A stretch of DNA of 64,000 bases from positions 434,001 to 498,000 of the forward strand of contig NZ_CP035103.1 of assembly GCF_006094695.1 (NCBI RefSeq), read 5' to 3'. Position 1 is the first letter of the stretch, and each line of letters opens with the position of its first letter. Positions 1-64,000 of this stretch are shown here, one piece after another. The notes under the pieces are model-generated. The model was not told the DNA's origin. It saw nothing but the letters and a program-made list of their open reading frames with translations, and searched no databases. This DNA comes from Kocuria rosea (lineage in GTDB: Bacteria > Actinomycetota > Actinomycetes > Actinomycetales > Micrococcaceae). Made by a program: the position numbers and the translations under genes.

Positions 1-1
1 C

Positions 2-400
2 AGCCAGTCCAAGCGCAAGATCGTCGAATGCACCGGGGCGACCTTCGTCCCCTCCGGGGAAGGAGCTGCTGACCGCGTCCGCGAGGTCGCCCCCGAGGGG
101 GTGGACCTTGTCGTCGACCTCGTCGGGGGTGAGGCCCTGGGCGAGGTCGCCGGCCTGGTTACCGATCCGGCCAGGATCATCTCGGCGGCCGACGCCACGA
201 CCGCCACAGAACTGGGCGGGGCGGCACTGGAACGCACCGAGGAGGCGATGGAAAAGATCACCGAGGTCATCGAATACGGACTCGTCGATCCCCACGTCAC
301 CGCCTGCTATCCCCTGGCAGAAGCAGGACGGGCGATCGCCGAGGTCGAGGCCGGTCACGCCACCGGCAAGATCGTCATCGAACCCACCCCCGTGTGCTGA
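2..400 (+). CDS. Zinc-type alcohol dehydrogenase / quinone oxidoreductase family protein, C-terminal part
   Basis: The frame is open from the first bases of the window to a TGA at 400, so this is the 3' end of a gene that starts upstream. The last ~130 residues read like the C-terminal half of a medium-chain dehydrogenase/reductase. A Rossmann strand with VDLVVDLVGG is followed by the closing segment with PLAEAGRAIAEVEAGHATGK, which matches the usual family ending (an AHRALEaGHarGKvVL-type tail). Such enzymes use NAD(P)H to reduce quinones or enones, or oxidise alcohols. The N-terminal half, which carries any zinc ligands, lies outside the window, so the subfamily cannot be decided. Confidence 0.75.
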   Translation, partial: SQSKRKIVECTGATFVPSGEGAADRVREVAPEGVDLVVDLVGGEALGEVAGLVTDPARIISAADATTATELGGAALERTEEAMEKITEVIEYGLVDPHVTACYPLAEAGRAIAEVEAGHATGKIVIEPTPVC

Positions 401-551
401 TCATGGGCACGCCCGGAGCCTCATGCGGTGAGAACAAGGGCGCCGGTGTGGCGGCCCCAGCCCATTGACGGGGGCCGTCACACCGGCACCTGTCGACTCA
501 TCTTGAGGCGGGGCGCGAGAGAGCGGATCCAGCCCACAGAAGGAACATCCC

Positions 552-746
552 ATGTGCCAGAAGACCAGTCCGACCACGAGCCCCCGCATCGCCACGGCGA
601 CGCGCACCAGCGTCGAAACCGTCCAGCTCCAGCAGCTGATCAAGAACGCGGAAACAGCCGCCGCCCAGTACGAACGGAACGAAGCGAAGATCGAGCAGTG
701 GGGACTCGATTCCTTCCCCGCCTCCGACCCGCCCCAGAACTACTAA
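552..746 (+). CDS. Small conserved hypothetical protein (64 aa) with DSFPASDPP tail
   Basis: The ATG is preceded by a good AGAAGGA ribosome binding site. The product is 64 aa, with a Thr/Ser-rich N-terminus, a short predicted helix (around residues 24-48, QLQQLIKNAETAAAQYERNE) and a C-terminus ending in GLDSFPASDPPQNY. The DSFPASDPP motif recurs at the ends of many small actinobacterial and proteobacterial proteins of unknown function. No signal peptide or membrane segment is visible. It stands alone between the oxidoreductase remnant and the convergent P450 gene. Function unknown. Confidence 0.6.
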   Translation: MCQKTSPTTSPRIATATRTSVETVQLQQLIKNAETAAAQYERNEAKIEQWGLDSFPASDPPQNY

Positions 747-864
747 ACCCCAGGGGTTGGCTGCTCGGGCGTCCCGACAAGCGACGCGTGCTCGGCCCCG
801 GCCGGGGAGAGGCTGATTCCTCCACCCCGACACGGGGTCGGTGTTCCCGCCGGAGCGGTGGGTG

Positions 865-2100
865 TCACCGCAGGCGCAGCGGAGCGGTGGCGAACCCACC
901 CACGGGCGGCAACTCGCGTTCCCGGGGCCGGTCCGGATCGGGCTCGATCACGGCCGTCGCCGCCAGGGCGGCGCGGGTCAGTACTCGCAGCTCGAGGGTC
1001 GCCAGCGGCCTGCCAGGGCACACGTGCTTGCCGATCCCGTACACCAGGTTGTACGGGGCGTTGCCGACCGGGTCGAACGCGTCCGGGTCAGCGAAGATCC
1101 GCGGGTCGCGGTTGGCGGCGGTCCAGTTCAGGAGCACCCGGTCGCCGGCGGCCAGCTCTCGACCACCGACTGTGACGGGTTCCGTCGTGATGCGGCGGTT
1201 GGCGACGAACGGGTCATCGATCCGCAGGATCTCATCGAGGATCGCGTCGAACTCCCGGTCGGACACCCCCGAGCGCAGCCGGGCCTGCAACTCGGGTTGA
1301 TCGGCCAGATAAGTCAGTACCACGCCGGTGCACAACGCCATCGACCCCAAGTCACCGCCGGTCCAGTTGCGCAGGATCGAGACGATCTCATCGTCGCTGA
1401 GCTCCCGCCCATCAACCTGGGCACGCACAAGCTCAGTGGTCACGTCATCGGGCGCACCGTCGCCGGCCTCGCGGCGGACGTCGGTCAAGGATCGGATGAT
1501 GGCGTCGAAGCGCTGGGCGACCTCAGTGGTGCGGGAACGGTCCCGGGAGCGGGTGGCGGCATGGTTGTCCTGCATCCACTGCAGCAGATCCTCCTCCAGG
1601 CCTGCAGGCCACCCCAGCCAGGCCGTCTGTGCGCGCACGGCGAAGCGGGAGCCGACCGCCACGGCGTCGATCGGGCCGGGGACCTCGAGCTGGCCCACCA
1701 GGTCGGTGGCGACCCGCTGCACCACCGGCTCCAGGGCGCTCATCCGCTCAGGGGTGAAGAACCGCTCCACGAGGGCGCGGAAGGCCGTGTGGGTAGGGCC
1801 GTCAAGACCGTTGGGCACCTGGAGGTAGCGGGAGACTGCGTTGGAGAAGCTCTCGTGGTCCAGCGCGGCGGCAGTGACGTCAGCGTGGGTGAACAACGTC
1901 CAAGCACCACTGGCATCGCGGGCCACGGGACAGCGTGAGCGCAGCTTGTCGTAGGCGGCCACAGGATCGCGACGGAACTGCGGGCCCCGCGGGTTCCAAT
2001 CGGACCGGACGGGATCCGTGGCCGGTCCCGGTGCCGTGGCGGGTCCGGCCAGCGGGGGTGCGTGGGGGATGGCGTCATCGGCCGAGGGATGGCCTGTCAT
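865..2100 (-). CDS. Cytochrome P450 at the end of the nar operon
   Basis: This 411-aa protein has normal bacterial P450 length and no membrane anchor. The heme-binding loop YGIGKHVCPGRP puts the cysteine ligand at about C361, with Tyr where Phe is usual. The ExxR pair is E290/R293. The I-helix reads NWTGGDLGS (245-253): the acidic D250 is kept but the next residue, normally the O2-activating Thr, is Leu. It lies 79 bp downstream of narK on the same strand and is the apparent last gene of narGHJI-narK. Known P450s are mostly monooxygenases, but fungal P450nor (CYP55) reduces NO to N2O. The operon position and the missing distal Thr make an NO-related role possible, though this is inference. 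Confidence 0.9.
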   Translation of the reverse strand: MTGHPSADDAIPHAPPLAGPATAPGPATDPVRSDWNPRGPQFRRDPVAAYDKLRSRCPVARDASGAWTLFTHADVTAAALDHESFSNAVSRYLQVPNGLDGPTHTAFRALVERFFTPERMSALEPVVQRVATDLVGQLEVPGPIDAVAVGSRFAVRAQTAWLGWPAGLEEDLLQWMQDNHAATRSRDRSRTTEVAQRFDAIIRSLTDVRREAGDGAPDDVTTELVRAQVDGRELSDDEIVSILRNWTGGDLGSMALCTGVVLTYLADQPELQARLRSGVSDREFDAILDEILRIDDPFVANRRITTEPVTVGGRELAAGDRVLLNWTAANRDPRIFADPDAFDPVGNAPYNLVYGIGKHVCPGRPLATLELRVLTRAALAATAVIEPDPDRPRERELPPVGGFATAPLRLR

Positions 2101-2179
2101 GTGTGTCCTGTCGTGGGTGGCCGTCAGCGCGGTGCGCGGGGACCTCCGCGCCGGCGGTGGGGGCAGTTGGTGGTGGTGT

Positions 2180-3424
2180 TCAGGGGTGGGTTCGTTCGTC
2201 GACTTTCCCGCCGTTGCGTACGGTGAGGGCGAGCAGCAGGGACAGGATCGCGAAGCCGGCCAGCAGGGTCAGGCCCACGAAGTAGCTGTTGTGCTCGGCG
2301 TTGTAGGTGGCGCCCATGACCAGCGGCGGGAAGTATCCGCCCAGGCCGCCGGCGGCGGCGATGATGCCGCCGATGGTGCCGACGTCCTTGGCCGGGGCGG
2401 CTCGGCCGACCCAGCCGAAGACACCGCCGGTGCCCAGGCCGAGGAAGAGTGCCATGAGCAGGAAGGTGGGGCCGTAGACGCGTTCCTGACCGGGTTGGAA
2501 GGCTACGACCATGGCGAGCACGGCGGTGCCGGACAGAGCGGTCAGGGTCACCGTCTTCGGCCCGATCTTGTCGGCCAGGATCCCGCCGATGGGTCGGGCG
2601 ATGACGGCGGCCAGGGCGAAGCCGGCGGTGCGGGTGCCGGCGGCGGTGGCGTCGAAGTCGTAGACGTTGTCGAGGTAGGTCGGCAGGTAGTTGGAGAACG
2701 CGACGAACGCCCCGAAGACGACCCCGTAGAGGAAGCACAGTTGCCAGGTGACTTTCAGCGTGAACGCGTGTTTGATCTTCGGTAGGACCGGCTCGGGGGC
2801 CTTGGCCCCGTGCACGGGAGAGTCCCGTAGCAGCGCCCAGCACAGCACAGCCATGACTCCCACGATCACCGCGATCAGGACGTGGGCGCCCAGGTATCCG
2901 ATCCCGGTCACCAGGCGGGGGGTGAGGAACGCGGAGACGGCGGTGCCGACCATACCGGCGCCGAAGACCCCGGTGGCGAAGCCCTTGCGGTGGGATTCGT
3001 ACCACCCCGAGCAGAACGGGACGCCCACGGCGAAGACGGTACCGGCGATGCCGAGGAAGAACGCCACGGCCACGAGCAGTCCGAAGCTGCCCAGCTGCCC
3101 GACGAGCCCGGTGACGAGCACCAGGGGAGCGGTGATGCCCAGGATGACGGTGAACATCACCCGCCCGCCGTAGCGGTCGGTCAACGCGCCAACGGGCACC
3201 CGGCAGACGGCGCCGACGAGGATCGGCATGGCCACCAGCACCGAGGTCTGGGTGGCGTCGAGGTCCATCTGCTGGGCATAGCGCTTGGCCAGCGGCCCCA
3301 CGATCGTCCAGGCCCAGAAGCCGACTGCGGACGCCAGGGTGGCCAGGAGCAGGTTGCGCAGCTGCCCGGCCTTGAGGTCAGGGGCAGTGGTGCCGGAAGA
3401 GGTCGCGGGGGAGGTGGATGACAT
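2180..3424 (-). CDS. narK: Nitrate/nitrite transporter, MFS NarK family
   Basis: This 414-aa protein has about 12 hydrophobic segments and a major-facilitator layout. After TM2 comes a loop with RVPVGALTDRYGGR, the MFS motif between TM2 and TM3. The segment FGAGMVGTAVSAFLTPRL sits where NarK proteins carry their glycine-rich nitrate signature. The protein imports nitrate or exchanges it with nitrite across the cytoplasmic membrane. The start codon is 37 bp from the narI stop on the same strand, so it should be cotranscribed with narGHJI. Direction of transport (uptake, antiport or nitrite export) cannot be read from sequence. Confidence 0.88.
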   Translation of the reverse strand: MSSTSPATSSGTTAPDLKAGQLRNLLLATLASAVGFWAWTIVGPLAKRYAQQMDLDATQTSVLVAMPILVGAVCRVPVGALTDRYGGRVMFTVILGITAPLVLVTGLVGQLGSFGLLVAVAFFLGIAGTVFAVGVPFCSGWYESHRKGFATGVFGAGMVGTAVSAFLTPRLVTGIGYLGAHVLIAVIVGVMAVLCWALLRDSPVHGAKAPEPVLPKIKHAFTLKVTWQLCFLYGVVFGAFVAFSNYLPTYLDNVYDFDATAAGTRTAGFALAAVIARPIGGILADKIGPKTVTLTALSGTAVLAMVVAFQPGQERVYGPTFLLMALFLGLGTGGVFGWVGRAAPAKDVGTIGGIIAAAGGLGGYFPPLVMGATYNAEHNSYFVGLTLLAGFAILSLLLALTVRNGGKVDERTHP

Positions 3425-3460
3425 GGCTGTCCTCGTGCGTTCGGTGGGCAGGGCGAGACG

Positions 3461-4294
3461 TCAGTGGCGACCGGCGCGGTTGCGGCCCGTGGGTGCTTTC
3501 GTGGTGCCACGGGCCCGGTCCCGGGTGCCCACGGGCTCCCAACCCCGGCGCACCGGGGCCAGGTTCGTTCCGGAGGCGCGGTCACGGGAGCGGTAGACGA
3601 TGTAGGGGCGGAACAGGTAGTGCACCGGTGCGGTGAAGGCGTGCACCAGGCGGGTGAAGGGCCACAGCGCGAAGAGCGCCATCGCCCACAGGGCGTGCAC
3701 CTTGAAGCCGGGGCCGGCCGCGGCCATGGCGGCGACGTCGGGTTGGAAGATCCAGATGGAGCGGAACCACGGGGAGACGGTCTGGCGGTAGTCGACCACG
3801 GTGGTGTCGAACAGGGACAGCACCGTGGTGCCCAGGCCCGTGAGCAGCGCGCCGACGAGCATGACGTACATGAGCTTGTCGTTCTTGGTGGTGGCCATGA
3901 ACACCGGCCCGGTGGTGCGCCGGCGCCAGATGAGCAGCACGATCCCGACCAGGGTGCCCACCCCGGCGATCGTGCCGATGCCCAGGGCCATGATGTGGTA
4001 CAGGTGCTCGTTGATCCCGACGGCGTCGGTCCAGGTGCGGGGGATCACCAGCCCCATGACGTGCCCGGCCAGCACTGCGAGGATGCCGAAGTGGAACAGC
4101 GGGGAGGCGATGCGCAGGATGCGGGACTCGTAGAGCTGGGAGGAGCGGGTGGTCCAACCGAACTGGTCGTACTTGTAGCGCCAGATCGAGCCGCCGATGA
4201 TCAGCGCCAGCACGACGTAGGGCAGGGCACCCCACAACAGGACGTCCCCCACCCCGATCTCGACGGTCTCGGGAGGCGGAGCGGTGGGGATCAT
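3461..4294 (-). CDS. narI: Respiratory nitrate reductase gamma subunit (cytochrome b)
   Basis: This membrane cytochrome b takes electrons from quinol and passes them to NarH. The start is the ATG at 4294, which overlaps the narJ stop as ATGA; an in-frame ATG further upstream lies inside narJ and is not used. The product is 277 aa with five hydrophobic segments. Paired histidines for the two hemes are seen in LFHFGILAVLAGHVMG and KVHALWAMALFALWPFTRLVHA. A basic tail of about 45 residues rich in Arg follows the last membrane helix and makes the protein longer than the usual 225-245 aa; nothing suggests what it does. Confidence 0.94.
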   Translation of the reverse strand: MIPTAPPPETVEIGVGDVLLWGALPYVVLALIIGGSIWRYKYDQFGWTTRSSQLYESRILRIASPLFHFGILAVLAGHVMGLVIPRTWTDAVGINEHLYHIMALGIGTIAGVGTLVGIVLLIWRRRTTGPVFMATTKNDKLMYVMLVGALLTGLGTTVLSLFDTTVVDYRQTVSPWFRSIWIFQPDVAAMAAAGPGFKVHALWAMALFALWPFTRLVHAFTAPVHYLFRPYIVYRSRDRASGTNLAPVRRGWEPVGTRDRARGTTKAPTGRNRAGRH

Positions 4295-4989
4295 GGGCTG
4301 TTCCTTTCGGTGACGGGCAGCAGCCGGGGGTCGTAGGGGTCCAGGCCCACGGATTCGGTGGGCGGGCCGTAGCCGGCCATCCGCATCACCGCGTCGCGGT
4401 CCTCCGGGGAGACCCCGGGCAGGGTGGAGCACACCAGGGCGAGGGCGCCGCGGTGCGGCAGGCCGTCGTCGCGCAGGGACAGCCGCAGCAGCTCCAGGGA
4501 CGGGCGGTAGCGCTGCAGCAGTTCGTAGCCGTCCTCGGGGGAGACCTTCGCGGTGAACTCCAGCACCAGTGGCAGGTAGTCCGGCAGCTCGGACTCGTCC
4601 AGCTGCGCCCCGTGGGAGCGGTAGATCTCTTTGAAGGCCGCCAGTGCCTCCCCACGGCGTCGGGTGTCCCCGTCGGTCCAGTAGGTCAGGTGCAGGCTGT
4701 GCCGCCGGGACAGGTCAAACTCCTGGACGTAGTCGGCCTGCACCTCATCCAAGGGGCGAGCCGTGAACCACTCGAACAGCTCCTCGACCTCCTCCACGGG
4801 GGCCTCTACCTCTGTGAGCGCCCCGTGCAGCAGCGGGAGCACCTCGAGCATCGCCGGGTCCGGGTAGCCCAGCAGCACTGCGGCGGCCTGCCGGGTCACC
4901 GCGCTGCGCCGGGGGTCCGGGTCGGCGTAGGCGCCCGGGTCGAGGGTGCCCGGCCCGGCCTTGCCGAGCAGCTTCTCCAGCAGCCCCAT
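4291..4989 (-). CDS. narJ: Nitrate reductase molybdenum cofactor assembly chaperone
   Basis: This 232-aa protein of the NarJ/TorD family is needed to insert the molybdenum cofactor into NarG before the NarGH complex docks on NarI. Family features are the early LLGYPDPAMLEVLPLL segment, a central YVQEFDLSRRHSLHLTYWTDGDTRRRG block (residues 87-112) with the conserved tyrosine/phenylalanine and DxR-type positions, and a C-terminal PEDRD region. The start overlaps the narH stop as TGATG and the stop overlaps narI as ATGA, so the four structural genes are translationally coupled. Confidence 0.94.
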   Translation of the reverse strand: MGLLEKLLGKAGPGTLDPGAYADPDPRRSAVTRQAAAVLLGYPDPAMLEVLPLLHGALTEVEAPVEEVEELFEWFTARPLDEVQADYVQEFDLSRRHSLHLTYWTDGDTRRRGEALAAFKEIYRSHGAQLDESELPDYLPLVLEFTAKVSPEDGYELLQRYRPSLELLRLSLRDDGLPHRGALALVCSTLPGVSPEDRDAVMRMAGYGPPTESVGLDPYDPRLLPVTERNSP

Positions 4990-6659
4990 CAGCGCGCCCC
5001 GTTCCCGTCCTGGGGCGGGAACAGGCCCTGGGGCTTGCCCCGCCCGTCCCAGTTGAGCAGGTTGACCCGCCCTCCCAGTTCCTCGTTTCCGGTGGGGTCG
5101 GTCCCGCGCTGCCGTGCCTGCAGGGCCGCGAAGTTCTCGGCCGCGACCGGCATCGGCGTTCCGGAGGCTTCGCCGAACACCCCGGTCTGGCCCATGCCGG
5201 GCCCACCGTCCACGTCGAGGGAGCAGCCGATCTCCTCGAGGTTGTGCGCGTCCTCCAGGTGCGCGGAGGGGATGACGTAGCGCTCCTCGTACTTGGCGAT
5301 CGCCATGAGCCGGTACATTTTCTGGATCTCGGTCCCGGTCATCCCGACGGCTTCGGCGATCGCCTCGTCCGCTTCCTCGCCCAGGGCGATGTCGCGCATG
5401 TAGGAGCGCATGGCTGCCAGTTTGTTGAGCACCTCCCGGATCTTCTCGGTGTCCCCGGCGGTGAACAGCTCGGCCAGGTACTCGACCGGGATGCGCAGGG
5501 AGTCGATCGCCCCGAAGAGGTTGGCGGCGTCCTCGCCGTCGTGGCCCTGGTCCTTGAGCAGGTCCACGACCGGCGACAGCGGCGGGACGTACCAGACCAT
5601 GGGCATCGTGCGGTACTCGGGGTGCAGGGGCAGGGCCACCCGCAGCTCCTTGGCCAGGGTGTAGACGGGGGACCGGCGCGCGGCGTCGAGCCAGTCCTCC
5701 GGGACGCCCTCGGCGCGGGCCGCGGCGACCACCCCCGGGTCGTGCGGGTCGAGCATCAGGTCCAGCTGGGCCTCGTAGAGGTCTTGTTCGTCCGGGGTCG
5801 CGGCGGCCTCGGTGACCCGGTCCGCGTCGTAGAGGAAGATGCCGATGTAGCGCAGCCGGCCCACGCAGGTCTCGGCGCACACCGTGGGGATCCCGACCTC
5901 GATGCGGGGGTAGCAGAAGGTGCACTTCTCGGCCTTGCCGGACTTGTGGTTGTAGTACATCTTCTTGTACGGGCAGCCGGTGACGCACTGGCGCCAGCCG
6001 CGGCACTTGTCCTGGTCGACCAGTACGATGCCGTCCTCGGTGCGCTTGTAGATCGCCCCCGAGGGACAGGAGGCCATGCAGGAGGGGTTCAGGCAGTGCT
6101 CGCAGATCCGGGGGAGGTAGAAGGCGAAGGTCTGCTCGAACTCGAACTTGATCTTCTCCTCCGACTCCTTCCGGACCTTCTCCACGATCGGGTCCAGGTG
6201 GCCGGCCTCGGTGACGCCGCCGAGGTTGTCGTCCCAGTTGGCCGACCAGGAGATCTTCATGTCCTCGCCGGTGATCAGGGACTTCGGGCGGGCGACGGGG
6301 AAGTCGGTGCCGGCGGGGGCGTTGGTGAGGGTCTCGTAGTCGTAGGTCCACGGCTCGTAGTAGTCGTTGAGCTCGGGCTGGACGGGGCTGGCGAACAAGC
6401 CGGCCAGCTTCGCCCAGCGCCCGCCGGATTTGAGCTTGAGGTTGCCGCGGCGGTTGAGCTCCCAGCCGCCCTTCCACTTCTCCTGGTCCTCGTACCGGCG
6501 GGGATAGCCCTGCCCGGGACGGGTCTCCACGTTGTTGAACCACACGTACTCCGTGCCGGCGCGGTTCGTCCACGCCTGCTTGCACGTCACCGAACAGGTG
6601 TGGCACCCGATGCACTTGTCGAGGGCCATCACCATGGCGACCTGGGCCATGACTCGCAT
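4989..6659 (-). CDS. narH: Respiratory nitrate reductase beta subunit (iron-sulfur)
   Basis: This 556-aa electron-transfer subunit lies on the inner face of the membrane. It carries four cysteine clusters: CIGCHTCSVTC near the N-terminus, CEHCLNPSCMASC, CRGWRQCVTGC, and CTFC with a later CAETC. In the third group a Trp replaces one cysteine, the usual NarH signature of the [3Fe-4S] centre. The start chosen is the ATG at 6659 (MRVMAQVAMVMALDKCIGC), overlapping the narG stop as TGATG; another ATG three codons in (6650) is equally compatible with the family. It sits between narG and narJ. Confidence 0.95.
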   Translation of the reverse strand: MRVMAQVAMVMALDKCIGCHTCSVTCKQAWTNRAGTEYVWFNNVETRPGQGYPRRYEDQEKWKGGWELNRRGNLKLKSGGRWAKLAGLFASPVQPELNDYYEPWTYDYETLTNAPAGTDFPVARPKSLITGEDMKISWSANWDDNLGGVTEAGHLDPIVEKVRKESEEKIKFEFEQTFAFYLPRICEHCLNPSCMASCPSGAIYKRTEDGIVLVDQDKCRGWRQCVTGCPYKKMYYNHKSGKAEKCTFCYPRIEVGIPTVCAETCVGRLRYIGIFLYDADRVTEAAATPDEQDLYEAQLDLMLDPHDPGVVAAARAEGVPEDWLDAARRSPVYTLAKELRVALPLHPEYRTMPMVWYVPPLSPVVDLLKDQGHDGEDAANLFGAIDSLRIPVEYLAELFTAGDTEKIREVLNKLAAMRSYMRDIALGEEADEAIAEAVGMTGTEIQKMYRLMAIAKYEERYVIPSAHLEDAHNLEEIGCSLDVDGGPGMGQTGVFGEASGTPMPVAAENFAALQARQRGTDPTGNEELGGRVNLLNWDGRGKPQGLFPPQDGNGAR

Positions 6660-9600
6660 CAGTACTGGACCTCCTGGGAGCGCTTGCGGACCACGGAGAC
6701 GATGTCGCGCTGGTTGCCGGTGGGCCCGAGGTAGTTGAAGGCCCAGGACAGCTGCGCGTAGCCGCCGATCATGTGGGTGGGTTTGACGAGGATGCGGGTG
6801 ACCGAGTTGTGGATCCCGCCGCGGCGCCCGGTCGCCTCGGACTTCGGGACGTCGATCAGGCGCTCCTGGGCGTGGTGGACGTAGACCACTCCGGCCGGCA
6901 TCCGGTGGGAGACGATGGCCCGGCCGATGTAGACGCCGTTGGTGTTGAGGCACTCGACCCAGTCGTTGTCGGCGACCTCGATGAGTGCGGCGTCCTGGGG
7001 GCTCATCCACACCGTGGTGCCCCCGCGGGCCAGGGAGAGCATGAACAGGTTGTCCTGGTACTCCGAGTGGATCGACCACTTGTTGTGCGGGGTCAGATAC
7101 CGCACGGCGATCGACAGCTCCCCGCGCTGCCCGAGCTTGGGTTCCCCGAACAGGCGGTGCATGTCCAGGGGCGGGCGGTAGATCGGCAGGGACTCACCCA
7201 TGTCCTTGAGCCAGTCGTGGTCCAGGAAGAAGTGCATCCGTCCGGTGAGGGTGTGGAAGGGCTTGAGGCGTTCGATGTTGATGGTGAACGGGGCGTAGCG
7301 CCGCCCGCCGGTCTCGGAGCCGGACCACTCCGGGGAGGTGATCACCGGGACCGGGCCGGCCTGGGTGTCGGCGAAGGTGATGCGCTTCTCCTCGGAGCCG
7401 CGGGCGAGGTCTGCGAGCTCCACCCCGGTGCGCTTCTCGAGGGTCTCGAAGCCCTGCACGGCCAGCTCCCCGTTGGTGGTGCCGGAGAAGAGGAGGATGG
7501 CCTCGGCCATCCGCGCGTCGGTGTTGATCACCGGTCGGCCCGCCGCGGCCCCGGAGTCGAACACCCCGTGCAGGCGGGCCAGCTGGTCCACCTGGTGGGA
7601 GACGTCGTAGGTGATGTACTTCGTGGTGAGGCCCAGCTTCTCAGCCAGTGGCCCGACCGCGGAGAACTTCTCCCCGACCGCGGTGTAGTCGCGCTCCACC
7701 ACCTGGAGGTTCGGCAGGTTCTTGCCCGGTACCGCCGGGACGTCGGTGCCCTTCCAATCCGGGGCGTGGCCCCCGGGTTGGGCGAGCTCGCCCGGGGTGT
7801 CGTGGGTGAGCGCGGTGGCCACCATGTCCTTGCGCACCCCGAGGTGCACCTTCGCCTGCCGGGAGAACTCCTCGGCCAGCAGCCGGAACAGGTCGTAGTC
7901 CGTCTTCGCTTCCCACGGCGGGTTGATCGCCGGGGTGAAGGCGTGCACGTAGGGGTGCATGTCGGTGGAGGACAGGTCGTGCTTCTCGTACCAGGTCGCG
8001 GCGGGGAACACGACGTCGGAGAGCAGGGTGGAGCTGGTCATCCGGAAGTCGGCCGATACGAGCAGGTCGAGCTTGCCCTCCGGGGCCTGCTCGTGCCAGG
8101 TCACGTCCTTCGGGCGGGAGGTGGAGTGGTCGGAGCCCAGGACGTTGTGGTGGGTGCCCAGCAGGTGCTTGAGGAAGTACTCCTCACCCTTAGCGGAGGA
8201 GCCCAGCAGGTTGGAACGCCACAGCATCAGGGTGCGCGGCCAGTTCTGCGGAGCGTCGACGTCCTCGACGGCGAAACGCATGTCCTGCGCCTTGAGTCGA
8301 TCCGCGACCCACCGGGCCTCATCAGGTGCTTCCCCGCGGGCCACACCCTCGGAAGCGGCGTCGGCCACGTCCAGGGAGTTCTGGTCGAACTGCGGGAAGA
8401 ACGGCATCCACCCCATGCGGGTGGACTTGGCGACCACGTCGGCGGTGTGCATGCCCTTCAGGTGACCCTGGGCCAGCGGGGACTGCAGCGAGTCGGAGGA
8501 GTACCCGTCGGAGCGGAACTGGTCGGTGTGCATGTACCAGAACGCGGTGCCGATCATGAACCGCGGCGGGCGGGTCCAGTCGGTGGCCGCGGCCATCGTG
8601 GCCTGGCCGGTGATCGGTCGGGTCTTCTCCTGGCCCACGTAGTGCGCCCACCCGCCGCCGTTGCGCCCCTGACACCCGCACAGCATGAGCATCGCGAGGA
8701 TCGCCCGGTAGGTGACGTCCCCGTGGTACCACTGGCAGATGCCGGCCCCGAGAATGATCATCGACCGGCCGCCGGACTTCTCCGCGTTGGTGGCGAACTC
8801 CCGGGCGATGCGGGCCACCGCCGCCGCCGGGACCGAGGTGATCTCCTCCTGCCACGCGGGGGTGTAGGGGGTCTCCACGTCGTCGTACCCGGACGCCCAC
8901 TGGCCGGGTAGCCCGGCCCGGCCCACCCCATACTGGGCGAGCATGAGGTCGAAGACCGTGGTCACCGTGCGTCCGGCCACTTCGGTGACCGGCACCCCGC
9001 GGTGGACCACCGAGCCCTCGCCCGTGGCATCGGTGAACGCGGGCAGATCGATCACGCTAGTGGCCTGCTCGTAGGACGCCGAGTCGGCGACGGACAGGGC
9101 CGGGCGCACCCCCTGCAGGTCCAGGTTCCACTTCCCCTCGTCGGCCTCGTTGTAGCGGAAGCCCGTCGACCCCTGGGGCACCACCGGAGTGCCCGCGTCC
9201 CGGTCCAGGAGCACGGTCTTGAACGCCGCGTCCGCGGCCTCTGTCTGCCCCAGGTCCTGGGCAGTGAGGAACTTGCCGGGCACCACGGTGCCGTCTGGGC
9301 GCTGCTCGAGGGTGACGAGGAAGGGCAGGTCGGTGTACTGCACCACGTAGTCCTCGAAGAACGGGACCCGCCGGTCCACGAAGTTCTCCTTCAGGATCAC
9401 ATGCCCCATGGCCATGGCCAGGGCGGCGTCGGTGCCGGCCTGGGCGGGCAGCCACTCGTCGGCGAACTTCGTGTTGTCGGAGTAGTCGGGACTCACCGAG
9501 ACGACCTTGGTGCCGCGGTAGCGGGCCTCGACCATCCAGTGCGCGTCCGGGGTGCGGGTGACCGGGATGTTGGAGCCCCACATCATCAGATAGGTCGCAT

Positions 9601-10378
9601 CCCACCAGTCGCCCGACTCGGGCACGTCCGTCTGGTCCCCGAAGACCTGGGGGCTGGCCACGGGCAGGTCCGCGTACCAGTCGTAGAAACTGTTCATCAC
9701 CCCGCCGATGAGGTTAAAGAACCGGGCGCCGGCCGCGTGGGAAACCATGGACATCGCCGGGATCGGGGAGAACCCGGTGACCCGGTCCGGGCCGTAGGTC
9801 TTGATCGTGTGCACGTGGGCGGCCGCGGTCATCTCGAGGGCCTCCTGCCAGCTGGAGCGCACCAGCCCGCCCTTGCCCCGGGCCTGCTGGAACGCCCGGC
9901 GCTTCTCCGGGTCCCCGACCACGGCCTGCCAGGCCAGGACGGGGTCCCCGCCGACCTCTGCCTTGGCGGCCCGGTACATCTCCAGCAGCACCCCGCGCAC
10001 GTACGGATAGCGCACGCGGGTGGGGGAGTAGGTGTACCAGGAGAAGGCGGCCCCGCGGGGGCAGCCGCGTGGTTCGTACTCCGGGCGGTCCGGGCCCACG
10101 GAGGGGTAGTCGGTCTCTTGGGCCTCCCAGGTGATGATCCCATCCTTGACATAGATCTTCCAGGAGCAGGAGCCTGTGCAGTTCACCCCGTGCGTGGAGC
10201 GGACCACCTTGTCGTGGCTCCACCGGTTCCGGTAGAACGCGTCCCCGGCCCGCCCGCCCTCGCGGAAGACCGCGCGGCCGTCCGGGGACTCCTCCCAGCG
10301 GGTGAAGAACTTCCCGAGCTTGAGCAGGGCGTCGGAGGCAGGACCATCGGTGCGCGGCGGGACGGATTCGGTCGTCAT
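6659..10378 (-). CDS. narG: Respiratory nitrate reductase alpha subunit (Mo-bisMGD)
   Basis: This 1239-aa catalytic subunit reduces nitrate to nitrite at a molybdenum bis-MGD site. The N-terminus has the FS0 cluster motif starting with a histidine, HGVNCTGSCSWKIY, with the last Cys in EPRGCPRGA. No twin-arginine signal is visible; the first residues are MTTESVPPRTDG. The length is normal for membrane-bound NarG. The next genes, narH, narJ and narI, follow with stop-start overlaps. The gene is transcribed leftward from a 422-bp divergent region shared with moaA that holds a palindrome and one copy of a 12-bp inverted motif. Confidence 0.96.
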   Translation of the reverse strand: MTTESVPPRTDGPASDALLKLGKFFTRWEESPDGRAVFREGGRAGDAFYRNRWSHDKVVRSTHGVNCTGSCSWKIYVKDGIITWEAQETDYPSVGPDRPEYEPRGCPRGAAFSWYTYSPTRVRYPYVRGVLLEMYRAAKAEVGGDPVLAWQAVVGDPEKRRAFQQARGKGGLVRSSWQEALEMTAAAHVHTIKTYGPDRVTGFSPIPAMSMVSHAAGARFFNLIGGVMNSFYDWYADLPVASPQVFGDQTDVPESGDWWDATYLMMWGSNIPVTRTPDAHWMVEARYRGTKVVSVSPDYSDNTKFADEWLPAQAGTDAALAMAMGHVILKENFVDRRVPFFEDYVVQYTDLPFLVTLEQRPDGTVVPGKFLTAQDLGQTEAADAAFKTVLLDRDAGTPVVPQGSTGFRYNEADEGKWNLDLQGVRPALSVADSASYEQATSVIDLPAFTDATGEGSVVHRGVPVTEVAGRTVTTVFDLMLAQYGVGRAGLPGQWASGYDDVETPYTPAWQEEITSVPAAAVARIAREFATNAEKSGGRSMIILGAGICQWYHGDVTYRAILAMLMLCGCQGRNGGGWAHYVGQEKTRPITGQATMAAATDWTRPPRFMIGTAFWYMHTDQFRSDGYSSDSLQSPLAQGHLKGMHTADVVAKSTRMGWMPFFPQFDQNSLDVADAASEGVARGEAPDEARWVADRLKAQDMRFAVEDVDAPQNWPRTLMLWRSNLLGSSAKGEEYFLKHLLGTHHNVLGSDHSTSRPKDVTWHEQAPEGKLDLLVSADFRMTSSTLLSDVVFPAATWYEKHDLSSTDMHPYVHAFTPAINPPWEAKTDYDLFRLLAEEFSRQAKVHLGVRKDMVATALTHDTPGELAQPGGHAPDWKGTDVPAVPGKNLPNLQVVERDYTAVGEKFSAVGPLAEKLGLTTKYITYDVSHQVDQLARLHGVFDSGAAAGRPVINTDARMAEAILLFSGTTNGELAVQGFETLEKRTGVELADLARGSEEKRITFADTQAGPVPVITSPEWSGSETGGRRYAPFTINIERLKPFHTLTGRMHFFLDHDWLKDMGESLPIYRPPLDMHRLFGEPKLGQRGELSIAVRYLTPHNKWSIHSEYQDNLFMLSLARGGTTVWMSPQDAALIEVADNDWVECLNTNGVYIGRAIVSHRMPAGVVYVHHAQERLIDVPKSEATGRRGGIHNSVTRILVKPTHMIGGYAQLSWAFNYLGPTGNQRDIVSVVRKRSQEVQY

Positions 10379-10404
10379 GGAAAGAAACCTAGTAATGCGC
10401 CGGC

Positions 10405-10419
10405 AAGAATGCCATTCTT
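10405..10419. promoter_or_regulatory. Palindrome AAGAATG-C-CATTCTT upstream of narG
   Basis: A perfect palindrome with two 7-bp arms and a single central base, 26 bp upstream of the narG ATG. The size and position fit a dimeric repressor or activator site overlapping the narG promoter or leader. The protein that binds is unknown. Confidence 0.5.
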
Positions 10420-10423
10420 ACGC

Positions 10424-10435
10424 GTTACTGATCGT
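10424..10435 (-). promoter_or_regulatory. 12-bp motif ACGATCAGTAAC, narG-side copy
   Basis: Read in the direction of narG, this is ACGATCAGTAAC, 46 bp upstream of the narG ATG. The same 12 bases occur in the same orientation relative to moaA at 10695-10706. A repeat of this kind at both ends of a divergent region suggests a common regulator. Confidence 0.5.
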
Positions 10436-10694
10436 CGCGCCATGACTTGTTCTGGCCATAATGCATTCCGTGGTAAATGCTGACGTGTCATATGTTTCAG
10501 AAAGAGAACTTTGTTTCAGAAGGCGAGCCCATTGCGCTCCCTGAGGCGGCATGTCGGGGATCTAGGGCGGTTGGCTCCCCTAGCCGAAAGCTTCGAAAAT
10601 CGTTCGATTCGAATCACTGGGATTTCGTCATATCGGCCTGCCCTAATCGTGTCCCTAATGCCCGGGACGCACGGTGTTGTGCGCAACCCAAGGA

Positions 10695-10706
10695 ACGATC
10701 AGTAAC
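10695..10706 (+). promoter_or_regulatory. 12-bp motif ACGATCAGTAAC, moaA-side copy
   Basis: Exact match to the narG-side motif, 94 bp upstream of the moaA ATG and in the same orientation relative to its gene. Confidence 0.5.
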
Positions 10707-10800
10707 TTTTGGGGACCAGCAAGGTGACCCCATAAGGTGGGTCAAATAACGCAAGTGATGTCTGTGCTATTGCGCTGATCGATATGTTGGAGGCGGTGAC

Positions 10801-11922
10801 ATGGGCGTTTCCCTGGGACTTCCGCAGATCCGCGGTGCCGGTCCGGGCCCCAGCGGCGCGCCCCGGGAGGCGGGGCTCGCCGACCGGCACGGCCGCCGGG
10901 CCACCGACCTGCGGCTGTCGGTCATCGACAAGTGCAATCTGCGCTGCACCTACTGCATGCCCGCCAAGGGCCTGCCCTGGCTGCCCGCCGCCCGGCTGAT
11001 GAGCGCCGGTGAGATCACCCGCATCGTCGACGTCGGGGTCCGGCAGCTGGGGATCACCGAGCTGCGCCTGACCGGCGGGGAACCCCTGGTGCGGGCCGAC
11101 CTGGAGGAGATCGTGGCCGGGGTGCGCACCGCCCACCCGCAGCTGCCGGTCTCGCTCACCACCAACGGCATCGGCCTCGCTACCCGGGCCCAGGCCCTGG
11201 CCGCGGCCGGGCTGAGCCGGATCAACATCTCCTTGGACACCCTGGACGCGGCGACCTACCGGGCCCTGGCCCGCCGGGACCGCCTGGCGCAGGTGCTGGC
11301 CGGGGCCGAGGCCGCGGCCGCCGCCGGGCTGGCCCCGGTGAAGATCAACGCGGTGCTAATGCGCGGGGTCAACGACCACGAGGCCCCCGAGCTGCTCGCC
11401 TGGGCCCTGGAGCGCGGTTTCGCCCTACGGTTCATCGAGCAGATGCCGCTGGACGCCGACCACGGCTGGACCCGGGCGGAGATGGTCACCGCCGCGCAGA
11501 TCCGCCACCGGCTCAGCACCCGGTTCCGGCTCACCCCGCACCCCGGCGCCCGCGACGGCGCCCCGGCCGAGCTCTGGGACGTCCACCCCACCACCCCCGC
11601 CGGGGCCCCCGAGGAGGTTCCCGGGGCCGGGGAGGCGCCGCTGGGGACCGTGGGTGTCATCGCCTCGGTGACGGAGCCCTTCTGCGCCGACTGCAAGCGG
11701 ACCCGGATCACCGCCGAGGGCAGGGTCCGGTCCTGCCTGTTCTCCCACGAGGAGGTCGAGCTGCTGCCGCTGCTGCGCGCCGGTGCGACCGACGCCGAGC
11801 TCGCCGAGCGGTGGCGGGCGGCGATGTGGGCCAAGCCGGCCGCCCACGGCATGGACCACACGGGCCTGGACTCACCCGACTACGTCCAGCCGGAGCGGCC
11901 GATGAGCGCGATCGGGGGCTGA
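10801..11922 (+). CDS. moaA: GTP 3',8-cyclase (molybdenum cofactor biosynthesis protein A)
   Basis: This 373-aa radical SAM enzyme converts GTP to 3',8-cyclo-GTP, the first step of molybdopterin synthesis. The radical SAM cluster is CNLRCTYC (C45, C49, C52). The second, substrate-binding cluster is at the C-terminus, FCADCKRTRIT and later RSCLF. The protein ends in GG as MoaA must for activity. The ATG follows a GGAGG site. It begins a rightward operon with moaD, mobA and a small gene, divergent from narG, and thus supplies cofactor to the neighbouring nitrate reductase. moaB, moaC, moaE and moeA are not in the window. Confidence 0.96.
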   Translation: MGVSLGLPQIRGAGPGPSGAPREAGLADRHGRRATDLRLSVIDKCNLRCTYCMPAKGLPWLPAARLMSAGEITRIVDVGVRQLGITELRLTGGEPLVRADLEEIVAGVRTAHPQLPVSLTTNGIGLATRAQALAAAGLSRINISLDTLDAATYRALARRDRLAQVLAGAEAAAAAGLAPVKINAVLMRGVNDHEAPELLAWALERGFALRFIEQMPLDADHGWTRAEMVTAAQIRHRLSTRFRLTPHPGARDGAPAELWDVHPTTPAGAPEEVPGAGEAPLGTVGVIASVTEPFCADCKRTRITAEGRVRSCLFSHEEVELLPLLRAGATDAELAERWRAAMWAKPAAHGMDHTGLDSPDYVQPERPMSAIGG

Positions 11923-11961
11923 ACCCGTGGCCGCCCCACCACACCGACCGGAACAGGAACG

Positions 11962-12297
11962 ATGACCCAGAACACCACAGAGAGCAACCCCCGTACCCTG
12001 ACCTCCGCGACCAGTACGACCATGCGGGTACGGTACTTCGCGGCTGCACGCGCAGCCGCCGGGACCGAGGCCGAGACCCTTGAGCTGCCCACCGGAGACG
12101 GCGCGCCCCGTACCCGCGCTGATGTGGAGGTACTGCTCGCGCAACGCCACCAGCAACCGGTGCCTGGACAACCGCTGCTGGGCCAGGTGCTGTCCCGTGC
12201 CAGCTTCCTGCTCGACGGGGTGGCCTGCCCAGATGCGGCGGCCGAGATCCCGGACGGGGCCGTGCTCGACGTCCTGCCGCCCTTTTCCGGCGGATGA
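11962..12297 (+). CDS. moaD: Molybdopterin synthase small subunit (sulfur carrier)
   Basis: This 111-aa ubiquitin-like protein of the MoaD/ThiS family ends in PPFSGG; the terminal Gly-Gly is thiocarboxylated and delivers sulfur to precursor Z. Family features include the beta-grasp start MRVRYFAAARAAAG and the late LLDGVACP...LPPFSGG. The true start may be the ATG at 12022 (MRVRYF), because the first 20 residues (Thr/Ser-rich) are extra to the family; the upstream ATG at 11962 has a weak AGGAA site. It overlaps mobA by four bases (ATGA). Confidence 0.88.
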   Translation: MTQNTTESNPRTLTSATSTTMRVRYFAAARAAAGTEAETLELPTGDGAPRTRADVEVLLAQRHQQPVPGQPLLGQVLSRASFLLDGVACPDAAAEIPDGAVLDVLPPFSGG

Positions 12298-12887
12298 ACA
12301 CTCCGGCCGGCGCTCTGCTCTTCCATGTTGTGGTCCTGGCCGGGGGCCGATCCTCCCGGCTGGGCGGCACACCCAAGGCGAGCCTGCGGCGAAACGGGCG
12401 CACCCTCGTGGAACTCACGGTGGAAGCGGTCCAAGGGGCTGCCGGGGTCGTTGTGGTCGGACCCGCGGAGCTGGCCGTCCCCGCGGGCGTTCTGCGCACC
12501 CGGGAGGATCCGCCGTTCTCCGGGCCGGCTGCGGGCATCGCGGCCGGGCTGGCCGCCCTCGAGGCGCTGCCGTTGGCGGACTGGACCATGACCCTGGCCT
12601 GCGACATGCCCGAAGTGGCCCGCGCCGTACCCCTGCTGCTGGGGTCCGCCGGGGCCGCGCCCGAAACGGACGGACACATCGGCGTCACCCCCGACGGTCG
12701 CCGCCAGCCGCTGGCCGCCCTGTACCGCACCGAGGCGCTGCGCGCGGCCTACGCGGACCAGGACCCCACCAACCGCTCGGTACGCTCCTTCACCCACGAC
12801 CTTCTCCTGCAGGAGGTCACTGTGGCCGAGGACGCCACCGCGGACGTGGACACTTGGGACGACGTGCACAAGTTCCGGCTCAGCTGA
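12294..12887 (+). CDS. mobA: Molybdenum cofactor guanylyltransferase
   Basis: This 197-aa nucleotidyltransferase attaches GMP to molybdopterin, giving the MGD cofactor that NarG needs. The N-terminal signature is VVLAGGRSSRLGGTPKA, the GTP-binding loop of the family. FSGPAAGIAAGL and LACDMPEVA (metal-binding Asp) follow in the expected order. The ATG overlaps the moaD stop. This gene links the operon functionally to the divergent nar genes, because NarG requires bis-MGD. Confidence 0.93.
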   Translation: MNTPAGALLFHVVVLAGGRSSRLGGTPKASLRRNGRTLVELTVEAVQGAAGVVVVGPAELAVPAGVLRTREDPPFSGPAAGIAAGLAALEALPLADWTMTLACDMPEVARAVPLLLGSAGAAPETDGHIGVTPDGRRQPLAALYRTEALRAAYADQDPTNRSVRSFTHDLLLQEVTVAEDATADVDTWDDVHKFRLS

Positions 12888-12915
12888 CAGAAGACCCCGA
12901 GGAAAGGAACGCGGC

Positions 12916-13206
12916 ATGGCGAAGAAGATGACGTCTGAGGAACGACGCCTGCTCTCCGAATGGATCGCCCAGCTCAAGACCGAGTTCGAGCTGGACGCCA
13001 TGGACGTGCCTCTGGACGACCTGCTGGCTCTGGCCGGGGTAGTCTCCACCGGGGTGGCTCGCCCCGCCGTGCCGGTCACGGCCTATGTCGCCGGATACCT
13101 CGCGGCACTACGCACCCGGCAGGCACCGGATCACGGCGCCGCCCACACCATTCAGGACGTCATCGCGGTCGTACCGGTACCTGCTGCGGATCCACAAGAC
13201 ACCTGA
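12916..13206 (+). CDS. Small mobA-linked protein, probably DUF6457 type
   Basis: This 96-aa soluble protein has a good AGGAAAGGA site upstream. Segments such as LSEWIAQLKTEFELD and LLALAGVVSTGVARPAVPVTAYVAGYLAAL resemble a small helical domain that in other actinobacteria follows mobA or is fused to its C-terminus (recalled as DUF6457). It starts 28 bp after mobA and closes the operon. A helper role in cofactor transfer is plausible by association only. Confidence 0.7.
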   Translation: MAKKMTSEERRLLSEWIAQLKTEFELDAMDVPLDDLLALAGVVSTGVARPAVPVTAYVAGYLAALRTRQAPDHGAAHTIQDVIAVVPVPAADPQDT

Positions 13207-13520
13207 TCCTGCCCCGGCTCCTGGCACAACCCCAGCTGCGGTGTCGAGGTGCCTGGTGATGCCGTGGATGAACGCGCCCGCCACCACCGCGGCCCCGTCC
13301 CTGTTCCGGGGCTCGCATGGCCTCGCCACGGGGACGGTGGGTGGAGCCAGCAGGACCGAGCAGGGCGGAGTCAGAGCGGACTGCTGACACCGGCAGCACT
13401 GCCGGCCCCGGCGCATCGCCCAGTGTCACCGGTGCTCGTCGTCGAGCCCTGTGGCCTCGCACGGGCGAGGCCACAGGGCTGGACTGAAGAACCGACCCAG
13501 ACGGTCGGCGTTGCGGTGGG
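13207..13520. other. Intergenic region between convergent genes
   Basis: No gene with credible start signals was seen in these 314 bp between the moa operon and the convergent PPOX-like gene. The only clear structure is the strong hairpin at 13445-13480. Confidence 0.5.
13445..13480. terminator. Perfect 16-bp hairpin, probable bidirectional terminator
   Basis: The two 16-bp arms (13445-13460 and 13465-13480) are exact reverse complements around a 4-base loop ACGG. There is no T-run. The hairpin lies between convergent genes, so it can serve both strands. Confidence 0.7.
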
Positions 13521-13988
13521 TCAGTCCACGGGTGAACGCGGTGCCTCCGACAGACCGGTGCGCCACGCCTTCGGGTCGGCCACCTGGAACCGGCGTCCCG
13601 ACACGGTGGTGGGGCCGATGCGCACGAACCGTCCCTTCGGTCCACTCTGCCAGGGCAGCAGCGGCAGGCTCAGCGTGTCGGTCAGTTCCTCGATACCGCG
13701 GATCTGCTCGGACCGTCCCTTGACCACCACGCTCCACACCCGGTTGACCGACGCTTCGTACCCGTCGATCTCCAGGGCCACGGGCACACCTGAGAGAGCC
13801 GCCGAGAGCTTGGTGCCTTCCGTGGTGCGGAACACCAAGCTGCTGTGATCCACCACGTAGTTGATCGGGAAGATCTCCGGGTGGTCCTCCACCCAGACCG
13901 CCAGACGGCCGATGCCGGTCGCCCGCAACAGCGTCCAGCAAGCACTGGCCGACAGCGTTTCGATTCTTTCCTCGTACTCCTCGGTCAT
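13521..13988 (-). CDS. Pyridoxamine 5'-phosphate oxidase-like flavin-binding protein
   Basis: This 155-aa protein has the split-barrel fold of the PPOX-like family. The segments CWTLLRATGIGRLAVWVEDHPEIFPINYVVD and LVFRTTEGTKLSAAL (within residues 17-65) are typical of the small actinobacterial group that binds FMN or F420. It probably reduces or binds a flavin-dependent substrate, or senses redox stress; the substrate is not predictable. A good GAGGAT site precedes the ATG. It lies 25 bp downstream of hmp on the same strand and is probably cotranscribed, which suggests a role in nitrosative stress (inference). Confidence 0.8.
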   Translation of the reverse strand: MTEEYEERIETLSASACWTLLRATGIGRLAVWVEDHPEIFPINYVVDHSSLVFRTTEGTKLSAALSGVPVALEIDGYEASVNRVWSVVVKGRSEQIRGIEELTDTLSLPLLPWQSGPKGRFVRIGPTTVSGRRFQVADPKAWRTGLSEAPRSPVD

Positions 13989-14013
13989 GGCATCCTCCTC
14001 AGAACTTGCGTTC

Positions 14014-15216
14014 CTACTCGAAATCGGCGAGCCACAGGTCGGGGCCGAACACCTCGTACTGGATGTCCTTGGCCGGCACTGCGTGGGCGATGAGGTCGCT
14101 GCGCACCGCCTGCATGAACGGCAGGGGCCCGCACAGGTAGTACTGGGCCTGGGCGGGCAGCTCCACCGACCGCAGATCCATCAGCCCGGCGTGTTCGTTC
14201 GTCCCCGGGGTGGGGGAGGGGTGTTCGAACCACACGGCCAGGGACCCGTCCATCAGTTTTTCGAGGTCGGTGGTGACCTGGGTGCGCAGCGCGAAGGCCT
14301 CAGGGGAGGCATCAGCGTGCAGCAGCACCACCTTGCGCTGAGCTGCGGCCGCCACCAGGTGGGAGAGCATCCCGGCCATCGGGGTGATGCCGATCCCGGC
14401 GCTGACCAGCACGACCGGCCGGTCGGTGTACTCCAGGACCACGTCCCCGAAGGGCGCCGAGAGGGTGATCTCGTCGCCGACCTGCACCTGATCGTGCAAC
14501 AGGGTCGACATCTCTCCGGCCGGGGTGCCATTGCCGTGGACGCGCTTGACGGCGAACACCCGGTGCCGCCCGTCGTCGGCCTTCGTGAGGCTGTACTGGC
14601 GCGGTTGGTGCACCCCGTCGGGCATCGGCATCTTGCACGTGACGTACTGGCCCGGCAGTGAGGGCTTGACCTCCCGCTCATCGACGCGCTCCACCACGAA
14701 GGTCGTGACGTCGGCGGTCTCCGGGATCTTCTCGGCCACCCGCCAGGTGCGCCACACGGTGTCCGGGGACAGGCGGGTGGCCTCGTAGAGGCCACGCTCC
14801 TGGGTGATCAGCGCATTGGCCATCAGCCAGTACACCTCGTCCCAGGCCGCGGCGACCTCCTCGGTGACGGCCTCGCCGAGGACATCGACGATGGCCCACA
14901 TGAGGTGGTCATGGACGATCTGGTACTGGTCCGGGTGCAGCCCGAGGGAGACGTGCTTGTGCGCGATGCGCGAGAGCAGATGGTCGGGCAGCTCGGTGGG
15001 CCGGTTCACCAGATATCCGGCGTAGCCGGCCACGGACCCGGCCAGGGCCTGCTGCTGACGGCCGTCGGCCTGGTTGCCGCGGTTGAACAGCCCGTCCAGC
15101 AGCTCGGGGTGCTCGCCGAACATGTGCGCGTAGAAGCGCCGGGCAATCTCCTGGATGTTCTCCCCGACCACGGGCAGGGTGGACTTCACGACGGGGTAGG
15201 CGGTGTCTGACAGCAT
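14014..15216 (-). CDS. hmp: Flavohemoglobin, nitric oxide dioxygenase
   Basis: This 400-aa cytosolic protein has three parts: a globin domain (about 1-140), an FAD domain (about 150-260) with the RQYSLT flavin motif, and an NAD domain with AGIGITPM and CGPLPFM. In the globin, Tyr29 matches the distal Tyr and the proximal His is in AHKHVSLG (about H88). The enzyme turns NO and O2 into nitrate, and reduces NO slowly without oxygen. Placed between the cupin/NirK genes and a PPOX-like gene, it should protect the cell from NO made by NirK. Length is normal for the family. Confidence 0.95.
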   Translation of the reverse strand: MLSDTAYPVVKSTLPVVGENIQEIARRFYAHMFGEHPELLDGLFNRGNQADGRQQQALAGSVAGYAGYLVNRPTELPDHLLSRIAHKHVSLGLHPDQYQIVHDHLMWAIVDVLGEAVTEEVAAAWDEVYWLMANALITQERGLYEATRLSPDTVWRTWRVAEKIPETADVTTFVVERVDEREVKPSLPGQYVTCKMPMPDGVHQPRQYSLTKADDGRHRVFAVKRVHGNGTPAGEMSTLLHDQVQVGDEITLSAPFGDVVLEYTDRPVVLVSAGIGITPMAGMLSHLVAAAAQRKVVLLHADASPEAFALRTQVTTDLEKLMDGSLAVWFEHPSPTPGTNEHAGLMDLRSVELPAQAQYYLCGPLPFMQAVRSDLIAHAVPAKDIQYEVFGPDLWLADFE

Positions 15217-15394
15217 ATTTTGCTCCTCTGATGGGTTCGGCAGGATCAGGATTCTGGCGGTTCATGCCCGAGCTGGCATCGGGTTCTCCAGCGGGTCCCG
15301 GTGCGAGCACCAAGCGGGTGCCGCATCGTCGCTCAACGGGAAGTTGGGCGATCATTGTGCGCGGTAGCGGGTGCCGTGGCCGCGCATCGGGAAT

Positions 15395-15730
15395 TCAGCG
15401 GTGTTTGGCCACGCTCAACAGCACGACGGAGTCCTCCACCGCTTCCAGCCCGTGACGGGCCTGCGGGACGATGAGCAGATCCCCTGGGGATCCGTTCCAC
15501 TGAAGCTCCCCGGCGCTCAGGAGCACTCGTCCGTGGAGGACGTGCACGGTGGCCTCACCGGGATTGTTGTGCTCGTTCAACCCGGAGCCGGCTCGCAGCG
15601 CGATGACGGTCTGGCGCATCACCTGCTCATGGCCGCCGAACACTGTGTGAGCGCTGCGCCCACTCGGGGCCTGCTGGGCGATCTCCAGCTGGTGGCGGGC
15701 CAGGGCGGTCAACGACGACTTCTGCACCAT
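15395..15730 (-). CDS. Small cupin-domain protein
   Basis: This 111-aa single-domain cupin has segments RAGSGLNEHNNPGEATVHVL and GSPGDLLIVPQARHGLEAVED, the two conserved cupin motifs with metal-ligand histidines. The start at 15730 (MVQKSS) has an AAGGA site 6 bases upstream; an ATG two codons earlier sits too close to that site. The gene lies between hmp and nirK on the same strand. Small cupins in NO-detoxification loci are common, but their function is not settled. It may bind a metal or sense a small ligand. Confidence 0.8.
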   Translation of the reverse strand: MVQKSSLTALARHQLEIAQQAPSGRSAHTVFGGHEQVMRQTVIALRAGSGLNEHNNPGEATVHVLHGRVLLSAGELQWNGSPGDLLIVPQARHGLEAVEDSVVLLSVAKHR

Positions 15731-15906
15731 GATCATTCCTTTCGGTAGCGATGGACGGGTTCGTTGTGGCCGTACCGGTGGGTCCCGGCCACTCACACGG
15801 CCTCCACCGCGCTCTGCCCTTCGGGCGGGCGGGAGCGTCACAAACCTTTGACTGTCGTCCTGACAGGCAGGTACGAGTGGGCTTCGTCGGGCGCGCAGAG
15901 GAGGTG

Positions 15907-18666
15907 TCACGGGGAAACCCGGATCAGCCCTCTGGCCCCGCGTTCGGCCTCGGCCAGGGAGTGATTGACGAACGGGTAGGTCCCGGGCTCGGAGAACTCC
16001 AGCTCCACGAACCCGCCCTGGGCCGGTGCCAGGTCCAGGACCTGGGCCCCGCCCTGCCCGGTGCCACCCGGAGGCAGGAGATAGGCGCCCTCCTTGTAGA
16101 CGGTGTCGAACTGGCCACCCACCACATGGAAACTCATCCCCTTCGACGGCCCGGCGGCCAACACCCAGATCCGCACCCGTTCACCGGTCCGCGCAGTGAG
16201 CGGGTCGTGGACGTACTGGGTGGCGTGCCCGTTGAACATCGTCAGCGACGGCACGCCCTGCGCGACCCGCTCCGGGGCCACCACCGCGTTCGCCCCTCCA
16301 TCGGCAGTGTCCCCGGCCGGGGAGAGATAGGTCTCGTTCTGCACCAGCAGGAACTCCCGGTCCACGCCCGGCAGACCGGGCGGGTCGATCACCACGGCCC
16401 CGAACATCCCGGCCGCCAGATGCGTGCTCATCGGAGCTGTGGAGCAGTGGTAGAGCCAGATGCCTGAGCGAACGGCCTCGAACCGGTAGACCAGCGACTC
16501 TCCCGGGGCGATGGTGCGCATCGGCCCGTCCGGGGCGAGTGCACCGGCGTGGAAGTCCACCGAATGCCCCATCGAACCGTCATTGACCAGGGTGATCTCG
16601 AAGACATCGCCCACCCGCCCGTGCAGGGTCGGGCCCATGTACCGGCCGTTGTAGGTCCACCCCTGCAACTGCATTCCCGGGGCGATCTCCTGCGGTATCT
16701 CCTCGACCTCGAGCTCCGCCCGGTGCACCCGGCGCCCGCTCTCCGGCTCACCGTCCACCGGTTCCAGCACGGGGGAGCGGGTGTCGAACTGATCCCCGGG
16801 TGCGGCGCCGAAGTCCACGGCCGGGTCTGGATCCGCGGCCGGATCCGCGGCTGGATCCGAGGCGGGCGCGTGCAGGCCGGGGTGCCCGGGCGCCTCCTGC
16901 GCTGCCGCCGGTGCCGCAGCCACGGCGGTACCGTCTGCGTCGACCGCGATGACGTCGAAGCCCATGCCCATGCTCTTGTGCCCGACGATCGAGCACCAAC
17001 CCTCCACCGACCCACCGATCACCCCGGCATCGACGGTCACGGTCTGCCCGAGGGCCACCCGGCCGCTGCTGGCCCCGGAAGCCAGGACGAGGTCATGGAC
17101 GTTCGTGGGGTCGTTGCTCGTCAGCTCAATCACCAGCTCGTCACCCACCGGGACCTCCACCGAGGCCGGCTCGAACCGCATGCCCTCCTCGGCGCTGACC
17201 TCCACGGTGGTGGTCCTTCCGGTGGCCTGCACCGGGCCGGCGCCCTGAGCGCGAAGATCGAAGCCGGCCGCCGCCGGATTCAGCGCGATGCCCACCACCA
17301 CCGCGGTGGCCACGGTGAGGACCCCGGCCACTGCCCCGCGGACATGCCGGGAAGCCGGCACCTCCCCGCCCGGGGCAGCCGGGCTCGGTGCCGACGTGTC
17401 CGCCCGGGCCCGGTTTCGAGACGGCGGTGCCGCAGCGGCCTTCCGCCCGGCCACCGAGACCTTGGCCGCAGAGACCATCAGAGGAACAAAGGCGAAGAAC
17501 ACCGCGGCCCCCAGCACCGAGACCACGGCTCGTACCCAGGACGGCAACAGACCGGGGGGCAGACTGAACAGCAGCACGCACAGATTGATGACCACCACAC
17601 GGAACATGGCCGCCCGGTTGATCACCTGATTGGCGGCCCGCACGGTCGCCGGGCCGCCGCCCATCGTGATAGGCAGGAGATAAGTCATGGCCCCCAGCAG
17701 TACTTGGGCCAGGAAACCGGCCACGAACGGCACGGTCAGCTGCCGCAGCACCGCGGTCTCGAATCCGTGCCCGGCCACCAGCCAGGTGATCACCACCGTC
17801 GTGGCCAACCACCACATCACCCCGGCAGCCACGGAGAAGCCCGCATAGTCGGCCGGCCGCCGACGGCAAGCGGTGCCGGCCATGACCACCGCCACGGCCA
17901 CCAGCCCACAGATGTAGGCGGCCAGACCGGCCACCGTCACCCACACCGTCCCGAGCAGGGATCCCCCGACCGTGGTCACGATCCCCCCGGTCATCACCGG
18001 CAGAGCGACTGCGGTGATCCGAGAGGAGAAACCGACCATGCGGGTGCGCAAGATCGTGGGCCACAGCGTCAGCAGCGTGCCCGCGACCGTCAACCCCACG
18101 AAGCCCAGCACATTGGTCGCCTCGTGCGCCAACAGGACCCGGGCATGCCACGGTGCGGACAGCCCGGCGGCCAGCACGGCCCCCAGCACCGCCCCGACGG
18201 GCAACAGGAACGCCGCCACCACGTAATACTTCACGGTCACAGCGAATCGCGACGGCAGCGCCGTGCGCAGCTGCCCCAGCAGCGCAGTGCCGTGCCAGGT
18301 CAGCGCGGCCCCGATCAGGACCGCCGCCAGCACGGTCAGCCAGTACCAGGTGCTCAGCAACCCGGCGATCAGCAGCACGATCCCGACGTTGAGCGTGCGG
18401 ATGCGGGCCAGTTGCCGTCTCCTGGCGCCATCGGGCAGCCGGTTCTTCAGCAACGACTCGGTGAAGTGCTGGGACCACACCATGATCGAATTGGTGATCA
18501 AGCCCAGGGTCACCAGGTGCACCATCACCCAGCGGAAGTCAGGAACCCAGCGATGGACCAAGATGACGACCAGCAGCACGCCCATCCAGATGCGGATCGG
18601 TGCGGCACTCCGGCGATGCCATGACGCGCGGCCGTGGAGCCGTGGGCGACTGGTCACGTGACTCAT
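15907..18666 (-). CDS. nirK: Membrane-cupredoxin-copper nitrite reductase fusion (NirK type)
   Basis: This 919-aa protein has three parts. Residues 1-470 are strongly hydrophobic with about ten to twelve membrane segments. Residues 495-580 form a blue-copper domain with ligands H524, C558, H563 and M568. After a D/P/A-rich linker (about 585-640), residues 646-919 are a NirK-type nitrite reductase. Type 1 ligands are H701, C741, H749, M754; type 2 ligands are H706, H740, H902; the catalytic Asp and His are D704 and H847. All match classical NirK spacing, so the enzyme should reduce nitrite to NO. The fused membrane domain presumably anchors it and may accept electrons, with the blue-copper domain as relay (inference). 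Confidence 0.88.
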   Translation of the reverse strand: MSHVTSRPRLHGRASWHRRSAAPIRIWMGVLLVVILVHRWVPDFRWVMVHLVTLGLITNSIMVWSQHFTESLLKNRLPDGARRRQLARIRTLNVGIVLLIAGLLSTWYWLTVLAAVLIGAALTWHGTALLGQLRTALPSRFAVTVKYYVVAAFLLPVGAVLGAVLAAGLSAPWHARVLLAHEATNVLGFVGLTVAGTLLTLWPTILRTRMVGFSSRITAVALPVMTGGIVTTVGGSLLGTVWVTVAGLAAYICGLVAVAVVMAGTACRRRPADYAGFSVAAGVMWWLATTVVITWLVAGHGFETAVLRQLTVPFVAGFLAQVLLGAMTYLLPITMGGGPATVRAANQVINRAAMFRVVVINLCVLLFSLPPGLLPSWVRAVVSVLGAAVFFAFVPLMVSAAKVSVAGRKAAAAPPSRNRARADTSAPSPAAPGGEVPASRHVRGAVAGVLTVATAVVVGIALNPAAAGFDLRAQGAGPVQATGRTTTVEVSAEEGMRFEPASVEVPVGDELVIELTSNDPTNVHDLVLASGASSGRVALGQTVTVDAGVIGGSVEGWCSIVGHKSMGMGFDVIAVDADGTAVAAAPAAAQEAPGHPGLHAPASDPAADPAADPDPAVDFGAAPGDQFDTRSPVLEPVDGEPESGRRVHRAELEVEEIPQEIAPGMQLQGWTYNGRYMGPTLHGRVGDVFEITLVNDGSMGHSVDFHAGALAPDGPMRTIAPGESLVYRFEAVRSGIWLYHCSTAPMSTHLAAGMFGAVVIDPPGLPGVDREFLLVQNETYLSPAGDTADGGANAVVAPERVAQGVPSLTMFNGHATQYVHDPLTARTGERVRIWVLAAGPSKGMSFHVVGGQFDTVYKEGAYLLPPGGTGQGGAQVLDLAPAQGGFVELEFSEPGTYPFVNHSLAEAERGARGLIRVSP

Positions 18667-18677
18667 CCATTCTTAAT

Positions 18678-18696
18678 CTTGCATTTCATTTGCAAG
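18678..18696. promoter_or_regulatory. Palindrome CTTGCA-N7-TGCAAG upstream of nirK
   Basis: Two 6-bp arms separated by TTTCATT, 12 bp upstream of the nirK start, in an AT-rich patch. The spacing fits a dimeric regulator site. It is loosely reminiscent of NO-responsive Rrf2/NsrR sites, but the match is too weak to name the protein. Confidence 0.45.
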
Positions 18697-18998
18697 TATA
18701 GGTGTCGTCATCGGCTGCCCATAACGCGAGGAAGTCGCGATCCTGAGGAGAGGGGGTTGCAATCGGCCCGAGAGTTGGCGCACGACCACGTTCGCCGGAT
18801 GGACCCGCTCACTCGTACCCGATGACCACACGTCATCACCGTCGTCATCGATGACCGATCCGCACGATCGGCCACCACACGCATGAGTCGGAAAAGACCG
18901 CGCAGCACCCTGATTGTCCTGTCGCTGCCACCCCACACCGATACCAAGCCCCGCGCAGGAAGTGCGGAGTCGAGTGAGGGAGTCGGGGCGCCTCCACC

Positions 18999-19027
18999 GC
19001 TTTACATATGGCCCGGCTACCGGACAT
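18999..19027 (+). repeat. Dispersed repeat, copy 1 (core CTTTACATATGGCCCG)
   Basis: First of five intergenic copies, all on the + strand. Copies 1 and 3 (40607) share 28 bases including GGCTACCGGACAT after the core. This copy lies 53 bp from the left end of the IS5 element. Confidence 0.65.
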
Positions 19028-19075
19028 CTCCACAAGGGTGAGGTTGCGATGGGGGTTCCTCCGTGACCGGTTCTG

Positions 19076-19979
19076 CTAGGGCGTGTCTGACAATCGTTTG
19101 GACCACGCGAGCACCGCCTTCAGGATCACCGCGGCCCGGTAGACGATCGCGTACTTGTCATACCGGGTTGCCAGCCCGCGCCACTGCTTGAGTTGGGCGT
19201 ACTGGCGCTCGATGACGTTGCGGCCCTTGTAGGCGGCCGCGTCGAGGCCCACGGGCCGCCCACCGTGGGAGCCCCGGCGTTTCCGGTGGCCCTGTTGGTC
19301 CGCCGGCTCGGGGATCACGGTCTTGATGCCACGAGTGCGCAGATGGGTGCGGATCGCCCGTGATGAGTACGCCTTGTCGCCCAGGACCGCGTCCGGGCGG
19401 GTGCGGGGCCGACCTGCCGGCCGGGTCACACGCAGCTGTTCCAGCAGCGGCAGCAGCATGGGCGAGTCTCCTGCTTGGCCAGGGGTGATCAGGCTGACCA
19501 GTGGCAGCCCTGCACCGTCGACGAGCTGATGGATCTTCGTGCTCAGCCCGCCGCGAGAACGTCCGATGCCGTGATCGGCCGGCTCTTCACGCGGATTCTT
19601 GTAGTTCGATCCATCCCCCTGTGTGGCGGGTGGTGTTCGTGGCGTGCTGATGTGCCCGGGCGATCGTGGAGTCCACCGCCACCGACCAGTCGATCAGGCC
19701 TTCCGCGTCCGCGGCGGCGGTCAGTGTTGCCAGCACCGTGTCCCAGGTGCCTTCTTCGACCATGCGTCGATGCCAGGTCCACACGGTCTGCCACGGACCG
19801 AAGACCTTGGGCAGATCGCGCCAGGCGATCCCGCACCGGTACCGGTAGATGATGGCCTCGACCATCATCCGCGCATCCGAGAACGGCCTGCCCTGCCGGC
19901 CTGTGCGAGTAGGGAGCATCGGGGCGATCAGCTCCCACTGAGCATCAGAGAGGATGTGGAACCGGGACATGCCTTCCAA
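19076..19979 (-). CDS. IS5-family transposase, two frames (probable programmed frameshift)
   Basis: The first frame (19587-19979, 130 aa, MEGMSRFHILSDAQWELIAP) holds the N-terminal DUF4096-like domain and the first catalytic Asp region (VAVDSTIARAHQHA). The second frame runs to 19076, carries GDKAYSSRAIRTHLR and the C-terminal ERQYAQLKQWRGLATRYDKYA part of the DDE domain, and lies in the +1 frame relative to the first. Together they make one transposase of about 300 aa, as in many IS427-group elements. The stop codon TAG is formed with the flanking CTAG. Confidence 0.88.
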
Positions 19980-20017
19980 GGTGTCAGCCGGCCCCTGGAC
20001 TCATTGTCAGACACGCC
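19080..20017 (-). mobile_element. IS5-family insertion sequence, copy 1 (938 bp)
   Basis: The ends are inverted repeats GGCGTGTCTGACAAT and its complement, each flanked by CTAG (19076-19079 and 20018-20021), consistent with IS427-group insertion at a CTAG/TA target. The encoded proteins are identical to those of copy 2 at 22671-23608, which is inverted relative to this one. It interrupts or abuts a parA-like gene whose 3' end follows at 20022. Confidence 0.9.
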
Positions 20018-20021
20018 CTAG

Positions 20022-20180
20022 GTCGTGGACCTGCTGGCCGCCGAGAACGTCCCGCAGCTGGCGACCACGATCCCCACCCGCGAGAGCTTCAAGCACACCC
20101 ACGGCACCTATCCCACCCGCACCGCGCTCGGCCCCTGGATCCAGGTCGCCGAGGAGATCCAGGAGATAACCCGCCCGTGA
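20022..20180 (+). pseudogene. 3' end of a ParA-type plasmid partition ATPase
   Basis: The frame opens directly at the end of the IS copy and reads VVDLLAAENVPQLATTIPTRESFKHTHG and so on to a TGA at 180 bases. The pattern of a late helix plus the IPTRESFKHTHGTYP segment matches the C-terminus of small ParA/Soj-type ATPases, where a similar IP.Re....a... region occurs. The N-terminal Walker domain is gone, removed by the IS insertion or rearrangement. The next gene overlaps it by GTGA, as in parA-parB pairs. Confidence 0.6.
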
Positions 20181-20428
20181 GCACCAAGCCCACCCCCGGC
20201 GCCGCCCGCGGCCGTCGCACCCCCGCCCCGGCCACTCCGACCGACGGCCCGGACATGACCCTGGCCTACGCCGCCCACGCCCAGGCCGCCACCGAGCCCA
20301 TCAAGGCCACCTCCATCCGCCTGCCCGAACGCCTGCACAAGCACCTGCGCCGGCACAGCGTCGAGGCCGGGGTACCCATGTCCCAGCTGATCATCCAGGC
20401 CATCGAAGCCCAGCACCCCGAACAGTGA
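20177..20428 (+). CDS. Small ribbon-helix-helix protein, plasmid partition ParB-like
   Basis: This 83-aa protein starts with GTG overlapping the parA-remnant stop. A Pro/Thr/Ala-rich N-terminus precedes a compact C-terminal RHH domain, IKATSIRLPERLHKHLRRHSVEAGVPMSQLIIQAIEA (about 42-78), with the antiparallel strand TSIRLP followed by two helices. In small plasmids such proteins bind the centromere and pair with ParA. An inverted repeat directly downstream (20434-20473) could be its target. With parA broken, it probably no longer works in partition. Confidence 0.7.
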   Translation: MSTKPTPGAARGRRTPAPATPTDGPDMTLAYAAHAQAATEPIKATSIRLPERLHKHLRRHSVEAGVPMSQLIIQAIEAQHPEQ

Positions 20429-20433
20429 CCGCA

Positions 20434-20473
20434 CTACCGCAGTAACGCAAGCGTGAATGCGGTACTGCGGTAG
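20434..20473. repeat. 11-bp inverted repeat downstream of the RHH gene
   Basis: CTACCGCAGTA (20434-20444) and its exact reverse complement (20463-20473) are separated by 18 bp. Nearby GCACTACCGC and GTTGCACTGCTACC look like degenerate copies. It may be the partition site bound by the RHH protein or a terminator for the par remnant. Confidence 0.5.
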
Positions 20474-20557
20474 TTGCACTGCTACCCCGGTCTGAGCAAG
20501 GGTGATGCCCGGTGGGGGCTACCGGGTGGCCGCGCGCGGCCCGGGCGGAAGTGAAAT

Positions 20558-20596
20558 GCCCCCGCCCCCTATATCGATCAAGACAAGGGCGGGGGC
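20558..20596. terminator. 10-bp GC hairpin
   Basis: GCCCCCGCCC at 20558-20567 pairs with GGGCGGGGGC at 20587-20596 around a 19-base loop. It lies in the gene-free stretch 20429-20725 between the RHH gene and the convergent resolvase remnant. No T-run; a weak terminator at best. Confidence 0.4.
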
Positions 20597-20725
20597 GCCC
20601 ACACTAGAACGAGAGAACAGGCGGCTCACTCACTGTCGCGGCCCTTAAAGAAGGACATCGCGACGGGTCTCACCCTACGGGGAAGAACCGGCCCGAACCG
20701 CGGACATCCACAGGGCGCGGGCCGT

Positions 20726-21153
20726 TCAGGGCTGGCCGGCCTTGGTGGTGTCAAGTGCCTTGTAGATCGTGGGCCGGGAGACTCCGAACGAGCGTGTCAC
20801 AGCGGCCACGGGCTGCCCTCCGGCCACCGCGGCCCGGACCGCGGCGGTCTTCTCCTCATCCAACTTCGGCTTCGGCCCCGGACGCCGTCCGGCCGCACGG
20901 GCCCGGGCCACGCCCTCGAAGGTGCGCTCACGCAGCAGATCCCGTTCCCACTCGGCCAGCATCAACAGCATGTTCAGCATCAGCCGTCCCGAGGCCGTGG
21001 AGGTGTCCAGGTCCACGTCCAACGCCTGCAAGCCGATCCCCCGATCAGCCAGGGCCTGCACGGTGCGCAACGCATCCGGCAGGGACCGGCCAACCGGTCC
21101 AGACGCATGACGACGAGGGTGTCCTCCCCATCACGCAGGATGGCCGGTCGCAC
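20726..21153 (-). pseudogene. Serine recombinase (resolvase) remnant, frameshifted and 5'-truncated
   Basis: The last 114 aa (from 21070) carry the resolvase core end DLDTSTASGRLMLNMLLMLAEWERDLLRERT and a C-terminal helix-turn-helix (VAAVTRSFGVSRPTIYKAL). Just upstream, the RDGEDTLVVMRLDRLA segment is in another frame; adding one C near 21089 would restore DRLARSLPDALRTVQ. The N-terminal catalytic Ser region is missing. Tn3-type resolvases and invertases share this layout. It is a non-functional relic of a plasmid or transposon. Confidence 0.8.
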
Positions 21154-21375
21154 TGATCCTCTACGGTCGAGACGGCGGGGATGTCACACCGTTATCGGCA
21201 ACGGCATGCCCATCTCGGCCCGGTGCATCCTGGGCATCGCGCCATTGTTGGGCATCGTGACGACGCCGCCAGAGCGGACCGGGCACCCATGCGGCACCGC
21301 GCACCCCACTTTGGCGGAGTGCGCGGTGCGGTGGAGAACCACCCAGACTGAGCCTGACGAAACAGGCGGCGTCGC

Positions 21376-22569
21376 TCAGCGGGCGATCATCCCGTGGGGG
21401 TCGATGACGAACTTCTCCACGGAGCCCTGGTCGAACTCCGCGTAGGCCTGGGGTGCCTCGTCCAGGCTGATCACGCGCGGGTTGACCATCTCCGTCAGGT
21501 ACGGCATCCGGTCCCACAGGATCGACATCATCAGCTGGCGGTTGTAGCGCATGATGGGCGCCTGGCCGCCGATGATGTGGGGCGACTTGATCCAGGCCTT
21601 GCCGAAGTCCACCGGGAAGGTGCCCTCCTGCTCGGCCTTCGTCTCCGCGATCGGGTCCGGCCCGTAGATGCCGATGATGCCCGTGGCTCCGCCCGGACGG
21701 GTGATGTCCAGGACCTGGTTCACGGCGGCGATCGGCTGCATCTCATCGGCCGCGGAGCCCAGGCCGTGGGCCTCGGAGCCGACGTAGTCCACCGCGCAGT
21801 CCACCATCGGCTCGCCGAGGATGTCGTTCACGGCGTCCTGCAGGTTCTCCGTGGCGGAGAGGTCGATAGTCTCGCAGCCGTGCTTGCGTACCAGCTCCAG
21901 CCGCGAGGCGTCCTGGTCGCCCACAATGATGCACGAGGCGCCCAGCAGCCGAGCGGCAGCCGCGGCGCACCGGCCCACGGGGCCGGCACCGGCGATGTAG
22001 ACGGTGGAGCCGGGCTTGGCGCCGGCCGCCATGAGACCGTGGAACGCCGTGGGGAGGATGTCCGAGAGCACGGCCAGATCCAGGATCTTCTCCATAGCCT
22101 GCTCCTGGTCCGGGAAGCGCAGCAGCTGGAAGTCGGCGTACGGCACGAACAGGTACTCGGCCTGTCCGCCCTGGAAATCGCCCAGATTGAAGCCGTAGGC
22201 GGCGCACGCCTGCTCCGGGTTGGCGGTCTCACACACCTCGGTGCGGCCGGCGCGGCAGTTGCGGCAGCGGCCGCAGGCCACGTTGAACGGCACGGAGACG
22301 AGGTCACCCTCCTTCAGGAACTGGACGTCGCTGCCGACCTCCAGCACCTGGCCGGTCATCTCGTGACCCAGCACCATGCCCTCGGGCACGGGGAAGGACC
22401 CGCGGTAGATGTGCAGGTCGCTGCCGCAGATGTTGGTGGCGACGATCTTGAGGATGACGCCGTGCGGGGCGGCGGAGCCGTCGGGCATCTCCAGCTTGGG
22501 GAAGTCCAGCTCGTCGACGCGCACGTCCCTGATGCCGTGGAATGCCACGGCGCGGTTCTTGGTGGTCAT
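21376..22569 (-). CDS. fdhA: Glutathione-independent formaldehyde dehydrogenase
   Basis: This 397-aa NAD- and zinc-dependent enzyme oxidises formaldehyde to formate without a thiol cofactor. Motifs: NICGSDLHIYRG (catalytic zinc), GLGHE-type VLGHEMTG, structural zinc cysteines in CGRCRNCRAGRTEVC, and the Rossmann loop AGAGPVG. Family length is about 399. The start at 22569 (MTTKNRAVAFHG) matches the family; longer frames upstream run into the IS end. It is the only complete metabolic gene between the two inverted IS5 copies, so it may have arrived as cargo. Confidence 0.9.
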   Translation of the reverse strand: MTTKNRAVAFHGIRDVRVDELDFPKLEMPDGSAAPHGVILKIVATNICGSDLHIYRGSFPVPEGMVLGHEMTGQVLEVGSDVQFLKEGDLVSVPFNVACGRCRNCRAGRTEVCETANPEQACAAYGFNLGDFQGGQAEYLFVPYADFQLLRFPDQEQAMEKILDLAVLSDILPTAFHGLMAAGAKPGSTVYIAGAGPVGRCAAAAARLLGASCIIVGDQDASRLELVRKHGCETIDLSATENLQDAVNDILGEPMVDCAVDYVGSEAHGLGSAADEMQPIAAVNQVLDITRPGGATGIIGIYGPDPIAETKAEQEGTFPVDFGKAWIKSPHIIGGQAPIMRYNRQLMMSILWDRMPYLTEMVNPRVISLDEAPQAYAEFDQGSVEKFVIDPHGMIAR

Positions 22570-22670
22570 AGAAACTGTTGCCTTTCTGTCTCCAACGAGG
22601 CCCCTGACGGGGCGGGAGAAGGGGCGAACCCGAGGGGGAGTCCCGGTCACGGGCTGTACGGAAACACTAG

Positions 22671-23608
22671 GGCGTGTCTGACAATGAGTCCAGGGGCCGG
22701 CTGACACCTTGGAAGGCATGTCCCGGTTCCACATCCTCTCTGATGCTCAGTGGGAGCTGATCGCCCCGATGCTCCCTACTCGCACAGGCCGGCAGGGCAG
22801 GCCGTTCTCGGATGCGCGGATGATGGTCGAGGCCATCATCTACCGGTACCGGTGCGGGATCGCCTGGCGCGATCTGCCCAAGGTCTTCGGTCCGTGGCAG
22901 ACCGTGTGGACCTGGCATCGACGCATGGTCGAAGAAGGCACCTGGGACACGGTGCTGGCAACACTGACCGCCGCCGCGGACGCGGAAGGCCTGATCGACT
23001 GGTCGGTGGCGGTGGACTCCACGATCGCCCGGGCACATCAGCACGCCACGAACACCACCCGCCACACAGGGGGATGGATCGAACTACAAGAATCCGCGTG
23101 AAGAGCCGGCCGATCACGGCATCGGACGTTCTCGCGGCGGGCTGAGCACGAAGATCCATCAGCTCGTCGACGGTGCAGGGCTGCCACTGGTCAGCCTGAT
23201 CACCCCTGGCCAAGCAGGAGACTCGCCCATGCTGCTGCCGCTGCTGGAACAGCTGCGTGTGACCCGGCCGGCAGGTCGGCCCCGCACCCGCCCGGACGCG
23301 GTCCTGGGCGACAAGGCGTACTCATCACGGGCGATCCGCACCCATCTGCGCACTCGTGGCATCAAGACCGTGATCCCCGAGCCGGCGGACCAACAGGGCC
23401 ACCGGAAACGCCGGGGCTCCCACGGTGGGCGGCCCGTGGGCCTCGACGCGGCCGCCTACAAGGGCCGCAACGTCATCGAGCGCCAGTACGCCCAACTCAA
23501 GCAGTGGCGCGGGCTGGCAACCCGGTATGACAAGTACGCGATCGTCTACCGGGCCGCGGTGATCCTGAAGGCGGTGCTCGCGTGGTCCAAACGATTGTCA
23601 GACACGCC
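22671..23608 (+). mobile_element. IS5-family insertion sequence, copy 2 (938 bp)
   Basis: Same length and same encoded proteins as the copy at 19080-20017, in opposite orientation, with CTAG on both sides (22667-22670, 23609-23612). The two copies bracket 2.65 kb holding par remnants, a broken resolvase and fdhA, which together could move as a composite element or invert by recombination. Confidence 0.9.
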
Positions 23609-23612
23609 CTAG
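22709..23612 (+). CDS. IS5-family transposase, two frames (probable programmed frameshift)
   Basis: Identical in sequence to the copy 1 transposase. The first frame is 22709-23101. The second frame is readable from about 23060 to 23612 and contains YKNPREEPADHGIGRSRGG, then GDKAYSSRAIRTHLR. The switch must occur in the overlap near 23080-23101. The terminal TAG uses bases of the flanking CTAG. Confidence 0.88.
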
Positions 23613-23615
23613 GGG

Positions 23616-24389
23616 TCAAGGCGTGGTTGCGCCGTGCAGGTGGTGGGTGGCGTAGTACTTCATTGCTGTCGCCAGCCAGCCGGGTAGGGCTGGGTCGACG
23701 TCGGCGATCCAGGTCCGTTGTTGGTCGTCGTTGAGGTAGTGATCGGCCAGGGCGCGGTAGGCCTCGGCATCCGGTTTCCAGAACTGGGCGATGGCTTCGT
23801 GGTGTTCCTCGACGAGCTGTTGGGCGTCCTGGTCATCAGGCGGCACCTGGTGTCGCATGAGTCCGGCCATGCGGTGGAGCAAGGCTCGGCTATCGGCGGC
23901 TGCTTGTTCGTAGTCGGTCATTTCCCAGCCGTCGGTGGCGGTCTCGACGGCGGCGAAGGTGTGCTCGACTGCTGGGCCGTGGGCGGCCCTGAGCCGGTCC
24001 TTCAGCCGAGTGCGGTCGTGGTGGAGGCCGCGGAAGAAGTCCGCAGGTTCCATGGTGTGGGCGCCGGTGAGGTCGGTGATCGTGGCCTCGATGGTTTCGA
24101 TCACGGTGCCCAGACGGTGTTGCTCGGCGAGGATCTGTTCGCGCTGGGCGCGCAGGGCGGTGATCTCGTTGACCTGCCCGTCGATCACCTGCCCGATCTG
24201 CCCCAGCGGCACACCCACTTCGCGCAGCAACAGAATGCGCTGCAGACGCAGCAGTTGCTCCCGGCCGTACCAACGGTAGCCATTGGCCCCGATCTCAGCC
24301 GGTGCCAGGAGCCCGATGGCGTCGTAGTGGCGCAGGGTCCGGGCGCTGATCCCGGCCATGGTGGCGAGCTGGCTGATGGAGTAGCGCAC
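23616..24389 (-). CDS. MerR-family regulator with TipAS-type effector domain
   Basis: This 257-aa protein has an N-terminal MerR winged helix (YSISQLATMAGISARTLRHYDAIGLLAP), a long coiled coil (about 75-110) and a C-terminal TipAS antibiotic-recognition domain (about 130-250) with DDQDAQQLVEEHHEAIAQFW and ADHYLNDDQQRTWIADVDP. TipA-type activators bind drugs or peptides and twist the promoter. The stop is 3 bp past the IS flank but the domain is complete. It is divergent from the amidohydrolase, with a TTGAC-N11-GTCAA palindrome between them. Confidence 0.88.
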   Translation of the reverse strand: MRYSISQLATMAGISARTLRHYDAIGLLAPAEIGANGYRWYGREQLLRLQRILLLREVGVPLGQIGQVIDGQVNEITALRAQREQILAEQHRLGTVIETIEATITDLTGAHTMEPADFFRGLHHDRTRLKDRLRAAHGPAVEHTFAAVETATDGWEMTDYEQAAADSRALLHRMAGLMRHQVPPDDQDAQQLVEEHHEAIAQFWKPDAEAYRALADHYLNDDQQRTWIADVDPALPGWLATAMKYYATHHLHGATTP

Positions 24390-24405
24390 GCTCCACCGTA
24401 TCGCC

Positions 24406-24426
24406 TTGACCTTCTCGTAGCGTCAA
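24406..24426. promoter_or_regulatory. MerR-type operator TTGAC-N11-GTCAA
   Basis: The 21-bp imperfect palindrome has two exact 5-bp arms and lies in the 54-bp gap between the MerR gene and the amidohydrolase. MerR-family sites of this type sit inside promoters with over-long spacers. The amidohydrolase start at 24435/24444 is only 9-18 bp away, so its mRNA may be nearly leaderless. Confidence 0.6.
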
Positions 24427-24443
24427 CTTCTACCGTGAAAGCC

Positions 24444-25721
24444 ATGGCACTGACGATCAATAACGCGAGGATTTTCGACGGCACCACTATGAGCGCCCAT
24501 GACACGGTGCGCGTGGTGGACGGGCGCATCGAAGCTGTGGGAGGGCCCGAACTGGTGGCCGCCGGGGACATCGTGGTGGAGGCAGGTGGGGCCACCCTGC
24601 TGCCCGGGCTCATCGATGCGCACCTGCACCTGCTGCCCGGGACCGCCCACCAGGCGGTGACGTTCGGGGTGACCACCGGGATCGACCAGTTCAGCAAACC
24701 TGAGGTGATCACCCCGGTCCTGGCCCGCAACCACCGACCGGAGGTGGCGCAGATCAGGACCTCGAGCATCGGGGCGACCGCCCCAGGTGGGCATCCCACG
24801 ATGGCCTACGCACCCTTTCCCTACGTCACCGGACCCAAGGACGCCGCGGCCTTCGTCGCCGACCGCAGGGGAGAGGGTGCGACCCATCTGAAGGTCTTCT
24901 ACGACGACGGCTCGACCGCCCCGATGCGCATGCCCTCCTTGGATCTGCCCACGGTGGCCGCCCTGGTCCGGGCCGCCCACACGGGCGGGATGCTGGTGGT
25001 CGCCCACGTCACCAGTGCCGCGGCTGCCGTCGACGTCGTGGCCCAGGGCGTCGACGTCCTCGCCCACGTGCCGTTCGAGCCGTTGAGCGAGGCCCAGCTG
25101 GAGGTCTTGGCCGCATCCCGGGTACCGGTGATCGCCACACTGGGCATCGCCGACGGCTTCCCGGGCCCGGACGGCACCATGCCGCTACTGGGTCAGTCGC
25201 GCCTGGCTTCGCGCCTGGGACCGGGATGGACCGGGATGCTCCAGCGCCAGGGGAAGCGGTGGATGCCCCCAGGGGCGCCCGACTTCGCCGCCGCCAGGCG
25301 CAACGTGGGGGCACTGCACGCCCGGGGGGTGCCGATCCTGGCCGGCACCGATGCCCCCAACCCGGGTCTGGTCCACGGGGCGAGCCTGCACCGGGAACTC
25401 CAGCATCTCGTGGCCGCCGGGCTGAGCCCGCTGGACGCACTGGCCGCGGCGACCTCCGGCCCGGCGGCCGCCTTCGGCCTTCAGGACCGCGGGGTGATCC
25501 GCCCGGGGGCACGGGCCGATCTCGTCCTCGTGGCCGGGCGCCCGGATGAAGGCATCACCGCCACCCAGGACATCACCGCCGTATGGAAACAGGGTGTGGC
25601 AGTGGATCTGGACGGGTATCGGGGCAGCCTTGAGGAGGAGACCGACCTGGTGGCACTGCAGGCCACCAACGAGAAGATCATCGCCGCCATCCACCAGGTG
25701 TGGCCGCAGTTCACCTCCTGA
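24444..25721 (+). CDS. Metal-dependent amidohydrolase (imidazolonepropionase-like)
   Basis: This 425-aa protein of the amidohydrolase superfamily has a beta-sandwich start (NNARIFDG...VRVVDGRIEAVGG) and the HxH metal motif DAHLHL. Further ligands are a Lys region (THLKVFYDDGS), His in VVAHVTS and DVLAHVPFE, and the Asp of LAGTDAP. The C-terminus GVIRPGARADLVLVAGRP is typical. It hydrolyses a C-N or similar bond; the substrate is unknown. No signal peptide is visible. An alternative GTG start lies three codons upstream (24435). It is controlled by the divergent MerR protein, so its substrate may relate to a drug or toxic amide (inference). Confidence 0.88.
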   Translation: MALTINNARIFDGTTMSAHDTVRVVDGRIEAVGGPELVAAGDIVVEAGGATLLPGLIDAHLHLLPGTAHQAVTFGVTTGIDQFSKPEVITPVLARNHRPEVAQIRTSSIGATAPGGHPTMAYAPFPYVTGPKDAAAFVADRRGEGATHLKVFYDDGSTAPMRMPSLDLPTVAALVRAAHTGGMLVVAHVTSAAAAVDVVAQGVDVLAHVPFEPLSEAQLEVLAASRVPVIATLGIADGFPGPDGTMPLLGQSRLASRLGPGWTGMLQRQGKRWMPPGAPDFAAARRNVGALHARGVPILAGTDAPNPGLVHGASLHRELQHLVAAGLSPLDALAAATSGPAAAFGLQDRGVIRPGARADLVLVAGRPDEGITATQDITAVWKQGVAVDLDGYRGSLEEETDLVALQATNEKIIAAIHQVWPQFTS

Positions 25722-25825
25722 CCGCGGCACTCGACCAGCCCCAGCGGACCGATCGAGAAACCGCCGATGAACCCCGTTGCAGTTGGGGTTCCTTTTGGGG
25801 CAGCTGTTATTCCGTGGGGCAGGTT

Positions 25826-26335
25826 CTAGGGGATCTGGGCTGCGGCGGTGTCGCGGGTTTCTGCGGCGGGGTCGCTGTCCTGCCACTGGTTGAGCCGCTC
25901 GGCGTCGCACTCGTCGCGGGAGGCGCTGGTCTCGTCGAGGCGCTGAATGGTCAGGCATCCCTCGTCCTCGCCCTGGGGGCCGAGGAGGTGCCAGATGCGG
26001 GCTTCGCCGTCGACGACGATGGCCGCTTTGATGGCGGTGTGGTCCGGGAAGAAGCTGTTGGCGGTCTTGTTGGTGTAGTCACCGGCGAGGATCAGGGTCC
26101 GATCGCCGCAGCTCAGCTTCAAGTTGTCGGGTGCTGTGGTGATGTCCTCGGTCTGTCCTGGGTCCTTGCCGGCTTCTGAGATGGTGCACCCGGGATCGGG
26201 GGTAGTCGCGGTGGGCGTGACCTGGGAAAGGGGTTCTGGTCTGTCTTGGAGCAGCAGGTTGTCCTCGCACCCGGTGAGGGCCAGGGAGGTGATAGCGGCA
26301 ACGGCGAGGCTGAGGACACGGGTGGATCGCTGCAC
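25826..26335 (-). CDS. Putative secreted lipoprotein, copy A
   Basis: This 169-aa protein starts with GTG preceded by AAGGAG 8 bases upstream. A signal peptide (VLSLAVAAITSLALTGC) ends in the lipobox LTGC, so residue C23 should be lipidated at the outer membrane face. The mature part has four more cysteines and a compact domain with LAGDYTNKTANSFFPDHTAIKAAIVVDGEARIWHL (within about 85-120). No family was recognised. A 54-aa membrane protein gene precedes it on the same strand. Copy B of the pair is broken. Confidence 0.75.
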   Translation of the reverse strand: MQRSTRVLSLAVAAITSLALTGCEDNLLLQDRPEPLSQVTPTATTPDPGCTISEAGKDPGQTEDITTAPDNLKLSCGDRTLILAGDYTNKTANSFFPDHTAIKAAIVVDGEARIWHLLGPQGEDEGCLTIQRLDETSASRDECDAERLNQWQDSDPAAETRDTAAAQIP

Positions 26336-26398
26336 GGCGGGGGCTCCTTGGCAAATCGAGGAAAGGGTGCTGGTCTCCGACCGGGACGGTGCTGGGGG

Positions 26399-26563
26399 CT
26401 ATGGCTGCCAGCTGCCGGTGCGGTCGCCGTGCTTGTGGACGTAGTCCTTGATGCCGGCGGTGACGCCCTTGCGCACCACCCAATAGAGCAGCCACAAGGT
26501 GATGACGACCATGAGCAACCAGATGAACAGTCCGAGGAATGCCCCGAAGCTAGCGACGTCCAT
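26399..26563 (-). CDS. Small membrane protein, 54 aa, copy A
   Basis: The gene is short but clear: AGGAGG lies 8 bases before the ATG, and the product MDVASFGAFLGLFIWLLMVV and on has one long or two tight membrane segments (about 6-30), then a basic tail RKGVTAGIKDYVHKHGDRTGSWQP. It has a near-identical partner at 45533-45697, with mostly conservative changes (A to G, VV to AF, V to A), which supports real coding. It lies 63 bp upstream of the lipoprotein and is probably in one operon with it. Function unknown. Confidence 0.7.
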   Translation of the reverse strand: MDVASFGAFLGLFIWLLMVVITLWLLYWVVRKGVTAGIKDYVHKHGDRTGSWQP

Positions 26564-26720
26564 CACGAGGAACCTCCTGGAGTAGGTCTGTCCACGCTAT
26601 CGAGGAACGGCTCCGTACTTTGCACCCCGCCCATACCGTGCGTGTCGGCCGGTCACCCCGTGTTCCAGGCGTCGTGCGACTGCATCACATCCCGGTGCCG
26701 TGTTTCATCAAGGGTTGCCG

Positions 26721-27359
26721 TCACGGGCGGCGTACGGCGGCCAGATGGCATTCGGGGAATCGGTGTAGTGAATCAGGCTGGCTCATTGTGCGCCAGGCTT
26801 CATGGAACCTGGCCTGGGCTAGTCGCTTACTCATCTCATCGGGGTGCCAACGCCATGCCGGTGCGACTGCATGGTCGAACGGTGCGACCGGCTGTCCATC
26901 GTTATCGTTGGTCTGGAAGGCCAGCAGGACCACGCCGCCAGCCGGCATGGGCTTCGCCCACGAGTCGAGCACACCAACCAGCAGGTGGGGGTCGATGTGG
27001 ATCAGGCTGAACCGGGCCAAAACGCCCTGGAGAGGAACCTGCTGATTGGTCAGCTCCGGTGAGCCGCTCAGGTCGGCATCCCCTGGGCGGAAGGGCACAT
27101 CGGGGTGCGACCGCTGAGCAACGTTGAGCATGGCGTGCGATGGGTCGATCCCCACCACCCTCAGGCCGCGGGAAGCGAGCTCAGCCGTGACGTGGCCGGT
27201 CCCGCAGCCGATGTCCAGGACCTGGCCATCGCCCGGGGAGTCCAAAACCATGTCCGCGAAGGCGGCGACCGCGTGCCGTTCCAGGGGTGTCTGGAAGGGA
27301 TCCGGGAAGGCGAGTTCGTACTGCTCCGCCAGTTCGTCATATCCAGGCTGAGTCTCCAC
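26721..27359 (-). CDS. SAM-dependent methyltransferase, class I
   Basis: This 212-aa protein has the Rossmann-like methyltransferase fold. Motif I is VLDIGCGTGHVTAELA (about 45-60), followed by VVGIDPSHAMLNVA (acidic loop) and FRPGDADLSG. The later segment ARFSLIHIDPHLLVGVLDSWAKPMPAGGVVLLAFQ matches motifs IV-VI of the small UbiE/Tam-type group. The methylated substrate is not predictable. The stop codon lies 5 bp beyond duplicated block A. Confidence 0.88.
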   Translation of the reverse strand: METQPGYDELAEQYELAFPDPFQTPLERHAVAAFADMVLDSPGDGQVLDIGCGTGHVTAELASRGLRVVGIDPSHAMLNVAQRSHPDVPFRPGDADLSGSPELTNQQVPLQGVLARFSLIHIDPHLLVGVLDSWAKPMPAGGVVLLAFQTNDNDGQPVAPFDHAVAPAWRWHPDEMSKRLAQARFHEAWRTMSQPDSLHRFPECHLAAVRRP

Positions 27360-27529
27360 GCTGGCCAGGCTCCCACACCACCAGGCTCACCGTCCGCCAC
27401 GCGAACATACAGGGCCGCGGATCGACGACCCCTCATAGGTGCTGGCCACATTGGATTGTCGGCGGCATCGTGTCTGCCCCCCCGCCGTACGCTCGATCAC
27501 GGAAGCAAACAACGACGTGAGGAGCTTAC

Positions 27530-28141
27530 GTGGAGCCCCAGTACACCCCAGCCTGGATCCCGTGGTCCAACGACGATGGCGTGCCGGGCTCGATGCGACG
27601 ACTCATCACGTTGCTGGGCAACAGGACCGACGTCACCGTGGTCTCCAACCAGTCCAACAGCTTCCGGGCCGCCGCTGAAGACGGATTGGCCGTGGCCGGA
27701 AAGCGGGGACACACCCTCACCCCGCGGTCTCGCGCCGCGGCGCCGAGCCAGCCGATCGTGGTGGCGCTGTGGCCACTGCTGGAGGCGATGTGCCTAGCCC
27801 ATCGCATCACCCCTGCGGGCGGGACGCTCATTGCTCTGCAATGGGGGGACGCCGAACAAGTGGTGCCCGGCTGGGCGAAGGCGTGCGGAGCAGCGAACCT
27901 ACGCACCGACGAGCAGACCCCACCTCCGGCACCCGAGTTGGAGGAAGGCTTCGACCTGATCAGCTATGAGGGCAACAACGGCTGGACCCGCGGGTTCGGC
28001 GCCGACCACGCCATTCGCGAGCTGCGGGGCCTCAAGCAGCGCGACGATTTCGACCTGCCAACTCTTCAGGGGGCCATGATCCTGCGGGGGCACCGAGCGG
28101 AGGCGATCAAACGGCTCGAGGGACTGGCCGCCAAGGTGTAA
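27530..28141 (+). CDS. Conserved hypothetical protein, 203 aa
   Basis: The GTG start has GAGGAG 6 bases upstream. The protein is soluble with no signal. Segments such as LLGNRTDVTVVSNQSNSFR and IVVALWPLLEAMCLAHRI suggest an alpha/beta fold, and the late FDLISYEGNNGWTRGFGADHAIRELRGL is distinctive. No family was recognised with confidence; similar proteins seem to be confined to Micrococcaceae-type actinobacteria (recollection). It stands alone, divergent from the methyltransferase. Confidence 0.65.
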   Translation: MEPQYTPAWIPWSNDDGVPGSMRRLITLLGNRTDVTVVSNQSNSFRAAAEDGLAVAGKRGHTLTPRSRAAAPSQPIVVALWPLLEAMCLAHRITPAGGTLIALQWGDAEQVVPGWAKACGAANLRTDEQTPPPAPELEEGFDLISYEGNNGWTRGFGADHAIRELRGLKQRDDFDLPTLQGAMILRGHRAEAIKRLEGLAAKV

Positions 28142-28276
28142 GCGCAGATCCCCTGCATGCAGGAAGTGGCCGACCGCAGGAGGGGACCAGTTGAAACACC
28201 AGATGTGTGGATGGACGACTTTATTCGGCCCCGGCATCGTGTGGGATGAACAGCGGCACCTCGGAAGGAGAACTGG

Positions 28277-28516
28277 ATGCCGGCGCCTCAGGATTGGCCA
28301 CAACGGGCGTGGTGGTCTGTGCTGCTCCTTCAGACCGTCGCCATCTTCTTCATTCTGATGGTGCTGCGGCACTTCGGCCTCGCCGCCGCGATCATCTTCG
28401 GCGCCGTCGTGGTGGTTTTCGAGATCTGGTGGCAGCTCGGCCCGTTCTGGACCAAGGAGCACCGGCTGCAGATCCGGCGACGGACGTTGGAGCGCATCGA
28501 CGAACCCGAAAAGTAG
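28277..28516 (+). CDS. Small membrane protein, 79 aa
   Basis: An AAGGAG site precedes the ATG. The product has two hydrophobic helices (about 12-30 and 34-52: SVLLLQTVAIFFILMVL and LAAAIIFGAVVVVFEIWW) and a charged C-terminal tail (KEHRLQIRRRTLERIDEPEK). It lies 135 bp after the 203-aa gene. Function unknown. Confidence 0.6.
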   Translation: MPAPQDWPQRAWWSVLLLQTVAIFFILMVLRHFGLAAAIIFGAVVVVFEIWWQLGPFWTKEHRLQIRRRTLERIDEPEK

Positions 28517-28634
28517 ACCGACCCAGACGGGAACCTCCAGAGGCTCACCACCCCCAGGCTCGACAGGATGGTTGGGACTCCGGTGGTTGGCATTATTGGA
28601 CAGACCGATGTCCTCTGTCCGTGTCTCCGCCCCC

Positions 28635-28655
28635 GCTTTACATATGGCGGATTAG
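28635..28655 (+). repeat. Dispersed repeat, copy 2
   Basis: GCTTTACATATGGC matches the other four copies exactly; the following bases (GGATTAGTGG) differ from the CCCGG(T/C)TA(G/C)CGG version but keep the TTA-G-GG outline. Shortest and most diverged copy. Confidence 0.55.
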
Positions 28656-28867
28656 TGGTCGGGCTTTGCAAAAGCGATATTGGCCTTGGTGAGGGCGACA
28701 CGCTCGTCATCACTGTCCTGGACCGTCTGGTGAGCTCGACGCAGAACCAGCGGCACACCAAGGCGTTTGGCTGACCGGGGGTTACTTCACTATTGAGCCT
28801 GACTGGCGTCTGCCGCGCGCTGGTCCCCAGGTCGTTGTCTGCGGCTTCGTCGCCGCCGAAATGGATG

Positions 28868-28908
28868 TGCCGCGGGGTCAGCGACGAAAAGTCGCTGACC
28901 CCGCGGCA
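28868..28908. terminator. Perfect 18-bp hairpin terminator
   Basis: Arms 28868-28885 and 28891-28908 are exact complements with a 5-base loop GAAAA. The hairpin lies 53 bp past the uspA stop and serves either strand. Confidence 0.75.
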
Positions 28909-28960
28909 CTAGTAATACGGGCGGTGGCTGCCCGGTGTTGCTCGGCGTCTCGGGCGCCGG

Positions 28961-29404
28961 TCAGGTGGTGCGGACGATGAACACCGAGCACGGGGCGTGG
29001 TGGGCGACCTTGTTCGGCACGGAGCCGAGGAGGAATCGTTTGACCCCGGCCATGCCTTTGTTGCCGACCACGATGATGTCGGCCTGGCGTTTTTCGGCGA
29101 CTCGCAGGATGGCCTCCGCTGGATCCCCTTCCTGGGCGATGGTTTCCACGGAGATGTCAGACTGCCCGAGCGAGTCCACGGCCGTGGTGAGTACCTTCTC
29201 GGCTTCGGTCCGCTGGGCGGATCGCCAGTGCTTGGGTGCGGGCATGTCGCGGGCGTGTTCGCCGAGTTTCGTGTCGGCGAGGCTGGGGAACGCGGTGAGG
29301 ATCAGCAGCTTGGCATCGAGGTTCGCGGCGAGGCCGGCCGCTTCGGTCACGGCAAGGGACGCGGTCTCGGACCCGTCGGTGCCGACGAGGATCAGCTCGG
29401 TCAT
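28961..29404 (-). CDS. Universal stress protein, UspA family
   Basis: This 147-aa single-domain USP opens with ILVGTDGSETASLA and closes with the ATP-binding signature GNKGMAGVKRFLLGSVPNKV, which fits the G-2x-G-9x-G(S/T) pattern of ATP-binding members. Such proteins protect under stress or starvation; partners are unknown. It lies 35 bp downstream of the AGCS symporter on the same strand and may be cotranscribed. Confidence 0.93.
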   Translation of the reverse strand: MTELILVGTDGSETASLAVTEAAGLAANLDAKLLILTAFPSLADTKLGEHARDMPAPKHWRSAQRTEAEKVLTTAVDSLGQSDISVETIAQEGDPAEAILRVAEKRQADIIVVGNKGMAGVKRFLLGSVPNKVAHHAPCSVFIVRTT

Positions 29405-29439
29405 GGGAAGCCTTTCATGTGGTTGGGGGGCGTGTGACG

Positions 29440-30903
29440 TCAGTGGTGGGCGCGCCGGGCCGTGGCATCAGCGGTCAGGTTGAGGTCTTCCCAGAAGGTG
29501 GCGTGCTTGATGCCCAGCGTGGTCGGATTGAACACCGGGTCGAGGCCGGCCTTGCGCTGCCGGTCGTAGTCCTTGAGGGTCTTGATGGCGATTCCGGACA
29601 CGAAGATCAGTGCGGTGAAGTTGAGGATGCCCAGCGCGCCGTAGCCGATGTCGGCGGTGGCCCACACCAGGCCGGCGTCGGAGATCGTGCTGTAGAAGGT
29701 CACGGCGAGGATGGCGACCTCGAGGATCCGCACGAGGACGGGGTTGCGGTGTCCGACGAGGTAGGCCAGGTTGGCCTCGGCGATGAAGTAGAAGGCCACG
29801 ATCGTGGTGAGGGCGAACAGTGCGATGGCGATGGCGATAAAGGGGCCGGCTGCCGGCTGCCACACGGTGGCGACGGCTTCCTGGGTGAAGTTGGGGCCGG
29901 CGGCCACACCGGGCAGGTTGGTGGTGATCTCGGTGCCGTCGGCGGTGATCACGTTGTACTTGCCGGTCACCACGAGCATCAGGCCGGTGGCCATGCAGAT
30001 GCCCAGGGTGTCGATGTAGATGGAGAACGCCTGCACCAGTCCCTGCTTGGCGGGGTGGGACACGTCGGCGGCACCGGCGGCGTAAGTGCCCTCACCCACA
30101 CCGGCGACGTTGGAGAACAGGGCTCGGCGCACGCCCCAGGCGATGGCCGCGCCGATGATCCCGCCGTAGACGGAGTGGGCGCCGAAGGCGCTGCTGAAGA
30201 TCAGGCCGATGGCGGCGGGCACTGCGGTGATGTTGAAGGCCAGCACGAGCACGGTCATGAGGATGTAGCCGGCGGCCATGATGGGGACGGCAACGTTGAC
30301 GAACTTCAGGACGCGCCGGCGCCCACCCCAGATGATGACCCCGAGGACGGCGGTGACGACGAGCCCGGTCACCCAGGTCGGCACACCCAGCCCGAACTCC
30401 GCGGCGACACCGATGTTGGTGGCCTGCACGCCCGGGGCCAGCAGGGTGTAAAGAGTCAGCGCAGTCACGGCGGCGACCACCCCGAGCCAGCGCTTCTGGG
30501 TGATTTTTTCGAGGTAGTAGGGGACACCGCCCTGCAGCTCCCCGTCGATCCGTTGCTTGTAGATCTGGGCGAGGGTCGACTCCACGAAGGCGGTCGCGCC
30601 GCCGAAGAAGGCCATCACCGCCATCCAGAACAGCGCCCCGGGGCCGCCGAAGCCGATGGCGGTGGCCACACCGGCGATGTTGCCGACACCGACGCGGTTG
30701 CCGATCGTCAGCGACAGGGCCTGGAACGGTGTCAGGCCGCCTTCGTGGTCCTTCCCGTCGCCTTTGAGCTGCCGGATCATGTCCTTGAACAGCCGGACCT
30801 GCAGAAAGCGGGTGCGCACCGTCAGGTACACCCCGATGGGCATGGCCATGAAAAGCATGATCAGCCACAGCTTGTCGCCGATCGCGTAGATCTGGTCAAC
30901 CAT
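29440..30903 (-). CDS. Sodium:alanine/glycine symporter, AGCS family
   Basis: This 487-aa membrane transporter has about 11 hydrophobic segments. The family signature region reads LTPFQALSLTIGNRVGVGNIAGVATAI (within residues 57-85). It couples Na+ entry to uptake of alanine, glycine or a related small amino acid. The ATG at 30903 has GAGGAG 6 bases upstream and starts MVDQIYAIGDKLW; a longer in-frame start lacks support. Divergent from the GntR gene, with the palindrome TGTGATCACA 84 bp upstream, so it is probably under that regulator together with the amine oxidase operon. Confidence 0.92.
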   Translation of the reverse strand: MVDQIYAIGDKLWLIMLFMAMPIGVYLTVRTRFLQVRLFKDMIRQLKGDGKDHEGGLTPFQALSLTIGNRVGVGNIAGVATAIGFGGPGALFWMAVMAFFGGATAFVESTLAQIYKQRIDGELQGGVPYYLEKITQKRWLGVVAAVTALTLYTLLAPGVQATNIGVAAEFGLGVPTWVTGLVVTAVLGVIIWGGRRRVLKFVNVAVPIMAAGYILMTVLVLAFNITAVPAAIGLIFSSAFGAHSVYGGIIGAAIAWGVRRALFSNVAGVGEGTYAAGAADVSHPAKQGLVQAFSIYIDTLGICMATGLMLVVTGKYNVITADGTEITTNLPGVAAGPNFTQEAVATVWQPAAGPFIAIAIALFALTTIVAFYFIAEANLAYLVGHRNPVLVRILEVAILAVTFYSTISDAGLVWATADIGYGALGILNFTALIFVSGIAIKTLKDYDRQRKAGLDPVFNPTTLGIKHATFWEDLNLTADATARRAHH

Positions 30904-30986
30904 CGTTGACTCCTCACAAGGTCGATAGGTGCACGACGACGGACATGGCGGCAAGTGTGTCGCACATCACTGGCCATACTGTAATT

Positions 30987-30996
30987 TGTGATCACA
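30987..30996. promoter_or_regulatory. GntR operator TGTGATCACA, site 1
   Basis: A perfect 10-bp palindrome in the divergent region between the symporter and gntR. The identical palindrome occurs at 31973-31982 in front of the amine oxidase operon. FadR-subfamily GntR proteins bind short palindromes of this kind. Confidence 0.6.
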
Positions 30997-31137
30997 GATC
31001 AAACAAGAGGAAGAGGTTAACTTGTCGTTACGGTCGCCAGGCGCATCGATGGGAGCACACCCTTCTCGTGGAGGGGAGAGCTTCCGTCCACCCGGCAGAG
31101 AGGCCGCAGGGCAAGCCGTTGCGGGGCGGGTCATAGA

Positions 31138-31830
31138 ATGAGCCCCATGGCGTTGCATAAGCTCGAGCCCAGCATCCTGGTGGCGGATCAGGTCTTCGAG
31201 GCGATCCATGACGGGATCATGAACGGGGACCTGCCCGCCGGCCATCGGTTGCTGATCCGTGATCTGGCCGCCGAGCTGGGTACCAGCGTGATGCCGGTGC
31301 GCGAGGCCATTCGACGTCTGGAAGAGGCAGGGTTGGCCGAGAAGGTGCCCTACAAGGGTGCTGTGGTCAAAGGCCTCACGCTGGAGGAGCTGCTGCACGT
31401 CTACGACGTGCGCCGGGTGCTCGAGGTGGAAGCGGCGCGACTGGGTGCGTCCCAGGTGACCGCCGATCAGGTGGAGCAGATGCGCCAGCAGTACCGGGCC
31501 ATGCTCCAGGCCCTGGAGGAGCAGCGCGTGGCCGACATGCTCGACCACGATGAGCAGCTGCTGAGCATCCTGTACTCCGCCGCCGGCAACCCGGTGCTGC
31601 TGGAAATGGTGCGTGGACTGTGGCGACGCTGCCGGCCGTACAAGATCGTCGGAGCGCGCAACACCCTGGACTCCGGTGACCCCGCGGTGCTCTCGATGTT
31701 CCAGGAGCAGCTCATTGACGCCGCAGCACACCACGATGCCGCTGCGGCCGCACGGATCAACACCGAGTCCCTGCTCAGCGCCACCGATCGCATCCGCCAG
31801 GCTTTGCCCAGCCCCGCGCCAGCGCACTGA
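31138..31830 (+). CDS. GntR-family regulator, FadR/FCD subfamily
   Basis: This 230-aa regulator has an N-terminal winged helix (residues 15-75: VFEAIHDGIMNGDLPAGHRL, then LGTSVMPVREAIRRLEEAGL) and an all-helical FCD effector domain (about 90-220) with a metal-binding pattern DxxxH (EEQRVADMLDHDEQLL). Such proteins repress catabolic genes until a small acid or amine binds. An ATG three codons in (31147) is an alternative start; neither has a good ribosome site, so the mRNA may be leaderless. Neighbours and operator copies point to control of the symporter and the downstream operon. Confidence 0.9.
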   Translation: MSPMALHKLEPSILVADQVFEAIHDGIMNGDLPAGHRLLIRDLAAELGTSVMPVREAIRRLEEAGLAEKVPYKGAVVKGLTLEELLHVYDVRRVLEVEAARLGASQVTADQVEQMRQQYRAMLQALEEQRVADMLDHDEQLLSILYSAAGNPVLLEMVRGLWRRCRPYKIVGARNTLDSGDPAVLSMFQEQLIDAAAHHDAAAAARINTESLLSATDRIRQALPSPAPAH

Positions 31831-31847
31831 GCCGCCACTGATTACCC

Positions 31848-31887
31848 AGGGCCCGCGCCGATGAGCTTGCTCCTCGGCGCGGGCCCT
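31848..31887 (+). terminator. 14-bp hairpin after gntR
   Basis: AGGGCCCGCGCCGA (31848-31861) pairs exactly with 31874-31887 around a 12-base loop. It starts 18 bp past the gntR stop and separates the regulator from the next operon. Confidence 0.7.
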
Positions 31888-31972
31888 GCCCTTGCCCCTA
31901 CCACAGTCACGGGAACGCCTGTTGCCTGTGGAGGATCTCCTTGGGGACCTCGTCATCGCCTCTTGTGTGATG

Positions 31973-31982
31973 TGTGATCACA
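31973..31982. promoter_or_regulatory. GntR operator TGTGATCACA, site 2
   Basis: Exact copy of site 1, about 230 bp upstream of the amine oxidase start, in the 382-bp gap 31831-32212 that contains no other recognisable gene. Confidence 0.6.
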
Positions 31983-32212
31983 TTCTATGGTGTAGGGAGA
32001 TCTGCACCACATTGAGCCGAACCTCGGCTCTGGGACAGATCCGCGGCAAGCAGAAGAGTCGTGGGCGTCTCCCAGGTTCTGCCTGGACCACGCGTCCAGG
32101 GCAAACAGGGACGCCCGGTGGGTGCCCGCATCCTTCCTCGCAAGCCCCTCACGTCCCTCGTCCGCGCAGGTGGTGAACCTGTGCGCGAGGCGGTAGAACG
32201 AAAGGCAGTCCC

Positions 32213-33607
32213 ATGAAAGATGTAGTCATCGTCGGTGCCGGTCTGGCCGGTCTGTCCGCGGCCTGGCGGCTGCGGCACTGGGACACCCTGGTGCTGGAGT
32301 CCGAGCACCGTGTCGGGGGGCGGATCCGCTCCGAGCGCCGCGGGGACTACTGGTTGAACTGGGGCGGTCACGTCTTCGCCGGCCCAGGGTCCTCCACCGA
32401 TTCGTTGCTCACCGAGACCGGTGTGACGGCCGTGGAGATCCCCGGGTCCCTGCAGGGGCTGTCCATGAACGGGAAGTTCATCCGCCAGGGACACATCGCC
32501 ACCTACCCGCTGCGCATCCCGATGTCCCTGTCCGCCCGCCTCGACACGGTGCGGGCCGGGATGAAGGTCGTTCGCGGGGTGGCCAAGTACACCGGGGTGG
32601 TGCGCAAGCGCGCCGGGGAGTCCGGGGCCATGCGCCAGCAGCGCATCTACGACTTCGAGAACGACCGGTCCTTCCTCGACTACATCGGCAACCTCTCGGA
32701 GGACGCGGCCGCGCTGTTCCAGACCACCGTCACCCGGTCGGCCGGTGACATGGACCAGATCTCGGCCGGGGCCGGCATCGGGTACTTCAGCCTGGTGCTG
32801 GGCATCGGGCAGGGGCTCAACCGGGGGATCGTCGGCGGCCCGTCCACGCTGACCGGTTCGATCGCCGCCGCCCTGGGGGAACGCATCGAGCTCGGCGCCG
32901 CGGTGCAGGAGGTCGTGCACAAGAGGGACTCCGTCGTCGTCCGCTACCGCCAGGACGGTGTCGACCATGAGGTCGAGGCCCGCACCGTCGTGCTGGCGAC
33001 CACCGCCGATGTCTCGCACCGCATCGGGGTGGACCTGCCGGAGAACCTGCGCGGGGCGCTGGATCAGATCAAGTACGGCCCGCACGTGAGCACGGCCTTC
33101 CTGACGGATGAGACTGAAGCCAAGCCGTGGGACGACATCTACGCCATCGCCGCCCCGAAACGCTCGTTTGCCATCGCTTTGAATCAGGCGAGCATCGTGC
33201 GCGGCACCGAGTCCGTGCGCCGGCCCGGGGGCAGCTTCATGACCTTCTCCCCGGCCAGCCTGGGCCGGGCCCTGCTGGAGAAGCCCGAGGAGGACGTCAT
33301 CGCGACCCACCTGGCGGATCTGGACCAGGTCCTCGGTCACGGCTTTGCCGACAGCGTCGTGGAAGCCCAGACCGACCGGTGGGCCAATGCCTCGCCCTAC
33401 TGCTTCTCCGGCCGGGCGAAGCTGCAGTCCACGCTCATGCGCGGCACCGACCGGGTGTTCCTGGCCGGTGACTACCTCGGGACCCTCTACACCGAAAGCT
33501 CCATCACCACCGGGTTCTCCGCCGCCCAGGACGCCACGAGCCTGCTCGCCACCGAACAGCAGACCCGCCGCAGCCACCCCGTGCCCGGGACTCCCACCCT
33601 CGTGTGA
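32213..33607 (+). CDS. FAD-dependent amine oxidase family protein
   Basis: This 464-aa flavoprotein opens with the dinucleotide-binding motif VVIVGAGLAGLSAAWRL and has the second FAD motif EHRVGGRIRSERRGDYWLNWGGHV (partly, residues 31-55). The C-terminal FAD segment is VFLAGDYLGTLYTESSITTGFSAA. The family covers monoamine oxidases, protoporphyrinogen oxidases and carotenoid desaturases. An AAGGCAG site precedes the ATG. Being followed by a DapA-like lyase and an aldehyde dehydrogenase, it most likely oxidises an amine to an aldehyde (inference). Confidence 0.87.
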   Translation: MKDVVIVGAGLAGLSAAWRLRHWDTLVLESEHRVGGRIRSERRGDYWLNWGGHVFAGPGSSTDSLLTETGVTAVEIPGSLQGLSMNGKFIRQGHIATYPLRIPMSLSARLDTVRAGMKVVRGVAKYTGVVRKRAGESGAMRQQRIYDFENDRSFLDYIGNLSEDAAALFQTTVTRSAGDMDQISAGAGIGYFSLVLGIGQGLNRGIVGGPSTLTGSIAAALGERIELGAAVQEVVHKRDSVVVRYRQDGVDHEVEARTVVLATTADVSHRIGVDLPENLRGALDQIKYGPHVSTAFLTDETEAKPWDDIYAIAAPKRSFAIALNQASIVRGTESVRRPGGSFMTFSPASLGRALLEKPEEDVIATHLADLDQVLGHGFADSVVEAQTDRWANASPYCFSGRAKLQSTLMRGTDRVFLAGDYLGTLYTESSITTGFSAAQDATSLLATEQQTRRSHPVPGTPTLV

Positions 33608-33664
33608 GGGATTCTTTTCCGTCGCCTCACCACTCATTCGACCAGCAACAGACAGGAACACATC

Positions 33665-34564
33665 ATGTCCGCACAGCTTCGCGGTGTGCTCACCGCCCTC
33701 GCCACCCCCTTCACCGCCGACGGGAAGATCGACGTGCCCCAGCTGCGGTTCCTCGTGGACCGTTCCATCGACGGTGGCGTGGACGGGGTCGTGGCCTGCG
33801 GCTCCACTGGGGAGTTCGCCGCTCTGAGCACCGATGAGCGGCGCCTGGTGGTGGAGACCGTCGTGGAGCACACCGCCGGCCGGGTGCCGGTGGTGGCCCA
33901 GACCGGGGCCACCAGTACGGCCGAGGCCATCCGCACCTCCCGTCACGCCCAAGAGGTTGGGGCTGATGTGCTCATGCTGGTCACCCCCTACTACGAGCCG
34001 CTGTCCCTGGCGGAGACCACCGACTACATCCGCACGGTGGCCGAGGCGGTGGAGGTCCCGGTGATGCTCTACAACATCCCGGCGGCCACCGGGGTCAATC
34101 TCGACCACGAGACCGTGGGGGAGCTGGCCCGTTCGGTGGAGAACATCCGCTACATCAAGGACTCCAGCGCCAACATGGAGCAGGCCAACCAGCTGATCCA
34201 CCACCACGGGCAGCACATCGGCACCTTCATCGGCTGGGACTCCCTGATCCTGGCTGCGCTGACCGAGGGTGCGGCCGGGGTGATGGCCGGTGCGGCCAAT
34301 GTCGTCCCGGCCGAGATCGTCGCCGTTCACCAGGCCGTGGCCGCCGGGGACTTCGAGAAGGCCCGGAGCGAGTGGAACCGGATCTACCCGCTGATCGACG
34401 CGCTGATCTCGGTGCCCTTCGTCGCGGCGATCAAGGCCACCCTGGGAGTACTCGGCCACCCCGTCGGCAGCATGCGCCGACCCTCCGCCGACCTCGACCC
34501 GGCGTCCCTGGCCCGGATCGAGAAGCTCGTCGCCGAGCTCCAGCTGGAGACGGCCTCCGCCTGA
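33665..34564 (+). CDS. Dihydrodipicolinate synthase / N-acetylneuraminate lyase family aldolase
   Basis: This 299-aa TIM-barrel class I aldolase carries the family signatures GSTGEFAALSTDER, the catalytic Tyr in MLYNIPAATG and the Schiff-base Lys in YIKDSS. Members join pyruvate to an aldehyde, cleave keto acids, or dehydrate sugars acids. In an amine-degradation operon, a lysine-biosynthetic role is unlikely; it is probably a keto-acid aldolase or dehydratase. It starts 57 bp after the oxidase, and a 13-bp hairpin separates it from the next gene. Confidence 0.9.
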   Translation: MSAQLRGVLTALATPFTADGKIDVPQLRFLVDRSIDGGVDGVVACGSTGEFAALSTDERRLVVETVVEHTAGRVPVVAQTGATSTAEAIRTSRHAQEVGADVLMLVTPYYEPLSLAETTDYIRTVAEAVEVPVMLYNIPAATGVNLDHETVGELARSVENIRYIKDSSANMEQANQLIHHHGQHIGTFIGWDSLILAALTEGAAGVMAGAANVVPAEIVAVHQAVAAGDFEKARSEWNRIYPLIDALISVPFVAAIKATLGVLGHPVGSMRRPSADLDPASLARIEKLVAELQLETASA

Positions 34565-34571
34565 CCGGCAC

Positions 34572-34610
34572 GCGGGGACCGGCCGGCGGATGTCCGAGGC
34601 CGGTCCCCGC
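34572..34610 (+). terminator. 13-bp hairpin between dapA-like gene and aldehyde dehydrogenase
   Basis: GCGGGGACCGGCC (34572-34584) pairs exactly with 34598-34610. It begins 7 bp after the aldolase stop and has no T-run. It may reduce readthrough or protect the upstream mRNA, so the next gene may be expressed at a different level. Confidence 0.6.
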
Positions 34611-34677
34611 ATCTCAACCCGTCCCGCTCCGCCTTCTCCTCACCATTACGCCCACCCATCATCAGGAGTGACCGACC

Positions 34678-36189
34678 ATGACCTCACCGGCAACCACCAC
34701 CTCGGGCACCGTGCGGCGGGCCACCGACTCCTCGGCCCTCCTCGCCGCTGACCAGCTGCCTCCTGGTCAGCACTTCATCGCCGGGCAGTTCCGCACCGGG
34801 ACCGACAACGGCTCAGCGGCCGTCGTGGACCCCGCCACCGAAAACACCATCTGCGAGGTCCTCCAGGGCACCACCGCCGATGTCGACGTGGCCGTGTCCG
34901 CCGCCGTCGAGGCCCGCCGAGAGTGGGGGAGCACCACACCGAAGCACCGCGCCGAGGTGCTGCTGGCCATCGCTGACCGGCTGGCCGAGCACGCCGACCT
35001 GCTGGCCCGCCTCGAGGCTCTGAACACCGGCAAGTCGATGATGGTCGCCGAGGACGACGTGGCCTCCTCGATCGACTCCTTCCGTTTCATGGCCGGGGCC
35101 ATCCGGGCCACCACCTCCCTGGCCGCCGGTCAGTACGCCGAGGACCACCTGTCGGTGATCCTGCGCGAACCCCTGGGCGTGGTCGGGGTCGTGGTTCCGT
35201 GGAACTACCCGTTGCTGATGGGTGTGTGGAAGATCGCCCCCATTCTGGCCGCGGGCAACACCATCGTGCTCAAGCCCTCGGAGCAGACCCCGCTGACCAC
35301 CCTGAAGTTCGCCGAACTCACCGCCGACCTGCTCCCCGCGGGGGTGTTCAACGTCGTCACCGGCCGCGGCTCGGTGGTCGGCCAGCGCCTGGCCGAGCAC
35401 CCGCAGGTGGACATGATCGCCCTCACCGGCTCCGTCGGTAGCGGCCAGGCCGTGGCGAAGGCGGCCTCCGAGACGCTCAAGCGCGTCCACCTGGAGCTGG
35501 GCGGCAAAGCCCCCGTGGTGATCTTCGACGACGCCGACCTGGCCGCGGCCGCGGAGTCCCTGCGCACCGCCGGGTACTGGAACTCCGGGCAGGAGTGCGG
35601 GGCCGGCTGCCGGGTCATCATCCACGAATCCGTCGCCGAACGGTTCGCGAACCTGCTGGTCGAGCAGGTGTCCACCCTGGTCGTCGGCGAGCCCGGGGCC
35701 GGCGCCGACGTGGAGATCGGTCCGATGATCTCCAAGGACCACTACGAGCGGGTCCTGGCCCATCTCGAGCGCGCGAAGGATGCCGGGGCCAAGGCCGCCA
35801 TCGGCGGCGGCGCGCTGGAAGGCCCCGGCTACTTTGTGGCCCCCACCGTGCTGGTGGACGTCCCCGAAGGGGCCGCCTGCACCCTGGAGGAGATCTTCGG
35901 CCCCGTCGTCACCGTGGAGACCTTCACCGAGGAGGAGGGCGCGGTCCGACGGGCCAACGAGGTGCCCTTCGGTCTCTCGGCCTCGGTGTGGACGCTCAAC
36001 GCCCAGCGCAGCCACGACATCGCCTCCCGCCTGGACGCCGGCACCGTCTGGGTCAACTCCCACCTGGTGCTGGCCACCGAGATGCCCTGGGGCGGATTCA
36101 AGGGCTCCGGCTACGGCCGCGACCTCTCCGCCTACGCCCTGGACGACTACTCCCGCACCAAGCACGTCATGCACCACACCGGACGCTGA
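34678..36189 (+). CDS. Aldehyde dehydrogenase, aminobutyraldehyde-dehydrogenase-like
   Basis: This 503-aa NAD-dependent enzyme of the ALDH superfamily has the PWNYPLLM segment, the general base Glu in LELGGKAP, the nucleophile Cys in NSGQECGAG, and the late EIFGPVV and PFGLSASVWT motifs. The NSGQEC pattern and the C-terminal PWGGFKGSGYGRDLS resemble PatD/PuuC-type gamma-aminobutyraldehyde dehydrogenases. It would convert the aldehyde made by the amine oxidase into an acid. Start at 34678 follows GGAG. Ends at a large hairpin. Confidence 0.92.
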   Translation: MTSPATTTSGTVRRATDSSALLAADQLPPGQHFIAGQFRTGTDNGSAAVVDPATENTICEVLQGTTADVDVAVSAAVEARREWGSTTPKHRAEVLLAIADRLAEHADLLARLEALNTGKSMMVAEDDVASSIDSFRFMAGAIRATTSLAAGQYAEDHLSVILREPLGVVGVVVPWNYPLLMGVWKIAPILAAGNTIVLKPSEQTPLTTLKFAELTADLLPAGVFNVVTGRGSVVGQRLAEHPQVDMIALTGSVGSGQAVAKAASETLKRVHLELGGKAPVVIFDDADLAAAAESLRTAGYWNSGQECGAGCRVIIHESVAERFANLLVEQVSTLVVGEPGAGADVEIGPMISKDHYERVLAHLERAKDAGAKAAIGGGALEGPGYFVAPTVLVDVPEGAACTLEEIFGPVVTVETFTEEEGAVRRANEVPFGLSASVWTLNAQRSHDIASRLDAGTVWVNSHLVLATEMPWGGFKGSGYGRDLSAYALDDYSRTKHVMHHTGR

Positions 36190-36212
36190 ACCACGTCCAC
36201 CGGCAACTGGGC

Positions 36213-36268
36213 GCCGTCACCGATGTTCCCCCTCACCCCGCTGGGTGAAGGGGAACATCGATGACGGC
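36213..36268 (+). terminator. 26-bp hairpin terminator after the aldehyde dehydrogenase
   Basis: Arms 36213-36238 and 36243-36268 pair over 26 bp with two C-A mismatches and a CGCT loop, 24 bp past the stop. One of the strongest hairpins in the window. An ATG that opens a long frame (36261) lies inside the right arm and is not a real start. Confidence 0.75.
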
Positions 36269-36462
36269 CGTCCCTGACCCCGGCCCGGCCAACCCGGCCA
36301 AGGCCGACACAGAACAACCTCAGCGAAAGCGACCCCGCCGCGCACCCGTGGCGCCGCCCAGTTGTCTGCTCATCATTGTTCGCCGTTGCCTCCGGCACGA
36401 GGTCGTGTCAGGTGGTGACGCCCGGCATCGGAGGCCGGCTCAAGACGTCCAGGAGAAGGAAT

Positions 36463-36672
36463 ATGCGCTCAACCAGCACCCGGACAGTACCGGTCACCGA
36501 GCTACGTCGAGGCGACCGAATCGAAGCCCGGAACAGCTACCAGCAGCGATACGTAGGAGTCGTCGACACCGTCGCCCGAGAACTGGGCATGGTCTGGATC
36601 CGCGAAACCCACCTGGGCGAGAGGAAGCTGCTCGATCCCAGCGAGCACCAGTTGTACCGCTGCCCCGCCTGA
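36463..36672 (+). CDS. Small conserved hypothetical protein, 69 aa
   Basis: AGGAGAAGGA lies just before the ATG. The product MRSTSTRTVPVTELRRGDRI, then a compact body YVGVVDTVARELGMVWIRE and LGERKLLD, ending in a CP pair, looks like a small beta-rich (SH3-like or KOW-like) domain. No family name can be given. It lies between the aldehyde dehydrogenase terminator and a truncated thiolase. Confidence 0.6.
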   Translation: MRSTSTRTVPVTELRRGDRIEARNSYQQRYVGVVDTVARELGMVWIRETHLGERKLLDPSEHQLYRCPA

Positions 36673-36794
36673 CCCGGCTCCACCCATCACTGCAGCATCC
36701 TGCAATGCTCCCCGAACCCGACGGTGCACCAGTGTCCCTCGCAAGCAAAAGGGGAGCGGTGCCCGCACTGGAGTCGACCAGGAGCCCAGTGAGT

Positions 36795-37856
36795 GCACGG
36801 CTTGGGATCGACGACGTCCTCGGAGCGGCTCTCCAGCAGGGGACCCAGGGCATGAACCTGGCCCGGCAGGCCGCTCTGCGGGCGGGGCTGCCGGTGTCGG
36901 TGCCCGGGATGACGGTGGACCGGCAGTGCGCCTCCGGGTTGATGGCCATCGCCTTGGGTGCCCGGATGATCCAGGGCGGGAACGCGGAGGTGGTCGTGGC
37001 CGGGGGAGCGGAGTCCGTGTCCCTGGTGCAGAACAAGCACTTCAACGGCCACCGGTCCCAGGATCCGTGGCTGCAGGAGAACGTCCCTGGCCTGTACTCC
37101 AGCATGCTCGAGACCGCGGAGGCGGTGGCCGACCGCTATCGCGTCTCCCGCGAGGCGCAGGACGAGTACGCCGCGGAGTCCCAGCGCCGCACCGTCGCAG
37201 CCCAGCAGCAGGGGGCCTTCGACGCCGAGATCGTTCCCCTACCCACTCACAAGCTGGTGTTGCAGGACGGGCAGCCGGAACCGACGCCCGGCATCTTGAC
37301 TCTCGATGAGGGCAATCGGCCCGGCACCACCACCGACTCCCTGGCCGGGCTGCCCCCGGTGCTCGACCGGGATGGGAAGCACCCGGGACGGTTCAGCATC
37401 ACCGCGGGCAACGCCTCCCAACTCTCCGACGGGGCCGCCGCGGTGGTGCTGATGGACGCTGCTACAGCGTCCGCACGTGGTCTCGAGCCGCTGGGCGTCT
37501 TCCGCGGCGTGGCCGTCACCGGGTGCGAACCCGACGAGATGGGCATCGGACCAGTCACCGCGGTGCCGAAACTGCTGGCCCGGCACGGCCTGACCGTCGA
37601 CGACATCGGCGTGTGGGAACTCAACGAGGCCTTCGCCTCCCAGACCCTCTACTGTCGCGACACCTTGGGCATCGATCCGGAACGACTCAATGTCGACGGC
37701 GGCGCCATCTCCATCGGCCACCCCTACGGGATGTCTGGTGTCTGGATGGCCGGTCGCGCCTTGCACGCACTCCGCAATACGGGCGGAGAGTACGCCGTGG
37801 TCACCATGTGCATCGGCGGCGGCATGGGCGCCGCCGGACTCTTCGAAACTCTTTGA
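36795..37856 (+). pseudogene. Thiolase family protein, missing N-terminal ~60 residues
   Basis: From about 36795 the frame reads as a thiolase: VDRQCASGL contains the acyl-binding Cys, NEAFASQ and GHPYGMSG supply active-site His, and CIGGGMGAAG the second Cys. The normal N-terminus (with TPIG-type strand and first helices) is absent; upstream sequence in the same frame is basic and proline-rich with no resemblance to thiolase. The gene is therefore 5'-truncated by rearrangement. All catalytic residues remain, but folding without the first strands is doubtful. Confidence 0.75.
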
Positions 37857-38125
37857 CCCATCGGAGCATGGCGATCACACACTCACACTCAATCGCTGCG
37901 ACCAGTCTTAACCATGAAGCGGCACTGACGTGAAGAGCCTCCAGCGAAGGACTCTGAGGGCGCGCAGGGTAGGTGATGTCACCGTCCCCGTTTGATGCTT
38001 TGAGCGGCCCAGGGGAGTGTCATATAGGCGTCCTGAGCCTACGGGGGACGGGACGGCGCCCCAAGGCGGTCATTTTGCAGGAGATTCGGGCACCCCGAAG
38101 GAATCTTCCTGGGTGCCCGGGTTGG
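37857..38125. other. Intergenic region
   Basis: No gene or strong structure was seen in these 269 bp between the convergent thiolase remnant and the YhgE/Pip gene. Confidence 0.4.
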
Positions 38126-39631
38126 TCAAACTGCGACCGGGGCCGATCGTGCCACGACCCCGCGGCGTCCGGCGGTGCGGTCGTAGAGCGCGCCGACCGC
38201 CAGTGCCACCAGCACGGCCACTGCCAGGATCGCGGTCAGGGCGAGGACGCCGGTGCGCAGGCCGGCCTCGGGGACAGCGTCGAAGTAGAGCACCGAGCGG
38301 ACAGCCATGGCGATGTGGTGCAGCGGCTCGGCCGGGGCAATGGCACGGAAGAAACCGGGTAGGGCCTCCAGGGGTACGACCGCCCCGGCTGAGGGCAGGC
38401 CCATGAGGATCAGGTACAGCATGGCCAGTAGCATCCCGGCGCTGCCGAAGACGGTGAGCAGGGCGAAGACCACCGCAGAGACCGCGGCCATGGCCAGCCA
38501 ACTGACCAGGAACAGGGTCCCGCCGTGGGGAAGGGGGACACCGGCGGTGTGGGCGACCCACATCACCACTCCGCCCGCCGGGGCGGCGGCAATCACGAAC
38601 AGGCCCCATTTGAGCAGGAACGTCACCGGGCGCGAGGGCGTGGTGGCCGGGTTTTGTTGGAAGCGTGCGCCCATCTCCAGGGGTGTGATGCCCAGCCGCC
38701 CGTCGACGAGCACGTTGATGCCAATGGATCCGGTCAGGCCGAGCACGAGCAACAGGATTGCGTAGTAGAAGGCCCCCATGCCCAGGGCGGTGCCATCTTC
38801 CAAGTCCTGGTAGGCGGTGGTGGTCACCCGAATCGGATCGGCCAGCACCACGGCTGAGGCCGCACTGACCTCAGGGGCCAGTTGCTCGGCCAGCTGGGCG
38901 GGAGTGTCCTGTTGCTGGGCGGCCAGTTGCTGGGCGAAGGCGGCGGTGGCTGGCCCGGCTTGGGCAGCGGCCTGCTGCGCCTGCCGGGCCTGCTGCGCCT
39001 GGTCCGCGGCCAGTTGCTGCTCCACCTGGAGGCGGGCCTGATCCTCGGCGTCCTGGGCGGCGACGGCAAGCTGTCCGCCGAGAGTGGCGCTGGCCCGGTC
39101 CAGGCCCGGTTCGATTGCCGCGGTGGCCAGGCGGGTGGCCAGGGCCCCGGCCTGCGGGTCGGTGTAGACGGTCACGGTCGGCTGAGTGGTGTCCTCCTGG
39201 GTCAAGGACCCGGCTACTAGGCCGACGGCGTCGGCGGAGAAGGACTCCGGGATGACCACCGCGGCGTAGACCTGCCCGGTCTGCAGCTGGACCTGTGCCT
39301 GCTTCCAGGACAGCACCTGCAGGTCCAGTTCCTCGCCCTGGGCCGCTTCCTCGACGAACCCCTCGACGATCTCGTCACCGAGGTTCTCTTGCTGGACGTC
39401 CCCGTTCCCGCTGGACACTTCAGTTCCGGCGTCCTGGTTGACGACCGCGACAGGGAAGTCCTTTAGATGGGCGGCCGGATTGGACAGGCCCCCCATGTAC
39501 AGCCCCGTGCCGGCGGCAGCCAGCAGGATTACCACGAGGACGGGCAGTACCCAGAAGCGCACGGAGCGGTAGGGAGACCGATGCTTCTTGTCGGCCCGGG
39601 ATCGCGTGCGAAACGGGGGCTGCACGGACAT
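38126..39631 (-). CDS. YhgE/Pip-family membrane protein (ABC-2-type permease-like)
   Basis: This 501-aa protein has one N-terminal membrane helix (about 25-47), a large extracytoplasmic domain (about 50-275) with an Ala/Gln-rich coiled coil (about 195-255), and five C-terminal helices of the ABC-2 permease type. The start of the exterior domain, FPVAVVNQDAGTEV, is the YhgE/Pip hallmark. Known relatives act as phage receptors, in type VII-like secretion or drug export. The ATG at 39631 has AAAGG upstream. It is divergent from a TetR gene, with a palindromic operator between them, as in regulated efflux loci. Confidence 0.88.
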   Translation of the reverse strand: MSVQPPFRTRSRADKKHRSPYRSVRFWVLPVLVVILLAAAGTGLYMGGLSNPAAHLKDFPVAVVNQDAGTEVSSGNGDVQQENLGDEIVEGFVEEAAQGEELDLQVLSWKQAQVQLQTGQVYAAVVIPESFSADAVGLVAGSLTQEDTTQPTVTVYTDPQAGALATRLATAAIEPGLDRASATLGGQLAVAAQDAEDQARLQVEQQLAADQAQQARQAQQAAAQAGPATAAFAQQLAAQQQDTPAQLAEQLAPEVSAASAVVLADPIRVTTTAYQDLEDGTALGMGAFYYAILLLVLGLTGSIGINVLVDGRLGITPLEMGARFQQNPATTPSRPVTFLLKWGLFVIAAAPAGGVVMWVAHTAGVPLPHGGTLFLVSWLAMAAVSAVVFALLTVFGSAGMLLAMLYLILMGLPSAGAVVPLEALPGFFRAIAPAEPLHHIAMAVRSVLYFDAVPEAGLRTGVLALTAILAVAVLVALAVGALYDRTAGRRGVVARSAPVAV

Positions 39632-39657
39632 GAAAGGGACCTTTCGGACGACTGTTT

Positions 39658-39675
39658 CGATGCATGGATGCATCG
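39658..39675. promoter_or_regulatory. TetR operator palindrome CGATGCATGGATGCATCG
   Basis: An 18-bp palindrome with exact 8-bp arms and a GG centre, 26 bp upstream of the YhgE/Pip start. GATGCAT half-sites recur at about 39700 and 39722, up to the tetR start region. This is a typical arrangement for a TetR protein repressing itself and its neighbour. Confidence 0.65.
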
Positions 39676-39744
39676 AGCTCTGCAGCATGACGATACACTG
39701 ATGCATTGAGATTGGATACGCCGATGCATGAGACGGGGCTCACC

Positions 39745-40380
39745 ATGGACACCTTTGCTGCCACCGACCCGGGCGCAAAACGATCGCGGAGCACCACTCG
39801 GGCCCGGTTGCTGGCCACCTCCGCAGCCGTGTTCGCTGAAAAGGGCATCGAGGGCGCCAGTGTGGAGGAGCTGTGCGCGGCGGCCGGCTTCAGTCGCGGC
39901 GCTTTCTACAGCAATTTCGCGACCAAGACGGAGTTGGCCTTGGCGATGTACGAGGATCACGTCGGCCAGTTGGTCACCCGGCTCGACGACCAATTGGAGG
40001 CCTGGCTGGCCGCCGGGGAGCCCACCGCCGCAGTGGTAGGGCGCATCATCGAAGGCATGTCGGACTTCACCTCTGACACCATCTGGCACTGCGTGCGACT
40101 GGAGTTGCTGCTGGCCGCCCGTCGCTCACCTCAGGTGCGCGACGTCGTCCTCGCGCAACGGGTCACCCTGACCGAGGCGGTCACCGAGGCGCTGGCACGC
40201 GTGGCCGACCAGCAGGAACTCAGCCTCACCGTGAGAGCCTCTGAGCTGGCGGAGTTGCTGCTGTCGACCTACGACGGACGGCTCAACGACCAGCTCGCCG
40301 CCCCTGTGAGCACGCCGGCTAACTCCCACCTTGTCCCCACTCTCTGGCTGGCCTTCACCCGGCCCAGAGTCCAGCCGTGA
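39745..40380 (+). CDS. TetR-family transcriptional regulator
   Basis: This regulator of about 211 aa has an N-terminal TetR helix-turn-helix (TRARLLATSAAVFAEKGIEGASVEELCAAAGFSRGAFYSNFATK, residues within 20-60) and a C-terminal helical ligand domain. The start could be the ATG at 39745 (MDTFAATDP, chosen), the ATG at 39724 or a TTG at 39706; none has a strong ribosome site. It is divergent from the YhgE/Pip membrane protein and should repress it until an inducer, perhaps a drug, binds. Confidence 0.88.
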   Translation: MDTFAATDPGAKRSRSTTRARLLATSAAVFAEKGIEGASVEELCAAAGFSRGAFYSNFATKTELALAMYEDHVGQLVTRLDDQLEAWLAAGEPTAAVVGRIIEGMSDFTSDTIWHCVRLELLLAARRSPQVRDVVLAQRVTLTEAVTEALARVADQQELSLTVRASELAELLLSTYDGRLNDQLAAPVSTPANSHLVPTLWLAFTRPRVQP

Positions 40381-40679
40381 TAGCCGAGAGTCCACTAGCC
40401 CCGTCCATGTAAAGACCTGGGTCTGCGCCAAGCCCACAACTTCATCCCCGACCGCGTGCCGCCCAAGAGTCATTATTCAAGGGAGCCCTTGGTGCAGGAG
40501 CCCTGTACACGGGAAACCGAAGGTGTGACCGCATTCTCCGAGTCAGCCGAATAACGTTTGGTCGACACATGCACAGCGGAGTTATGAGCGGGCCTCATCC
40601 CATCCACTTTACATATGGCCCGGCTACCGGACATTGCCCGTGGGAACGGTGATGCAGTTGAGGTTCCCCGGGTTCTTGC
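40381..40679. other. Intergenic region with repeat copy 3
   Basis: These 299 bp between tetR and the IS30 element have no credible gene. They hold the dispersed repeat at 40607-40634, 46 bp from the IS left end. Confidence 0.5.
40607..40634 (+). repeat. Dispersed repeat, copy 3
   Basis: Shares 28 bases with copy 1 (18999), through GGCTACCGGACAT. Further on both have a GGGTGA/GGTGATGC-like stretch ending in GGTTCC, so the element may be about 60 bp long. Confidence 0.65.
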
Positions 40680-41876
40680 GGTGGTTGCAACACTGAGCGT
40701 TGGGGGTGGTGTTGTGGGTGGGTACTCGATCTTGATCAGGCCGGATCTGCTCCAGGTGTTTTGGGAGCGGATGCAGGCCGGGGAGTTCATCACCGGGGCG
40801 GTGGCAGCTATCCGTACAAGCCGGCGCACCGGGGCCCGGGTCCTGGAGGAGGCCGGTGGGGTGCGGCCACGCCGCGGACGCGACCTCAAGGGCCGGTGCC
40901 TGAGCTTCGCCGAGCGGGAGGAGATCGCCCTGTTGCGCGTTCAGGGACAGTCTTTGCGGCAGATCGGGGCGGCGATCGGCCGATCACCGTCGACGATCTC
41001 TCGAGAGCTGCGACGTAACGCCACCGCCCAAGGCGGCTATCGGGCCACGACAGCGCACGTGCTGGCCTATGAAAGAGCAGCGCGCCCGAAGCCAGCGAAG
41101 CTGCACACCCATCCCGAGGTGCGTGCGATCGTCGTGAGAGACCTCGCCAAGAAGTATTCGCCGGAGCAGATCGCTGGGCGCCTGCGACGAGAATTCCCCG
41201 ACAAGCCGGAGATGTGGGTGTCGACCGAGACGATCTACCAGTCCCTCTACGTGCAGTCCCGTGGGGCCCTGAAACAGGAGCTGACCCGATACCTGCGCAC
41301 CGGACGAGCTGTGCGCCGGCCCTGCCGCAAGGCCGGGCAACGCAAGAACCGGGTCCCGGACATGATCAACATCAGCGACCGGCCCGCTGAGGCCAAGGAC
41401 CGCGCAGTGCCGGGCCATTGGGAGGGTGACCTGATCATTGGCAAGAACAATCAGAGCGCCATCGGAACCCTGGTGGAACGCACCACCAACTACACGATGC
41501 TTGTTCACCTGCCCGAGGGTTACAAACCCGAACAGGTCCGTGACGGGCTGGCCGCGAAGATCAAGACACTGCCGGAGGCGCTGCGACGGTCGCTGACCTG
41601 GGATCAAGGCACGGAAATGCGCGACTGGAAGCAGGTGCGGGTGGACGCCGGGATCGAGATCTTCTTCTGCGACCCACACTCGCCCTGGCAACGCGGTATC
41701 AACGAGAACACCAACGGCCTTTTGCGCCAATACTTCCCGAAAGGCGCCGACCTCTCAGCGTTCACTGCCGCAGAGCTCGACGCGGTCGCCGAGGAGCTCA
41801 ACGACCGTCCCCGCAAACGCCTAGAGTTCCAGAAACCGATCGAAGTGATCGGCGACCTGCTGTTGCAATGACCACC
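40680..41876 (+). mobile_element. IS30-family insertion sequence
   Basis: Imperfect inverted ends GGTGGTTGCAACA (40680-40692) and TGTTGCAATGACCACC (41861-41876) bracket a single IS30-type transposase gene. The boundaries are estimates, because the repeats differ by a small gap and no target duplication could be confirmed. Confidence 0.7.
40714..41871 (+). CDS. IS30-family transposase
   Basis: This protein of 385 aa has the N-terminal IS30 helix-turn-helix (SFAEREEIALLRVQGQSLRQIGAAIGRSPSTISREL, within about 65-105) and the DDE integrase core: first Asp in GHWEGDLIIGK, second in LTWDQGTEM, Glu in INENTNGLLRQYFP. The frame is open from an ATG at 40615, but that ATG lies in the dispersed repeat outside the IS end; the GTG at 40714 is the more likely start. 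All catalytic residues are present, so the element may be active. Confidence 0.88.
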   Translation: MGGYSILIRPDLLQVFWERMQAGEFITGAVAAIRTSRRTGARVLEEAGGVRPRRGRDLKGRCLSFAEREEIALLRVQGQSLRQIGAAIGRSPSTISRELRRNATAQGGYRATTAHVLAYERAARPKPAKLHTHPEVRAIVVRDLAKKYSPEQIAGRLRREFPDKPEMWVSTETIYQSLYVQSRGALKQELTRYLRTGRAVRRPCRKAGQRKNRVPDMINISDRPAEAKDRAVPGHWEGDLIIGKNNQSAIGTLVERTTNYTMLVHLPEGYKPEQVRDGLAAKIKTLPEALRRSLTWDQGTEMRDWKQVRVDAGIEIFFCDPHSPWQRGINENTNGLLRQYFPKGADLSAFTAAELDAVAEELNDRPRKRLEFQKPIEVIGDLLLQ

Positions 41877-41940
41877 AGAATCCGCCGTTCCCCTCTTGTG
41901 CGTCGTGGATCCGGCGCTGACCGGTCGGTAGCGTCTGAGC

Positions 41941-42402
41941 ATGGACAAGGGAGCGGGAAGGGCTGAGCGCAGGAGGAAACCGCCCAGGTCATTGCGTCGG
42001 GTGGCCCTGATTGTCACCGGCATCAGCGGTGCCATCGCCGTCGTCTTAGGAACGATCACCTGGGTCGTTGAAGAATCCGCTAACCCGATGCATCCGCTTG
42101 GTAACGCGGGATGGCTCGCCTTTCCCGCCGGCTTCGTCGCGGTCGGTGGGCTGATCGCCTTTCTCGGCGACGTCGTGCTCGCCAGCACGACCCAACCCGG
42201 GGAACTCGAGGCGGCAAGTTCGCTCCCTGGTCGCTCTCATCGGCCGGTCCGTGCCCTGCGGACGGCCGTGCTGGCCTATGCGCTCGTGCTGTTCGTCGGC
42301 GCGCTGGGTGCTATCGCGTTCACGGTCTATGACCGGGGCGGGGTAGCGGTGAGCCTCGACGTCTTCGTGTTCCTGTGTGCTGCGGTCTTCCTCTGGGGGT
42401 GA
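41941..42402 (+). CDS. Hypothetical membrane protein, 153 aa
   Basis: A basic N-terminus (ERRRKPPRSLRR) is followed by three or four hydrophobic segments (about 21-42, 58-82, 108-130 and 136-152). No family was recognised. The stop overlaps the start of the next membrane protein as TGATG, so the two form a coupled pair. The ATG has only a weak ribosome site. Confidence 0.6.
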   Translation: MDKGAGRAERRRKPPRSLRRVALIVTGISGAIAVVLGTITWVVEESANPMHPLGNAGWLAFPAGFVAVGGLIAFLGDVVLASTTQPGELEAASSLPGRSHRPVRALRTAVLAYALVLFVGALGAIAFTVYDRGGVAVSLDVFVFLCAAVFLWG

Positions 42403-42707
42403 TGCGCCTGCGCAGGCCTGCCGCCTCCCCCGCACAGGGCGCAGGCATCGATGCAGGGCTGGCCCGAGGCACTGTGGGAGGGGTGCAACCTCAGGTGTTG
42501 CGTCAGTGGGGGCTCGCCTTCACCGGGGTGGGCACGGGCATTGCTGTGGTCCTGTACTGGTACATCGAGTTCGTCAATCACTTCTTCTGGTCGGGCGTGC
42601 TGTTCGGCCCGATCATCTTTCTCGGTTTCGCGCACATGGTGGCTGTCGGCGGGCTGGCCGTTCTGGTCGTCGACGGGCTGCTGCGGCTGACCGGGCGCCG
42701 CTACTGA
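42402..42707 (+). CDS. Hypothetical membrane protein, 101 aa
   Basis: The ATG overlaps the preceding stop. After a loose N-terminus, two helices are clear (about 35-60, LAFTGVGTGIAVVLYWYIEF, and about 64-92). The tail is basic (LRLTGRRY). No function can be inferred; probably a membrane complex with the upstream protein. Confidence 0.6.
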   Translation: MRLRRPAASPAQGAGIDAGLARGTVGGVQPQVLRQWGLAFTGVGTGIAVVLYWYIEFVNHFFWSGVLFGPIIFLGFAHMVAVGGLAVLVVDGLLRLTGRRY

Positions 42708-42771
42708 ACGTCGTCTGCCGAGGGAGGACAGCACAGCATCCCTGAGCCTGGCGAGGGGAAGGATCTGGGCT

Positions 42772-42915
42772 ATGACTGTTTCCTTGGCCCGCCATGTTGC
42801 ACGAGGGGTTCCTGTCTCGGTGGTCCCGTACTCGAAGGCACCTCGGCCGCAGGAGGTCATGGTTCAAGTGCGCGACCGGCTGGCCGAATTGGAGCGCGCG
42901 GCCACCCCGGCTTGA
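42772..42915 (+). CDS. Possible small protein, 47 aa
   Basis: A short frame starting MTVSLARHVARGVPVSVVPY and ending RDRLAELERAATPA, with a strong GGGGAAGGA site 8 bases upstream. The second half could form an amphipathic helix. There is no homologue to cite and no other support, so it remains tentative. Confidence 0.35.
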   Translation: MTVSLARHVARGVPVSVVPYSKAPRPQEVMVQVRDRLAELERAATPA

Positions 42916-43215
42916 ACCTTATTCGTGGGTCCGCGAACCTCTTGGGCACGCGCCGCACACATGAGGTTCACGCACCACCAAGGTGGCTGACCTCGAGTCC
43001 TACCCCAGCATCGGTAGCACCCGGTCCCGCCTGACCTCGGAACCATGAGACGGAGAGTCTGCATCCCCAGAGCAGACCCTCTGTTCCCATGTCCGAAACA
43101 TCCTTTCGGCCGTTCTCTTTTGCAACTGGTCGTGGTGTGCTGTCCGCACATTGTGCACTTGAGTGCCGACCCGGGCACCGCAGGCACGTCCACTCCGCAG
43201 GAAAAGAGAGTCTCG
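42916..43215. promoter_or_regulatory. Leader region of the toxin gene with repeated hairpin
   Basis: No gene is seen. At 43050-43084 lies an imperfect hairpin whose right arm and following bases (CCCCAGAGCAGACCCTC, then GTTCCCATGTCCG) recur at 44183-44227 ahead of the exonuclease gene. A GTCCGCACA element also recurs further down in both leaders (43142, 44252). Confidence 0.5.
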
Positions 43216-43842
43216 ATGCGCTTGAAATCTACTTCACGCTACGCTCTGTTGCTCGGCCTCATCATGGCTGTCACTGGCTCAGTCGGCCCAGCCCTGGCTG
43301 CTCCGCCGCCCCAGCCCGACGACAACGAGCTCGTGCTCTACGCCCCCACCACCCGCCAGACGTTGACGATTGAGGAGCCCGACCAGCAGTCCTCGCCCCA
43401 GAAGGACGACGACATGTTCACACCAATGCTGCTCGGCCCGATCGACTCATTGAACTGCAACGTCCTGAACCGCCCATCCCACATCGTCACCACGTACAAC
43501 GCCCGCGCCCGATCGGGCTTCTCCGGGGGCTATATCAAGATGGAGTGCGGCACCGACGCCGGCTACGGCTACCGGCACATCCGTTCCCGCCACCAGCAGG
43601 ACTGGCAGAACAAGATGTACCCGCTGCGGGCGAACTGGGACGACTTCATGGACTTCGCCACCAAGCAGGCGCTGGCCTCTCCGTCCAAGACCGCCTTCCA
43701 GGGCAGCGGTAAGTACTGCTACACCACCCCAGTCCAGATCCGGAACTCCCGCGGCGCCGTCGTGAAGACGTTCTATCCTCGGATTATCATCTCCTCGACC
43801 AACCGTCGAGTAATCACGTCCATCCCAGGAGGCTCGTGCTGA
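43216..43842 (+). CDS. Secreted toxin-like protein, 208 aa
   Basis: A Sec signal peptide is clear: basic MRLKSTSRYA, hydrophobic core LLLGLIMAVTGSVGP and cleavage after ALA (about residue 28). A low-complexity acidic stretch (30-70) leads to a C-terminal domain of about 130 aa with GYGYRHIRSRHQQDW, a WDDFMDFATKQAL helix and strands YCYTTPVQIRNSRG, TFYPRIIIS and VITSIPGGSC. The HIRSRH-type motif and this beta-rich tail resemble nuclease domains of polymorphic toxins (BECR/EndoU-like); this is pattern recognition only. An AGGAAAAGAG site precedes the ATG. The overlapping next gene is a likely immunity protein. Confidence 0.65.
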   Translation: MRLKSTSRYALLLGLIMAVTGSVGPALAAPPPQPDDNELVLYAPTTRQTLTIEEPDQQSSPQKDDDMFTPMLLGPIDSLNCNVLNRPSHIVTTYNARARSGFSGGYIKMECGTDAGYGYRHIRSRHQQDWQNKMYPLRANWDDFMDFATKQALASPSKTAFQGSGKYCYTTPVQIRNSRGAVVKTFYPRIIISSTNRRVITSIPGGSC

Positions 43843-44165
43843 TGCCCGCACCGATCACGGTCCGCATGTTCAACGAGCACGGCTGCCCCTGGCCGTTCTT
43901 CGGCCCCGAGAGCCTGATGAGCCAGGAGGAGTTCCCGCTGCCGGCAGAGCTCACCGAGCAGGTCCTGGCGTGGACGTCCGACTTCGCCCGCCACTACGAC
44001 GAGGAGCGCGGCTGGCCCTCGGCGCAGGCATACGAGGCCTCCCGGCAGGAGGGGCGGCGCCTGGCCGCCGAGGTACAGACGGCCGTCGGGGACGAGGTGC
44101 GGATCCAGCTCGAGCACTGGGAGCGGATGGTCGACGGCCAGGAGGCCTCCGCCCAGACCAGCTGA
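43842..44165 (+). CDS. Probable immunity protein of the secreted toxin, 107 aa
   Basis: The ATG overlaps the toxin stop (TGATG), with AGGAGG 9 bases upstream; a GTG at 43836 is an alternative start giving two extra residues. The product is small, acidic and has no signal peptide, so it stays inside the cell. The segment VRMFNEHGCPWPFFG followed by LPLPAELTEQVLAWTSDFARHYDEERGW (within 8-50) recalls small actinobacterial proteins with a Y/H-G-C-x-W-P-L/F-W pattern found beside toxins. Gene order, overlap and cellular location fit a toxin-immunity pair (inference). Confidence 0.6.
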   Translation: MPAPITVRMFNEHGCPWPFFGPESLMSQEEFPLPAELTEQVLAWTSDFARHYDEERGWPSAQAYEASRQEGRRLAAEVQTAVGDEVRIQLEHWERMVDGQEASAQTS

Positions 44166-44182
44166 TCCAGCCGCTGCCATCA

Positions 44183-44217
44183 ACGGAGGGCCTGTCTCCC
44201 CAGAGCAGACCCTCCGT
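44183..44217 (+). terminator. Hairpin after the immunity gene (second copy of leader repeat)
   Basis: ACGGAGGGCCTG pairs with CAGACCCTCCGT with one G-T pair, extended by TCT/AGA with a bulge, closing on a CCCC loop. It starts 18 bp after the immunity stop. The same sequence in weaker form precedes the toxin gene, so it may be a terminator, an RNA element or a recombination site. Confidence 0.5.
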
Positions 44218-44304
44218 TCCCATGTCCGCACCCTGGCGCGGCCTCTTGGGGTGTCCGCACACATGGGTGCCGTCCCCACAGAGTTCACCGTCGGGAAGGA
44301 CCCC

Positions 44305-44899
44305 ATGAGCACCACGACCCCCGCCGCCTCCGCGGCCGCCACGGAGATCGAGACGACCGGCGCCCCGATCCTCGGTTTCTTGCAGCTGAACACCTCCAAC
44401 GGCAAGGTGTTCCTCAACGCCACTGCCCCGTCCAGCGAGTTCCAGTCCAGCACCGCTTTCGACGTCGACGGGTGGGCGCCAGAGCTGCCCTACGTGGAGG
44501 TCTCCTTCACGGCCGCCGGACTGAGCGAGGCCGACGAGGCGGATCTGGTCGACGCCGGGTACCGCCCCGTGATAGGCCTGGTGCGCGGTGTGATCGCCAC
44601 TGTGATCGCCCCGGCGCCGGGCGCAGACGCCCCCGACTACCTGTTCGTGGACTTCGAGTCCACCGGGCTGCCGCAGATCGCCCCCGGGGGAGCCGAACCC
44701 GCGCTTCGTGCCGCTGCAGGTCGCCGCCGCCGTAGTGGACGCCGGGCTGAACGTCGTGGCGACCTACGAGGCAAAGATCAACGCCACGACCGAGCAGCTG
44801 GAGTCGATGGTCCCCTTCGTGCGCAACATGCACACCGAGACCGGCCTGCTCGCCGCCCTGGAAGCAGGGGGACTGCCCCCGGATCGCTTGACTCCTTGA
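44305..44899 (+). pseudogene. DnaQ-like 3'-5' exonuclease, frameshifted and 3'-truncated
   Basis: The first frame (ATG 44305, GGGAAGGA site) encodes about 105 aa of unknown domain, then DYLFVDFESTGLPQIAPG with the D-x-E motif of DEDD exonucleases. In a run of five G near 44690 the frame breaks; removing one G joins it to PNPRFVPLQVAAAVVDAGLNVV and MVPFVRNMHTETGLLAALEAGG (up to 44899), the continuing exonuclease fold as in actinophage and plasmid enzymes. The last catalytic Asp is missing; the gene stops about 20 bp before duplicated block B. Confidence 0.65.
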
Positions 44900-44957
44900 C
44901 CTGTTGCGTTGCAGCAGGGGTTCCTTTTGGGGCAGCTGTTGTTCCGTGGGGCAGCCC

Positions 44958-45469
44958 CTAGGGGATCTGGGCTGCGGGGGTGTCGCGGGTTTCTGCGGCG
45001 GGGTCGCTGTCCTGCCACTGGCTGAGCCGATCGGCGTCGCACTCGTCGCGGGAGGCGCTGGTCTCGTCGAGGCGCTGAATGGTCAGGCATCCCTCCTCCT
45101 CTCCCCGGGGGCCGAGGAGGTGCCAGATGCGGGCTTCGCCGTCGACGACGATGGCCGCTTTGATGGCGGTGTGGTCCGGGAAGAAGCTGTTGGCGGTCTT
45201 GTTCGTGTAATCGCCGGCCAGGCTCAGGGACCGGCCGTCGCAGCTCAACCTCAGGGACGGGGGTGCTGTGGTGAGGTCCTCGCTCTGCCCCGGGCCCATG
45301 GCGCCTTCGGAGATGGTGCACCCCGGGTGGGGGGGGTGATCGCGGTGGGCGTGACCTGGGAAAGGGGTTCTGGTCTGTCTTGGAGCAGCAGGTTGTCCTC
45401 GCACCCGGTGAGGGCCAGGGAGGTGATAGCGGCAACGGCGAGGCTGAGGACACGGGTGGATCGCTGCAC
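44958..45469 (-). pseudogene. Lipoprotein copy B, frameshifted
   Basis: The N-terminal part (GTG at 45469, AAGGAG upstream) encodes the same signal peptide and lipobox LTGC as copy A, up to QVTPTAITP. The C-terminal part (GCTISEG onward, ending TPAAQIP) lies in another frame. The break is at a run of eight G near 45330-45338; copy A has a shorter, mixed tract there. Either the copy is dead, or the G-run is phase-variable or a base-calling error. The rest is about 85-90% similar to copy A. Confidence 0.75.
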
Positions 45470-45532
45470 GGCGGGGGCTCCTTGGCGCATCGAGGATGGG
45501 GTCCTGGTCTCCGACCGGGACGGTGCTGGGGG

Positions 45533-45697
45533 CTATGGCTGCCAGCTGCCGCTGCGGTCGCCGTGCTGGTGCGCGTAGTCCTTGATGCCGGCGGTGACGC
45601 CCTTGCGCACCACCCAATAGAGCAACCACAAGGTGAAGGCGACCATGAGCAACCAGATGAACAGTCCAAGGAACGCTCCGAAGCCGGCGACGTCCAT
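45533..45697 (-). CDS. Small membrane protein, 54 aa, copy B
   Basis: Same length, start and ribosome site (AGGAGG) as the copy at 26399-26563, with a few substitutions: MDVAGFGAFLGLFIWLLMVA, then TLWLLYWVV and the basic tail. Unlike its lipoprotein neighbour, the frame is intact, so this small protein may be the part under selection. Confidence 0.7.
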   Translation of the reverse strand: MDVAGFGAFLGLFIWLLMVAFTLWLLYWVVRKGVTAGIKDYAHQHGDRSGSWQP

Positions 45698-45918
45698 CAC
45701 GAGGAACCTCCTGGGGTAGGTCTGTCCACGCTATAAGGGAATGCCTCCGTCCTTGGCACCCCGCTCGCACCGTGCGTGTCGGTCGGTCACCCCGTGTTCC
45801 ACGCGTCGTGCGACTACCTCACATCCCGGTGCCGTGTTTCATCAAGGGTTCCTCGTCGATCATGCGGCTCGACCAGCATCTGGACCGGCCCACGTGGTGG
45901 CATCCCTAGCATGGGGAC

Positions 45919-46407
45919 ATGCGCCTGCGAGAGACGGTCCCAGCCGACCTGGACATCCTCTTGGGCTGGGTGCCCTCCGAGGCGGACATGGTGCTCTGGT
46001 CCGGGCGCACGTTCACCTGGCCGCTGGATCGCGGGCAGCTGGAGAGCTACCTGCACAATGATCAACGCCGGTACTGGACCGGGCTGGACCCGGAGTCGGG
46101 GCATCCGGTCGGTCACGCTTCCCTGCTCGTCGACGCTGACGCGGCCATGATGCGGCTCGGCTGCGTCCTCCTCGACCCGGCAGCTCGCGGGCGTGGTCTG
46201 GGACGGGAGCTGATCAGGGAGGCGGTGCGCACGGGCTTCGAGACCACGGAGGTGCCGGCCATGAAACTGGGCGTGTACTCGCACAACGTCCTAGCTCGAC
46301 GCGTCTACGAGGACCTGGGGTTCAAAGAGACCGGCCAGGTGCGCAGCACCGAGGTGAACGGCCAGCCCTGGCACGCCATGGAGATGGAGTGGCCACGACT
46401 GGCCTGA
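45919..46407 (+). CDS. GNAT-family N-acetyltransferase
   Basis: This 162-aa protein has the GNAT fold: MRLRETVPADLDILLGWV at the start, the acetyl-CoA loop LDPAARGRGLGRELIREAV (about 87-105), and the late NVLARRVYEDLGFKETG. It transfers an acetyl group to an amine of a small molecule or protein; the substrate is unknown. The group resembles RimJ/RimL-type enzymes. No good ribosome site; the start is the only ATG that gives a full domain. Confidence 0.88.
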   Translation: MRLRETVPADLDILLGWVPSEADMVLWSGRTFTWPLDRGQLESYLHNDQRRYWTGLDPESGHPVGHASLLVDADAAMMRLGCVLLDPAARGRGLGRELIREAVRTGFETTEVPAMKLGVYSHNVLARRVYEDLGFKETGQVRSTEVNGQPWHAMEMEWPRLA

Positions 46408-46494
46408 GCCGCAAACAGACGCAGGCTCGCCCCGCAGCGTGACTGGCGCCGTCACGCAGATCCGACGTTACGTCTGAGCTGCGGCGTGAGATCA

Positions 46495-47010
46495 TTACAC
46501 GTCGATGCCCACGACCGTGGTGTCGGCCGCGACGTCACGGGTCACCACGGCGCCAGCGCCGATCTTCGCCCCCGCCCCAATGGTGATCGGGCCGATGACC
46601 TTCGCCCCGGAACCGATGAGCACCCCGTCCCCGACAACGGCGTGGCGCCGACCCGGGGAGCCATCCCCGACGAAGCTCGCCCCTTGGTAGATGGTCACGT
46701 CGTCACCGATCACGCTGGTCTCTCCGAGAACAACCTCGCTGCCATGGTCGATGAACAGCCGGTGCCCGATCACCGCACCAGGGTGAATGGTGATCCCGGT
46801 GGCCTTCGCGGAGGCGGTGGCGATGGCCTGGGCGGCGGGTCTGCCCCACCGGGTGGACCACAGGCGGTGGGCGATGCGGTGGGCGGCCACCGCGTGCAGC
46901 CCCGGATAGCTCAGCAGCGTCGCGACGGTGCCTTGCCCCGCGGGGTCGGCGGCAGCGATCGAACGGGCATCGGCGAGGACACTAGGACGGGTGGGCTCGG
47001 TCATGGCCAC
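46495..47010 (-). CDS. Serine O-acetyltransferase-like hexapeptide transferase
   Basis: This 171-aa protein has the CysE/EpsC layout: an N-terminal helical part with YPGLHAVAAHRIAHRLW, then left-handed beta-helix repeats GITIHPGAVIGHRLFIDHGSEVVLGETSVIGDDVTIYQG (within 74-113) with the active-site His of IDHGS. It transfers acetyl from acetyl-CoA to L-serine in cysteine synthesis. The usual C-terminal tail after VTRDVxxxTxVxGxPA is cut short (ends VVGIDV). That tail binds cysteine synthase in CysE, so binding or feedback inhibition may be lost. No cysK neighbour. Confidence 0.85.
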   Translation of the reverse strand: MAMTEPTRPSVLADARSIAAADPAGQGTVATLLSYPGLHAVAAHRIAHRLWSTRWGRPAAQAIATASAKATGITIHPGAVIGHRLFIDHGSEVVLGETSVIGDDVTIYQGASFVGDGSPGRRHAVVGDGVLIGSGAKVIGPITIGAGAKIGAGAVVTRDVAADTTVVGIDV

Positions 47011-47281
47011 ACCCTAGAAGACATCCAACCGGGAACCGTTCACCCTTACCGGCTTTACATATGGCCCGGTTAGCGGCGGACCAACCCACGGGGGGTTCCA
47101 TGAAGGCCTTTGGCTAACTAGCGACCGCCACCGGAAATCAAACCGTAGGTCAGGTCAGGGTGTCCCATTCGTGCGGCAGTCCCTTCTGCGTTAGTGGCGC
47201 GGGGGAATCCATCCGTTAAATCGTCGCCGCCGCCTGCCTCCGTGCTGGCTCCGCATGTCCGGAGGCAGGCGGCGCAAACCG
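47011..47281. other. Intergenic region with repeat copy 4
   Basis: No credible gene in 271 bp. It carries the dispersed repeat at 47052-47080, followed by an inverted GGAGGCAGGCGG / CCGCCTGCCTCC pair near 47228-47272 which may be a terminator for the leftward double-IclR gene. Confidence 0.5.
47052..47080 (+). repeat. Dispersed repeat, copy 4
   Basis: Core CTTTACATATGGCCCG followed by GTTAGCGGCGGA, nearly the same as copy 5 at 63393. Lies 42 bp upstream of the acetyltransferase start. Confidence 0.65.
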
Positions 47282-48841
47282 CTACACGGAAGAGCTCGGG
47301 GCGCCGAAGTAGGCAGACAATCGCCGCGCCCCATCGCGGGCCAGGTCGACGATGCTGGGCGAGTCATCTGGTTCGTGCAGGATGCCTTCACGCAGTCCGC
47401 TCACAGACAGGGACGCCATCACATGGCCGCGGTGGTCGAAAACAGGAACTCCGACGGCGGCCATGCCCCGGGTCAGTTCGTCGTCGCTCAACGCGAAGCC
47501 GGCATCGCGGATGTCTTTGAGCTTCCCGAAGAACTCCGCCCGGGATCGCGCCCCGAGACTGAAGTCCGGGCTATGGCCCAAGACCACCGCGTAGTCCTCC
47601 CACGCCTTGGGGGAGTCGAAAGCCAATAGGGCGCGGGGCGCTGCGCCGATGTGCAGGGGCAAGGAGTTGCCTAGGGTCAAACGGCGGCTGTTCACACGCT
47701 TGCCCTCGATCCGCTCGATGCACACGGCACGGGGGCCGCTCCTGATGCACAGGAACACCGTTTCGCCTGTGGCGTCGTGAATCTCTTGGAGTATGGGAAG
47801 CGAGGCCCGCCGCAAGTCCAACTGGTTCAAGAGACTCCCCGCGAGGGAGATCATCTTGCTGCCGATTCGATAGGAACCGCGGTGGCCAAGCTGCTCGATC
47901 CAGCCGGCTTCAATGAGGCTCGCCAGCATGCGGTAGATGGAGCTAAGGGGTTCGCCGATGAGCTCCGCGAGTCTTGCGGAAGTCGCCACGCGTTCGACAG
48001 CCAGGGCGTCCATGAGAGAGGCGGCCTTGGCCAGCACCGATCCGTTCGAATCAGGAGCTTTGAATTCACGGGCTGCGAGTGACGGCTTGAAGTCCGCCAT
48101 GAGATCAGTCAACGTCTGAGCGGCGGCCTTGAGGACCCTCATGGCTTCCTCCTGCAGGTTGTCTACCTGGTCGACCAAGCCCGCCGCCGTCAAGGCGCCG
48201 AATATGCTGCCGTCCGGGTTGAAGACGGGAAATCCCAACGCCGCGATGCCGTCGACAACCTCGTTCGACTCCATCCTCCAGCCATCCCGTTTAGTGCCCT
48301 CGACCAGGCGGCGGAGCGTGTCTGCATCCACGGGTGTCCTCGCCGCCAGCTGCGCATAGTGTTCCTGTGCAAGAAGCTCGTCCAGAACCTCGGGCTGCCA
48401 AGCCAGCAGCACATGGGAGGCGGCACCTGCGTGGAGGGGCAGAATGCGCCCGGACGAGAGTTCGTGGAGATCAACCTCGGTGGAATCGACCTGCTCCAAG
48501 CAGACTGCGGTGTCCTTGCGGGGAATCCAGAAGGCGGACGTGAGGCCGAGATCCGACTGGACGCCCTCAAGTACCCGCTCAAGCGCCGCGTGGTCGACGA
48601 GGGCTTCGGTTGCCGCCTCCGCCAGCCTCAAAATGCCGGTGCCCAGCTCCACGAGCCCGCCTGGGGAGCGGCGGAGGATCCCTGACCCCTCCAGCGCGCT
48701 GATGATGCGGTAGACCGACGGCCGCGGTTCCTCCAGGGCCTTCGCCAGATCCGCGGGAATCGAGGGGCCGAGGGCGGATACTTCGTCCACCGCCTGCGTC
48801 GCCTTGAGCACCAGCTGGATCAGCTTGCCCGTATGCTTCAT
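47282..48841 (-). CDS. Tandem (double) IclR-family regulator 1
   Basis: This 519-aa protein contains two complete IclR units in one chain. Unit 1 (about 1-240): winged helix with IPADLAKALEEPRPSVYRIISALEGSG and an effector domain with LPLHAGAASHVLLAW. Unit 2 (about 255-519): winged helix ERVATSARLAELIGEPLSSIYRMLASL and effector domain with TVFLCIRSGPRAVCIERI and LPLHIGAAPRALLAF. Normal IclR proteins are about 250 aa. The start at 48841 has GAGGAG upstream. A palindrome TGGAC-N5-GTCCA lies 144 bp upstream. It follows a CynX-like transporter on the same strand and probably controls it. Confidence 0.9.
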   Translation of the reverse strand: MKHTGKLIQLVLKATQAVDEVSALGPSIPADLAKALEEPRPSVYRIISALEGSGILRRSPGGLVELGTGILRLAEAATEALVDHAALERVLEGVQSDLGLTSAFWIPRKDTAVCLEQVDSTEVDLHELSSGRILPLHAGAASHVLLAWQPEVLDELLAQEHYAQLAARTPVDADTLRRLVEGTKRDGWRMESNEVVDGIAALGFPVFNPDGSIFGALTAAGLVDQVDNLQEEAMRVLKAAAQTLTDLMADFKPSLAAREFKAPDSNGSVLAKAASLMDALAVERVATSARLAELIGEPLSSIYRMLASLIEAGWIEQLGHRGSYRIGSKMISLAGSLLNQLDLRRASLPILQEIHDATGETVFLCIRSGPRAVCIERIEGKRVNSRRLTLGNSLPLHIGAAPRALLAFDSPKAWEDYAVVLGHSPDFSLGARSRAEFFGKLKDIRDAGFALSDDELTRGMAAVGVPVFDHRGHVMASLSVSGLREGILHEPDDSPSIVDLARDGARRLSAYFGAPSSSV

Positions 48842-49225
48842 GCTTGCACTCCTCGGATCGAACTCCTCGCCCGCATGCACTGCGAATGGATGAGAGTCAG
48901 CAAGGATGCCGTTCTTGAGTACTTAACTCAGAACAAAAGCGCCGGGCTGTGGACCCTGACAGCGGCTCAGTCCTCCCATTCCTGTGGACTCCCTGTCCAG
49001 CGTATGCGACTTGCTGTCCGAGGTGACACCGCTCCGCCGGACGCGAGCCTGTCGAAGTCACGCAGGTCGGTGCGGCGGCGGGCAGATGCACGCTGCCTTC
49101 GTTTTCCGGACCGTCCAGCCCGGTGCCGCCCCCGCCCGGCGAAGGGGCTGTCGCAAGACCAGTTTAAGAGTCGATCAGGGCGCCCCTTCTGCGTGCATAC
49201 AGCCCAGTTAAAGACCCTGGTGGGG
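48842..49225. promoter_or_regulatory. Region upstream of IclR 1
   Basis: No gene in 384 bp between two leftward genes. It includes an AT-rich segment near 48915-48945 suitable for a promoter, and the palindrome at 48985-48999. Confidence 0.45.
48985..48999. promoter_or_regulatory. IclR-type palindrome TGGAC-N5-GTCCA, IclR 1 side
   Basis: TGGACTCCCTGTCCA, with exact 5-bp arms. The same arms with the same 5-bp spacing occur at 57667-57681 in front of the operon controlled by IclR 2. Confidence 0.55.
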
Positions 49226-50467
49226 TCATTGGGATGCTTCCACTGATGGACTCTTATGGGTGGGGCGGGTCTCGGCGACGGCCAGGAGGCCGCCGGCCAG
49301 GAACACCAGGGTGGCGCCGAGGACGACCAAGAGCGGCACGGTCCATCCTCCGGTGCCGGCGTTTAGCGCCCCGACCAGGGGTGGGCCGACCGTGGCGGCG
49401 AGGTAGCCGGCGCCCTGGATGCGGGCGGAGGTCGCCGCGGCCTCGGCGTCGGTCCGCACGATGCGTGCGACGATCGAAAAAATCGTGGTGAAGCCCCCGC
49501 CCTGGGCGACGCCGCCAATGACGGACCACACGAGGTAGCCCTCGGGGGCGAGCAGCAGCCCGACGGGCAGGGCGATCCACAGCCCTCCGACGAGGACCAC
49601 CGGCGTCCACGCCGGGGCCCGGTCGGCCAGCAGGGGCACCCCCAGGGCGCCGGCGATGGCGGCGACCTGGAACAGGGAAGCGCTGGCCCCGGAGGCGGCC
49701 AGACTCAGCCCCCGGGTGTCGGCCAGCAGGGTGGGCAGCCACGCGGTGACGGAGTAGTAGGAGAAGGCCTGCCCGCAGAACGCCAGCGTCAGCCACCAGC
49801 CGATGCGCCGGACCTGGCCCGTGCCCCGGGCCTGCCTCAGCGTCCCGGTGGCCGTGCTGGGTTCGGCCGGGGTGGAGGCCGCGGGCGGTGTGCCGGTCCG
49901 GCGGCGCGCCACGACCAGCCAGAAGACGAGGGCCACCACGGTCAGGGCGCCCCAGGCGACCAGGGCCCAGCGCCACCCGACCGCCGCGGCCAGCGGCGCA
50001 GTGCCCAGGGCGGTGATCATCGACCCGACGTTGAGGGCGGCGGTGTAGGCGGCGGTCACCGTGGGGATCCGGCGCCAGGAGACGTCGCGGCGGATGATCA
50101 CCGGGACCACGATGTTGCCCACGGCGATCGCAGTACCGATGACCACGGTGCCGGCCAGGACCACCGCGGTGGGGCCCGCCGAGCGGATCACGGTCCCGGC
50201 CAGCACGCCGCTCAGGCACGCCAAGACGGCCGCCTCGGGCCCGAAGCGTCCGATCAGCTTCGAGGCCAGCGGGGTGACCAGTGCGAAGAGCAGCACCGGC
50301 AGACCCGTGAGCAGGCCCGCGGTCGCCGCCGAGAGCCCGAGCTCGGACTGGATCTGCGTGATGACGGGGGTCGGGGCGATGATCGGCCCGCGCAGGCTCA
50401 GCGCGACGAGCACGATGCCGACGACGACCCACGGCAGGGCGCGCGGCGGGATGGGGAGCGTGCTCAT
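49226..50467 (-). CDS. MFS transporter, CynX/NimT family
   Basis: This 413-aa membrane protein has 12 hydrophobic segments and the CynX/NimT start LRGPIIAPTPVITQIQSELGLS. Relatives carry cyanate, nitroimidazoles or small organic anions, often aromatic or carboxylate; the substrate here is unknown. It precedes the double-IclR gene on the same strand, which suggests a regulated uptake or export system tied to the aromatic island. The start overlaps closely with a 30-codon frame that ends one base before it. Confidence 0.88.
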   Translation of the reverse strand: MSTLPIPPRALPWVVVGIVLVALSLRGPIIAPTPVITQIQSELGLSAATAGLLTGLPVLLFALVTPLASKLIGRFGPEAAVLACLSGVLAGTVIRSAGPTAVVLAGTVVIGTAIAVGNIVVPVIIRRDVSWRRIPTVTAAYTAALNVGSMITALGTAPLAAAVGWRWALVAWGALTVVALVFWLVVARRRTGTPPAASTPAEPSTATGTLRQARGTGQVRRIGWWLTLAFCGQAFSYYSVTAWLPTLLADTRGLSLAASGASASLFQVAAIAGALGVPLLADRAPAWTPVVLVGGLWIALPVGLLLAPEGYLVWSVIGGVAQGGGFTTIFSIVARIVRTDAEAAATSARIQGAGYLAATVGPPLVGALNAGTGGWTVPLLVVLGATLVFLAGGLLAVAETRPTHKSPSVEASQ

Positions 50468-50468
50468 C

Positions 50469-50561
50469 TCAGTCCTTCTGACCGGGCAGCAGACGTTGGA
50501 CGGGTCGGCCGCCGGCGCGGCGTCCGGTGATGCCCGGAGGGGACTCGGGCGCGGTGGTCAT
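50469..50561 (-). CDS. Possible 30-aa leader peptide before the CynX-like gene
   Basis: MTTAPESPPGITGRRAGGRP and ten more residues, with GAGGAG 6 bases before the ATG. The stop is separated by one base from the transporter ATG, and the transporter's own ribosome site (AGAAGGA) lies within this frame. This fits translational coupling. The peptide itself has no recognisable features, and a chance frame cannot be ruled out. Confidence 0.35.
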   Translation of the reverse strand: MTTAPESPPGITGRRAGGRPVQRLLPGQKD

Positions 50562-50640
50562 GACGGCTCCTCGGAGGTCGGGCGGAGCGGGCCCTGCTGA
50601 GACCAGTGGATCCGCGGGGGCGAGGGGCGCCCATGGAAGA

Positions 50641-50667
50641 GGAGGGACAGCCAGCGGCTGTCCCTCC
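50641..50667 (-). terminator. 12-bp hairpin between transporter genes
   Basis: GGAGGGACAGCC pairs exactly with GGCTGTCCCTCC around a 3-base loop. On the minus strand it lies between the sugar transporter and the CynX-like gene, in addition to the hairpin at 50789-50830. Confidence 0.6.
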
Positions 50668-50788
50668 TTCATTCCCAGCACAGTGTGAAGGGCTCATCGC
50701 TGGATGGACGACAACGCCCGGCGAGGTCTCATGCGAGCCGGGGAACCCAGCAACTGCACTGTTTGAGATCACCACAGCAGCCCAGTGG

Positions 50789-50830
50789 TCCCGGGCCGGC
50801 CAACCTGGAGAGGTCGGCCGGCCCGGGACG
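50789..50830 (-). terminator. 19-bp hairpin terminator after the sugar transporter
   Basis: Arms 50789-50807 and 50812-50830 pair with one mismatch around a 4-base loop, 20 bp past the transporter stop. It should end the hydroxyquinol operon. Confidence 0.75.
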
Positions 50831-50849
50831 TGGAGCAGAGCCGTGGGGC

Positions 50850-52346
50850 TCAGGACTGGTGGGCGTCGGCGGGCTTGGCGACCTGGTAGATGGCCCCGGT
50901 GGAGACGTCCTCCTCGAGATCTTCCAGGGAGCGGGCCCGGGTCTCGGGGACCTGGGTGGCCACGAAGATCAGGGCGAGGACGCCGATGCCGGCGAAGAGG
51001 AAGAACGTGCCCGAGATCCCGACCGCGGCAACGAGGGAGGGGAAGAACAGGGCCAGGAAACCGTTCATGGTCCAGCCGAAGAACACCGAGATGCCGATGC
51101 CCAGTCCCCGCATGTGCAGCGGGAAGATCTCCGCCAGCCACACCCAGACGGCGACGTTGAGGAACGTCTGCATCGAGAGCACGAAGGCGACCACGAGGAT
51201 GAGGATCACGATCGGGCGGGCCGGGTGGCCTTCGGGCAGCAGGTTGCCGGCGATCCCGATCAGCAGGTGGCAGGTCGTGGTGAGGCTCAAGCCGATGATG
51301 AAGGTCTTGCGCCGGTCGAGCCGGTCCATGTTGTACAGGGCGATGATGCCACCGATCACGGCCACGGCACCGAAGGCGATGTTGGCCAGCACGGCCTGCT
51401 GCGCTGTCATCCCGGACTCCTCCAGAATACGAGTGCCGTAGTACATGACGGAGTTGATGCCGGTCAGCTGCTGGGTCATGGAGACCCCGATGCCGACCAG
51501 GATGATCCGCAGCAACCACTTGTTCGTCAGGACCGCTTTCAGCCCGATCTGGTGGGCCTGGACCTCGATGGCGGCGATGCGCTCGATCTCCTGCAGCTCG
51601 GCCTTGGCCCGGTCGGCCGGGCGGACCGTCTCCAGCACCGCCAGGGCCTCGTCGTACCGGCCCTTCTCGGTGAGCCAGCGCGGGGACTCGGGCATGCGCA
51701 GCATCCCGATGAACAGTCCGATCGCCGGCAGCGCGGAGACGGCGAACATGATCCGCCAGATGCCCTCCACGACGTCGCCGAGGGTGACGGCGATGACCGC
51801 GTTCATCACGAAGGCGGAGAGCTGTCCGAACACGATCGCCAGTTCGTTGCGGCCGGTGATCGACCCGCGGATCTCGTAGGGGGCGAGCTCGGCCAGGTAC
51901 ACCGGCACGACCGTGGAGGCTCCGCCGACGGCGAGGCCGATCAGGATCCGGCCGCAGACCAGGACCGTGTACCCGGTCAGGGAGAACGTTCCCTCCTCAG
52001 CAGGCGTGGGGGTGAGGACCACCAGGGCGGTGCCGGCGAAGAACAGCACGGCCAGCAGGATGATCGTCCGGCGCCGGCCCCAGGCGTCCGAGACCCGGCC
52101 CCAGACCAGGGCGCCGACGGCGGCGGCGAAGATGAGGGAGCTGATCACCACGCCCAGCTGGAGCAGGTTCAGTCCCAGGTCCTGGGCCATCGGCCCCTCG
52201 GCGCCGTTCGTCACGCCGGTGTCGTAGCCGAACAGCAGCCCGCCCAGGCAAGCGACGACCGAGATCAGTCCGAGCCGTTTCCGGTGCGGCCCCTGGGTCA
52301 ACGGCGGGAGGGCGACCCGGGTGCCGTCTGCGGTGTTGTGTGACAT
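50850..52346 (-). CDS. MFS sugar porter, myo-inositol/sugar transporter type
   Basis: This 498-aa protein has 12 membrane segments and all signatures of the sugar porter family: GRILIGLAVGGASTVVPVYLAELAP, PESPRWL, and QQLTGINSVMYYGT, plus WGRVSDAWGRR. IolT-like inositol transporters and glucose/xylose porters share these. It imports a sugar or cyclitol by proton symport. It is the last gene of the leftward operon with dioxygenase, aldo/keto reductase and maleylacetate reductase. A polyol importer inside an aromatic-ring-cleavage operon is unusual and suggests that the growth substrate is sugar-like. Confidence 0.92.
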   Translation of the reverse strand: MSHNTADGTRVALPPLTQGPHRKRLGLISVVACLGGLLFGYDTGVTNGAEGPMAQDLGLNLLQLGVVISSLIFAAAVGALVWGRVSDAWGRRRTIILLAVLFFAGTALVVLTPTPAEEGTFSLTGYTVLVCGRILIGLAVGGASTVVPVYLAELAPYEIRGSITGRNELAIVFGQLSAFVMNAVIAVTLGDVVEGIWRIMFAVSALPAIGLFIGMLRMPESPRWLTEKGRYDEALAVLETVRPADRAKAELQEIERIAAIEVQAHQIGLKAVLTNKWLLRIILVGIGVSMTQQLTGINSVMYYGTRILEESGMTAQQAVLANIAFGAVAVIGGIIALYNMDRLDRRKTFIIGLSLTTTCHLLIGIAGNLLPEGHPARPIVILILVVAFVLSMQTFLNVAVWVWLAEIFPLHMRGLGIGISVFFGWTMNGFLALFFPSLVAAVGISGTFFLFAGIGVLALIFVATQVPETRARSLEDLEEDVSTGAIYQVAKPADAHQS

Positions 52347-52415
52347 GGGAATTCCTTTGTTGGTGACCTGATGAAGCAGGGATGGATCGTGTGGAGCGCC
52401 GATCCGGTGATGGGG

Positions 52416-53348
52416 CTAGGACTGGGCCGGGGCCAGGACGATGTCGAACCGGGCCTTGGACCAGCTCCGGTCGGTGAGGTCGCGGCCGTCGGGGGTCGGG
52501 GTGCCGGCGGGTTGTTCGGTGAAGTCCTTGATGAGGGATTCCTTGACGCCGAACACGGTGTCGTACTTCAACAGCTCGTCCCCGCGCACGAAGATGTGGG
52601 TGACCAGGGTCCGCAGGCCTTCGGCGGTGACCATGAAGTGCAGGTGTGAGGCGCGCATCGGGGAGCGGCCGGTGGCCTCGAGCATCTTCCCCACCGGCCC
52701 GTCGTGCGGGATGGGGTAGGGGGTGGGGGTGAGGCCCCAGAAGTTGTACCGCCCCTGGTCGTCGCTGAAGAGGTGGGCTCGGCCGGAGACCCGGTTGTCG
52801 TCGTACTGGACGTCGTAGAACCCCTCTTCGTCGGCCTCCCAGACCTCGATCCGCGCCCGGGGCACCGGGTTGCCGTCGGTGTCGGTCACGGTGCCCTCCA
52901 CCCAGCAGGGCTGACCGGGGGCCTCCCCGGCGATGTCCCCGCCGAGGGGGATCTCCGGGGCGTCGTCGACGAAGAAGGGGCCGAAGACGGTGGCTTCGGT
53001 GGCGTCGCCGTAGGCCTCGTTGTTGACGTTGATGGTCTGCATCGAGGCGCCGAGGACGTCGGAGAGCAGGATGAACTCCTGGCGCCGGTCATCGGTGATG
53101 TGCCCGACGGCGGTGAGGAACTCGATCGCCTGGTTCCATTCGGCCTCGGTGAGGCGCACGTCGCGGATGAAGGCGTGCAGGTGCTTCACCAGGGCCTGCA
53201 TCAGCTGCTTCAGTCGCGGGTCCTGGCAGTCCTCGAAGGAGCGCAGCACGGTGCGGATCAGTTGCTCTTCCACCGCCTGCTGGGCGGTGGAGACCTGCGG
53301 GTGCCCGGGAGAGCTCTCGGTGGTGGGGACTGGGGTCTGCTGGGCCAT
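52416..53348 (-). CDS. Hydroxyquinol 1,2-dioxygenase (intradiol)
   Basis: This 310-aa non-heme Fe(III) enzyme cleaves 1,2,4-trihydroxybenzene to maleylacetate. The N-terminal helical linker (about 25-110) is followed by the catalytic beta-sandwich. The iron ligands fit Y178, Y211 (in [10 protein letters not shown]), H235 and H237 (RASHLHF), with the spacing known from intradiol dioxygenases. Catechol-specific relatives are similar, but the next operon gene, maleylacetate reductase, points to hydroxyquinol as substrate. It lies 69 bp upstream of the transporter and 34 bp after the aldo/keto reductase. Confidence 0.88.
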
Positions 53349-53382
53349 GGCGGGCCTGCCTTTCAGTCGTGGAGTCGGCGGT

Positions 53383-54345
53383 CTAACGAACGGGTGTGGA
53401 GACGGGGGAGGGCCTGGAAGCCTCTTCGAGCAGGTCCAGTTCGGGCCGGCTCAAGGGGGTCTCCATGGACTGGAGCAGCGGTTTTAGCTGCTCGGTGTTG
53501 CGGGCGCTGGCGATGGGTGCGACGACCCCGTCCTGGGCGGCCAACCAGGCCAGGGCAATGGCGGCGGGCTCAACGTCGTGTTCCGCGGCGACCTGCTTGA
53601 GGGCGTGGAGCACGGCCCGGCCCTGGGTGGTGAGGTACTGGGAGGCCTCGGAGGCGCGAGGGGTGTCGACCGGACCCTCCCCGGTGTACTTGCCGGTGAG
53701 GAAGCCGTGGGCCAGGGAGTAGTACGGCATCACGGCTAGGCCATGGGTGCGGGCCAGTGGGAGGACGTCGGTCTCGATGCCGCGCTCGACCAGGCTGTAC
53801 TGGGGCTGCAGGACGATGGGGGTGTGGAAGCCTTCCCGGTCGGTGATCCGCAGCCATTCCGCGATGCGCTCGGCCGTGAAGTTGGACAGCCCGATGGAAC
53901 GGACCTTGCCCTGGTCCACGAGTTGGGACATGGCCTCGATGCTCTCGACCAGCGGGGTGTCGGGGTCGTCGTAGTGGGCGTAGTAGATGTCGATGGCCTC
54001 GACCCCCAGCCGGGACAGGGACCCGTCGACGGCGGTGCGGATGGTCTCCGGGGCCAGGCCGGCCAGTTGCGGGTGGTGGCTGACCTTCGTGGCGATCACC
54101 AGCTCGTCGCGGTCGCTGCGGCCGGTGAGCCATTGACCGATGATGGTCTCGGATTCTCCGCCGCTGTTGCCGTCGGCCCAGAACGAGTAGGAGTCGGCGG
54201 TGTCCAGGACGTTGCCCCCGGACTCGACGTAGCGGTCGAGGATCCGGTGCGAGGTGGCGGCGTCGGCGGTCCACCCGAAGACGTTGGTGCCCAACGCCAG
54301 CGGGGAGACGTCGAGTCCGGGGGCGATGGTCTGCGTGGCGGCCAA
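53383..54345 (-). CDS. Aldo/keto reductase
   Basis: This 320-aa NADPH-dependent (beta/alpha)8 reductase has the catalytic tetrad in DTADSYSFW (Asp, Tyr), VIATKVSHH (Lys) and [11 protein letters not shown] (His), and a C-terminal cofactor site [11 protein letters not shown]. It belongs to the group of YajO/IolS-like aldo/keto reductases that act on sugar aldehydes or ketones. In this operon it may reduce a keto sugar or cyclitol intermediate. It sits between maleylacetate reductase and the dioxygenase. Confidence 0.9.
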
Positions 54346-54416
54346 GGGTGTCCTCCTGGTGTCGTAACGGTGCGCGGTGCAGGTCGTGGTGGGTGGGTAG
54401 GTGTCGGGGGCGAAGG

Positions 54417-55541
54417 TCAGGCGCCGGGATGGGCGCTGGGGGCTTCCCCGGCCCAGGCGGCGCGCAGCAGGGCCCGGGCGTCCTCATACGTGACCGGCCG
54501 GGGGTTGCCGTAGGAACGGCTCGTGACCTCCTCGGCGATGCGCTCGATGTCCTCCTCCTGCATGCCCAGCTCGGCCAGGGACCGCGGCGCGTCGAGCTCC
54601 TCGGCGATCTGCCACAGCCGCGCGGCCGGATCTGGGGCCCCGCCCAGCGCCCGCGACAGCGCCGCGGTCGCCTCGGGGGCCGCGGGCTGGTTGAAGGCCA
54701 GGGCGTGGGGCAGGACCACGGTGTGGGTCTGGGCGTGGGGCAGGTTCAGAGTCCCGCCCAGGGCGTGGCACAGCTTGTGGTGCAGGGACATGGTGGTCGC
54801 CCCCAGGCAGGCCCCGCACAGCCACGACCCGTAGAGGGCCTCGCTGCGGGCCGCGGGGTCGGTGCCGTCGGCGGCGATCGCCGGCAGCGCTGTGGCCAGG
54901 GCCCGGACTCCCTCCTCGGCCATCAACGAGATGATCGGGGTGGCGTCGGGGGCGTAGAGGGCCTCCACGGCATGGGCGATGGCGTTGATGCCACTGGTCA
55001 CCGACATCGGCACCGGCAGCGTCGCCGAGAGCTCGGGGTCATAGACCACGCTGCGCGGCAGCACCCGCGGGTCCCGGCCGGTCTCCTTGCGCCCATCGGT
55101 GGTCAAACCCCACACAGGGGTCATCTCAGACCCGGCGTAGGTGGTCGGCACCGCCACGATCGGCAGGCCGTGCTGCAGCGCGATGGCCTTGCCCAACCCG
55201 ATTGCAGAGCCTCCACCGACGGCCACACAACCATCGGCACCCACCCGGGCCGCTTCCTCACTGGCGCGCTGGGCGACCTCGCTGGGCACATGCATCACCG
55301 CTTCGGGCAGCACCCCCACACAGCGGGTGCCCAGTGCCTGGGCCACCCGCTGGCCGGTGTCCTCCTGCTCCGGAGAGCACAGGACCAGCACACGCGCCAG
55401 CCCGATCGCATCCAGCTCCTCGGGCAGGGTCGACAGGGTCCCGGCGCCGAAGCGGACCCGCATGGGCAGGGCCTCGTAGACGAACTGGCGGGAGGCCAGG
55501 GGCGTGTCGGTCAGGGTGGTCTCGTTGGTCTGGGCGTTCAT
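54417..55541 (-). CDS. Maleylacetate reductase
   Basis: This 374-aa enzyme of the iron-alcohol-dehydrogenase superfamily reduces maleylacetate to 3-oxoadipate with NAD(P)H, feeding the beta-ketoadipate pathway. Motifs: cofactor loop GGGSAIGLGKAIAL, PTTYAGSEMTPVWG, the His cluster GINAIAHAVEALYA, and HHKLCHALGGTLNLPHAQTH. These last segments are typical of maleylacetate reductases rather than general alcohol dehydrogenases. First gene of the leftward operon; its promoter region is shared with the second double-IclR gene. Confidence 0.92.
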   Translation of the reverse strand: MNAQTNETTLTDTPLASRQFVYEALPMRVRFGAGTLSTLPEELDAIGLARVLVLCSPEQEDTGQRVAQALGTRCVGVLPEAVMHVPSEVAQRASEEAARVGADGCVAVGGGSAIGLGKAIALQHGLPIVAVPTTYAGSEMTPVWGLTTDGRKETGRDPRVLPRSVVYDPELSATLPVPMSVTSGINAIAHAVEALYAPDATPIISLMAEEGVRALATALPAIAADGTDPAARSEALYGSWLCGACLGATTMSLHHKLCHALGGTLNLPHAQTHTVVLPHALAFNQPAAPEATAALSRALGGAPDPAARLWQIAEELDAPRSLAELGMQEEDIERIAEEVTSRSYGNPRPVTYEDARALLRAAWAGEAPSAHPGA

Positions 55542-56011
55542 GTGGGGACCTTCCGATGGACTGGAACGGGTGGATGGGCCGGCGGGTCAGCAGGAGCTCG
55601 AGCGGCCCACGGGGTCGATGCCGCAGACCGTCGCCGGCAGCAGCACGAGGTCCTCGCGGTCCTCGCGGATCGCCGTGGCACCGGCGGATCTACCACCCCT
55701 CGTGATGGCTGGCGGAGGAAACACCGTTTCGCGGAGCAGCCGGTGGCGGTAGCTACCCCGGTGCCGCCACCGGCCGCGCTGCCGGGGAAGTGATTTCCTA
55801 CGACCGCTTAGTACCGTACAATGGACAACATGTTCGCACAGTAGCACGGCAAGGCGCTAGGGGTGATCCAGGTTACGTTGGGATCGCGCTGGTCTGCGGC
55901 GGTGGCGGCTCGGGCGACATGACGGTCGCCTGCACCAGCGCAGGCGGGTCTGCTCACCTGCGGGGTGCCGGCCTGTGTTAGCCACGGAACGCGCGAAGAA
56001 CGAGGTCAGCA
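55542..56011. promoter_or_regulatory. Divergent control region, maleylacetate reductase / IclR 2
   Basis: This 470-bp stretch has no credible gene. It holds a possible -10 box TACAAT (55817-55822, + strand) that overlaps the 13-bp operator at 55821-55833. Near 55650 a short direct repeat (CCTCGCGGTCCTCGCGG) is present. Confidence 0.55.
55821..55833 (-). promoter_or_regulatory. IclR 2 operator, copy at the leftward operon
   Basis: Read leftward the site is ACATGTTGTCCAT, 280 bp upstream of maleylacetate reductase and 179 bp upstream of IclR 2. The exact reverse complement is at 57670-57682, where it reads the same way relative to the rightward operon. Confidence 0.6.
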
Positions 56012-57640
56012 GTGAACACCATTCAGCTCTTGCACAAGGCCAGCCAGGTGGTCGACGAGCTGGCCCGGAGGAGTCCCTCGACCCCGGCGGAGCTGGCCAA
56101 GGCGGTGTCCGAGCCCCGGTCGACCATCTACCGCATCACCGCGGGGCTGGAGCAGGCCGAGCTGATCCGCTCCAACGGCGAGGGCAAGCTCGAACTCGGG
56201 GTGGGGATCCTGCGACTGGGAGACGCCGCCGTCGATGCCCTCGTGGACCGCGCGGCCTTGCACGAGAAGCTGATGTGGGTCCGCGGCCAGCTCGGCGTCG
56301 GCGCCTTCTTCTGCGTGCTGCGCGAGAACGGGGCACTGTGCCTGGATCAGGTCCACGGCTCCGAGGTGGACCTGTTCCACCTCACCCCCGGGGGCCTGCT
56401 GCCCTTGCACGCCGGGGCCCCGTCCCTGGCCCTGCTGGCCTTCGCCGCCCCGGAGGCACAGGCCGCCGTGCTGGAGAACGCGCCCTTCGACCGGCTGGCC
56501 TCGGGCACCGCGCTCACGGCCGCGGAACTGCGGGAGAAGCTGGACCAGACCGCGGCCCGCGGGTGGAGCGTGGAGGACAGCACGATCATCGAAGGCGTGG
56601 CCACGATCGGGGTGCCTGTGAGGCACCAGGACGGATCGGTGCTGGGGGTGATCGCGGTGGCCGGACTGCGCGAGAGCGTGCTGAACCAGGAATCGGTGGC
56701 CACCGGTGTGCTGCGCACCGCCGCTGAGGCCATCACAGCGGCCATGGACCGCCCCGAACGCACGCAAACCCCCCGGACTGACCATGTGCCCGCCTCGCCA
56801 TCGCCGGCCCACAGCGGTGCCCGGCAGCCGGCGGCGATCACCAAGGCCAGCGCCCTGATGGACGCCCTGGCCCGGGAGCGGATCGCCACCTCGGGGCGCC
56901 TGACCGAACTGCTCGGGGAGCCGGTGACCTCGGTCTACCGCATGCTCGCCACCCTGGCCGAGGCCGGGTGGGTCGAGCAGATCGGCCACCGGGGCGCCTA
57001 CCGGGTGGGCTCCAAGATGCTGTCCCTGGCCGGGGAACTGACCCGGCAACTGGATCTGCGCCGGGCCTGCCGCCCCGTGCTCCAGCAGATCCACGAGGCC
57101 ACCGGGGAGACCACCTTCTTGTGCATCCGACGCGGCACCCGGGCCGTGTGCATCGAACGCCTCGACGGGATCCGGGTCAACAGCCGCGTGCTGCAGCTGG
57201 GGGAGTCCCTGCCCCTGCACGTGGGTGCCGCCCCCCGGGCCCTGCTGGCCTTCGAAGGACGCGCCGCCTGGGAGGAATACGCCGCCATCATGAACCACAG
57301 CGGCGAGCCGTGGCGCGATGTGCGCTCCCGATCGGAGTTCTACGCCGACCTCGAGGAGATCCGCGCCCAGGGCTACGTGCGCAGCGACAACAACGTCACC
57401 CCGGGCATCGCCGCGATCGGCGCCCCCATCTTCGACCACCGCGGCGACGTCGTCGCCTCCCTGTCGGTCAGCGGGCTGCGCGAGGGCGTCCTGGCCCCGG
57501 CCGGTGACCACCCCTCCGTCACCGAGCTCGTGCGCCAGGGAGCCCAGACGCTCTCGCGCTACCTGGGCGCCCCGCAGGCCGGCCCGGACCTCCTGGACCA
57601 GGAATGGGCCGCACTGGAAGTGTCCCAGGTCATAGATTGA
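56012..57640 (+). CDS. Tandem (double) IclR-family regulator 2
   Basis: This 542-aa protein repeats the IclR fold twice. Unit 1 (about 1-245) has the winged helix STPAELAKAVSEPRSTIYRIT and an effector domain with LPLHAGAPSLALLAF. A linker of about 30 residues rich in Pro and Thr (around 250-275) joins unit 2 (about 280-525), which has RIATSGRLTELLGEPVTSVYRML and LPLHVGAAPRALLAF. It is clearly paralogous to IclR 1. Position between two divergent catabolic operons, with an operator at each, makes it their likely common regulator. IclR proteins govern several hydroxyquinol and gamma-resorcylate operons (known). Confidence 0.9.
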   Translation: MNTIQLLHKASQVVDELARRSPSTPAELAKAVSEPRSTIYRITAGLEQAELIRSNGEGKLELGVGILRLGDAAVDALVDRAALHEKLMWVRGQLGVGAFFCVLRENGALCLDQVHGSEVDLFHLTPGGLLPLHAGAPSLALLAFAAPEAQAAVLENAPFDRLASGTALTAAELREKLDQTAARGWSVEDSTIIEGVATIGVPVRHQDGSVLGVIAVAGLRESVLNQESVATGVLRTAAEAITAAMDRPERTQTPRTDHVPASPSPAHSGARQPAAITKASALMDALARERIATSGRLTELLGEPVTSVYRMLATLAEAGWVEQIGHRGAYRVGSKMLSLAGELTRQLDLRRACRPVLQQIHEATGETTFLCIRRGTRAVCIERLDGIRVNSRVLQLGESLPLHVGAAPRALLAFEGRAAWEEYAAIMNHSGEPWRDVRSRSEFYADLEEIRAQGYVRSDNNVTPGIAAIGAPIFDHRGDVVASLSVSGLREGVLAPAGDHPSVTELVRQGAQTLSRYLGAPQAGPDLLDQEWAALEVSQVID

Positions 57641-57666
57641 CCCCCACCACCCTCCATGGCATGCTG

Positions 57667-57682
57667 TGGACATGTTGTCCAT
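57667..57682 (+). promoter_or_regulatory. IclR 2 operator, copy at the rightward operon
   Basis: TGGACATGTTGTCCAT contains the 13 bases ACATGTTGTCCAT (57670-57682) identical to the site at 55821-55833, and forms the palindrome TGGAC-N5-GTCCA. It lies about 145 bp upstream of the first Gfo/Idh gene and 27 bp past the IclR 2 stop. Confidence 0.6.
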
Positions 57683-57824
57683 CAGGTGGCACTAGCAGCT
57701 GGTGGTTATCCGGCACCCGGATCACTCCGGGTCGCCACGCGCACCCGGCCTGAAGCTCCCCGCGGCACGCCGGACGCCCCCATCACCCCCGAGCCTGAGG
57801 CTCACAAGGACAGGAGACACTGCG

Positions 57825-58907
57825 TTGGAACCGATTGTCGTAGGACTACTGGGCATCACCCACCCGCACGCCTCCGCGCGGGTCCGTGCCCTCCGGGAGA
57901 TCGATGGGGTCGAGGTGGTGGCCGCCGCCGACGACGACTCGCGGCTGAACTACTTCACCGACAAGTACGACATGGAGGCCCGCAGTGTGGAGGCCGTGCT
58001 CCAGGACGAGCGCATCAACGCGATCATGGTCCACTCCAAGAGCAAGGACATGGTCGCCCACGCGCTGCGCGCCCTGGAGGCCGGCAAGTCCGTGGTGGTG
58101 GAGAAGCCCGGCGGTGGCACGGTGGAGGACCTGGAGCGCCTGGCCGAGGCCGAGGCCCAGGCCGGGCCCGGGCAGGTCGTCCAGGTCGGCTACAACGTGC
58201 GCCTGGCCCAGTCGATCACCCGGGCCAAAGAGCTGATCGAGGCCGGGGTGATCGGGGAGGTCGTCACCGTCGCCGCCCGTGGTGCGGCCCTGGTGGGCGA
58301 GCACCGCACCGCGCACCTGAACCAGCCGGCGGACATGGGCGGGGTCCTGTGGATCCTGGGCTGTCACATGCTCGACTCCCTCGTGCACATGTTCGGTGCC
58401 CCCGAGTCCGTCAACGCCCGGGTGCACAAGTCCGCCCGCCTCTCGGATGAGACCAGCCGGGAGGACTCCGCGGCGGTGCTGCTGAACTACCCGGACATGT
58501 CCATGACCTTCAGCTTCGACGGCCACGATCCGCTCGAGTGGTTCGAGAGCTCCCGGATCACCGTCTACGGCACCGCCGGGATGATCGAGCTCGGCATCCT
58601 GCCCCAGAAGCTGCGGGTCTACGTGGAGAAGGACCGGGCCGGCTGGCCGGCCGGCTGGACCGAATGGACGCAGAGCTACTTCACACCGCCGTTCGCCCGC
58701 ACCGAGGCGAACAAGTTCTCCGAGCTGCCCGAGCTGGAGAACATCAGCAACTTCCACACCGAGATGCGCGGATGGGTCCAGAGCATCCGCACCGGAGCCC
58801 CGGTGGTGGCCCCGGTCGCCGACGCCCTGGCCGTGGCGCGCATCGTCAAGGCCTGCTACCGCTCCGAGAAGGACCGTGGAGCCTGCATCGAGGTGGCCAC
58901 GGCATGA
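57825..58907 (+). CDS. Gfo/Idh/MocA-family oxidoreductase 1
   Basis: This 360-aa NAD(P)-dependent dehydrogenase starts at a TTG with AGGAG 8 bases upstream (MEPIVVGLLGITHPHASARV). The frame extends further upstream without similarity. The N-terminal Rossmann part has GITHPHASARVRALREI and the catalytic-lysine motif VVEKPGGGT; the C-terminal alpha/beta part has GGVLWILGCHMLDSLVHMFG. The family oxidises sugars, inositols or glycosides at a ring carbon. It differs from the other two copies in the block after the EKP motif, so it probably acts on another substrate or step. Confidence 0.88.
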   Translation: MEPIVVGLLGITHPHASARVRALREIDGVEVVAAADDDSRLNYFTDKYDMEARSVEAVLQDERINAIMVHSKSKDMVAHALRALEAGKSVVVEKPGGGTVEDLERLAEAEAQAGPGQVVQVGYNVRLAQSITRAKELIEAGVIGEVVTVAARGAALVGEHRTAHLNQPADMGGVLWILGCHMLDSLVHMFGAPESVNARVHKSARLSDETSREDSAAVLLNYPDMSMTFSFDGHDPLEWFESSRITVYGTAGMIELGILPQKLRVYVEKDRAGWPAGWTEWTQSYFTPPFARTEANKFSELPELENISNFHTEMRGWVQSIRTGAPVVAPVADALAVARIVKACYRSEKDRGACIEVATA

Positions 58908-58927
58908 ACACGAAGAAAGAAGAGACC

Positions 58928-59800
58928 ATGAACCCTGACCTGATTGCCACCTGCTGGGTGAGTGCCGGCGACGCCGCCCCCATGCGCGGGGACGAGACCA
59001 GCCCCATCCCCCTGGCCGAGCGCATCACCGCCATCGCCCAGACCGGGTGGGCCGGCATCGGCCTGGTCCACGCCGACCTGGTGCAGGCCCGCGACACCAT
59101 CGGCTACCCCGAGCTCTCCCGGCTGATCCGCGAGGCGGGCATCGGCATCGTGGAGGTCGAGTTCCTCAACGAGTGGTGGACCACCGGGGCCGAGCGGGCA
59201 GCAGCCGATGCTTTGCGCGCCGATCTGTTCGAAGCCGCCACCGCCCTGGGGGCCCGGCACATCAAGGTCGGGGCGGGCATGACCGGCCAAAGCGGGCCTC
59301 TGCCGTTCGCGACGTTGGCCGACGCGTTCTCCGATCTGGCCGACGAGGCCGCCGACGCCGGGATCCGCCTGGCCCTGGAAGCCACCCCGTTCTCTCACCT
59401 GCGCACCACGCACGAGGCGGTGGAGGTCATCAACCAGGCCGACAACCCCGCCGCGGGCCTGCTGATCGACATCTGGCACACCTACCGGGGCGGGCTCTCC
59501 CACGACGACCTGTACAACGTGGTGCCGATCGAACGGGTCTACGCCGTGGAGATCGACGACGGGCTCGAGCAGATCGTCGGCACCGTCTTCGAGGACACGA
59601 TCAACAACCGCGCCTACTGCGGGGAAGGCGACTTCGACACCGCCACCTTCATCCAGCGCACCCTCGAGGCCGGCTACCAGGGCCCGTGGGGTGTGGAGAT
59701 CATCTCGGCCCAGCACCGCAGCAAGCCCCTCCTCGAGGGCCTGCGCTACGCCCACGAGACCGCTTTGAGCTCCTTCTCCCACGCCCTCCAGAAGATCTGA
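58928..59800 (+). CDS. Xylose isomerase-like TIM-barrel protein (sugar phosphate isomerase/epimerase, IolE/IolI type)
   Basis: This 290-aa protein belongs to the AP-endonuclease-2-like TIM-barrel family. Metal-binding acids are suggested by VEVEFLNEWW, LALEATPFSHL, LLIDIWHTYRGG, and GVEIISAQHR. Members include inosose dehydratase (IolE), inosose isomerase (IolI), sugar epimerases and the lyases that split oxidised glycosides by beta-elimination. The ATG at 58928 has AAGAAGAG upstream; an ATG at 58904 overlapping the previous stop (ATGA) is an alternative. Between Gfo/Idh genes, a dehydratase or lyase role on a keto intermediate is the best guess. Confidence 0.85.
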   Translation: MNPDLIATCWVSAGDAAPMRGDETSPIPLAERITAIAQTGWAGIGLVHADLVQARDTIGYPELSRLIREAGIGIVEVEFLNEWWTTGAERAAADALRADLFEAATALGARHIKVGAGMTGQSGPLPFATLADAFSDLADEAADAGIRLALEATPFSHLRTTHEAVEVINQADNPAAGLLIDIWHTYRGGLSHDDLYNVVPIERVYAVEIDDGLEQIVGTVFEDTINNRAYCGEGDFDTATFIQRTLEAGYQGPWGVEIISAQHRSKPLLEGLRYAHETALSSFSHALQKI

Positions 59801-59994
59801 CCCGGCCCCACCCGGGCAGCTCCCCGCTCACCACACCCCGACAGGGAGACGGCGCGGGCAGGACGAGACCCGCGGCAGTCCGTGTCGCCGAATCCGCCGG
59901 GTGCTGGGCGCAGGTCCGCCTGCGCCCAGCACCCGGGCCTGCCCCGCGGCCCACACCCCAGCCTGACTCTCACTCTTTGACGAAAGGACACACC

Positions 59995-61026
59995 ATGTCC
60001 AACGACCGACGCCTGCGCCTGGCCCTGTTCGGCTCCGGGCGGATCGGGCAGGTCCACGCCCGCAACGTGGCCGCCAACCCCGACCTCGACCTGGTCCTGA
60101 TCGCCGACCCCTTCATCGACGCCGCCCAGCGTCTGGCGGCGCAGACCGGCGCGCGGGCCGTGCAGGACCCCGCAGAGGTCTTCGCCGAGCCAGGCCTCGA
60201 CGGGGTCATCATCGGCTCTCCCACCCCCACCCACGTCGACCTCATCACCCGTGCGGCCGCCCACGGGCTGGCCGTGCTGTGCGAGAAGCCCATCGACCTG
60301 GACATCGACACCGTCCGGGCCTGCCAGGAACAGATCAGCGGCCACACCGTGCCCATCATGCTCGGCTTCAACCGCCGCTTCGACCCCAATTTCGCCGAGG
60401 TCCGCGCCCGGGTGGAAGCCGGAGAGGTCGGGGCGCTGGAGCAGCTGATCATCACCAGCCGCGACCCCGCCCCGGCCCCGCGCGACTACATCGCCAGCTC
60501 CGGGGGCATCTTCCGGGACATGACCATCCACGACCTGGACATGGCCCGGTTCTTCGTCCCGGACATCGTGGAGGTCACCGCCGTGGGCGCCAACGTCTTC
60601 AGCGAGGAGATCAAGGAGCTCGACGACTACGACTCCGTCACCGTCACCCTGCGCGGCAGCGGCGGTGAGCTGATCACCATCATCAACTCCCGTCACTGCG
60701 CCTCCGGCTACGACCAGCGCCTGGAAGCCTTCGGCGCCACCGGCATGCTCACCGCCGGCAACGTCACCTCGACCACGGTGCGCAAGTCCGGTGCCACCGG
60801 GACCGAGGAAGCCGGCGCGTTCATGCCGTTCTTCCTCGAGCGCTACGGCCAGGCCTACCGGTCCGAACTGGACGCCTTCGCCCACTCCATCCGCACCGGC
60901 GCGCCCTGCTCACCCAGCTTCGACGACGGTGTCACCGCCCTGGTCCTGGCCAACGCCGCCGCCGAATCCGCGGCCACTGGCAAGAGCGTGACCGTGGCCC
61001 GGGCCGCCGCACCCAGCGCGGGCTGA
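59995..61026 (+). CDS. Gfo/Idh/MocA-family oxidoreductase 2, inositol 2-dehydrogenase-like
   Basis: This 343-aa dehydrogenase opens with the Rossmann motif LALFGSGRIGQVHARNVAANP, has the LCEKPIDLD lysine motif, GFNRRFDPNF and the active-site region SSGGIFRDMTIHDLDMARFF with the catalytic Asp and His. All are typical of inositol 2-dehydrogenase IolG and relatives. It oxidises a ring hydroxyl of a cyclitol or sugar with NAD+. AAAGGA lies 7 bases before the ATG. Gap to the previous gene is 194 bp, GC-rich, without a gene. Confidence 0.9.
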   Translation: MSNDRRLRLALFGSGRIGQVHARNVAANPDLDLVLIADPFIDAAQRLAAQTGARAVQDPAEVFAEPGLDGVIIGSPTPTHVDLITRAAAHGLAVLCEKPIDLDIDTVRACQEQISGHTVPIMLGFNRRFDPNFAEVRARVEAGEVGALEQLIITSRDPAPAPRDYIASSGGIFRDMTIHDLDMARFFVPDIVEVTAVGANVFSEEIKELDDYDSVTVTLRGSGGELITIINSRHCASGYDQRLEAFGATGMLTAGNVTSTTVRKSGATGTEEAGAFMPFFLERYGQAYRSELDAFAHSIRTGAPCSPSFDDGVTALVLANAAAESAATGKSVTVARAAAPSAG

Positions 61027-61106
61027 ACCGGCAGAACCCCTTTTTTCAGAGGCGCCCGTGTCACGGACGCCTTCCTGATCGACACGACGTGAGAGAAGAG
61101 AAAGAC

Positions 61107-62195
61107 ATGAAGACTTTGACCCTGGGGCTCGTCGGCGTCGGCCGGATCGGCCAGATGCACGCCCAGAACCTGCTGACCGTCCGGGACCAGGTCGCCGCCC
61201 GCGGCGTGCAGCTGGAGATCGTGCTCGCCGACGCCGACCCGCAGGCCGCCCGCCAGGTCGGTGACCGGCTGGGCCTGCGCGCCGCCGGCAGCCTCGAGGC
61301 GATGATCGGGGAGGGCATCGACGGGCTCATCATCGCCACCAACACCGCCACCCACCCCGATCTGATCCGCGCCGGGCTCGCCGCCGGGCTGCCGGTGTTC
61401 TGCGAGAAGCCCGTCTCCTCCGACGTCATCGGCGCGCTGCCCCTGCTCAAAGAGATCGAGGCCGCCTCCGGGGTCGTCCAGATCGGCCACCAGCGCCGCT
61501 TCGACGCGGGCTACCAGGAGGCCAAGCGCCGCTTCGAGGCCGGCGACCTCGGCTGGCTCCACAGCCTGCGGGCCGTGTCCGGGGACGCGTTCCCGCCCGC
61601 GGTGGAGTACCTGGCGAGCTCCGGGGGGATCTTCCGCGACATGAGCGTGCACGACTTCGACCTGATCCGCTGGCTGACCGGCCAGGAGATCGTCGAGGTC
61701 TACGCCCGCGGCACCAACAACGGGGACCCCGCCATCCGCGCGGTCGGTGACGTCGACACGGCCCAGGCCGTGCTCACCCTCGCCGACGGCACCCTCGCCA
61801 CGGCCGCGGCCACCCGCTACAACGGGGCCGGCCACGATGTCCGCCTCGACGTCCAGGGATCCAAGGACACCCTGGTCGCCGGCCTCGACGACCGCTCCGC
61901 GCTGCGCTCCGCCGAACCCGAGGTGAACTTCCCGGCCGGGAAAGCCCACGCGACCTTCGCCGAGCGGTTCGCCGACGCCTACGTGGCCGAGCTGGTCGCC
62001 TTCGTCGAACTCGTCCTGGGCGAACGCGAGAACCCGTGCACCCCCTTCGACGCCGTCGCCGCCTCCCTCGTGGCCGACGCCGCCCAGCTCTCCCTCACCC
62101 GGGGTGAGCCGGTGGCCGTCCCGTCGCTGCGCGCGGTCCTCGACGGCACAGCCGAACCGGTCCCCGCCGTCGACCTGGTCCCGGTCCCCGCCTGA
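61107..62195 (+). CDS. Gfo/Idh/MocA-family oxidoreductase 3, inositol 2-dehydrogenase-like
   Basis: This 362-aa paralog of the preceding gene has LGLVGVGRIGQMHAQNLL, VFCEKPVSSD, GHQRRFDAGY and SSGGIFRDMSVHDFDLIRWL, with the catalytic Asp/His kept. The ATG at 61107 has GAGAAGAGAAAG upstream; a GTG at 61089 is less likely. Two IolG-like enzymes in tandem suggest oxidation of two different positions or epimers of one substrate, for example a cyclitol. A perfect 13-bp hairpin ends the operon. Confidence 0.9.
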   Translation: MKTLTLGLVGVGRIGQMHAQNLLTVRDQVAARGVQLEIVLADADPQAARQVGDRLGLRAAGSLEAMIGEGIDGLIIATNTATHPDLIRAGLAAGLPVFCEKPVSSDVIGALPLLKEIEAASGVVQIGHQRRFDAGYQEAKRRFEAGDLGWLHSLRAVSGDAFPPAVEYLASSGGIFRDMSVHDFDLIRWLTGQEIVEVYARGTNNGDPAIRAVGDVDTAQAVLTLADGTLATAAATRYNGAGHDVRLDVQGSKDTLVAGLDDRSALRSAEPEVNFPAGKAHATFAERFADAYVAELVAFVELVLGERENPCTPFDAVAASLVADAAQLSLTRGEPVAVPSLRAVLDGTAEPVPAVDLVPVPA

Positions 62196-62540
62196 GAACC
62201 GCCCACCACAAGAACACCGTGAGGCGCCGCCCGGAGTGATCCCGGCGGCGCCTCACCGTCCTGCGCCACGGCCCCGCCCGGGCGGAAGACCAGCGCCAGC
62301 GCCCCGGTGGCGACACCCTCCCAGGCCGGCAAAAATCTCTTCCACTAATCCGTTGTCGGGGTGCGCGGTCGCCAGCAATTCAACGGGCACACCACCCGCC
62401 AGAGATTTTCCGTGCGCCTGCAAGTGAGGCGCTAATAGCCCGAGGAAATGATCGTGACGGAGACCCCTTTTCCTGCCGGACGCGGGGGCAGCCGCCACCC
62501 CGTCGTCAGTCGGCCTCCAGACAGGAGGCCAGAATTCGCC
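62196..62540. other. Intergenic region after the Gfo/Idh operon
   Basis: No gene is visible. The stretch holds the operon hairpin (62219-62256) and, around 62332-62409, a 9-bp inverted pair AAAATCTCT / AGAGATTTT separated by about 60 bp in more AT-rich DNA. Confidence 0.45.
62219..62256 (+). terminator. 13-bp hairpin terminator
   Basis: GTGAGGCGCCGCC (62219-62231) pairs exactly with 62244-62256, 24 bp past the last Gfo/Idh stop. Confidence 0.7.
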
Positions 62541-63164
62541 TCAATCCAAGAGGTGGAGTTCTTCCAACGCTGCGCGCAGGCTGACTGCGTCCGTGAATCG
62601 GAGTGCTGTGAAACCGAGTTCGTGCGCAGTGCGGACATTGCGAGGGGAATCATCAATGAACACGGTCTGGGTCGGCGTCAGCGCGAACCTTTCGATCAGC
62701 CGGTGAAAGATCGCCGGGTCCGGTTTGGCCAGCCCTTCCCGCCCGGAGACCATGATGGCTTCCAAGCGGTCGATCGTCGGGGCGCTGGTGGGGGCGTGAT
62801 GGAAGGTCTCCGTGGACCAGTTGGTCAAGCCCAGCAGCCTCAGGTCCCCGAGCTCCAGCTCACCCACGATGTCCGCAACCCCCACCACCGGACCGGTCAG
62901 GGAACGATCAAACCTCTCGTAGTACTGCCTCATCAGACCACCATGGTCCTGGCACTTCCCCGCGGCCAGGGCAATGATCTCCTCACAAGGCACACCACTA
63001 TCAGCCTTGGCGTTGAGCGAAAAGAAATCTGCATCCACGGCAAATCGATCCCATTGCTCCCGACTCATCCGGTCAGAAAAGGGAAGAAAAGGATCCCAGC
63101 CAACCATCACATTCCCAAGATCGAACACAACCGTAGTGTGTGACGCATGATGTGATTTCTTCAC
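62541..63164 (-). CDS. HAD-superfamily hydrolase, subfamily IA
   Basis: This 207-aa phosphatase-like protein has VVFDLGNVMVGWDP (nucleophile Asp), LLGLTNWSTETFHH (motif II Thr/Ser), GLAKPDPAIFHRL (Lys) and VFIDDSPRNVRTAHELG (acidic motif). Such enzymes dephosphorylate small metabolites or dehalogenate; the substrate is unknown. The frame starts MKKSHHASHTT; the region upstream is AT-rich. It is convergent with the Gfo/Idh operon and not obviously linked to it. Confidence 0.88.
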   Translation of the reverse strand: MKKSHHASHTTVVFDLGNVMVGWDPFLPFSDRMSREQWDRFAVDADFFSLNAKADSGVPCEEIIALAAGKCQDHGGLMRQYYERFDRSLTGPVVGVADIVGELELGDLRLLGLTNWSTETFHHAPTSAPTIDRLEAIMVSGREGLAKPDPAIFHRLIERFALTPTQTVFIDDSPRNVRTAHELGFTALRFTDAVSLRAALEELHLLD

Positions 63165-63446
63165 AAGGCAACCCTAAAATTCTCATTTTTCGCTGTCATA
63201 TCACGACACCACCCAGCATAGATGGGGCCCACGGCGGGCAAAAACGCGTTCTCCCTCTGGTCCAAAAATCGGGCCATACAGGTTTCGGGCACGAGGAGGC
63301 CCATCAGCAGCACGCGCTCCGGCCCTGCACTCATGGCCGATTGGCCGGCCCGTGGAGGAACGGCAGGCGATTGAGCTGGAGCAGCTGCGTCCGCTTTACA
63401 TATGGCCCGTTAGCGGCGGGCCGTGTTGCGGGGTTGGCCTACCGCG
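63165..63446. other. Intergenic region with repeat copy 5
   Basis: No credible gene in 282 bp between the HAD start and the amidase stop. Contains the dispersed repeat at 63393-63420. Confidence 0.5.
63393..63420 (+). repeat. Dispersed repeat, copy 5
   Basis: Core CTTTACATATGGCCCG followed by TTAGCGGCGGG, like copy 4 with one base fewer. It ends 26 bp from the amidase stop codon. Confidence 0.65.
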
Positions 63447-64000
63447 CTACAGGTTGCGTTGCCGGCAGCGGTCGTACGTGTCGGCCCAGGGTCGCAGCTT
63501 CTCGTAGGCGCCGCTGGCGGCCAGAACGTCACCGTCAGCGTACCGACGTCCCTGGATCTGCATGCCCACCGGCAGCTCGTCCACCAGCCCAGCAGGAATT
63601 GAAGCAGCCGGGTGGCCGGTGAAGTTGGTGAGGTAGGTCGGGCACCACCCGATGTACGGATCCACCTCCACGCCTTCCACCTCGGAGGGGCCGACGGTGG
63701 CCCCGGGCTCGTCCGCGTTGAGAACCGGCATCGCGCTGAGGGTCGGGCTGACCAGCAGATCGAAATCCGTGTAGACGGCCTGGATGGCGTCGCAGACGGC
63801 GGTGCGCATCACGTAGCCCTCGTTGAGCTCGGCCATCGACATGCCGTAGACGTGGTCGGCCCAGCGTAGGTATCCCTCCGGGAAGTCCTCGCGGTGATCA
63901 GCCAGGAGGTCCAGGCCGTTGCTCTTGAAGTTTTCGAAGGCGCCCACGTTGACCAGCATGATCTGTCGGCACCACAGGTCGCTGAGCTGGCGCTGGTCGT
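63447..64000 (-). CDS. Amidase signature family protein, C-terminal part
   Basis: The frame stays open to the edge of the window, so only about the last 184 residues are seen; an ATG at 63959 is internal. Segments DFDLLVSPTLSAMPVL, TYLTNFTGHPAASIPAG and LPVGMQIQGRRYADGDVL are the usual C-terminal landmarks of amidases that hydrolyse amides or of GatA-like proteins. The Ser-Ser-Lys catalytic part lies outside the window. Confidence 0.88.
   Translation of the reverse strand, partial: DQRQLSDLWCRQIMLVNVGAFENFKSNGLDLLADHREDFPEGYLRWADHVYGMSMAELNEGYVMRTAVCDAIQAVYTDFDLLVSPTLSAMPVLNADEPGATVGPSEVEGVEVDPYIGWCPTYLTNFTGHPAASIPAGLVDELPVGMQIQGRRYADGDVLAASGAYEKLRPWADTYDRCRQRNL

Follow-up and report, generated by a model that had tools for sequence, protein, structure and literature searches.

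The window analysed here is a 64,000-nucleotide stretch of the Kocuria rosea genome (positions 434,001 to 498,000 of contig NZ_CP035103.1), and between its positions 50850 and 62195 lie two divergent operons that meet in the gap between a maleylacetate reductase gene (MAR) and the gene of an IclR-family regulator. The aromatic-side operon, on the reverse strand, consists of MAR (54417..55541, an Fe-ADH), an accessory aldo/keto reductase (AKR; 53383..54345; PF00248, 242 bits), a hydroxyquinol 1,2-dioxygenase (HQDO; 52416..53348; PF04444 and PF00775) and a sugar porter family MFS transporter with a predicted IolT2-like role (50850..52346; Pfam Sugar_tr, 328 bits). The regulator-side operon, on the forward strand, comprises a double-length, IhtR-like regulator with two IclR_C and two HTH_IclR stretches (56012..57640), three proteins of the Gfo/Idh family (GFO1, the first such gene, at 57825..58907 and probably starting from the TTG at 57825; GFO2, 59995..61026; GFO3, 61107..62195) and, between GFO1 and GFO2, a xylose-isomerase-like TIM-barrel protein of the Cg3390 family (58928..59800). 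Every gene that an earlier note on this DNA had listed was found where that note had placed it. AKR is missing from the corresponding clusters of R. aetherivorans, a Rhodococcus MAG and the clusters L135, L136 and L137. L136 and L137 belong to distant genomes.

An operator-like element, TGGACAACATGTTC, sits in the divergent MAR/IclR gap (55822..55835, forward strand), and a second copy, TGGACAACATGTCC, between the IclR gene and GFO1 (57668..57681, reverse strand). As TGGACAACATGTYC, it matches exactly at these two places in the 3.95-Mb genome, one per operon; four further sites carry it with one mismatch. It is kept in close relatives, and no copy was seen in the L135-L137 clusters. The proposal that the two operons share regulation is thus backed by the sequence, an exact operator being present at both and nowhere else in the genome.

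The arrangement has a counterpart in Corynebacterium glutamicum, namely iolT2-rhcM2-rhcD2 and ihtR-oxiC-cg3390-oxiD-oxiE (iol2), whose gene order we took from the available text of PMC7764795 and PMC9603128, not from the DNA. The gene set is the same, as is the order on the regulator side, although the porter comes first in the aromatic-side operon of C. glutamicum and last in that of the window, which also adds AKR. At the protein level, the TIM-barrel protein is 58% identical to C. glutamicum P0074 and GFO2 corresponds to OxiD; compared with Corynebacterium suranareeae, GFO1 is 77% identical to its homologue and the double IclR 47% (245/520). According to PMC7764795, IhtR was released by 1,2,4-trihydroxybenzene at the lowest dose among the effectors found and hardly by inositol or resorcinol; its authors, who noted that the operon includes the inositol porter, tried inositol as an effector and report that inositol-dependent control of iolT2 was not observed.

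The three Gfo/Idh proteins differ in how closely they resemble inositol dehydrogenases. GFO2 passes the inositol 2-dehydrogenase model TIGR04380 (381 bits, cut-off 355) and matches the structure 3euw at 487.7 bits, which PMC9603128 identifies as the OxiD of C. glutamicum. The OxiE-like GFO3 stays under the same cut-off (290 bits) and has His at the motif V position, a GHD motif that we compared with group ii of that paper, in which OxiD and OxiE are proven NAD-dependent dehydrogenases of free inositols. GFO1 carries Ile where inositol dehydrogenases carry the catalytic Asp, in keeping with the loss of this residue that marks OxiC, a protein described by its authors as being of unknown function (PMC9603128). 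Among the matches listed, this position is Ile in 112 of 120 GFO1 homologues and Val in the other eight.

For the TIM-barrel protein, the predicted model (pLDDT 97.1) has 2g0w, 5hmq and 1i60 as its nearest folds. Among functionally characterised relatives, the closest are a QuiC-type dehydratase (5hmq, which we take to be QuiC1) and IolI, at structure-based identities of 21% and 17% that are distant and do not by themselves fix the reaction. Against the QuiC model it falls far short (71 bits, cut-off 1200; 14-249 matching in a model of 635 positions). Residues E151, D181, H184, E208, R228 and E257, presumably the metal-site ligands of the fold, are invariant in 44 of 44 sequences and align with residues of 5hmq, though they are not dehydratase-specific. 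The protein is a probable metal-dependent dehydratase or isomerase. Identity as IolE was rejected, there being no TIGR04379 match at E 0.001, so that of the label "IolE/IolI-like" given previously only the relationship to IolI stands, with the QuiC-type dehydratase also near.

On the aromatic side, the hydroxyquinol-branch test of the HQDO gene gave a hydroxyquinol 1,2-dioxygenase, with 490.5 bits to the solved enzyme 1tmx and 111.8 bits to the best catechol dioxygenase. MAR scores 333-337 bits against chains annotated as maleylacetate reductase (3hl0 333.4, 3w5s 336.5) and 414 bits against 3jzd. In phylogenetic trees, the MARs of linked loci form one separate clade (support 99/98), and the HQDOs of linked and hydroxylase-linked loci are intermixed, which suggests that the job of HQDO is probably the same in both. 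The porter passes the sugar-porter model TIGR00879 (325 bits, cut-off 238) and has counterparts in L003, L012 and L137, and many relatives have a ChvE/GguAB-type sugar ABC importer in its place (in L004 the ChvE, GguA and GguB models are all over cut-off). Next to the clusters of both L008 and L009 lie a thiolase and a CoA-transferase; of the L008 pair, the CoA-transferase is accepted by its model and the thiolase remains under the pcaF cut-off. A PcaI homologue (74%) is encoded in the window's own genome.

Clusters of the hydroxyquinol branch of the 3-oxoadipate pathway are known for resorcinol, nitrophenol and gamma-resorcylate. The window shares with them the HQDO and MAR steps to 3-oxoadipate, but differs in having a MAR of the separate clade and no hydroxylase. 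As had been claimed from the sequence, none was found, either when the 11 main genes in 47282-62195 were Pfam-scanned or in a tblastn search of 42001-64000 with three hydroxylases, and for this reason we do not file the locus as a resorcinol-type cluster. A hydroxylase adjoins HQDO in 0/10 TIM-linked loci and 0/3 further clusters, as opposed to 16/17 unlinked HQDO loci (Fisher p 1.3e-6 for TIM-linked versus unlinked); the queries themselves came from three of these 16.

The linkage between the two halves of the locus is more than chance. In all 14 genomes whose GFO1 surroundings were read, no more than about 6 kb separates GFO1 from MAR, and 13 of them also carry HQDO on that stretch, the remaining one being cut by a contig end. 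In L136 and L137, TIM, HQDO, MAR, GFO1 and GFO3 follow one another in this order on a single strand, the matches as far as GFO1 being separated by 57-180 bases. L135 has GFO1 and HQDO overlapping by about 16 bases, and its fetched stretch contains no TIM-barrel gene.

We therefore consider it likely that the locus encodes a route that converts a cyclitol to hydroxyquinol through oxidation and dehydration and not through phenol hydroxylation. The earlier idea of a sugar-like ring compound converted to hydroxyquinol without a hydroxylase is borne out by the linkage, the one-strand arrangements, the genome-unique operator, the control set and the C. glutamicum literature. In such a route, whose dehydration steps, GFO1 role and substrate we infer, the cyclitol would be imported by the sugar porter (or by the ChvE/GguAB-type importer in many relatives) and one ring hydroxyl would be oxidised to a ketone by GFO2 or GFO3, as by OxiD/OxiE. 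The TIM-barrel protein would then remove water via metal-assisted enolisation and beta-elimination, like IolE and QuiC-type dehydratases, and GFO1 could perform the remaining step towards the ring, either reducing a diketone intermediate or catalysing an NAD-assisted elimination that is redox-neutral. HQDO would open the ring to maleylacetate, MAR would reduce this to 3-oxoadipate, and a CoA-transferase and thiolase would follow, with the IclR regulator sensing hydroxyquinol and governing both operons through the common operator.

Given such a route, the substrate may be a quercitol-type deoxyinositol, as had been suggested; we place it slightly ahead of an inositol isomer and of some other cyclitol, which we rank equally, and consider none of the three more likely than not. 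The chemical balance of the quercitol idea stands, and a deoxyinosose with its carbonyl adjacent to the CH2 would yield exactly the 1,2,4-isomer on losing two waters. Yet any inositol balances too (C6H12O6 - 3 H2O = C6H6O3), which had not been considered, and would need oxidation, dehydration, reduction and two more dehydrations. The contrary reading, an operon serving plain inositol, is weakened by a canonical iolD elsewhere: in the window's genome IolD is over its cut-off only at C1:2960673-2962595, and iolD is also present in 9 of the 10 cluster genomes searched. In C. glutamicum, myo-inositol raises many genes in both iol clusters, but iolD is essential and the iol2 genes are dispensable for growth on it (PMC9603128), so that myo-inositol is not by itself what feeds the route in that species. 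These iolD findings also count against the preferred route, as do the near-lack of IhtR release by inositol, the distance of the TIM-barrel protein from QuiC1 and IolI, the missing TIM-barrel gene in the fetched part of L135, and the L135-L137 clusters in which no operator copy was seen.

Other explanations must be weighed. Gfo/Idh proteins and xylose-isomerase-like TIM barrels also carry out oxidation and elimination in the breakdown of levoglucosan and of C-glycosides (DgpA-C), and the window holds the same pair, which brings to mind the aryl glucoside cleavage previously suggested: an O- or C-linked aryl glycoside would be oxidised at C3 and split by beta-elimination, freeing a hydroxyquinol- or hydroquinone-type aglycone for HQDO. 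We regard this as improbable, since hydroxyquinol glycosides are rare in nature, GFO2 is over the inositol dehydrogenase cut-off, inositol dehydrogenases appear at similar Z within one match list, and L135 lacks a TIM-barrel gene in the stretch fetched. Unlike the DgpA-C systems, the window has HQDO and MAR attached and no room for a small DgpB-type partner, the largest gaps in the GFO operon being 184 and 194 bases. The free-inositol substrates of OxiD and OxiE (PMC9603128) point the same way.

It is also quite unlikely that two separate functions merely share a place and a regulator, the Gfo/Idh operon scavenging inositol isomers while HQDO and MAR clear hydroxyquinol from aromatics, such as resorcinol, handled elsewhere. 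This would agree with OxiD and OxiE alone supporting growth on inositols via the classic path (PMC9603128), with the transcription of rhcM2D2 on resorcinol, for which it is not needed, and with the supposition of the authors that hydroxyquinol comes from other aromatic compounds (PMC7764795); two weak FAD monooxygenase homologues (30-31%) elsewhere in the genome make an alternative source possible. However, the most constant partner of HQDO and MAR is GFO1, the C. glutamicum orthologue of which is not an inositol dehydrogenase, and both the single-strand clusters L136 and L137 and the lack of a hydroxylase neighbour in all 13 linked clusters argue for one pathway. That the dioxygenase and the Fe-ADH use substrates other than hydroxyquinol, leaving no aromatic step, appears highly improbable. 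While the assignments are made from sequence and the L135-L137 dioxygenases are just 45-50% identical to the window's HQDO, the match to 1tmx is strong, the divergent L137 copy, too, has hydroxyquinol-type enzymes as its nearest matches (328.6 bits to a 6-chlorohydroxyquinol dioxygenase), and the C. glutamicum regulator responds best to hydroxyquinol (PMC7764795).

The preferred route from a cyclitol to hydroxyquinol resembles established systems in part. Like the canonical inositol pathway (iolG, iolE, iolD, iolB, iolC, iolJ), it would begin with NAD-dependent cyclitol oxidation followed by a TIM-barrel protein, but the cluster lacks iolD and IolE, and carbon is predicted to exit via an aromatic ring instead of ring hydrolysis by IolD. 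In the quinate/shikimate route, 3-dehydroshikimate dehydratase (QuiC, AsbF) yields protocatechuate; the window differs from it in substrate class (no carboxylate), in its predicted product, hydroxyquinol, and in its poor QuiC model score. In the available text of PMC7764795 and PMC9603128, neither paper joins the two locus halves into one pathway.

A bolder extension, possible but in our view doubtful, is that Actinobacteria including C. glutamicum have a second way out for inositol-family cyclitols, leading through an aromatic ring and catalysed by GFO2/GFO3 and the TIM-barrel protein together with GFO1 (OxiC), which lacks the Asp. Conversion of inositol to hydroxyquinol would be redox-neutral with a net loss of three waters, so a fully saturated ring polyol would become aromatic with no need for oxygen before a dioxygenase opens it, and OxiC would represent a new Gfo/Idh-fold enzyme type acting in aromatisation, not an inositol dehydrogenase. 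The preferred cyclitol route itself would, if true, constitute a peripheral 3-oxoadipate route with hydroxylase-free hydroxyquinol formation by dehydration, parallel to that from quinate to protocatechuate, and might provide a biological way of making benzenetriol and 3-oxoadipate out of plant cyclitols. It would assign functions to OxiC and Cg3390 (PMC9603128), account for the presence of an inositol porter among the ring-cleavage genes of an operon whose regulator answers hydroxyquinol, not inositol (PMC7764795), and make a concrete prediction for an industrial organism that has been studied in depth. As a separate observation, a second double-length IclR regulator was found by Pfam scan at 47282..48880 on the reverse strand, and a homologue of it sits beyond HQDO in L065, L108 and L111.

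Two divergent gene groups occupy positions 50850-62195 of the window, which corresponds to C1:434001-498000 of a 3.95-Mb single-contig genome, and every component that the earlier note had named there, namely the porter, the Gfo/Idh trio, the TIM barrel, the aldo/keto reductase, the dioxygenase and the maleylacetate reductase, was found. The minus strand encodes maleylacetate reductase (MAR, 54417-55541; nearest 3jzd, 3w5s and 3hl0, the latter two named maleylacetate reductase), an aldo/keto reductase (AKR, 53383-54345), hydroxyquinol 1,2-dioxygenase (HQDO, 52416-53348; 490.5 bits to the solved HQDO 1tmx versus 111.8 for the best catechol dioxygenase) and a sugar porter (50850-52346). The plus strand carries a double-length IclR regulator (56012-57640), the Gfo/Idh proteins GFO1 (57825-58907, with a probable TTG start), GFO2 (59995-61026) and GFO3 (61107-62195), and the xylose-isomerase-like TIM-barrel protein (TIM, 58928-59800). 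AKR was dropped as an essential step because it is missing from 5 of the 13 linked clusters, i.e., those combining HQDO with the cluster, in which the HQDO side was read (L109, L012, L135, L136 and L137). The regulator adjoining GFO1 in loci L113 and L115 is best matched by a second double-length IclR gene of the window (47282-48880), a homologue of which lies beyond HQDO in L065, L108 and L111.

Protein matches tie the cluster to the iol2 locus of Corynebacterium glutamicum: TIM matches the C. glutamicum protein at 58%, GFO2 scores 487.7 bits against 3EUW (OxiD), the residues that mark the OxiD and OxiE groups are present in GFO2 (Tyr) and GFO3 (His), and in Corynebacterium suranareeae GFO1 and the regulator find matches at 77% and 47%. 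The sections of the C. glutamicum study that bear on this describe an operon oxiC-cg3390-oxiD-oxiE in which OxiD acts as an NAD-dependent dehydrogenase of myo- and D-chiro-inositol, scyllo-inositol is the preferred substrate of OxiE, and OxiC, its catalytic Asp replaced (Ile), is given no known function (PMC9603128). The pocket of OxiC is closed off in its published model. More than 20 genes are up on myo-inositol there, mostly within two clusters, and growth on this substrate requires iolD and can dispense with the iol2 genes (PMC9603128). A strain without any of the seven dehydrogenase genes also lacks cg3390, and since suitable single dehydrogenases restore its growth, use of those inositols does not depend on cg3390 (PMC9603128). 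The IclR-type repressor IhtR (Cg3388), for which a described V310A mutation implies more than the length of a single IclR protein, binds the gap before iolT2-rhcM2D2, genes for an inositol porter, MAR and a ring-cleaving dioxygenase (PMC7764795). In the binding assays described, 1,2,4-trihydroxybenzene above 0.05 mM, hydroquinone above 0.5 mM and indole above 4 mM disturbed binding, which 5 mM inositol, resorcinol and others hardly affected; rhcM2 RNA upon inositol or resorcinol is reported to be comparable to that upon indole addition, and the effector is supposed by the authors to come from other aromatic compounds (PMC7764795).

A conserved element around TGGACAACATGTTCGCACAGTACCA lies in the divergent gap of the window. 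The 3.95-Mb genome has just two exact copies of its core, TGGACAACATGTYC, one in the MAR/IclR gap (55822-55835) and the other, inverted, ahead of GFO1 (57668-57681). Because the exact core sits at each operon and nowhere else, this operator-like element supports the predicted common control of both operons, the shared regulation of which the earlier note spoke. Four further sites with one mismatch (C1:118270, 1195888, 1604431 and 3209927) were taken as chance; none of the genes around them looked cluster-related by eye, and the reversed pattern has one genome site at no more than one mismatch. Close forms of the operator occupy the corresponding gap of L003-L011 and their extensions, and a variant that of L012; none was found in L135-L137, and a promoter/terminator consensus scan of 55500-57900 gave no match.

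The association of the two gene groups extends across genomes. A TIM query against a species-genome collection returned 12 loci, ten of which (L003-L012, TIM identity 67-82%) hold GFO1, TIM and GFO2 together; L010 has an extra TIM copy (64% identity), and L013 and L014 (TIM 43%) show no GFO1 match. Wider stretches united HQDO, MAR and GFO1 in Sinomonas, several Arthrobacter, Pseudarthrobacter, Paeniglutamicibacter, Rhodococcus aetherivorans and a Rhodococcus MAG; in L007 the contig stops after MAR, and an HQDO fragment lies at another contig's edge. A second sample covered the order to which R. aetherivorans belongs: a GFO1 query against 397 genomes gave four matches, one in R. aetherivorans and three in additional genomes, and HQDO and MAR adjoin GFO1 in all three of the latter. 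L136 and L137 carry TIM, HQDO, MAR, GFO1 and a GFO3-like gene in that order on one strand with small gaps, and in L135 GFO1 overlaps HQDO, followed by MAR, with no TIM match within 20 kb. Overall, the distance from GFO1 to MAR is no more than about 6 kb in 14/14 genomes read, and that to HQDO no more than about 8.4 kb in 13/14 (the window value taken from coordinates). Of the 14, 10 had been picked via TIM, so that GFO1 was tested free of that choice only in the second sample; a separate list of GFO1 homologues runs to 169. For a single HQDO gene, the chance of lying no farther than 10 kb from a given gene is about 0.4%. Within the window's order (396 genomes), TIM at 78% or more occurs in three, including the window, all with HQDO nearby; 18 others have TIM at 38-47%, and HQDO (E <= 1e-70) is found in three of these, on a different contig. 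Extending the TIM search to the class (394 genomes) brought one further match, G608 (47%), where the 14 kb read contained no HQDO.

The earlier note had also claimed that the cluster lacks an aromatic hydroxylase, and in this respect it was compared with HQDO genes located elsewhere. HQDO is present in 18 genomes of the window's order, 3 TIM-linked and 15 unlinked; the unlinked copies occupy 16 places in the 15 genomes, 15 of which were read (L066-L080), a contig-edge copy (G101:C18) being left out, and a distant intradiol dioxygenase of the window genome (30%, L081) was excluded from the counts. A hydroxylase was detected in 15/15 of these unlinked stretches by tblastn with three queries, taken from L066, L067 and L080 (so that those three loci are self-matches), a search that is blind to other hydroxylase families and covers flanks of varying length. 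A further HQDO occurs in each of two cluster genomes, with a hydroxylase in L114 (80%) and without one in L112, which brings the unlinked total to 16/17. No hydroxylase was found at ten linked loci (window, L064, L065, L108-L111, L113, L115 and L012), nor in any of L135-L137; for 0/10 versus 16/17, Fisher's p = 1.3e-6, a value that overstates independence as the genomes are related. In the trees, the linked MARs form a single supported clade (99/98) and HQDOs from linked and unlinked loci are intermixed; L003 was entered as a control though it is the same genome as the linked L064, so label-change counts are inflated, there is also a warning of long branches, and the branch pattern alone was used. 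At the second HQDO locus of L112 (Pseudarthrobacter enclensis, 679-10114), where 20 kb showed no hydroxylase, the HQDO/MAR pair adjoins a gene for a DUF4440/SnoaL-like protein and, in divergent orientation, a sugar ABC importer accompanied by two short-chain dehydrogenases and, by eye, an alcohol-dehydrogenase-like gene, perhaps a second, non-homologous way of making hydroxyquinol.

Hydroxyquinol is C6H6O3, quercitol C6H12O5 and inositol C6H12O6. A quercitol oxidised once would be C6H10O5, and the loss of two waters would then give hydroxyquinol; we reason that a deoxyinosose whose carbonyl adjoins the CH2 should yield the 1,2,4-triol exclusively, and other carbonyl positions pyrogallol. Inositol equals hydroxyquinol plus three waters and could be converted by oxidation, dehydration, reduction and two further dehydrations at net zero redox, using a pair of dehydrogenase-type proteins together with a single TIM-barrel protein, a set kept in the window and in L003-L012. 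HQDO and then MAR would lead on to 3-oxoadipate, and the window genome has a CoA-transferase subunit homologue (74%). In chemical synthesis, protected inositol gives 1,2,4-trioxybenzenes by threefold elimination and protected inosose the 1,2,3,5-tetraol series (PMC11467972). Within the openly licensed literature, we found no report of a cyclitol-to-hydroxyquinol route, nor of quercitol linked with hydroxyquinol or hydroxyquinol with an inositol dehydrogenase; trihydroxybenzene and inosose were linked in a chemistry review only.

Other readings have to be weighed against such a route. Plain myo-inositol catabolism is not favoured, because a canonical iolD lies elsewhere in the window genome and in 9/10 cluster genomes and because iol2 is dispensable on myo-inositol in C. 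glutamicum. It is possible that a hydroxylase elsewhere in the window genome supplies the hydroxyquinol; there, an FAD hydroxylase query found homologues at 30-31% at best, and a two-component hydroxylase query returned an empty result of little weight. Lower odds attach to an aryl glycoside as the substrate of the cluster, and likewise to two separate functions sharing one locus. A fold search with GFO1 returned the general Gfo/Idh fold, with substrates not told apart.

Transport genes vary among the clusters. A complete sugar ABC importer separates MAR from the IclR gene in L004 and lies on the MAR strand; its three genes pass the NCBIfam models ChvE, GguA and GguB, and the same block was recognised by sequence in L005-L009, L011 and L113. 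The window, L003 and L012 have a sugar porter in its place, L111 has both, L137 has a porter and L135 a different sugar ABC importer. In L135 (7302-16458) GFO1-HQDO-MAR is divergent from this importer, behind which come two short-chain dehydrogenases and a cupin; there is no TIM match, and the dehydrogenase and dehydratase parts look exchanged. In L010 (7520-12313), a sugar porter and a TIM-GFO3 pair diverge from a gap that contains one operator match and, by eye, a second near-match and further traces of the window MAR/IclR gap, apparently a shortened copy of the window arrangement. In L003 (288-1776 and 2303-2599), a second TIM-barrel gene (27%) and incomplete matches resembling HQDO (44%) and TIM (41%) appear as if a related cluster had decayed beside the intact one. 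Distant TIM relatives (42-47%) accompanied by Gfo/Idh genes and a protein of similar start, which in L136 belongs to the phytanoyl-CoA dioxygenase family, occur in L087, L089, L090, L013, L014 and L136 (3090-4370), in most cases without HQDO, and perhaps serve another cyclitol-like pathway. Finally, a ModA-like binding protein gene adjoins the cluster in L108 (10416-11156, by eye) and L008 (12464-13102, a ModA model match below cut-off).
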